Made by a program: the position numbers and the translations under genes | Shown: positions 1-24,276 of the stretch, piece after piece | Numbering within the stretch: position 1 is the stretch's first letter | Layout: every line of letters starts with the position of its first letter | Notes under the pieces: model-generated | What the model saw: the letters and a program-made list of their open reading frames with translations, nothing else | The model's database searches: none | What the model was told of the DNA's origin: nothing | IMG/VR virus record: IMGVR_UViG_3300027791_000130 | Location: 1-24,276 of that record | DNA length: 24,276 bases | Strand: one strand, 5' to 3' | Source of the DNA: a virus

Positions 1-179
1 TGATTTATCATAGATTGTTTTATATTTTCATTAGAATAACCTAAAGGTACATTCCAAAGACCAGACATTGTATCTTTATAAACCTTACCATCACTCATTA
101 GCAATTCATCATACTTAGCGGTAATTACTTGTTCAGCACCACTATGTATTTTACTAAAACTTAATATTTCTTTCTGCAT
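1..179 (-). CDS. Class III PLP-dependent aminotransferase, N-terminal part (cut by window edge)
   Basis: Only the first 59 codons lie in the window; the gene runs off the left edge. From the ATG at 179 the protein reads MQKEILSF, then a stretch with DGKVYKDTMSGLWNVPLGY at about residues 30-48, followed by SNENI. This matches the N-terminal signature of class III (omega/ornithine-type) aminotransferases, in which a small strand-turn of the form DGxxYxDxxSGLWNVxLGY precedes the large PLP domain. Such enzymes move an amino group between an amine or amino acid and a keto acid or aldehyde. The PLP lysine lies outside the window, so activity cannot be judged. The start overlaps the end of the preceding GNAT-like gene by 19 bases, so it is the last gene visible in the leftward operon. 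The family call is fairly firm; the substrate is unknown, and an amino-sugar or amine precursor would fit the neighbours (inference). Confidence 0.75.
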   Translation of the reverse strand, partial: MQKEILSFSKIHSGAEQVITAKYDELLMSDGKVYKDTMSGLWNVPLGYSNENIKQSMIN

Positions 180-583
180 AATAAAAACACTTCCTGTTCT
201 TCTATATTGTCCATACTTTTAATTTCAAATCCTAGTCTTTCGTTAAACTTAACATATCGTTTACTACAACAAGACCAATTTGTTTTATATTTTATATTTT
301 TTTCTAACCATCTACCTAGTCTTATACCTACACCTAATTTAGATGATATTAAAAATCCATCATACATTTCATCACCTTGTAAATTATACCAATAGATACC
401 ATTTAACTTATCATCAAAATGACCTAACCATTTACCACCCTTATAAAACTTCTTTAACCAAGGCCAGTTTTTTAAAGCAAGTAGATGTCTTTTCCAATAA
501 TAAAAATCTTTATGCCAATTATCTTTATGTTCTTGTTTAGACGCAAAATCTAATGCTTCTGTTTCTGCAATATGTTTAATCAT
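161..583 (-). CDS. GNAT-like N-acetyltransferase (putative)
   Basis: A 140-residue protein. The C-terminal half resembles the GNAT fold: GVGIRLGRWLEKN at about residues 84-96 sits where the acetyl-CoA pyrophosphate loop and following helix would be, and KRYVKFNERLGFE at about 108-120 matches the late GNAT segment where a Tyr/Phe-x-x-x-GF motif is common. The N-terminal half is rich in Trp, Lys and Tyr and I recognise nothing in it. GNAT enzymes transfer an acyl group from acyl-CoA to an amine. Here the next gene is an aminotransferase, so acetylation of an amino group made by that enzyme is a plausible pairing (inference). It starts 8 bases inside the end of the oxygenase-like gene, suggesting translational coupling. 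The pyrophosphate loop is not the textbook Q/RxxGxG/A, so the call is moderate. Confidence 0.5.
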   Translation of the reverse strand: MIKHIAETEALDFASKQEHKDNWHKDFYYWKRHLLALKNWPWLKKFYKGGKWLGHFDDKLNGIYWYNLQGDEMYDGFLISSKLGVGIRLGRWLEKNIKYKTNWSCCSKRYVKFNERLGFEIKSMDNIEEQEVFLLCRKKY

Positions 584-1019
584 TTAAATTACCTATCAAG
601 TGTATTCTATCTTTCCAAGAAGCATTAACAGCAGTATGTTTTTTACTTGTATCAACTATACAGTAGTTACCATCAGCAGAATATCTTATAAGTTTATCCT
701 CAACTATAAAAAAACAATTTTCATTTGTGATAATAGGTATATGAAATCTTTTACCTTGATCTTTATGGTAGGAATAACAAGTTTTGCTTTTTAAATTCAT
801 CAATCTAACTCTATATAAGTTATGTTCTTTTATAATAGAGTTGATGTAAGGTATATCAAATAAAGGATATGTAAATTCTACTTCTTTTTTAGGCAAATCT
901 CTAGCAGAGTTTATACCAGCAAATGGATCTTTTATAGTTTCTGTACCTTGAAGACAAATTTGTGTGTCCCATTTAGGTAAAGTCTTAATCTCATTTTTTA
1001 TTTTATTCAAATCATACAT
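576..1019 (-). CDS. Aspartyl/asparaginyl beta-hydroxylase-like 2OG-Fe(II) oxygenase
   Basis: A 147-residue protein with the metal-site layout of the cupin-type 2-oxoglutarate/Fe(II) oxygenases. H85-K-D87 gives the HxD pair, R91 and H93 follow in a strand, H128 in KKHTAVN would be the distal iron ligand, and R138 in DRIHLIGNL is placed to bind the 2-oxoglutarate carboxylate. This order is typical of Asp/Asn beta-hydroxylase-like proteins, which are common in marine phages. The family hydroxylates peptide side chains or small molecules. The protein is short but seems to contain the whole core. It overlaps the kinase-like gene upstream by 13 bases and the GNAT-like gene downstream by 8, so it belongs to the same leftward operon. 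The substrate is unknown. A residue-level alignment would be needed to confirm H128 as the third ligand. Confidence 0.65.
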   Translation of the reverse strand: MYDLNKIKNEIKTLPKWDTQICLQGTETIKDPFAGINSARDLPKKEVEFTYPLFDIPYINSIIKEHNLYRVRLMNLKSKTCYSYHKDQGKRFHIPIITNENCFFIVEDKLIRYSADGNYCIVDTSKKHTAVNASWKDRIHLIGNLND

Positions 1020-1441
1020 TTTAATTTTTTAACCAATTCAGTATCTATTTTAGATAACCATTTTTCATAACTAAATATTTCATAGTCTTTATATTTATCC
1101 GTTCTAAACCTCGCCCATTTCCAATCAAACGCAACTAATTGATTGCCATTCATTGTCATATTACTTAAAGAACCATTAAGTTTAAATACATTTTTCTCTT
1201 TAAAAAATTTATACATTTCTAAAGTCTGATCTGCTAAATCTTTAGGTCTTGTTTTATTTTTAATTAAATCTGGTCCATAGTATCTAGTGATAACATAGTT
1301 ATTGCCAACCTCTATCAATTCAGGTACCCATTTACTCTTTAGATAGTTTAACCAAAAGACTTCATTTTTTAAAAAAGCAAAGTTATCTTCACCTTTATAA
1401 TCAAAAGTTTTTTTCATAGTATTACCAATTATCTCATTCAT
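1007..1441 (-). CDS. Kinase-fold (APH/choline-kinase-like) protein with degenerate catalytic loop
   Basis: A 144-residue protein resembling the aminoglycoside-phosphotransferase/kinase fold in reduced form. An alpha-C-like segment (KNEVFWLNYL, residues 25-34) is followed by VPELIEV and the hinge-like VITRYYGPDL (50-59). The segment LNGSLSNMTMNGNQLVAFDWKWA (88-110, here given by its ends) corresponds to the catalytic loop and the Mg-binding Asp (D106-W107). The canonical HGDxxxxN is replaced by NGSxxN, so the catalytic Asp appears to be Ser and the loop is shorter. It may therefore be an inactive or altered kinase. The start at 1441 is supported by AGGAG at 1448-1452, six bases upstream. It overlaps the SPASM-domain gene before it by 8 bases. 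The fold call is moderate; inactivity is inference from the motif. Confidence 0.55.
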   Translation of the reverse strand: MNEIIGNTMKKTFDYKGEDNFAFLKNEVFWLNYLKSKWVPELIEVGNNYVITRYYGPDLIKNKTRPKDLADQTLEMYKFFKEKNVFKLNGSLSNMTMNGNQLVAFDWKWARFRTDKYKDYEIFSYEKWLSKIDTELVKKLKCMI

Positions 1442-1736
1442 TTACTACTCCTTTAAATACCTGATCTGTTCCACAATACCTTTTGCATACATCTGGTGCT
1501 TTATCATTATCTGTTGTTATAGATTTTTTAAAGTCTAACCATTCGTCTGATAAAAGTATTTCATCTATACTATCCACTTTATCTAAATGTAAATGTGGTC
1601 TAAACAATTTATATAACTCTTTATCGGATTTAGGAGTTATTGTATCACACCAACAACAAGGCAATAAAAAACCTTTTGCTGATGTAGCATAGTCTTTACT
1701 TTGTTTACCCTTTTCACACTTTGGATCTATTTTCAT
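1434..1736 (-). CDS. SPASM/twitch-type iron-sulfur domain, separate reading frame after radical SAM gene
   Basis: A 100-residue reading frame from the ATG at 1736; a TTG at 1751 would add five residues. Cysteines lie at C7, the cluster CC-W-C at 27-30, and a C-terminal pair C84 and C88 in VCKRYC. KIDPKC, a GFLLPCCWC turn and a later CxxxC are the pattern of the auxiliary-cluster SPASM/twitch domain that normally forms the C-terminus of radical SAM maturases and epimerases. Here it overlaps the end of the radical SAM gene by 23 bases in the +1 frame. The two are probably halves of what is one protein in relatives. Either they are translated separately and associate, or frameshifting joins them, or one base is wrong in the T-run at 1741-1744. 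The upstream ribosome site is weak (AAGG two bases from the ATG), which favours coupling or frameshifting. Confidence 0.6.
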   Translation of the reverse strand: MKIDPKCEKGKQSKDYATSAKGFLLPCCWCDTITPKSDKELYKLFRPHLHLDKVDSIDEILLSDEWLDFKKSITTDNDKAPDVCKRYCGTDQVFKGVVNE

Positions 1737-2334
1737 AACCTTTTCTTTCAATATAATAATCTTTATTTGTAGGCATTAATGGGTCGTCTTCCCAAAACCT
1801 AGAAGACTTTTGTAACTCTAATATTAAGTTATTATCTTTCGCTAGTTTTTTTGCCTCATCTATATTATTTTCATTGTAATTAAATATTAAGTATTGCCAT
1901 TTAACTCTTTTTACTATTTTAGCAGCTATACACGCCATTTTAAATAGATGTTCGCCATCTTGGTTTATTCTATACTTATGACTATCTTTTGGTAGACCAT
2001 CTATACCAAATGTCCAGTAAGCATTTATGTTTGCTTCAAATGCCTTTTTATACCATTCTTCTTTTTTATGAGAGGCGGCTGTGTGTACAGTAACCTTTTT
2101 GTCTTTACACAGTTTTAAAAAATCTATAAATTTTGGATGAAATATAGGGTCTGATATCTGACCACAAAATGTTATTTCTTCAAAGAAATTTAATATCTTT
2201 TTAAAATTATCTATACTCATATCTTCACCTGGTACTCTTACACCTCTAGCGGCAAAGATAGCTCTGTTACATCTTTGACATTGTAAAGTACATCTATGTG
2301 TTATATCTAAATTTATTTTAGGAAATCTGGCCAT
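1714..2334 (-). CDS. Radical SAM protein, catalytic domain
   Basis: A 206-residue protein with the radical SAM cluster motif C15-TLQ-C19-QR-C22 (CxxxCxxC), preceded by NLDITHRC as is usual. The second-strand motif, normally GGEP, reads FCGQISDPIFHP, as in several radical SAM groups that use a GQ-x-x-DP variant. These enzymes bind a [4Fe-4S] cluster and SAM and start radical chemistry on peptides, sugars or nucleosides. I chose the ATG at 2334 because GGAG lies six bases upstream of it; an ATG at 2346 in the same frame would place that ribosome site inside the coding sequence. It overlaps the preceding radical SAM gene by 22 bases. The protein stops before its expected C-terminal SPASM domain, which continues in another frame at 1434-1736. 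Confidence 0.8.
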   Translation of the reverse strand: MARFPKINLDITHRCTLQCQRCNRAIFAARGVRVPGEDMSIDNFKKILNFFEEITFCGQISDPIFHPKFIDFLKLCKDKKVTVHTAASHKKEEWYKKAFEANINAYWTFGIDGLPKDSHKYRINQDGEHLFKMACIAAKIVKRVKWQYLIFNYNENNIDEAKKLAKDNNLILELQKSSRFWEDDPLMPTNKDYYIERKGYENRSKV

Positions 2335-3473
2335 AATGTTCTCCAATCAAAGTTTCTATTTTTAGATAGCTTGTCCATATAATCATATGCTGTTTGTAAT
2401 TTAGTTGTATCACCTTCTAATACTAATTCTGTTTTTACCAATTGAAATTTACTAAGACCTCTTTTATCATATAAAGGTACATCTAATTGTTTTAATAATT
2501 TTTGTTTTACATCAACTGGCAGATGTTTAATAGATAGAAAATCAGGTGTTGTAACTATACTATTAAAATTCACATTAGCACCAAATTTATGTCTATAATA
2601 ATTATTAATATCAATTAAATCAAAAACATTTAATATAGATATAGTACAACTTATATTGGCATTAAAACCAGAGTCTAGCATTTCTTTTAAATTTTTTTCA
2701 AATTGTTCAACATCAATAGGGTATCTTATCCACGATAATTTTTTTTCAAAGTGGTCACAAGATACTCCCCAATAAACACTTTTAAATTTATCTTCTATAT
2801 CATAAACAGAATGATTTTTATATTTTAATTCTGTTAAGTTTGTGTCATAAACTAATTTAATATTTTTTGCGTGTTCTTCAGGTATTCTATCAATTAATTT
2901 CCAATGATTAGGTAATTGTAAAGGTTCGCCACCTGTGATATGAATGATATTAACTTTTTCAATATTATCTAATATATCTTCTACTATCAATTCATATTCT
3001 TTGTGCTTAACTTGTTCAAATTTACTAGATGAAAAGAAATCCCATCCTTTAGGATAAAGTTTATTCATTTCATTTCTTCTTGTAGATGAATTATATGGTA
3101 TACACATATAACAACTTAAATTACAATAACTACCGTTTATTCTTAATTTTAAATTTACCTTGTCAATATAGGTCGGCAAGTCTTTTGAATATTGTCTTAA
3201 TTTTCTTTGTCTGAAAGATTCGCCCATAGGATTGACCTCCTCTTGTTTATAGCAGGTAGCACATTCTGGTAGTTTTGCACCACTTAATATCTTATCTCTT
3301 TTCTCTTCCATTTCTGGAGAGTTAAAGTATTCAAATGGTTTGTGTGTTTGTGATTTGTATTTCTTTGAGGTTTCAGTTGACTTTGCGTGGCAACATAAAC
3401 GATATTCGCCTGAACTATCAGCATATATCTCATTAAAAACCAAAGGGCAATAACTTCCATTATCTTTCATCAT
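2313..3473 (-). CDS. Radical SAM protein with N-terminal cysteine-rich (twitch/SPASM-like) domain
   Basis: A 386-residue protein and the first gene of the leftward operon. The N-terminus has C9, C27-C28 and C71-x-x-C74, in the contexts CPLVFNEIYAD, YRLCCHA and CATCY, which looks like a SPASM/twitch auxiliary-cluster domain placed before the catalytic core. The radical SAM motif follows as C117-NLS-C121-YM-C124, and HITGGEPL at 178-185 supplies the GGEP SAM-binding strand. This order, with an auxiliary domain first, recurs in marine phage radical SAM proteins (recollection). The reaction is unknown. Start choice: ATG at 3473, followed at once by a second ATG at 3470; I see no clear Shine-Dalgarno. 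The 32-base gap to the divergent operon carries promoter-like boxes. Pairing with a second radical SAM enzyme suggests two radical steps in one pathway (inference). Confidence 0.82.
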   Translation of the reverse strand: MMKDNGSYCPLVFNEIYADSSGEYRLCCHAKSTETSKKYKSQTHKPFEYFNSPEMEEKRDKILSGAKLPECATCYKQEEVNPMGESFRQRKLRQYSKDLPTYIDKVNLKLRINGSYCNLSCYMCIPYNSSTRRNEMNKLYPKGWDFFSSSKFEQVKHKEYELIVEDILDNIEKVNIIHITGGEPLQLPNHWKLIDRIPEEHAKNIKLVYDTNLTELKYKNHSVYDIEDKFKSVYWGVSCDHFEKKLSWIRYPIDVEQFEKNLKEMLDSGFNANISCTISILNVFDLIDINNYYRHKFGANVNFNSIVTTPDFLSIKHLPVDVKQKLLKQLDVPLYDKRGLSKFQLVKTELVLEGDTTKLQTAYDYMDKLSKNRNFDWRTLWPDFLK

Positions 3474-3481
3474 ATCAGTTT

Positions 3482-3489
3482 TATTTATC
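3482..3489 (-). promoter_or_regulatory. Late-promoter-like box GATAAATA (variant), leftward operon
   Basis: The minus strand reads GATAAATA, one base off the T4 late promoter TATAAATA, about 9 bases before the ATG at 3473. Its position in the divergent gap supports it, but the mismatch and the AT-rich background leave doubt. Confidence 0.35.
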
Positions 3490-3492
3490 CCT

Positions 3493-3500
3493 TATAAATA
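3493..3500 (+). promoter_or_regulatory. T4-type late promoter box TATAAATA, plus-strand operon
   Basis: An exact TATAAATA lies in the 32-base gap between the divergent operons, five bases before the ATG at 3506. In T4, late transcription starts several bases downstream of this box, read by the gp55 sigma factor with the sliding clamp. A start there would give a message with almost no leader for the 3506 ATG, or a leader of about 15 bases for the in-frame ATG at 3521. Confidence 0.55.
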
Positions 3501-3505
3501 TAGTT

Positions 3506-4078
3506 ATGATTGATTATAGTATGTTGAAAGCGATATCCAAAATTAGTGATGACAAAAAGGTCAAGTCCATTGTTAATTCCCTAAATCCTAACCAAGAGAT
3601 TAGTAAGAATTGGTTGATAACAGAATCAATTAATTACTTTCAAATGTTTGAGAAACCAAAATTCTTGGTGGCAGCAGGATGGTATGGTAATCTAGCAAAC
3701 AAGTTGTTAGATTACGGAGAAGTATTATCGTTTGATAAAGATATAAATTGTGCTATAATAGGTAGAAAATTATATCCAAAAATTAAATTTAAAACTTATG
3801 ATGTGATTGATTATCGTAGTGTAAAAAAGTATGATGTGATTATCTGCACCTCTTGTGAACACATAAAACAAAATGTTTTAAATGATTTTATAAGTAGAAG
3901 AAGAAAAGATGATTCCATCGTAATTCTACAATCAAACAACTATACATCTTTGCCTGAACATATTAATTGCGTTAAAGATGAAAACGAGTTAGCAGATAAA
4001 ACAAAATTAAAAATGATACATTACAAAGGTAGTTTACAATGTGATGGTTTCAAAAGATTTATGGTTATAGGTGCTTAA
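3506..4078 (+). CDS. Class I SAM-dependent methyltransferase-like protein
   Basis: A 190-residue protein with a recognisable Rossmann methyltransferase core. KFLVAAGWYG at 52-61 is the glycine-containing motif I loop, LSFDKD around 74-79 gives the acidic residue at the end of strand 2 that binds the SAM ribose, TYDVIDY follows at 97-103, and YDVIICTSCEHI at 109-120 is the motif IV region. The AGWYG loop differs from the usual GxGxG but occurs in small phage methyltransferase-like proteins. It is the first gene of the plus-strand operon and its stop shares one base with the next start (TAATG at 4076-4080). The annotated start at 3506 has no visible ribosome site; an ATG at 3521 is an alternative. 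Methyl acceptor unknown; neighbours suggest a sugar or nucleoside intermediate (inference). Confidence 0.65.
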   Translation: MIDYSMLKAISKISDDKKVKSIVNSLNPNQEISKNWLITESINYFQMFEKPKFLVAAGWYGNLANKLLDYGEVLSFDKDINCAIIGRKLYPKIKFKTYDVIDYRSVKKYDVIICTSCEHIKQNVLNDFISRRRKDDSIVILQSNNYTSLPEHINCVKDENELADKTKLKMIHYKGSLQCDGFKRFMVIGA

Positions 4079-4863
4079 TGATTAAAATTTGTACAGTATA
4101 TTTTGAAGGTAAATATAGACCTGACTATGTAACAAAATTATATCGTAGTTTAAAAAGAAACTGTAAAGTGCCATTTGAGTTTATTTGTTTATCAGATACG
4201 AAAGATGTAGAAGCAGATAAAGTAATTATGTTACCTAAGTGGTCAGATATTAAAATTCATTGGCATAAATTAAAATTTTTTAGTCCTTTATTTGGCAATC
4301 AACAACCAGGTGATGATATTATTATAATGGACATTGACCAGATAGTTGTAGGTGATGTAACTAAAATGATTAACTGGCCTGTTGAAGAAAATGAAATAAT
4401 AACTTATAGAAAATGGTGGAAAAAAGGTGATCCAAATTCAGGCAATACAGTAAGATTAAATGGTGGTTGGTATAAATTTAAATCAGGCAGTTTAAAGTTT
4501 GTATGGGACGAGTTTAGTTTTTCAGAAAAAAGTAGAAATAAATGGCAATTACATTATTATAACAATGGTACTGTTCACTACAAATATTATGGAGAACAAA
4601 ACTATGTAGAAGATTGCTGTATAAGAAATAATGTAAAAATTACACATATGCCTGGGGAATGGGTATGTAAAATAAATAGTGAAGATGAAAGAAATAGATA
4701 TAATCAAATGCAATATATGAAATTATTTAATAAAGATTATATGATTTTAGATGAACCACATCCTGATATTAAAATGGTACACTTTGCAGGTGCTGAACCT
4801 GAGGATACAATACACGATTATACAGACAAGTTTGGTTGGATAAAAAAAAATTGGTATGATTGA
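4078..4863 (+). CDS. GT-A-type glycosyltransferase
   Basis: A 261-residue protein. IKICTVYFEGKYRPDYV at the N-terminus is the first strand of a nucleotide-sugar-binding fold, and IIIMDIDQIVVGD at 81-93 carries the DxD metal-binding motif (D85-I-D87) on the expected strand. Later LNGGWYKFKSG and KMVHFAGAEP segments resemble the acceptor side and the C-terminal histidine of glycosyltransferase families with a GT8-like layout. It probably transfers a sugar from a nucleotide-sugar donor in the cytoplasm; there is no signal peptide or membrane segment. It begins on the last base of the methyltransferase-like gene and ends 8 bases inside the first QueC-like gene. A shorter paralogue-like glycosyltransferase closes the same operon. 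The family is fairly clear; donor and acceptor cannot be read. Confidence 0.7.
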   Translation: MIKICTVYFEGKYRPDYVTKLYRSLKRNCKVPFEFICLSDTKDVEADKVIMLPKWSDIKIHWHKLKFFSPLFGNQQPGDDIIIMDIDQIVVGDVTKMINWPVEENEIITYRKWWKKGDPNSGNTVRLNGGWYKFKSGSLKFVWDEFSFSEKSRNKWQLHYYNNGTVHYKYYGEQNYVEDCCIRNNVKITHMPGEWVCKINSEDERNRYNQMQYMKLFNKDYMILDEPHPDIKMVHFAGAEPEDTIHDYTDKFGWIKKNWYD

Positions 4864-5494
4864 AGATACAGACAAGATAAGTATTAGTATTTCTGGTGGA
4901 TTAGATTCATCATTATTGACCTATTTGTTGTGTAAAGAAATATCAGACAATAATAAAAATACAAAGGTATATCCTCTACACGGTATAGACAACACAAGAC
5001 CTACATCACCAGAAAATATACAGAATATAATTAACTTTTTAAGAACATCTTTTCCAAATGTTGAAATAAAAGATATGTTAACTTGGGATAACACTAAAGA
5101 TGGTAAGAAACTTAAAACTTATAAGGATGCTGTTGGTATACAAAAATGGTGTTTAGAAAAAGATATTAGATATGTTTATCAAGGTAGAACATCAAATCCA
5201 CCAAAAGATGTATTAGATAATTTTGGCGGGTTTTATCAAAAAGAAAGATCACACGATAATAAAAAACCAACAAAAGAATTCATAAAAGAATTTAATGCTT
5301 ATTTAATTAGACCGTGGATTAATGTAGATAAAAAATATATCTATGAACAATATAAAAAATATAATTTATTAGATACACTAGAACCTCTTACTTGGAGTTG
5401 TATAGGTTTTGCTGAACAAACAAACTTTTTTACAAAACCTTGTAAAAAGTGTTATTGGTGTAAAGAGAAATATTGGGGATTTAACAAATACTAA
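4856..5494 (+). CDS. QueC-like PP-loop ATPase, copy 1
   Basis: A 212-residue protein. ISISGGLDSS places the PP-loop ATP-pyrophosphatase motif SGGxDS at residues 13-18. The C-terminus carries four cysteines, C182, C196, C199 and C202 (C-x13-C-x2-C-x2-C), with WSCIG before and WCKEKYWGF after. This is the zinc-site layout of QueC, the 7-cyano-7-deazaguanine synthase that adenylates a carboxylate and converts it to amide and then nitrile. Length is close to QueC (about 220-230). A QGRTSNPP segment at 109-116 is shared with the next gene. No other preQ0 gene is visible in the window, so the substrate may not be deazaguanine; a carboxylate-activating or amide-forming role on another molecule is possible (inference). 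It overlaps the glycosyltransferase before it by 8 bases and the next gene by one. Confidence 0.72.
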   Translation: MIEDTDKISISISGGLDSSLLTYLLCKEISDNNKNTKVYPLHGIDNTRPTSPENIQNIINFLRTSFPNVEIKDMLTWDNTKDGKKLKTYKDAVGIQKWCLEKDIRYVYQGRTSNPPKDVLDNFGGFYQKERSHDNKKPTKEFIKEFNAYLIRPWINVDKKYIYEQYKKYNLLDTLEPLTWSCIGFAEQTNFFTKPCKKCYWCKEKYWGFNKY

Positions 5495-6195
5495 TGATAG
5501 ATGTAAACAACGACATAGTTAAGAACTCTAAAAAAATATCAGTATCACTATCTGGTGGCGCTGACTCTGCTATATTATTTTACCACGCTTGTGATGTATT
5601 ACCAGATAGAACTTTTATACCTTGGTCAGGTTACGATACTAAAAGACCTGATAGTATTCTTTATGCAATGGAAGTTTATCAGTTTGTAAAAAATAGTTAT
5701 CCTAATGTAAATATTCTACCTCATCATACATTTAAATACACAACAGGAAAAGGCAAATTTCAAAATACTAAAAACTGGAATTGGAAACTAGACCCTAAAA
5801 GTGTAGCACACCACGAAGCTGAATATGAACTTTGGAAAAAACATAAATTTGATTTAACATTAAATGGTATGACTTCTAATCCTCCTGAAGACGCAATCAA
5901 AAAATTTAAAATGGACATTGACACAGGTCACGGAATTATAGAACCTAGAAGACATAGAGATAGACCAAAATGGTTATTAGATGGTTTTAGGCCTTTGTAT
6001 TTACCTTTTGTACAAGAAGATAAAAGTTATGTAAAAATGATGTACGAAAAATATGGTGTATTAGATACTTTATTTCCTTTGACGGCAAGTTGTATTGGGT
6101 TTCCAGATGAAACAGATAATGGTAAAAAACCTTGTAGAAATTGTGTGTGGTGTAAAGAGAGATTGTGGGCATTTGGAGAGGAACATTTACAATGA
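5494..6195 (+). CDS. QueC-like PP-loop ATPase, copy 2
   Basis: A 233-residue protein, a diverged paralogue of the preceding gene. The PP-loop motif SGGADS is at residues 20-25, the shared segment NGMTSNPP at 124-131, and the cysteines at C200, C214, C217 and C220 repeat the same C-x13-C-x2-C-x2-C spacing. DTLFPLTASCIGFP parallels DTLEPLTWSCIGF in copy 1. The middle third is longer and has extra charged residues (RRHRDRPKW near 152-160). Both ATP-binding and zinc residues look intact in both copies, so neither is an obvious decayed duplicate. They may form a heterodimer or act on successive substrates (inference). The start overlaps the previous stop by one base (TAATG) and its own stop overlaps the next start as ATGA. 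Confidence 0.72.
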   Translation: MIDVNNDIVKNSKKISVSLSGGADSAILFYHACDVLPDRTFIPWSGYDTKRPDSILYAMEVYQFVKNSYPNVNILPHHTFKYTTGKGKFQNTKNWNWKLDPKSVAHHEAEYELWKKHKFDLTLNGMTSNPPEDAIKKFKMDIDTGHGIIEPRRHRDRPKWLLDGFRPLYLPFVQEDKSYVKMMYEKYGVLDTLFPLTASCIGFPDETDNGKKPCRNCVWCKERLWAFGEEHLQ

Positions 6196-6764
6196 GATTA
6201 ATAGCAGTAAACACAGGTATTAAATTTGGCGAATGGTATGTAGATAATTTAAAACATATGATTGATAATTACTCTGGTATAAAATATGATAGTTTTGAAG
6301 TAATTAGAGATGAAAACTACGATAGTTGGTTTAATAAACTTCAAATGTTTGACAGGTTTAGAGATGGTCAAAATTTATATTTTGATTTAGATTTAGTTAT
6401 AAAAGGACCTTTGCCTAATTTATTAAGAAAAGATTTTACATTATTACACGCCTGGTGGAGAACACCAGATCATACACCTTTGAACTCTTCCGTTATTTCT
6501 TGGCAAGGTGACCAATCTCACATATATAAAAAATTTATAGAAGACCCAGAATATTATATGTTAAAATATAATCGTGGTATAGATCAGTTTCTATATGAGA
6601 ATATTGAGTATAAGACTTATGATAAAGTCTGTTATTCTATACGAGGTAAGGAATATGATAAAGAAGATACTGATTACAATATCTGTTTATTTAATCAAAG
6701 AAAAATATTAATGGAAGATGGTTGGGACGGTTGGTGGAAAAAATATTTTATTTCAACTTCATAA
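6192..6764 (+). CDS. Short GT-A-type glycosyltransferase
   Basis: A 190-residue protein from the ATG at 6192. That start is preferred over an in-frame ATG at 6165 because GGAGAGGA lies about ten bases upstream and the ATGA overlap with the preceding stop is typical for this operon. LIAVNTGIKFGEWYVDNL forms the first strand and helix, and YFDLDLVIKGPL at 63-74 holds the DxD motif (D65-L-D67) followed by the K/G-P pattern seen in small phage glycosyltransferases. Later segments ISWQGD and NRGIDQFLYE may bind the acceptor. At under 200 residues it is near the lower limit for a GT-A enzyme. It ends the plus-strand operon and runs 17 bases into the end of the convergent gene. Function as a sugar transferase is likely; the substrate is unknown. 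Confidence 0.65.
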   Translation: MRLIAVNTGIKFGEWYVDNLKHMIDNYSGIKYDSFEVIRDENYDSWFNKLQMFDRFRDGQNLYFDLDLVIKGPLPNLLRKDFTLLHAWWRTPDHTPLNSSVISWQGDQSHIYKKFIEDPEYYMLKYNRGIDQFLYENIEYKTYDKVCYSIRGKEYDKEDTDYNICLFNQRKILMEDGWDGWWKKYFISTS

Positions 6765-7224
6765 CAGCATTCAATACTTCAAATGGTGATTGTGCTTTTC
6801 TCATTTCTGATTTAACTACTGTATTGGTACTATTTTTAACAAACTCTTTTTCAAAAATAAACAACTTAAAGTTAAATAACATTTCTTTTCCTTTTTCTTC
6901 CGAGTAATCATAAATGAACTCAAATACTTCGTTGTAAAATGGAGTGCTTAATTCAGCAACAACTTCAGAAGCAAGTCTGTCTTCTTCAGCAATTTTCATC
7001 ACCACTTTCTTAAAGTTTTTCTTTGAAACTTTAATATAATTGTGTGTGTTTAGATGTATTTCATCTAAAGTGGTAATCGTCATCAAATTTTGCCAATCAG
7101 GATGTTTCGTATCGTGTTGTAGAATATGTGATATATTTTTATCACCATCTTTGTATAAAACCTCTACATTCTTTTTTTCATTGTCTATATAACGAGCAGT
7201 TATGTAATTGTCTTTAGTTATCAT
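6748..7224 (-). CDS. Unrecognised protein, 158 residues
   Basis: I do not recognise this protein. It is rich in Lys, Glu and Asp, has no predicted signal peptide or membrane segment, and contains no cysteine. The N-terminal part (residues 1-75) looks like alternating strands and has two His-containing segments, ISHILQHDTKHPDW and DEIHLNTHNY. The C-terminal half looks helical, with an aromatic segment FNFKLFIFEKEF near 115-126. It overlaps the epimerase start region by 11 bases, so the two are co-transcribed, and it ends 17 bases inside the convergent glycosyltransferase gene. The good coding continuity and coupling make it a real gene. A role tied to the epimerase or to virion assembly is equally possible. 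Confidence 0.7.
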   Translation of the reverse strand: MITKDNYITARYIDNEKKNVEVLYKDGDKNISHILQHDTKHPDWQNLMTITTLDEIHLNTHNYIKVSKKNFKKVVMKIAEEDRLASEVVAELSTPFYNEVFEFIYDYSEEKGKEMLFNFKLFIFEKEFVKNSTNTVVKSEMRKAQSPFEVLNAVMKLK

Positions 7225-7951
7225 AATTTTCCTTTAAGTAATCTAGTAAGTTAATCATAGGAGACCAACCTAATTTTTTTAATGTGCCTGGGTTTGCTGT
7301 ATTATCTTTTCTTTCAAATATTGTTCCCACTCTCTTATCTTTTATATCTATATTTAGATGTGAAAAAATATCAGGTAAAGTATTTGATATTCCTGTTCCA
7401 ACATCAACAACTTTTAGTTTTTCAACTTTGTGAACTATCAAACAACCTATTGCTGTTAATAAATCATCTATGTGTATAAAATCTCTAATATGATCTATAT
7501 TAATGTAAGATACATCATCTCTTAATATTTTTGGTATTAACATTTGTTCTCTAGCGCCTGGACCATAAACAGTTGTAAATCTCATACCTAAAGCGTTATG
7601 AGGTGCAATCTGTTCCATATAAAACTTACTCATTGCATATGGATTTCTCCAAGGTTCTTTTGCAGTAGATGAACTAGCGTATAAAATTTTAGGACCTTTA
7701 TCAAATTGTTTGAATACTCTATAACTTCCTACAACATTATTAGTCCAATATTCTGTGGGATTATCTAAACTATCTCTAACACCTGAAAGACCTGCAAGAT
7801 GTATAACTAAATCTACATCATAGTCTAAATTGCAAGTAATTAAATTATTACCTGTTTTCTTATCTAAACATATGAGATTGTGTTTGTCTTTTAAAAAAGA
7901 CTGAATGTGTTGACCAATAAAGCCTTCACTACCTGTTAATAATATATTCAT
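7214..7951 (-). CDS. NAD-dependent sugar epimerase/dehydratase (extended SDR family)
   Basis: A 245-residue protein. The N-terminus shows the Rossmann NAD(P) motif GSEGFIG (G7-x2-G10-x2-G13), then HLAGLSGVRDS near 51-61. The catalytic set is present: Ser93-95 in YASSST and Y105-x3-K109 in NPYAMSK. RFTTVYGPGAR and the later RDFIHIDDL are the usual substrate-side motifs of UDP-galactose 4-epimerase/GDP-fucose-type enzymes. These interconvert or dehydrate nucleotide sugars in the cytoplasm. The protein is shorter than the usual 310-340 residues, mainly because loops in the C-terminal substrate domain are compact. It would supply an activated sugar to the nearby glycosyltransferases (inference). 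A GATAAATA box lies just upstream. Confidence 0.82.
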   Translation of the reverse strand: MNILLTGSEGFIGQHIQSFLKDKHNLICLDKKTGNNLITCNLDYDVDLVIHLAGLSGVRDSLDNPTEYWTNNVVGSYRVFKQFDKGPKILYASSSTAKEPWRNPYAMSKFYMEQIAPHNALGMRFTTVYGPGAREQMLIPKILRDDVSYINIDHIRDFIHIDDLLTAIGCLIVHKVEKLKVVDVGTGISNTLPDIFSHLNIDIKDKRVGTIFERKDNTANPGTLKKLGWSPMINLLDYLKENYDN

Positions 7952-7961
7952 AATATAATTC

Positions 7962-7969
7962 TATTTATC
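7962..7969 (-). promoter_or_regulatory. Late-promoter-like box GATAAATA (variant) before epimerase gene
   Basis: The minus strand carries GATAAATA about ten bases before the epimerase ATG at 7951, overlapping the last base region of the upstream fibre-like gene. It is one base away from TATAAATA, the same variant as at 3482-3489. Position supports it; sequence alone is weak in AT-rich DNA. Confidence 0.35.
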
Positions 7970-8901
7970 TAACTTTTAAGTATCCTTAAATAGTATGTTT
8001 CAACAGTTTGCGCTGTACCATTTGGAAATTCTTGTGATCTATAATCATCACCAACTTGTCTTGTTTGATAATCACCTGATCCATTTAATACTGTATTTGC
8101 AATACCAGTACCTCTATTAGTACCTAATCCACTTGTTCCTAAATTGTAAGAAATTTTATAACCCTCTGCTGAAGATGTTGCAGTCTGTCTAACCCAACCT
8201 TGTAGTAAACTTTCAAATGTTGAACTTGTATAAGTTTGTAAATCATTATCTGATCTAATATGTAATGGTTGTGTATAAGAATTATTATTACCAGTTAATC
8301 TATGCAAGTAATAACTATTAACCGTAGTTGGATTATCTAAAGCGTGTGATCCAATTGTACCTGATGTATATGCTGAAATATCTGCTTTAGTATCTACAAA
8401 AATAGGAGTATTAGAAACTAAAGTACCACCTGCTAAAGATGAGTTACTATGTATTGTGTAAGTACCACCTTGTAAAGCATTCTGCGTACCTGCACTTAAT
8501 AAATCTATTGCAGGATGTAAAAAAGTATCTTTAACATCTTGCAAATTCATTGCTTGAATATTACCAGAGTTTGAAAAAACAGGAAAAGTTATTCCTGTAT
8601 CTGTCGTTGGAGTTGAACCTGTATTTGTACTTGAAATTTTATCATAAGATACAGTAATTGTTTGAGGTTCTTGTGTTGTTCCTTCGCCAGGAAATGATGT
8701 AGAACTATTTGAAACTGCACCAGCTTCTAATCTTGTATCAGTCATACCACCTAATGATCCACCTGAACCTACTACTGATAAAACTACGCTAGGACTTAAT
8801 GAGTATTGATAAACACTTTGGTTAACAATTTCTGTGACCATCGCTGTGGTCATTTCTTTTATGTTACCTGAATCTAAATATAGAGGTTTTCTGACAGCCA
8901 T
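7969..8901 (-). CDS. Virion structural / fibre-like protein, 310 residues
   Basis: A Ser/Thr/Gly-rich protein of 310 residues. The opening MAVRKPLYLDSGNIKEMTTAM followed by IYQYS-like VYQYSLSPSVVLSV resembles the N-terminus shared by a family of structural proteins in T4-like marine phages (recollection, not checked). The rest is low in charge, rich in short beta-prone segments and lacks cysteine, as expected for a fibre or neck appendage. It ends with YYLRILKS. GGAGAT lies seven bases before the start, a good ribosome site. It is the last gene of the structural series, 15 bases after the 251-residue fibre-like gene. It could form part of the tail or a baseplate appendage; the exact position in the particle cannot be read. 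Confidence 0.6.
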   Translation of the reverse strand: MAVRKPLYLDSGNIKEMTTAMVTEIVNQSVYQYSLSPSVVLSVVGSGGSLGGMTDTRLEAGAVSNSSTSFPGEGTTQEPQTITVSYDKISSTNTGSTPTTDTGITFPVFSNSGNIQAMNLQDVKDTFLHPAIDLLSAGTQNALQGGTYTIHSNSSLAGGTLVSNTPIFVDTKADISAYTSGTIGSHALDNPTTVNSYYLHRLTGNNNSYTQPLHIRSDNDLQTYTSSTFESLLQGWVRQTATSSAEGYKISYNLGTSGLGTNRGTGIANTVLNGSGDYQTRQVGDDYRSQEFPNGTAQTVETYYLRILKS

Positions 8902-8916
8902 TATATATCTCCATTT

Positions 8917-9672
8917 TTAGGTAGCCGATCCTACTATTCTTTTAACCTCTGATCCTGTAGAATCGTAAATTACTAGTGTTGATGTTGACGCAAATATTGA
9001 ACCTGTTGCGTAAGAAGTTGTATTAGTTAAGGCAACTATTCCGTCGGCGTCTGGAAGACTAATTGATCTAGTTGCAGTCGGGTCAGTTACAGTTAATTTT
9101 GTATCAAAAGAATTGTCTGTCGCACCTTCAAAAAATAAGTTTTTACTTAATCCCATAAAGATTGAAGAACCGAATACTGTAAATCCTGATGATGATTCAA
9201 TGTTATTTCCACCTGTTGGGTTAATTGTTGTAACCCCTGCTTTTAATCCATCTGAAATTTCAACTGTCGGAGAATTAGTTGAACTAATTTGATTTCCACT
9301 AATTTGTATTGTTCCTAATGTACTAATAGAACCTAATACAGTAAACGCATTTGGTATTTGTACATTATTTGGAAAAGAAAATGTAATAGTATCTGGTACT
9401 GTTACAACAGATTGTATTTGATTAGCAGTACCTAGTACAGTTAAGGTATCTCCACCACCAACAAGTTGAACAGTTGAGGTATCGTCAGCAATTGTAAAAC
9501 CAGAACTTGATGTTGCAATACTAATAGTTTCGTTCATAGCGTCAACTAAATTAGTTGCACTAATAGCTGCTGACAGATTTGCAATATCACCAAAATCTTG
9601 TTGTGATAAAGCATTAAATGTTGTTCTAAATAATTCTAGTGTATCTGTTTCTGCTATTGTTTTAAATGCCAT
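8917..9672 (-). CDS. Fibre-like virion structural protein, 251 residues
   Basis: A 251-residue protein low in charge and rich in Thr, Ser, Ile and Gly. The N-terminal part ETDTLELFRTTFNALSQQ, then GDIANL and LVDAMNE, is a short helical pattern found at the start of many marine T4-like fibre proteins, thought to anchor them to the particle or trimerise them (recollection). The middle is made of repeated strands of the type TVLG-x-STLGTIQISGNQIS, as in beta-helical fibres, and TRSISLPDADGIVALT near 208-223 resembles fibre modules in other phages. It begins on the last bases of the coiled-coil gene (TAATG) and precedes the 310-residue fibre-like gene. Probably a receptor-binding or accessory fibre subunit (inference). 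Confidence 0.6.
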   Translation of the reverse strand: MAFKTIAETDTLELFRTTFNALSQQDFGDIANLSAAISATNLVDAMNETISIATSSSGFTIADDTSTVQLVGGGDTLTVLGTANQIQSVVTVPDTITFSFPNNVQIPNAFTVLGSISTLGTIQISGNQISSTNSPTVEISDGLKAGVTTINPTGGNNIESSSGFTVFGSSIFMGLSKNLFFEGATDNSFDTKLTVTDPTATRSISLPDADGIVALTNTTSYATGSIFASTSTLVIYDSTGSEVKRIVGSAT

Positions 9673-9899
9673 TAGTTTTTACCTAAGTTTTGTATTAACT
9701 CTTTAATTTCTCTTAATTCTGTCTTCAGATTATTTATATCTTTTACTGCACTTCTAATTTGATCTCCTTGACTTTCTCTTGCCTGAACTCTTTTCATATA
9801 AAGTTGATATTCAGTTTTATTAGTTTGTATAATAGCATTTGAGTTAGTATCTCGTACTAGACTTTCAAATCCTTCAACTTTTAAATATTCTTTACTCAT
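9672..9899 (-). CDS. Small coiled-coil protein
   Basis: A 75-residue charged protein lying between the giant DUF4815-type gene and a fibre-like gene, sharing bases with both (TAATG junctions at each end). The C-terminal 30 residues, with INNLKTELREIKELIQNLG at 53-71, show Leu/Ile every three or four positions, the heptad pattern of a coiled coil. The N-terminal half has no recognised motif. Size and place suggest a small structural or chaperone-like protein assisting fibre assembly or attachment, but nothing in the sequence proves this. The overlaps make it very likely to be a real translated gene. Confidence 0.65.
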   Translation of the reverse strand: MSKEYLKVEGFESLVRDTNSNAIIQTNKTEYQLYMKRVQARESQGDQIRSAVKDINNLKTELREIKELIQNLGKN

Positions 9900-12800
9900 T
9901 ATACTGCCAATGCAATTCCTCTCATATCTCTTATAACAGGTGGGTATGATGAATTAGTACCTTTCATAACTATTTTAATTTGAAAAGCAGTAAATTCATT
10001 TAATCCACTAGCAGAGTATTTGTATTCTCTAAATGTTGTATTATCTTCAGCAGGTGTAATAGATAAGTCTTCTTTACCTGTTGTGTTGAATGGAATCCAA
10101 CTTAAATCGTCTATGCTTCTTGCCTCTTCGGAAGATGTTGTTCTAAAATAAACTTCTACACTTGAAGTTGCTCTTATATTTGAAGTTAATCTTATATCTA
10201 AAGCAGTTGTGTTGTTTTCTAATATAACTGGTCTAGTTAAGTAAACAGCAGCAGTTGATGTTCCTATATTAGTTGTATCTGAAATATAATCTACATCACT
10301 TACACTAGGATTGTTTAATCTATTTTGAATTGTAAATGCACTACATCTTTGTAAATCAAGTACAGGAGAAACTTTTGTGTTTGAAGTTGTCATAGAACAA
10401 TTTACAAATAAAGATTTACTACCTGACATCTCATTTGTTTCATTTATTGAACTCGCAACCATTCTAGGTGCTGTAAAGTAAATATTATCATTTGCGATAA
10501 CATTTATAGAACTAGCAGCAGATGTTAGAGAAAATTCTGATTCACTACCATTTATTGATCTACCTGTTGTAGGTCTCATAGAATAAGCAATATTTGTTCC
10601 AGGAACAGTCATAGTTTGTAAACTTAAATTCATTACATCATATAATCTGTTTTGTGTTGCTGTTACAGCAATACCACCAATATCTCCAGCAGTATTTGGA
10701 TTTACAATTGATCCTGTGAAATTGGAATTGTGAGTTGGATTAATGTCATAACTATTTAAAGTTACATTTGAAATTTGAGTATATGTTCCATTAATTTGAT
10801 CTGAAGTTAAACCATTTAAAGCGGCACTACTAGGAACTCCTAAAATAGTTACATTATTATTTGTTCCGTGCATACCGTGATTAGGATGCGAAACTCTAAT
10901 AACTGCCGTACTATCAGGCAATGTTCTTAGCGGATTATTCTTTAAAGTTTTTACAGATAATGCCTCGTTAGTTAAAGTTGCTGTTCCAGTTACATTACTA
11001 AACTCAGCACGTTTCATTTTGAATTTAACATCTTCATTTTGTTCAGCAGTCCAAGTTGAACCATTTTGAGATTTAAACATAACACCTGCGTAAGGTTGTT
11101 GTGATATTGTTCTATCAGAACCCAATACTTTTTCTCCTAGTCTTCCGACATAAGCAGTATAGTTGTTTGAGTTTGCTAATAATACAAAACAGTATTCTGT
11201 ATTTTCTTGTAAGTAAACAGGACTGTCAAAAGTAAATGATGTTGCTACTGAAGCGTCTGTACTTACATTTACTAAATTTGGATTTATAGTTTTTTCTGAA
11301 AAAGGTAATATTGTTGATCCAGGATAACCATTTACAACTTCTCTTATTTGCATAGTTATTGGAATGTTGGCGTCTTTTGTACCAAAGAAAATATCAGTAG
11401 AAGTTAAGAACACACCACCAGCGTCATCAATCATAAATGTTTGTGCTAAAGGATCAACCCAACCAATTGTTCTACTAGATTGTCTTGTTGACACTCTATT
11501 AATTGTTCTATTAGATGTAGTGGAATTTCTTTCAAGTTGTGGTTCTCTTGTAGAAATAATTGTATTCTGTACAGTTTCTAAAATACCTCTAGCAACATAA
11601 TCTGATTCTGCTGAAGTTTCAACATCATTTCTTGTATCGTTTTGAGAACTTGTTAATCTGAATACTCTTGTACCTGTTCTCCATCTAGGATTTGTATCAA
11701 CAGCAGGATCAGGTATTACAAATGTACCTGATACTGAACCATTTGCGTCTGTATCTAAATTTGCACCAGATAATGGAGTTACATATGAAGCAATAGCTAT
11801 CTCGTCAAAGAAAGCATAAACTCTAGTATTTGGTTTCATTCTAGTTGCAACAAAATTAATTGTTCTACTTCTTACGAATGGAACAAATGCAACATTAACA
11901 ATTCTATCTCCAATTGAATTTCTTACAGTTTGAGGTACTAGTCTTTGTCTAACACCTGTTCTTGTTTGGTTAACTGATTGTTGAGTAGTTATTTCTGTAT
12001 TTGTAAATACTCGTCTACCACTTCGTCTAGCACCACCTACATCTCTTTGTGAAACATCAGCAGGCGAACCTGTCCAAAAGTCTTGCCATTCGTTCCAAAC
12101 ACTACCTATTTCTATACCTTGATTTTGTTGGTCAGCAGGCAAACCTGAAACCATACTATCAAACGCACCTATATTATTAATTACTAATTCAGGTGCTCTG
12201 TTAGTTTCTTTCCACTCGTCTGATGGTGGAGTTAATGCAACTGAACCTGCCCAATTAAATACATCAAATGGATTTACATTGACAGTCTTACTTGCGAAAG
12301 GTTGATCTATTAAAGTTGATTCTGTGTATGGTAAAGTAATACAATCACCAGTCTTTTGATAATTTGCTGATGTTCTATCTGCAGGCAATATAGCAGTACC
12401 GTCTTCATCACTTTCAATTAACTTAACGGCATCCTCATTGAAAGTAGGTCTTAATTCACCTTTTGCCATATCCATAGCGGCTTTGTAATCTCTATTTTTT
12501 ACATCACCTATATTGTGTCCTGTAAAGTTATCTACAACAAATCCATTTTTAAATCTGTCAAATCCTTGTGCGTCTTGTATTTGTAAACTTTGAGCATTTG
12601 ATTCTAGTAAAGACAATTGAGTATAGTATTCTACATTTTCAAGTCTATTTTCTAGGTTACCAATATCTCTCATTGTGTATCTTTTGTTATCAACTTTTTT
12701 GATTGTTATATCTTCAGTTGATAATGTATAAGCAGGAATTTCTAAAGTGTATAGGTGCATAGCGCCATCTAAAGATTTCGGTACTTGTGGGTCTAAAGAA

Positions 12801-15800
12801 CTTGCACCCTTTAATATTTTAAAGGCACCTTCTTTGTCTAAAAATACTTTGTCTATTCTAGGTAAGTAATATTCAAAATCAGAAGTTATATCTGTTCCAA
12901 ATTTAATAACATCTACTACTGAAGCATTATTTCCTGTATCAAAATTTCTATCAAACTCACCAGCGTTTATAGTTGAGTTATCTGCAACTCTAGGTCTAAA
13001 ATCTAAACTATCTCTTAACTCATAAGTTTGACCTGTTGTATCTGAAGTATAACTTGGTACACTTGCATAGTCAACAACTCCTGAATAAGAGTCTACATCA
13101 AAGTAATCTCCTGAACCGTGAGCTAAATAATCAAATATAATTCTCAATGAACCTGTTGGTTCTAATTGATTTGTTTTTAATTTAATTCTTCCTAGGTCAT
13201 AGTAGTTATCTCTTTGACCGTTATCTAATTCGTATCTTTCTGTAATATCAGATTCACCTGTGGCACTATAAGTACCAAAATTTGTTGCCATTTTAACTGA
13301 AATTAATTTGAAAATATCTGCCTGACCTAAATTAATACCACCTTGTTTTATTGCGTTTACAAGTGAAGTAACATCTTTTGTAGCACCTGAAACTAAAGTT
13401 TTTGATTTAGAACCAGCAATTGATCTATTTACTGTTGCAATTATTTTAATTTTTGCATTTGCATAGTTAGCACCAAAATCAAATACACTTGTTCCTTGTC
13501 CTGATGGTTGAGTAAATATAGCCGTACTTTCGTGGTTGTTTCCTATTACAGTTAATATATCTCCTGTAGCACCTGAACTTGCACTACCAATATCATCTAT
13601 TGAAATCATATAATCAGCGTCATTAGCACTTGCAGGGAATGTTTCATTTGTTCCAGCAGTAATCTGACCTGAACCACCTGATAGTGTTACAATAAACTGT
13701 CTTCTTATAGCAAAACTTGTATCTGTGATATTTGAATTATTAGCAGTTTTTAATGTCTTAATATTATCGTATGGTAATTTAAATATAGAAATATTTTTAT
13801 TTGAATCTTGTAATTTTGATCTTCTTCTTGTTGCAACGGTTTTAGTAGATTGAGCGGCAACAACAGAACCAAGAGTTAAACTTGTATCTGAAATAATTGC
13901 CTCTACTATTTTTGTTTCAATAGTAGCACTATCATTTGTAAATGAAATTGAATCACCTACATTTAATTCTACTGTAAAGTTAGTATTATTACCTGTAACA
14001 CTTGCTGAACCACTTGTGATATCTAAAGAACCTGAAAGTCTAGCGTTTTCTCCATTTGTATCTAAAGATGTGTCAGCAGTATAAGTTGCTGTTCCTGGTC
14101 CATAAACTTGTTTAACGGATGAGAAGTCCCAACTTCTTACACCTTTAAATCCTACGGAATTTGATTGAATAGTAGCAGTGTTAGTTGAAATACTACCTGT
14201 AATTGTTTCTCCTGGAATAAATTCTCCATTTACACTTGAAGTTACTACAACTCCGTGTAAAGCAAGTGCTGAAGATGTATATTGATTTATATTTGTAGGA
14301 GTTATACCATCTGCTCTATATAATTCAAAATCATCAGCATTAGGATTTCTAACAACAAATATGTCATCTGTTGTTATTACAACTGTTTGATCTTGTGCCG
14401 ATATAGCACTAAATTTAATTTGTTGACCTTCTTTAAGTCCGTGAGCAGTTGAACTTGCAACACCTGGACTTGCAACTGTGATTGCTGAAACAGTAGCAGC
14501 CGTTTGAGTAGATAAATCTTCTACTGTTGCAGTTGCTTTAGAAGTATTTCCTGTAATTTTTTCACCTTTAGTAAATGCAATATTTGTAGTTGTGTTTAAA
14601 TGAGTAAACATACTAATATCAAATAGATACTGTTTGAAAACTGAACTAGTTAATGAAGCACTAGAATAAATATTTGCAGCTGCAGTACCAGATTTATATT
14701 CAAAACCTTTTGATTTAGCACGACCTATTGAATAGACACTTGCACCTGATCCAGTATTACCTGTACCACGAACACTTGTTGGTTCACTATATAAGTTTAA
14801 ATTTTTAAATGATTCTGTTTCGCCTGATACGAAACCTATATCTGGTGTATTGTAAACATTAGTTACATTTACAAAGTTACCTACATCAAATCTTGTAGAG
14901 AAAGCATTTTGTGTAGAAAATTCTCTTGCCTTATCTACATCAACATAATTAGTACCGATAGTTTCTATTTCATAACCTCGTACATATGCCTTACCCGGTG
15001 CAAGACCAGCAGCAATTTTACTTTCTAATCCACCATTAGCAGCAGTAAAGATTCCTCTATTATTTGCTGATATTAGATGTTCTCTTAAATCTATATCATA
15101 ACCTCTTACTGAATAGTCACCTGATTCGTCAAATGTTCTACGAGCAAAAGTATCTTCTAATACAGCGTATTCAGTTGTTCTAACTTGATTTTGTAATACA
15201 CCTTGATTTAATCTTAATAATTCTACAAAGTTTGCGTCATCTGTTGCACCAATAGCTTTTTTAGTTAAAGTTAAATCTATTTTAAATCTATGAGCACCTG
15301 GAGCATTTGTATTAGAAACACCTTGAGCATTATCGTTTAAAGTATTATCTTGTGTAGGAGTTACTAAAGATTCAGTAACTAATAATCCTACTCTATAACT
15401 AGGTGTGTTTGAATATTTGTCAAGTATAATTGTTTGTTCTAAAACAGTTACTAAAAATCCATTAATGTAATATGATCCTGCCTGTACTTGAGCAGCAGAA
15501 CCTGTAGCAGTTGTATTAATTATTGCTGTTACGGCAGTTGAATCACTATTTATTCCTGTAATTGTTTCTCCGTCTGAAAATGAAAATATGTTTTTATTTG
15601 TTCCACCTGATTTACTATATTTTACAAATAAAGTATCTGGGTCTGTTCCGTCTGTGGCACTTTGATTTACAACAGTTGCAGTTATACCTGAAGTTGATCC
15701 TGTTAATACAGTACCGTTTGTAAAGTGTGATAAAGTATTTGTACTATCAATACTTGTAAGTTTAACAGCAGAATAATTTAAATCATAACCGATCTCACCA

Positions 15801-15994
15801 GGAATAACCATTGATCCTTTTTCAAAGAAGTGGTCTCCCAATTTCTCAATTTGGCCTTGTAAGATTGTTTGTGATTGCGTTAACTCTCTAGCCTGAACAG
15901 CAAATGCTGGTCTAAACAATATTCTATGAAATTTCTTGCTATCAGCAAAATCATCATAGTACGGCGAGAGGTTAAAGTCAGTTGGACTAGACAT
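9899..15994 (-). CDS. Giant baseplate/fibre structural protein with DUF4815-type N-terminus, 2031 residues
   Basis: The largest gene in the window, about a quarter of its length. The N-terminus NLSPYYDDFADSKKFHRILF, then RPAFAVQARELTQSQTILQ and GQIEKLGDHFF, is the hallmark of DUF4815 proteins of T4-like marine phages. Further family-like segments are AYVRGYEIETIG near 337-347, RTINFVATRMKPNTRVYAFFD near 1380 and DPLAQTFMIDDAGGVFLTS near 1513. Between about 94 and 610 there are four copies of a GExITGxTSxATA repeat, also found in the gp7-like and gp8 proteins. It follows gp8, where T4 has gp9-gp12, so it probably builds the baseplate rim or anchors long fibres (inference). AGGAGATC precedes the start. 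No frameshift or stop breaks the 6 kb frame. Confidence 0.8.
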   Translation of the reverse strand: MSSPTDFNLSPYYDDFADSKKFHRILFRPAFAVQARELTQSQTILQGQIEKLGDHFFEKGSMVIPGEIGYDLNYSAVKLTSIDSTNTLSHFTNGTVLTGSTSGITATVVNQSATDGTDPDTLFVKYSKSGGTNKNIFSFSDGETITGINSDSTAVTAIINTTATGSAAQVQAGSYYINGFLVTVLEQTIILDKYSNTPSYRVGLLVTESLVTPTQDNTLNDNAQGVSNTNAPGAHRFKIDLTLTKKAIGATDDANFVELLRLNQGVLQNQVRTTEYAVLEDTFARRTFDESGDYSVRGYDIDLREHLISANNRGIFTAANGGLESKIAAGLAPGKAYVRGYEIETIGTNYVDVDKAREFSTQNAFSTRFDVGNFVNVTNVYNTPDIGFVSGETESFKNLNLYSEPTSVRGTGNTGSGASVYSIGRAKSKGFEYKSGTAAANIYSSASLTSSVFKQYLFDISMFTHLNTTTNIAFTKGEKITGNTSKATATVEDLSTQTAATVSAITVASPGVASSTAHGLKEGQQIKFSAISAQDQTVVITTDDIFVVRNPNADDFELYRADGITPTNINQYTSSALALHGVVVTSSVNGEFIPGETITGSISTNTATIQSNSVGFKGVRSWDFSSVKQVYGPGTATYTADTSLDTNGENARLSGSLDITSGSASVTGNNTNFTVELNVGDSISFTNDSATIETKIVEAIISDTSLTLGSVVAAQSTKTVATRRRSKLQDSNKNISIFKLPYDNIKTLKTANNSNITDTSFAIRRQFIVTLSGGSGQITAGTNETFPASANDADYMISIDDIGSASSGATGDILTVIGNNHESTAIFTQPSGQGTSVFDFGANYANAKIKIIATVNRSIAGSKSKTLVSGATKDVTSLVNAIKQGGINLGQADIFKLISVKMATNFGTYSATGESDITERYELDNGQRDNYYDLGRIKLKTNQLEPTGSLRIIFDYLAHGSGDYFDVDSYSGVVDYASVPSYTSDTTGQTYELRDSLDFRPRVADNSTINAGEFDRNFDTGNNASVVDVIKFGTDITSDFEYYLPRIDKVFLDKEGAFKILKGASSLDPQVPKSLDGAMHLYTLEIPAYTLSTEDITIKKVDNKRYTMRDIGNLENRLENVEYYTQLSLLESNAQSLQIQDAQGFDRFKNGFVVDNFTGHNIGDVKNRDYKAAMDMAKGELRPTFNEDAVKLIESDEDGTAILPADRTSANYQKTGDCITLPYTESTLIDQPFASKTVNVNPFDVFNWAGSVALTPPSDEWKETNRAPELVINNIGAFDSMVSGLPADQQNQGIEIGSVWNEWQDFWTGSPADVSQRDVGGARRSGRRVFTNTEITTQQSVNQTRTGVRQRLVPQTVRNSIGDRIVNVAFVPFVRSRTINFVATRMKPNTRVYAFFDEIAIASYVTPLSGANLDTDANGSVSGTFVIPDPAVDTNPRWRTGTRVFRLTSSQNDTRNDVETSAESDYVARGILETVQNTIISTREPQLERNSTTSNRTINRVSTRQSSRTIGWVDPLAQTFMIDDAGGVFLTSTDIFFGTKDANIPITMQIREVVNGYPGSTILPFSEKTINPNLVNVSTDASVATSFTFDSPVYLQENTEYCFVLLANSNNYTAYVGRLGEKVLGSDRTISQQPYAGVMFKSQNGSTWTAEQNEDVKFKMKRAEFSNVTGTATLTNEALSVKTLKNNPLRTLPDSTAVIRVSHPNHGMHGTNNNVTILGVPSSAALNGLTSDQINGTYTQISNVTLNSYDINPTHNSNFTGSIVNPNTAGDIGGIAVTATQNRLYDVMNLSLQTMTVPGTNIAYSMRPTTGRSINGSESEFSLTSAASSINVIANDNIYFTAPRMVASSINETNEMSGSKSLFVNCSMTTSNTKVSPVLDLQRCSAFTIQNRLNNPSVSDVDYISDTTNIGTSTAAVYLTRPVILENNTTALDIRLTSNIRATSSVEVYFRTTSSEEARSIDDLSWIPFNTTGKEDLSITPAEDNTTFREYKYSASGLNEFTAFQIKIVMKGTNSSYPPVIRDMRGIALAV

Positions 15995-16005
15995 TTAATG
16001 ATCTC

Positions 16006-17502
16006 CTAAAATTCTATAACTAGTTTAATATTTTCCGTTTGATCTGTTGCTCTTTGTATCGGTGTTCTATTCTCAATATAAAGTACATCTCCAGAATCGT
16101 GATCTATTTCAGGAACTGAATATCCTGAAGTAAACGAAACATTATTAACTGTTGTTGAAACAGATATATCAGGTGTACCTGTCGGTGATCCGCCACCTTG
16201 ACCTGTAATAACATTAACGCCTGAAAACGCAGTTTGATTACCATTACCATCTACGCCGGCATCGTTGTGTCTTGTTTGTATGTAATATAAAATTTTGTTT
16301 GTTGCGTCCCACTCTACAACTTTACCAGTTGCACCTGTACTTGCCTGATTAATTTCTTCATCAGCAGTAAATGTTCCTGGAGTTGGAGAAGTAGCAATTT
16401 TAATTGCCTTTGTTAATCTAGCAGTATTAGCAGTTACAGCAGAAGCAGATTTTGTTGGGTCTCTTAATAATGCAATTTTTCTAAAATCATTTACAGCAGA
16501 AAAGTCACCTGAGTTTGCACTTTCAGTTCCTTCTAAACTTGTATTCATCATTACAAAGAAAGCACCTAATTCTTCTTGTGCGTTTGCACCGTGACCACCT
16601 TTAGGAGGAATAATAACATCTAATTCAGAACCTGCTAAACTAGTTGCACCAGCAGCAACTATTTGTGCATTACTGATTGTTGCAAAAGTATAACCTGTAC
16701 CTTGTGTAGTTATTGCTACTGAAGTTATAGTACCACCGGCTACTACTACTGTAGCAACTCCACCAGAACCGTCTCCTCTAATAGGAATACCAGCAAATGT
16801 TCCGTTAGTTCCACCTGAACCACCAGTTTTAATTTTTACTATGTCTATTGAACCGTTAACGGCAGCAGAAATAACATTTGATTGATCTGAACTTGCACCA
16901 GAGTTTGGTGAAACTGCCATAAAGTCTATTGATAAAAAATTTGATTGTTGAGCAGCAGAAAGTGTGTACATAAATTTCCACTTATATGAATCAGTAGTTG
17001 TAATTACTGAAGTTGAAACACCAGTTGGTTCATCTGTTGCAGTAGCACCACCGTTGTTATCTAAACATTTGTAAACATTTCTAGCAGCAGTTAATACATA
17101 AAAAGTAGAATCAAATAAAGTAGTTGCACCACTTGTTGATGTTTTTCTTACACTTGTTGAACCTGTTGTATATTCTCCAATGTCGTGTGAATAAGTATCG
17201 TATATTATACCTGCTGTCCAATTTCTTCTTGGTATTACAAAAGATATATCTGACGATTGTATTCTTTTAGCAGCAATTAAATCGTCAAATGTATAAAATT
17301 CTCTAGCGACAGTATCGCCTGGTGTATTAGGAGCAGCGTCCGTACCTTCGTAATCTGTTCTACCATCAGCTCTTGTTAAAGTACCAAAAGGTTGTGGTCT
17401 TCCTATACCTAAGTAATACACTTGATTTGCAGTTTCAGAAAATGATTCTGAAAACTGTTCAGCATTGTTTAGTCTAAATTTATTTGTTATAATCGCTGGC
17501 AT
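16006..17502 (-). CDS. 8: Baseplate wedge protein gp8
   Basis: A 498-residue protein that lines up from memory with T4 gp8 at both ends and in the middle. AIITNKFR at the start corresponds to gp8 AIVTSKFR; VIPRRNW near 89-95 to VIPRRDW; VYKCLD to VYRCLD; DSYKWKFMY to DGYVWEYLF; and the C-terminus GDVLYIENRTPIQRATDQTE to gp8 GEMIYMENRPPIIMAMDQTE. In T4, gp8 dimers join gp10, gp7, gp6 and gp53 to form the baseplate wedge. The protein is longer than T4 gp8 (334), mainly through a glycine-rich insertion around 195-400 that includes a GTGY segment and one repeat of the type shared with the neighbouring proteins. AAGGA precedes the start and an exact late promoter box lies upstream. It ends 11 bases before the DUF4815-type gene. 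Confidence 0.85.
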   Translation of the reverse strand: MPAIITNKFRLNNAEQFSESFSETANQVYYLGIGRPQPFGTLTRADGRTDYEGTDAAPNTPGDTVAREFYTFDDLIAAKRIQSSDISFVIPRRNWTAGIIYDTYSHDIGEYTTGSTSVRKTSTSGATTLFDSTFYVLTAARNVYKCLDNNGGATATDEPTGVSTSVITTTDSYKWKFMYTLSAAQQSNFLSIDFMAVSPNSGASSDQSNVISAAVNGSIDIVKIKTGGSGGTNGTFAGIPIRGDGSGGVATVVVAGGTITSVAITTQGTGYTFATISNAQIVAAGATSLAGSELDVIIPPKGGHGANAQEELGAFFVMMNTSLEGTESANSGDFSAVNDFRKIALLRDPTKSASAVTANTARLTKAIKIATSPTPGTFTADEEINQASTGATGKVVEWDATNKILYYIQTRHNDAGVDGNGNQTAFSGVNVITGQGGGSPTGTPDISVSTTVNNVSFTSGYSVPEIDHDSGDVLYIENRTPIQRATDQTENIKLVIEF

Positions 17503-17521
17503 AATTCCTTATTCTTTCTTA

Positions 17522-17529
17522 TATTTATA
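17522..17529 (-). promoter_or_regulatory. T4-type late promoter box TATAAATA before gp8
   Basis: An exact TATAAATA on the minus strand in the short gap before gp8, about 20 bases upstream of its ATG, with an AAGGA ribosome site between. The spacing suits a late transcript with a short leader covering gp8 and the large downstream structural genes. Confidence 0.7.
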
Positions 17530-17539
17530 CTACTTTTCA

Positions 17540-19156
17540 TTAAGTTATGTTAATTGTTCCTAACATAGCTGCGTGTGATGAACATTGATAATACAATGTT
17601 GCTGGGGCATCCATAGGCACGTGAAACTCAACAACACCAGTAGATCCTGAAGCATTGTTATTAGTAACGCCTGTGCTATATGCACTTCCACCAGCAGTTG
17701 ATCTAATTTCAAAAGGGTGACCACTACTTGTATTTCTAAAGTAATAAGTTTGACCTTTCTTTATATGTAAATCTGGATTGTCTCCACTTGTACCTGCTGG
17801 AAATCCTGCACCATCAAATCTATATGCACTTGAACCGTTAGCAGTTACTACAAATTGAGATACTGGAGTTTGTCCTATAACCCAACCTGAACCAGTGTAA
17901 ACTAAAGTATGTCCGTTTTGAGGAGAAGATACTGCTACATCTGTTAAATCGTTAATTGCAAGTGAACCACCTGCAGGAGTACCGACATTAAATCTTCCTT
18001 GTGCTGAACTCCAAGCCAAAACGTGACCATCTGCAACACCAGACATATTAACATCTGTGTGTGTAGAAACGGAAGAGTTTTCATCTAATATTCTAACCCA
18101 ACCACTTCCAGTAGAATAGTAAGGTCTGTTACCTGTACTATCATAAGCATACATTCCTATATAAGTTGCAGCTGACGGTAAAGAGCCATAACCTGCAAAA
18201 TCAAATCTCATTTTAGAACCTGCACCAGTTAAATCTGCTGTACCTGTTCCTGATATTGATGATGTACCAGTTAGACTAAAGTTTGATGCTGTACTTAATG
18301 TTGCACCTAAATTAACAATACTATTACCAATTGTAATTCTATTATTGTCTAAAGAAGCATTAGGAATATTTCCTACAGTTAAAGTTATTCTATTGTTATC
18401 AATAGCAGTAGAAAGTCCTGCACCACCAATAATTTCAAAACTTTCACCTAGACCAACATTAAAGTTAGTTGAAGTATCATCACCTATTGTGATTGTATTG
18501 TTTACAAGTTTGTCATTTGTAATAGAACCTGTTAATTGAGCATTTGTAATTGTTCCTGATAATGAACTTGTAGGATAATTTATTGCGTCTGCTAAATCAA
18601 AAGCAGGAGTAGCGTCTGTGTCACCTAAGGCAAGTGTTACTAAACCATATGATACAGTATTATTCGCTAAAGAATTATTAGCAATATTTGTTAATGTATT
18701 GTCAGGACCATTAATTGTTTTATTTGTAAGTGTATCAGTAGATGTTTCTGTTAAAACTGCACCGTCTATAGCAATTGAAACTTTGTCTGCTGTTACAGCA
18801 GTTGTAATTCCTAGACCACCTTCAATAGTTAAAGTATCGCCTAAATCTACTGCTGAAGTAGCAGAACCATCACCTGTAATAGTGATAGTTGAATTATCTA
18901 ATTTTGTATTTGGTATACTTGCTAATGCACTACTTGGAATATTTTGTATTGTATTTGTACTACCATTAATTGTTTTATTTGATAAAACTGAACTGGAAGA
19001 GTCTGTTATATAATTACCAGAAACTAGAGTAGTACCATCACCTAAAACACCATATAATTCGTCAAAATTATCATTTATTTTGGCTGCACCTGCTCTTAAA
19101 TTATCGCCTGTTCCATCGTTGGCAGCTGATCCTTTATTTAAGGTTTTTTTTGTCAT
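17540..19156 (-). CDS. gp10/gp9-type baseplate protein with C-terminal cupredoxin-like domain
   Basis: A 538-residue protein in three parts. Residues 8-41, with NDGTGDNLRAG and KINDNFDELYGVLGDG, closely match the N-terminal segment of T4 gp10 (DDGTGDYLRKG and KINENFDELYYELGDG) and, less closely, gp9; this segment attaches those proteins to the baseplate. Residues 50-320 are strand repeats such as SNKTINGSTNTI and TNKTINGPDNTL. Residues about 433-538 resemble a cupredoxin: YYFRNTSSGHPFEI with H480, then YYQCSSHAAMLG with C525, H528 and M531. That His, Cys-x2-His-x2-Met set has amicyanin-like spacing, so a type 1 copper site is possible. An exact late promoter lies upstream and AGGA precedes the start. 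It is probably an exposed baseplate pin or fibre; the domain may be only a fold for binding (inference). Confidence 0.75.
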   Translation of the reverse strand: MTKKTLNKGSAANDGTGDNLRAGAAKINDNFDELYGVLGDGTTLVSGNYITDSSSSVLSNKTINGSTNTIQNIPSSALASIPNTKLDNSTITITGDGSATSAVDLGDTLTIEGGLGITTAVTADKVSIAIDGAVLTETSTDTLTNKTINGPDNTLTNIANNSLANNTVSYGLVTLALGDTDATPAFDLADAINYPTSSLSGTITNAQLTGSITNDKLVNNTITIGDDTSTNFNVGLGESFEIIGGAGLSTAIDNNRITLTVGNIPNASLDNNRITIGNSIVNLGATLSTASNFSLTGTSSISGTGTADLTGAGSKMRFDFAGYGSLPSAATYIGMYAYDSTGNRPYYSTGSGWVRILDENSSVSTHTDVNMSGVADGHVLAWSSAQGRFNVGTPAGGSLAINDLTDVAVSSPQNGHTLVYTGSGWVIGQTPVSQFVVTANGSSAYRFDGAGFPAGTSGDNPDLHIKKGQTYYFRNTSSGHPFEIRSTAGGSAYSTGVTNNNASGSTGVVEFHVPMDAPATLYYQCSSHAAMLGTINIT

Positions 19157-19181
19157 TTCTTTATGTCCTAATTGTTTATAC

Positions 19182-19189
19182 TATTTATA
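19182..19189 (-). promoter_or_regulatory. T4-type late promoter box TATAAATA before gp10/cupredoxin gene
   Basis: An exact TATAAATA on the minus strand, 26 bases upstream of the ATG at 19156, in the 39-base gap after the gp7-like gene. AGGA sits between box and start. It implies that the gp10-type gene can be transcribed on its own late transcript. Confidence 0.7.
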
Positions 19190-19195
19190 AACTTC

Positions 19196-21793
19196 TTATG
19201 GGGTTGTATCATCAAAAGTTAATGTTGTTTGAGCAAAGTTTGTAACAGTATTATCAAAAACATCCTGAGAAGCCGCAAATTGCGTAGGCATTGCAAAATT
19301 TGTCTTTAATAACTGACCATCTTTATTTGAAGTTGCTAAAAATATAGCACCTCTTCCATCTAGTGATGTTCTTGTACCTTGTATTGTTATTTCACTTAAT
19401 TGCTTAAATGTTATTTTACTTGCACCTGAATTTACACCAAATATTGTATTTGCGAATTTGTTTAGTGTACCAAATTTAGGTCCTGCATATGCGTATCCTG
19501 ATTTAACTTCTACACCATCAATTTGTCTTCTTACTCTACTTAAATAACGAATTTCAATTGGTGGTCTTTGTAAAGTTACATCTCTTGTATTTGCCGTAAA
19601 CGGATCTTCATAAGCATTACCAACATCTATTTCTCCATCAATATGAGCACTAGGTCTTAAACTTGTACCGTCATCTATTGTTCCTAATCTTCTTCCAAAG
19701 ACAGTAGTAAATAATATATTTAATACATTGAATAATGGAGTATCTAAAGCACCTGATACAATACCAGCAACTGGCGCCCGAACTTGCATATTAATTCTAT
19801 TAACTAAATCAACTTGTCCTGTAAAATAAAAACCTGCTGTGTGCATAGTCTTTTTAAATGAGTCTCTCCAATCATTAATTGATTGACCAACTTTTAGTAC
19901 ATAAGAAAAATCTTGGTAATATTTACTGTCTTGTACTTTCATAGTTTGTTCAGATACATAACCATCTTCATTTAAAAATTTACCATCTGTATCTACAACA
20001 GTAACAGATTGTACCGAAGCAGACGCAACATCTAATCTTGCTATTGTTGCTGATCCACTACCTGTTGATGTTATTGTTTCGTTTAGAACAAAATTGTTAT
20101 TTAAATCTTTTACTTTTAACAATTGTGTGCCTGCGTCATAACTAGCAAGTTTACCAACAGCACCTGAAGTACCGCCTGTAATAGTATCATTAGCATTAAA
20201 GTTGCCTGACTTGTTAGTTAGTAATAAACAGTTTCTAAATTTAATTGTTGGAGATGGACTGTTTTGATAACCTTCTCCTAATTCATTTGTTTTTAATCCT
20301 ATAACTCTTCCTATATCAGTACCGTTTGCTAAAACATTTGCACCTGTACCACTTGAAGTTATAGATACTTTTGGTAAAGATACATAACCACTACCTTGAT
20401 TAATTAAAAATATATCTGTAATATCATTTAAGTCTGTATTACTTGCTGGTTCCATAACAATTTTATTATTAAAGTAAATATCACCTCTACCTGTTTCATC
20501 TTCATATACAATATGATCTTCTCCGTCTGTTCCTGGTGTTCCTGACTCTTGTGTAAATCCACCATTAACAACAGAAACAATTCCTTCTGCATTAACACCT
20601 TTTGTATTTGAGTTATCAAAAACTAATTTATCTCCTACTGAATAACCTGATCCTGGATTGTCAACAATAATTTCATTTACTTGTCCTGAACCTATATCAC
20701 TAATAGCAATATCAGCACCTACACCACCACCTAATACAGTTAAGAAATCTCCAGTAGAATATAAACTACCATCATTAGTAATAGTTTTTGTTCCAGGTAT
20801 ACCTGTTATGTTACATTTTATAAAAAAGTCATCTGTATCACTAGCAGTACCTTTAATTTCTTCATTAACAACAAAAGTACCTGTCATTGAATTTATATTA
20901 AGTACAAATTCAGAAACTTCTTTATTTCCGATAACAAATTTTTTAATACTTTCTACTACAGCAGTTGCTGCTGAGTCTGAACCTGTAATTGTTCTACCTA
21001 CTAAATTAGTTGTATCACCTACTGTTGCAATTGCTCTTAAAACTTTTTGTGTGTCCCATTGTCCATCTGATACACGCAACATTTGTGTTCTTGGATAAAA
21101 TGTTTCTGATACTTGATTAAATAATATTCTAAAAAATAATTCGTGCCCTGCTTGTGTACCTTTTAGTCGGTACATTGATTTAATGTTTTTTATTAAATTT
21201 CTTTTGTCTAGTCCTAGTGCTAAAGTTTCAGGTATTGTTTTTAAAAACTCATCTCTAAAGTTTGTTAAGAAATTTGATATTACTTTATCAGGATCTCTAA
21301 AGTTTGTTAAGTCCTGAACAGTTGTTACGGGATTAGGACGATAGTCATTAATTATTGCTTGAGCACCTGAAGTGTTACCTGTTATAGTTTCATTTAAACC
21401 AAACTTGTCTTGTGCTGTTATGAAAATTTTATTATTTGCTAAATCTTCAGCAACAATTTTAGCAGTTGCCTTAGAATTTAATCCTGTGATTGTTTCACCT
21501 ACTGTGAATTGACCAAATGATGAATCTTCGTAAATTAATTTATCTCCAATATCTAGTTGTGTTCTTTCTGAAGATATTTTTGAACCATCTAGTAATAAAT
21601 TATCTGATAGACCGGTTTCATTTTCTAAAGCAATACCGTCTGTTGATTCAATACTTGTAACCTGCAACATAGCAGATTCCATAAATTGATAATAAGTTTT
21701 TAAGAATTGAACAAACTGTGGGTGGTCATCAACTACGAAATCAGGTAATTGACTATTAATAAGTGTTGAGATTTTATCATTAAACTTTGCCAT
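19196..21793 (-). CDS. 7: Baseplate wedge protein, gp7-like
   Basis: An 865-residue protein located, as in T4, directly after gp6. Several segments match the C-terminal third of T4 gp7 from memory: HPQFVQFLKTYYQFME (24-39) with gp7 FEAFCEAYIQYLSDG; YRLKGTQAGHELFFRILFNQ (208-227) with STKGIEASYKFLFKVLYNE; VSDGQWDTQ and NLVGRTITG (263-271) with SDSLTEDLVGQTI; and DWRDSFKKTMHTAGFYF with SRWKSDVIRFVHPVGFGF. In T4, gp7 forms the wedge with gp6, gp8, gp10 and gp53. The N-terminal two thirds of T4 gp7 seem absent, and a long repeat-rich insertion with GExITGxxSxA copies (about 99, 134, 266, 309, 535, 571) and GSGY strands is present. It starts six bases after gp6 ends. Confidence 0.75.
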   Translation of the reverse strand: MAKFNDKISTLINSQLPDFVVDDHPQFVQFLKTYYQFMESAMLQVTSIESTDGIALENETGLSDNLLLDGSKISSERTQLDIGDKLIYEDSSFGQFTVGETITGLNSKATAKIVAEDLANNKIFITAQDKFGLNETITGNTSGAQAIINDYRPNPVTTVQDLTNFRDPDKVISNFLTNFRDEFLKTIPETLALGLDKRNLIKNIKSMYRLKGTQAGHELFFRILFNQVSETFYPRTQMLRVSDGQWDTQKVLRAIATVGDTTNLVGRTITGSDSAATAVVESIKKFVIGNKEVSEFVLNINSMTGTFVVNEEIKGTASDTDDFFIKCNITGIPGTKTITNDGSLYSTGDFLTVLGGGVGADIAISDIGSGQVNEIIVDNPGSGYSVGDKLVFDNSNTKGVNAEGIVSVVNGGFTQESGTPGTDGEDHIVYEDETGRGDIYFNNKIVMEPASNTDLNDITDIFLINQGSGYVSLPKVSITSSGTGANVLANGTDIGRVIGLKTNELGEGYQNSPSPTIKFRNCLLLTNKSGNFNANDTITGGTSGAVGKLASYDAGTQLLKVKDLNNNFVLNETITSTGSGSATIARLDVASASVQSVTVVDTDGKFLNEDGYVSEQTMKVQDSKYYQDFSYVLKVGQSINDWRDSFKKTMHTAGFYFTGQVDLVNRINMQVRAPVAGIVSGALDTPLFNVLNILFTTVFGRRLGTIDDGTSLRPSAHIDGEIDVGNAYEDPFTANTRDVTLQRPPIEIRYLSRVRRQIDGVEVKSGYAYAGPKFGTLNKFANTIFGVNSGASKITFKQLSEITIQGTRTSLDGRGAIFLATSNKDGQLLKTNFAMPTQFAASQDVFDNTVTNFAQTTLTFDDTTP

Positions 21794-21799
21794 AGGACA

Positions 21800-23641
21800 T
21801 TAGTAACTTGATGTTGTTGTGTACCCTACTCCTGCTTCGGCAGAACCACCTACAAAGGTATCTTGTGAAACATTTACGATTGAATTTGAAACATCTATTT
21901 CTAAAATTTGATCTCTTACTGGAACAACATCATTTGAATTAGGTGGTACAGTTAACTCAATTGCTGTTGAAATTGCACCTCTAACATTAGCAATGGAGGC
22001 AACATCTAAAGAATTAAGAGTTATTTGTCCTGTTGAATAATCAACTGTTCCTTGTTTAGCATTGTGAATAGTTTTAATACCACTTACTAGATAATAGACT
22101 CTAACATTTCCCATACCATCATCATCTAAAAACATATCATTAGTATTTCCTGATACTTTAAATCCAGTAGATGTAATTACTGATTGGTGTCCTGAATGAG
22201 GATTGTAAATTGCATTTCTAAAGTAAATATCATATTTTGTAGATGAACTTAAAGTTGGTGTAAATGATTTTCTCATTTTGACCGTTGTTATGTTTGATAA
22301 AATTGAATTATCAACATCATCTACTAATCCTGTTATTTTTGAAAATCTAAACACACCATCAAATTGAGATAATGTATTTGAATTGTAATTTGTTATTGCG
22401 TCCACAATTTCTGACTTCAAAGTGTCTGCTGATTTAGCAGTAGAGTCTTTATCAAACTTTGCGTTAACAACTAATACGATTGAAGTAATTATTGGATCAA
22501 TTATCTCTGGTCTTACCGAAGCAACATTGTAAGATTTTAATTTTGTTACTATATCTAGTTTTGTTGCATTAGTTAAAGGAACACCTGATTGTCCTTTGAC
22601 AGCAATTTTAACAACACCATAAACAGGTGTTTCATCATCTTCACCACCCCAAGCACTTATTGATTTTGCATTAGGATAAATTGATTTTACTAAAGTTTCG
22701 TAATCTGTTGTAGTAACTGCTCTGTCTTGTGATGTGTATTGTAAAGGTGCATTAAATCTAATTGACTCTTTTGTTTCTGGAATAGAACCGCCTTGTGCTG
22801 CTGTTTTAGTTACAACAGTTACATCTGAAAATCCACCTACTGAACTTTTTGGTGTAAATTTTGCTGTACCATTTGCGTCTGTTAAATTTGAAACTATATA
22901 TTCTAAAGTTACAATATTACCATCTGCTAATTTTTTACCTAGTATATCATCTCCAAAGTAAACTTCAAATTTACCTGTATCTGATTCTGATAAAAAATAT
23001 GCCTTTGATGTATTGTTTAAACTTTTTAATCCTGTTGCTAATGTGTAAACACTTTCTGTTGTATCACTAATAGAAGTTTGTACAGTTACTTTTAATGTAG
23101 TTGTGTCAGCATTTATATTAGGAATTATATATTTTTGGTCAACATCTGTACTGTCAACTGTATATTTAAAGTTTACTAAAGTACCTTCATATAAAGTTAC
23201 ATCTGAAAATTTATAAACACCATCAGCAGGTGACATTGCTATATCTTCATTAGTTACAAAACTATAATCTGTGTTATCTATATTTGCTGAAAATGATGTT
23301 CCTTTATCCATAGTAACTGAAGCACCTGTTCCTTTGTTAATAGTTATATCAACATTTGCTGTTGGTGCTTTAGCTGATGACGGAGTGTATCCTAACATCT
23401 TTGCTAATGAAACTACATTTTTTCTAACATCAGCAGAGTCTAGGTACATTTCATTTGCAACCATATTAGCATTGAAACCTAGATAGTGTGTGTTGTATGC
23501 TAATGTATCTAACAAGACAGCAAAACCTGAACCTTCAAAATTGTAATCTGAAAACTCTGGTTGATCTTGTAAAAATGATTTTAAATTTTCTTTTATTGCG
23601 TCAAAATCTAAATCTGATACTATAAATTTATTACTTGCCAT
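21800..23641 (-). CDS. 6: Baseplate wedge protein gp6
   Basis: A 613-residue protein close in size to T4 gp6 (660). FDAIKENLKSFLQDQPEFSD, YNFEGSGFAVLLDTLAYNTH and the following NMVANEMYLDSADVRKNVVS with LGYTPSSAKAP correspond to T4 gp6 FAEIKQNLIEWL, YDFEGSRLNVLCDLLAYNT and LRSSVVQAA with GYLPTS. It belongs to the gp6/baseplate J-like family. gp6 dimers form the inner ring of the baseplate and hold the wedges together. The central region (about 100-300) is strand-rich with a TTTDYETLVKSIYPNAKSIS segment near 300-320 that is typical of baseplate J-like proteins. It begins two bases after gp25 ends, with only a weak AAGAT ribosome site, so it is probably coupled to gp25 translation and shares its late promoter. 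Confidence 0.88.
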   Translation of the reverse strand: MASNKFIVSDLDFDAIKENLKSFLQDQPEFSDYNFEGSGFAVLLDTLAYNTHYLGFNANMVANEMYLDSADVRKNVVSLAKMLGYTPSSAKAPTANVDITINKGTGASVTMDKGTSFSANIDNTDYSFVTNEDIAMSPADGVYKFSDVTLYEGTLVNFKYTVDSTDVDQKYIIPNINADTTTLKVTVQTSISDTTESVYTLATGLKSLNNTSKAYFLSESDTGKFEVYFGDDILGKKLADGNIVTLEYIVSNLTDANGTAKFTPKSSVGGFSDVTVVTKTAAQGGSIPETKESIRFNAPLQYTSQDRAVTTTDYETLVKSIYPNAKSISAWGGEDDETPVYGVVKIAVKGQSGVPLTNATKLDIVTKLKSYNVASVRPEIIDPIITSIVLVVNAKFDKDSTAKSADTLKSEIVDAITNYNSNTLSQFDGVFRFSKITGLVDDVDNSILSNITTVKMRKSFTPTLSSSTKYDIYFRNAIYNPHSGHQSVITSTGFKVSGNTNDMFLDDDGMGNVRVYYLVSGIKTIHNAKQGTVDYSTGQITLNSLDVASIANVRGAISTAIELTVPPNSNDVVPVRDQILEIDVSNSIVNVSQDTFVGGSAEAGVGYTTTSSY

Positions 23642-23642
23642 A

Positions 23643-24068
23643 TTATCTTAATCTTTCTAAAAATGTTTCTACGGTTACAGGTTGACTTGATCCAACAACA
23701 TAAAACATAATCTTTAATGAGTAACTGTTTCTATCAATATCAGGATTTGCTAATACTTGTTGTAAATCAATTCTTGGTTCAAAATTATTTAATACTTCAG
23801 CAACCTTTCTTTGTAAATTTAGAGCAGTTAATGGTGTCATTGGTTCAAACAACATTGCTCTAACATCACTTCCTATTTCAGGATGAAAAGGTCTCTCATA
23901 ATGATTTGTGTTAATTAAATTTCTAACACTTCTTTTGACTGCCTCTACATCTGTTAAATTGTTAACATCATTTGTAATAGGATTACGACCAAAGTTTAAA
24001 TCTAAATCTTTGTATATTCTGTTTGCTCTTTTAGAGTTATTGGTTGTGCTAGCATCGTAGTTTGACAT
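23643..24068 (-). CDS. 25: Baseplate wedge protein gp25
   Basis: A 141-residue protein of the gp25-like family, close to T4 gp25 in size (132). The core has DLDLNFGRNP near 21-30, VEAVKRSVRNLI near 41-52, NHYERPFHPEIGSDVRAMLF near 55-74, and the family's conserved EPR motif at E97-P98-R99 in NNFEPRID. gp25 forms the wedge core with gp6 and gp7 and helps nucleate sheath assembly; its homologues occur in type VI secretion systems and contractile bacteriocins. A late promoter box lies nine bases upstream with an AAGAGAT ribosome site directly before the ATG. The PAAR protein upstream and gp6 downstream are the standard neighbours. Confidence 0.92.
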   Translation of the reverse strand: MSNYDASTTNNSKRANRIYKDLDLNFGRNPITNDVNNLTDVEAVKRSVRNLINTNHYERPFHPEIGSDVRAMLFEPMTPLTALNLQRKVAEVLNNFEPRIDLQQVLANPDIDRNSYSLKIMFYVVGSSQPVTVETFLERLR

Positions 24069-24076
24069 ATCTCTTA

Positions 24077-24084
24077 TATTTATA
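24077..24084 (-). promoter_or_regulatory. T4-type late promoter box TATAAATA before gp25
   Basis: An exact TATAAATA on the minus strand in the 18-base gap between the PAAR gene and gp25. It lies eight bases before the gp25 ATG, so the message would have a very short leader carrying AAGAGAT. Confidence 0.65.
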
Positions 24085-24086
24085 CT

Positions 24087-24276
24087 CTAACCTGAGAAAA
24101 CATTAGAAGAACCTTTAGTCATTGCCCCAGCGTCTGTACTATCTCCTACTCTTGCAACTGATAGTCCACATACCCGAACTGTTGAAGAACCTACATTAAC
24201 TTTTGCAACGTGAGGGGCACAAGGTGGCAATGGTGGAAAAGGATGCGACACAGTTGGATCAGTAATTCTTGCAATT
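24087..24276 (-). CDS. PAAR-repeat spike-tip protein, C-terminal part (cut by window edge)
   Basis: The last 62 or so codons of a minus-strand gene whose start lies beyond the right edge; no frame in the window contains its start. The visible protein reads ITDPTVSHPFPPLPP, CAPHVAKVNVGSSTV, RVCGLSVARVGD, and ends KGSSNVFSG before a TAG stop at 24087-24089. Cys and His in CAPH, VNVGSSTVRVCG and the VGD turn followed by a GS-x-NVF ending are the layout of PAAR proteins. These fold as a metal-stabilised cone on the tip of the gp5 spike of contractile tails. Its place upstream of gp25 agrees with T4-like marine phages. The first His/Cys ligands may lie outside the window. Confidence 0.75.
   Translation of the reverse strand, partial: IARITDPTVSHPFPPLPPCAPHVAKVNVGSSTVRVCGLSVARVGDSTDAGAMTKGSSNVFSG

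Follow-up and report, generated by a model that had tools for sequence, protein, structure and literature searches.

A tandem pair of genes in the 24-kb record of a marine bacterial virus analysed here (the window) encodes enzymes that are, judged on their sequences and a predicted structure, QueC-fold PP-loop proteins and not QueC itself. They belong to a large and distinct subfamily of QueC-fold enzymes, a deeply separate branch that is apparently undescribed; the fold is known and the subfamily is new. We give about an even chance to the reading that this subfamily activates a carboxylate other than a deazaguanine, forming an amide-type bond, in a pathway with radical-SAM enzymes and glycosyltransferases. 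The roles of the QueC fold have lately been extended past tRNA bases by Cap9 and QatC, and the family described here is a further branch. It turns up repeatedly in aquatic phages, has an active-site loop of its own and repeatedly has a radical-SAM partner. Its members are concrete targets for learning what large phage islands make, and they are a caution that genes labelled 'QueC' in surveys of viral auxiliary genes may be misnamed.

The gene pair and its island

A first-pass annotation of the DNA had described an intact tandem QueC-like pair at 4856-6195, widely diverged yet sharing SGGxDS, G-x-TSNPP and an identical C-x13-C-x2-C-x2-C, and this description was borne out in every part. Both open reading frames are intact and overlap at stop and start, the flanking genes overlapping them in the same way (Table 1); all three motifs are present in both, and the two proteins align over their full length at 33% identity (E=3e-36), far beyond chance. 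The first spacing of the Cys4 motif, x13, is common in the family and not fixed, being x10 in the second copy of a close relative, L021.

Table 1. Position of the gene pair, its neighbours and the promoter-like element in the window
Feature	Position	Strand	Remarks
Asp/Arg-hydroxylase-like dioxygenase (PF05118)	576..1019	-	6.7e-9; cluster 9
Small Cys-rich protein (cluster 23)	1434..1751	-	Follows radical-SAM 2 in relatives
Radical-SAM 2	1714..2346	-	ATG at 2334; same family fused to QueC-like domain in L101
Twitch-domain radical-SAM (NF033640)	2313..3473	-	9e-80, above cut-off; divergent from operon
TATAAATA, T4-type late-promoter-like	3493..3500	+	5 bases before first ATG of operon
Methyltransferase-like gene	3506..4078	+	Operon gene 1; weak family matches (spermidine synthase model E=0.016)
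Glycosyltransferase-like (phrog_1962)	4078..4863	+	E=1.7e-13; overlaps enzyme 1
QueC-fold PP-loop enzyme 1 (ORF 1)	4856..5494	+	212 aa; SGGLDS, GRTSNPP, C182-x13-C196-x2-C199-x2-C202
QueC-fold PP-loop enzyme 2 (ORF 2)	5494..6195	+	233 aa; SGGADS, GMTSNPP, Cys4 motif as enzyme 1
Second glycosyltransferase-like (phrog_1962)	6192..6764	+	E=4.3e-6; start overlaps enzyme 2 stop (ATGA)

The pair lies in a five-gene plus-strand operon (3506-6764) in the order methyltransferase-like gene, glycosyltransferase, enzyme 1, enzyme 2, glycosyltransferase, and every junction is touching or overlapping. The twitch-domain radical-SAM gene, divergent from this operon in the window, is a same-strand operon neighbour in the relatives L021 and L023, where the order on one strand is rSAM1-rSAM2-Cys-rich-GT-enzyme 1-enzyme 2-kinase-GT. 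The methyltransferase-like gene (cluster 15) recurs beside members of the QueC-like family, and the dioxygenase cluster also adjoins those members that lie beside a DNA polymerase.

T4-type late promoters are expected just before the starts of structural genes. Five exact matches to TATAAATA were found in the window, a count not above chance, and four of the five stand 5-25 bases before a same-strand gene start. Three minus-strand copies (17522-17529, 19182-19189 and 24077-24084) lie 8-25 bases before structural gene starts. The element in front of the operon suggests that these genes may be transcribed late in infection.

A pelagimyophage host-recognition island makes up the window, whose baseplate protein shares 65% identity with that of Pelagibacter phage Mosig EXVC030M. 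The matching island of this phage encodes radical-SAM-type proteins (annotated as MoaA-like), hydroxylases, a carbamoyltransferase and aminotransferases; no member of the QueC-like family was detected in that island by tblastn. The host recognition cluster of pelagimyophages lies between VrlC and gp14, is glycosyltransferase-rich, and carries radical-SAM cassettes as a variable feature (PMC7029224). The main text of the same paper makes no mention of QueC or queuosine. NF033640 twitch radical-SAM cassettes occur in T4-like marine phages and the window has one; no literature link between such cassettes and a QueC-fold enzyme was found.

A family outside QueC, Cap9 and QatC

The family was collected by scanning IMG/VR viral stretches with the degenerate motif PCxxCxWCKE, which succeeded where single-protein scans of viral contigs yielded no relatives. 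The scan matched 103 viral stretches, most of which encode complete proteins with SGGxDS, and grouping at 55% identity gave 39 viral lineages. A tblastn search with both open reading frames and four other members returned no matches among 50,697 phage records; the baseplate protein, used as a control, matched 2407 of these records, so the tool had worked. In GTDB genomes the family was found in contigs of metagenome-assembled genomes, some of them phage-looking (L105-L107), and on the chromosomes of Bdellovibrionia, where seven of 144 genomes gave strong matches.

In a tree of 77 proteins (53 family rows and 24 rows of QueC, Cap9-like and QatC proteins) the family was split from QueC, Cap9-like proteins and QatC with 100/100 support. 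The first-pass annotation had proposed a phylogeny with QueC as a check on its reading, and the family fell outside QueC. Matches of the window pair to QueC models lay below the curated cut-offs: 19.5 and 15.6 bits to the Pfam QueC model (cut-off 22), and 18.5 and 14.1 bits to TIGR00364 (cut-off 150). PF06508 matched 27 of 40 family members, mostly weakly.

The best tree placed ORF 1 and ORF 2 in different subclades, and a local duplication of the window pair was not rejected by an AU test (p=0.18). Two or more family copies were present at about ten loci, several of them tandem. Full sets of catalytic motifs are kept in both copies in the window, in L021/L023 and in L096/L099, which argues that both paralogues are active, putatively as a complex or in successive steps.

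Active-site motifs were counted in 48 family representatives and 11 reference QueC proteins. The SGGxDS P-loop was present in 48/48, the Cys4 motif in 47/48 by pattern (with a variable first spacing) and the Lys of a P-x4-D-K motif before Cys4 in 47/48. QueC (7-cyano-7-deazaguanine synthase) shares the fold, SGGxDS and a zinc motif, C(x)8CxxCxxC, the first spacing being 13 in the window pair. However, three substrate motifs of QueC are missing: VPxRN in 0/48 against 11/11 reference proteins, YxQxHxxE (counted as YxQ) in 1/48 against 11/11, and YPDC (counted as YxDC) in 0/48 against 10/11. In their place the family has a G-x-T-x-N-P-P loop and WWCxER; an HHalign comparison of the family with QueC (98% probability) aligned YPDC to the NPP of this loop. 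Replacement of Y131 or R99 of E. coli QueC by alanine abolishes activity (PMC13329287), and the motifs that hold these two residues are among those missing.

The nearest solved structure by both sequence and fold was Cap9 of type IV CBASS (PDB 9nto). It was the best match in a PDB profile search (E=1.2e-7; QueC 3bl5, 1e-3; TtuA and LarE also present) and in a Foldseek search with the predicted fold of enzyme 1 (2.7e-6; QueC, 6.9e-5), although TM-scores to Cap9 and QueC were modest, at 0.54-0.62. The AlphaFold2 model of enzyme 1 had a pLDDT of 95.5 and a pTM of 0.91; enzyme 2, folded without an alignment, gave a pLDDT of 33 and was left out of the fold comparison. Cap9 and the family share the PP-loop, the PF(x)4K region and a C-terminal Cys cluster, and enzyme 1, at 212 aa, is within the ~185-220 aa of this minimal QueC fold. 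PADLOC QueC model PDLC00911, which we take to represent the CBASS protein, matched 30 of 40 members.

This resemblance raises the alternative that the family works as Cap9 or QatC do, adenylating an acid and, in the manner of type IV CBASS, joining it to a partner protein at its N-terminus, perhaps with a counter-defence role. QatC also lacks the Y/D substrate motif, and its proposed target is a protein N-terminus (PMC13279940). Yet the deazaguanine-reading YxDCxxxF and Y/FxQ(x)5E of Cap9 are absent from the family. Cap9 adjoins a CD-NTase and has a partner with an N-terminal Gly, whereas neither a CD-NTase nor QatB was recognised among the annotated neighbours of the family, Met-Gly starts were not enriched beside it (8/331 against 14/449 in controls) and no partner with such a start was conserved. 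QatC differs further in its N- and C-terminal extensions, its length (~400 aa, against 212 and 233 aa for the window pair) and its partners qatA, qatB and qatD; the QatC model gave one weak match (0.027) in 40 members, and in the tree QatC branches with QueC, away from the family. Conjugation of the Cap9 or QatC kind is thus considered unlikely.

NcsA and TtuA scored almost as well as Cap9 in Foldseek, ranking just below it, and TtuA and LarE appeared in the profile search, as would be expected if the family were PP-loop sulfurtransferases that thiolate a tRNA or a small molecule. Such enzymes carry an extra conserved Cys, for a catalytic 4Fe-4S cluster or as sacrificial sulfur. The only invariant Cys columns of the family are the four at the C-terminus (48/48), which match the QueC zinc site, and the next column reaches 15/48, making this identity highly improbable. 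Each of the QueC, Cap9, QatC and sulfurtransferase identities therefore fails a tested feature.

Genomic distribution of preQ0 genes

The first-pass annotation had seen no other preQ0 genes, which is true within the window; since this is a 24-kb record, a wider check was needed. Among 41 records QueD was found in two, GTP cyclohydrolase in eight and true QueE in six; PHROG 'QueE-like' matches scoring under ~45 bits, which are generic radical-SAM proteins, were excluded from this count. All positive records were among L036, L038, L039, L044, L059, L077, L006 and L075; GTP cyclohydrolase was present in the six records with true QueE and in G002 and G035. Thus the absence of queD, queE and folE extends to the window-like records, and some of these genes do occur in other lineages. 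The window's lineage, whose records are fragments, showed neither a complete preQ0 pathway nor a linked QueD or QueE. No DNA or tRNA transglycosylase was found in 17 records with PF01702, a result that says little because the model could miss a strongly diverged phage DpdA.

It could be argued from the fold and the Cys4 site that these are diverged genuine preQ0 synthases, whose deazaguanine would go into phage DNA or host tRNA, and in the L036/L038/L059 lineage six large phages do carry true QueE and GTP cyclohydrolase, most of them without a canonical QueC. Against this stand the loss of the QueC substrate motifs, including those of Y131 and R99, and the separate clade. Moreover, family-bearing records of 105-167 kb (G006, G025, G027 and G030) contain no QueD, FolE or strong QueE match, and a Bdellovibrionia genome (G046) has a canonical QueC elsewhere (172 bits) besides its family member. 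Genuine preQ0 synthesis is most improbable. The first-pass view that these are not ordinary preQ0 enzymes is upheld by the 100/100 split and the motif loss, while its suggestion of a new deazapurine product is disfavoured because all 48 representatives lack YxD, the motif with which QueC and Cap9 read carboxydeazaguanine.

Two further proteins were observed. G020 (L111:2020-3447 and 7632-9204) encodes a protein of 476 aa with the TGT-like motif 'GDSGGYQ', ~5 kb away from paired GTP cyclohydrolase and QueE genes; it matched no family model, and its relatives in Pseudomonas phages, PA5oct among them, are annotated as hypothetical. The G016 phage, which also has QueD, QueE and FolE, encodes a second QueC-like protein (L114:10094-10651; 186 aa, SGGVES) that is shorter and more diverged.

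Radical-SAM neighbours and proposed function

A radical-SAM gene was located within three genes of the family member in 17/39 viral lineages, a proportion reached in one of 5000 within-locus permutations. DNA polymerase was the neighbour in 12/39, and no lineage had both contexts (0/39); one pathway therefore cannot explain the whole family, as these 12 lineages are without radical SAM. The putative substrate loop largely followed context. Nearly all members on the radical-SAM side, and most of those on chromosomes, had N-P with Arg; most of those on the polymerase side had Q-G-M-P with Leu. Exceptions include L012, L049, L052 and L015.

All seven family-bearing Bdellovibrionia genomes were among the 54/144 with a twitch radical SAM (hypergeometric 8e-4, relatedness ignored). 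At most of the loci examined the enzyme lay within a few kb of a twitch radical-SAM, radical-SAM 2, carbamoyltransferase or B12-type radical-SAM gene. Chromosomal loci L230, L231 and L235 hold clusters with many twitch radical-SAM copies, a B12-type radical SAM and a carbamoyltransferase, to which L235 adds an HMGL-like synthase and an aminotransferase; these look like uncharacterised biosynthetic clusters.

Given the fold and the known chemistry of the superfamily, the likely reaction is activation of a carboxylate with release of AMP and formation of an amide-type bond. In the proposed mechanism SGGxDS would bind the pyrophosphate of ATP and the enzyme would adenylate a carboxylate; the activated group would then be attacked by ammonia or another amine. 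The predicted Cys4 zinc site and the preceding P-x4-D-K would shape the C-terminal portion of the active site. Carboxydeazaguanine would not be the substrate, because the YPDC loop by which QueC and Cap9 recognise it is replaced here by G-x-T-x-N-P-P and a mostly conserved Arg. Loss of the QueC recognition signatures, together with the radical-SAM and DNA polymerase neighbours, makes a different putative substrate probable. Activation of a carboxylate on a sugar or other metabolite, as raised on first pass, is a reasonable mechanism given the non-QueC clade, the motif loss and the glycosyltransferase, methyltransferase-like and radical-SAM context.

In the window's lineage the enzymes may act with the twitch radical-SAM, radical-SAM 2 and the glycosyltransferases of the hypervariable host-recognition island. 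The neighbouring genes suggest that the product is probably a built or amidated small molecule or sugar, attached to a surface glycan at a late stage of infection. A glutaminase partner, however, was not recognised, which counts against this reading. The same fold class and glycan setting would suit sugar amidotransferases of the WbpG/PseA type, which would amidinate an N-acetyl sugar of the O-antigen on the host surface and so block coinfection. These form one branch of the QueC superfamily, with the motifs SGGxDSxY, CxxC(x)6CxC and a YDC triad (PMC13329287). Those motifs do not fit the family alignment, a HisH/HisF-like ammonia-supplying partner was not recognised in the operons examined, and a WbpG/PseA-type role appears decidedly unlikely. 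Beyond the non-deazaguanine carboxylate activation preferred here, we would suggest only tentatively that the family is a new ATP-dependent bond-forming class with a new kind of substrate, partnering twitch radical-SAM enzymes in natural-product-like phage clusters shared with predatory bacteria, the window paralogues being paired.

The association with radical-SAM 2 includes a natural fusion, a single 481-aa open reading frame (L101:1438-2880, one contig) in which a QueC-like domain and radical-SAM 2 form one protein. Partnership is not obligatory, because the enzyme is carried by 7/81 phage loci with radical-SAM 2, and radical-SAM 2 was rejected as a specific marker of the enzyme. At L094:3851-8516 radical-SAM 2 and small Cys-rich genes alternate in an array, with one QueC-like gene among them.

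Follow-up and report, generated by a model that had tools for sequence, protein, structure and literature searches.

Amicyanin (TIGR02657; PDB 1sfd, 1aac), the periplasmic electron carrier of methylamine dehydrogenase, is a cupredoxin whose chain ends one strand after a Cys-x2-His-x2-Met loop, and plastocyanin, of the plastocyanin/azurin family (PF00127, Copper-bind), is a free electron carrier with a Cys-x2-His-x4-Met spacing. Known type 1 copper proteins mostly acquire their copper outside the cytoplasm, whereas phage tails are assembled inside it. In phage T4, each long tail fibre is seated on a trimer of gp9. A metal has been proposed in the phage adsorption apparatus in the form of iron, bound by HxH motifs in T4 gp37 and in the tail fibres of marine phages (PMC11705849). 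In the gp37 type, the iron is held by pairs of His in a trimeric fibre, whereas the site that we describe would hold copper within a folded cupredoxin.

The window that we analysed is a stretch of DNA of 24,276 nucleotides from a marine virus of bacteria (IMG/VR record IMGVR_UViG_3300027791_000130), and the protein of interest is a 538-aa product encoded on its minus strand (17540..19156). Based on its sequence and a structural model, we propose, with a probability of roughly 0.62, that this protein is a fusion of a gp9-like connector and a cupredoxin domain whose type 1 copper site is of the amicyanin type, and that this site putatively binds copper and, more tentatively, has a stabilising role. 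The domain shares with amicyanin the fold, the Cys-x2-His-x2-Met loop and the end of the chain one strand later, but it is part of a virion protein rather than a periplasmic carrier and has a longer insertion ahead of the Cys strand. With the plastocyanin/azurin family it shares the fold and the types of ligand, the loop being Cys-x2-His-x2-Met instead of Cys-x2-His-x4-Met.

The identity of the larger protein is well supported. PF07880 (T4_gp9_10_N) scores 36.7 bits, against a cut-off of 25, at the N-terminus (residues 3-116; 18809..19150, minus strand), phrog_677 ('baseplate wedge tail fiber protein connector') matches the whole protein with an E-value of 5.7e-67, and the gene lies inside a cluster of baseplate genes, all of them on the minus strand: the next gene encodes a gp8-like baseplate wedge protein (16006..17502; PF09215, phrog_438), and on the other side are a baseplate wedge protein in the gp7 position (19196..21793; PF23786, Baseplate_wedge, with names that vary in PHROGs), gp6 (21800-23641; PF21379, phrog_219) and gp25 (23643-24068; PF04965, phrog_261). 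The nearest cultured relative of this gp6 is that of Pelagibacter phage Mosig EXVC030M, at 64.9% identity. Both the N-terminal domain and the gene order are shared with T4 gp9 and with the cyanophage proteins annotated as 'baseplate wedge tail fiber connector' (PF07880, phrog_677), the latter ending in the same cupredoxin as the window protein. The original prediction of a baseplate protein is thus borne out, whereas its placement of the protein at the virion tip is not: because T4 gp9 is the socket of the long tail fibre, a gp9-type connector is probably no tip.

This position bears on one alternative, namely, that copper acts as bait and the loaded site docks the phage on a copper-uptake receptor or a copper protein of the host. 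We know of no such receptor, the tip is not where a gp9-type connector would be expected, and at an E-value threshold of 1e-4 a cellular relative occurs in only 1 of 61 genomes of the Prochlorococcus family. The domain does sit on the adsorption apparatus, and an analogous iron Trojan Horse hypothesis has been put forward for tail fibres (PMC11705849); on balance, we regard the bait model as very improbable.

Elsewhere in the window, two adjacent radical SAM-type proteins (1714-3473, minus strand; one of 386 aa that exceeds the cut-off with 46.5 bits, and one of 210 aa that falls short of it with 26.4 bits) adjoin a match to Asp_Arg_Hydrox (576-1019). Two tandem PP-loop/QueC-like proteins whose C-terminal Cys motifs are related (4856-6195, plus strand) are flanked by weak glycosyltransferase-like open reading frames (4078-4863 and 6165-6764), and a nucleotide-sugar epimerase is encoded at 7214-7951 on the minus strand (PF01370, 84.2 bits; phrog_540).

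Modelled by AlphaFold with 32 homologues, the last ~108 residues of the connector form a compact, all-beta domain with a mean pLDDT of 92.7. The span first assigned to it, 17543-17860, did pick out the C-terminal domain, and we set its bounds to 17543-17866 on the minus strand (residues 431-538). All 50 of the PDB matches listed by Foldseek are cupredoxin-fold proteins (best E = 1.9e-5), including rusticyanin, the purple cupredoxin of Nitrosopumilus, amicyanin, plastocyanin and pseudoazurin, as well as copper nitrite reductases, laccases and oxidase subunit II. The TM-scores of these listed matches are modest (0.46-0.59), which counts against our preferred explanation. The model is a Greek-key beta sandwich like the solved cupredoxins, as had been predicted, and the first His lies just ahead of a strand, the Cys closes the next-to-last strand, and the second His and the Met sit in the loop preceding the final one. 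In known cupredoxins, the His, Cys, His and Met have this same layout relative to the strands. In a model of residues 300-538, the domain is confident and the stretch upstream is of low confidence, such that the model says nothing of how the domain is mounted on the connector. Structure matches in BFVD include 'beta-sandwich proteins' from giant viruses (A0A481Z7Q7, A0A481Z6J5 and A0A481YWX9; Pithovirus, Marseillevirus).

Homology to copper proteins can be recognised in the sequences, most clearly when the family is considered as a whole. With a profile built from 30 diverse domains, amicyanin is the first match in the entire PDB (E = 1.4e-5), and the matches with E-values up to 1, 51 in total, consist entirely of cupredoxins and of enzymes that contain cupredoxin domains. 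(A search of the PDB with a single sequence returned only chance matches to globins, and the first profile, A1, only borderline matches; the more diverse set of domains was needed.) In the amicyanin alignment, the Cys-x2-His-x2-Met loop is aligned without gaps and in register. The likeness to amicyanin noted in the original prediction therefore stands for these three ligands and for the top-ranking relative, but the first His is two residues off the amicyanin ligand in the HMM alignment; it is in register in a multiple alignment with Prochlorococcus plastocyanin.

The curated models are not reached by the window domain itself. Against PF00127, the isolated domain scores 20.2 bits and the whole protein 16.5 bits, where the gathering cut-off is 21.2, and against the amicyanin model TIGR02657 the domain scores 14.8 bits, where the cut-off is 110.2; because both cut-offs were failed, we assign the domain to the cupredoxin superfamily only. 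Among its homologues, 20 of 32 match PF00127 at E-values up to 0.1. A bridge to known copper proteins is provided by an exported-looking protein of Prochlorococcus MIT 9201 (L317/L318), which the phage profile scores at 78.9 bits, placing it in the family of the window domain, and which, with 29 bits, passes the Copper-bind cut-off that the window domain narrowly misses. Read from the sequence, its gene apparently lies among ordinary cellular genes. This protein and L319, of the same strain, are two exported-looking paralogues with plastocyanin-like loop spacing, and L319 has a Thr at the Met position. The At5g54830-like domain (PF25489) matches 11 of the 30 diverse members (best E = 1e-5); an exported relative from Marinifilum scores 25.6 bits, under the cut-off of 27, and the window domain itself has no match at an E-value of 0.1.

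The four putative ligands lie exactly where they had been placed in this 538-aa minus-strand reading frame: His480, in the motif GHPFEI (17717..17719), Cys525 (17582..17584), His528 (17573..17575) and Met531, the putative axial ligand (17564..17566). The domain thus has the ligand set of type 1 copper proteins, i.e., His, Cys, His and Met with a known spacing. Chance can be dismissed as the origin of the motif, in that Cys-x2-His-x2-Met arises in only 0.06% of shuffles of the 108 domain residues and the complete set of four ligands is present in 194 of 200 distinct full-length domains. Since Cys525 is the only cysteine in the protein, it cannot form an intrachain disulfide; an intermolecular one is possible.

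Two alignments, with members that share 28-98% identity with the window domain, have few invariant columns, and the four ligands occupy some of these. The 200 domains, a sample drawn mostly from near the query family, revealed a pattern of all or none: besides the 194 with the full set, two domains keep one ligand and four keep none, and no domain keeps two or three. Any given ligand is missing from about 3% of the domains, and if such losses were independent, we would expect about 20 domains to be short of a single ligand. All of the ligand-poor copies derive from only four records, i.e., from a handful of events to which no formal probability can be attached, and few such copies turned up even when deliberately sought. 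Because search patterns that bear the motif could themselves select for it, the search was repeated with a query that lacked the C-terminal motif (but still included the first His), and every distinct match reaching that far still has Cys-x2-His-x2-Met. The homologues are therefore not freely losing their Cys and His residues, and the view that ligand retention argues against a structural relic gains support, in that the loss of ligands as a set is what would be predicted of a metal site and not of a relic of the fold.

Cultured phages conform to this pattern. Full-length domains with the complete set occur in Syn9, P-SSM2, P-GSP1, P-HM1, Mosig, Melnitz-2, S-SCSM1 and an actinobacterial phage, the exceptions among the isolates that we read being an additional Syn9 copy that has no ligands and an S-CAM1 copy that lacks the Cys-His-Met end. 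In Syn9, the wedge gene adjoining gp9 (open reading frame at 6331-10491 of locus L301) bears one more cupredoxin copy, which is divergent and has HP and Cys-x2-His-x2-Met, as well as another copy without ligands. In the C-terminal copy found in L236/L256-L258, the first His, the Cys and the second His are replaced by S, S and D, and the Met is kept; by its residues, this copy is a candidate for a natural metal-free control.

These data also weigh on the possibility that the cupredoxin fold serves only as a sandwich for binding proteins or glycans, its four residues being structural and holding no metal. Like known binding sandwiches, the domain is modular and occurs at differing places in tail proteins; moreover, little copper would be on offer during assembly in the cytoplasm, and residues with no ligand role (e.g., P51, G66 and Y93) are invariant as well. 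Against this, the ligand sets are retained or lost en bloc, related cellular proteins pass Copper-bind, and because there are copies without the four ligands, the fold evidently has no need of them. We therefore consider a metal-free role to be unlikely. Less likely still is that the site holds a different metal in the virion, such as zinc, in a purely structural role. The side chains of Cys, His and Met are able to hold metals besides copper, and the bacterial cytoplasm offers zinc more readily than copper; however, structural zinc sites rarely use Met, and the combination of Cys, His, His and Met with the amicyanin spacing is typical of copper.

The most likely interpretation is that the domain represents a type 1 copper-binding module that virion tails have put to renewed use, with the following putative role. 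It would bind copper through His480, Cys525, His528 and Met531. The protein begins as other gp9 proteins do and has no evident export signal, which suggests that the connector is made and folded in the cytoplasm of the host and that the domain probably assembles in its apo form. Copper would then be taken up at lysis or from seawater, by virtue of the high affinity typical of type 1 sites. More tentatively, the metal might lock and stabilise a surface-exposed module for fibre docking or adhesion, analogous to the iron in the fibre tip of T4 gp37. Because no redox partner is evident, we favour such a module over electron transfer, which is the less likely function. The functional roles suggested in the original prediction are at most consistent with these data. 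Further points count against the copper-site explanation: the window domain scores below the Copper-bind cut-off, tails are assembled in the cytoplasm, and a few copies of the domain have lost the site.

By tblastn, the domain is present in 354 of 50,697 phage records, almost all of them from cyanophages and the remainder from a few Pelagibacter, Methylophilales and other marine or freshwater phages; none of the 354 is a coliphage. It is C-terminal in 112 complete open reading frames and not C-terminal in 61 (the gp9 homologue of Mosig, for example, carries it internally), and there is usually one copy, with a maximum of four. The stretch of HTVC008M that holds its baseplate cluster has no such domain. 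Among bacteria, exported-looking proteins bear the domain (e.g., L165, L167 and L176).

A literature search pairing cupredoxin with cyanophage, baseplate, tail fiber and phages, beyond whose scope most subscription papers lie, returned no description of the domain. Taken singly, neither the fold nor the ligand set nor the host gene is new; it is their combination that is undescribed in the literature searched, and public databases may already flag the fold. Our analysis offers a concrete identity for a domain that has been buried in proteins named 'hypothetical' or 'tail fiber connector'. It is conceivable, if still rather speculative, that the tails of marine T4-like phages, especially those of cyanophages, contain type 1 sites loaded with copper that serve adsorption or virion stability; were gp9 arranged as six trimers, as it is in T4, each particle would have 18 such sites. 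Should copper indeed be bound, many marine cyanophages and related phages would be metalloprotein particles whose adsorption apparatus bears a redox-active metal, and a copper counterpart to the iron 'Trojan Horse' would be directly testable in cultured phages, such as Syn9 and P-SSM2. Phage adsorption would then be tied to trace-metal chemistry: virus particles bearing copper-loaded tails would be copper ligands in the sea, and the supply of copper would affect infection.
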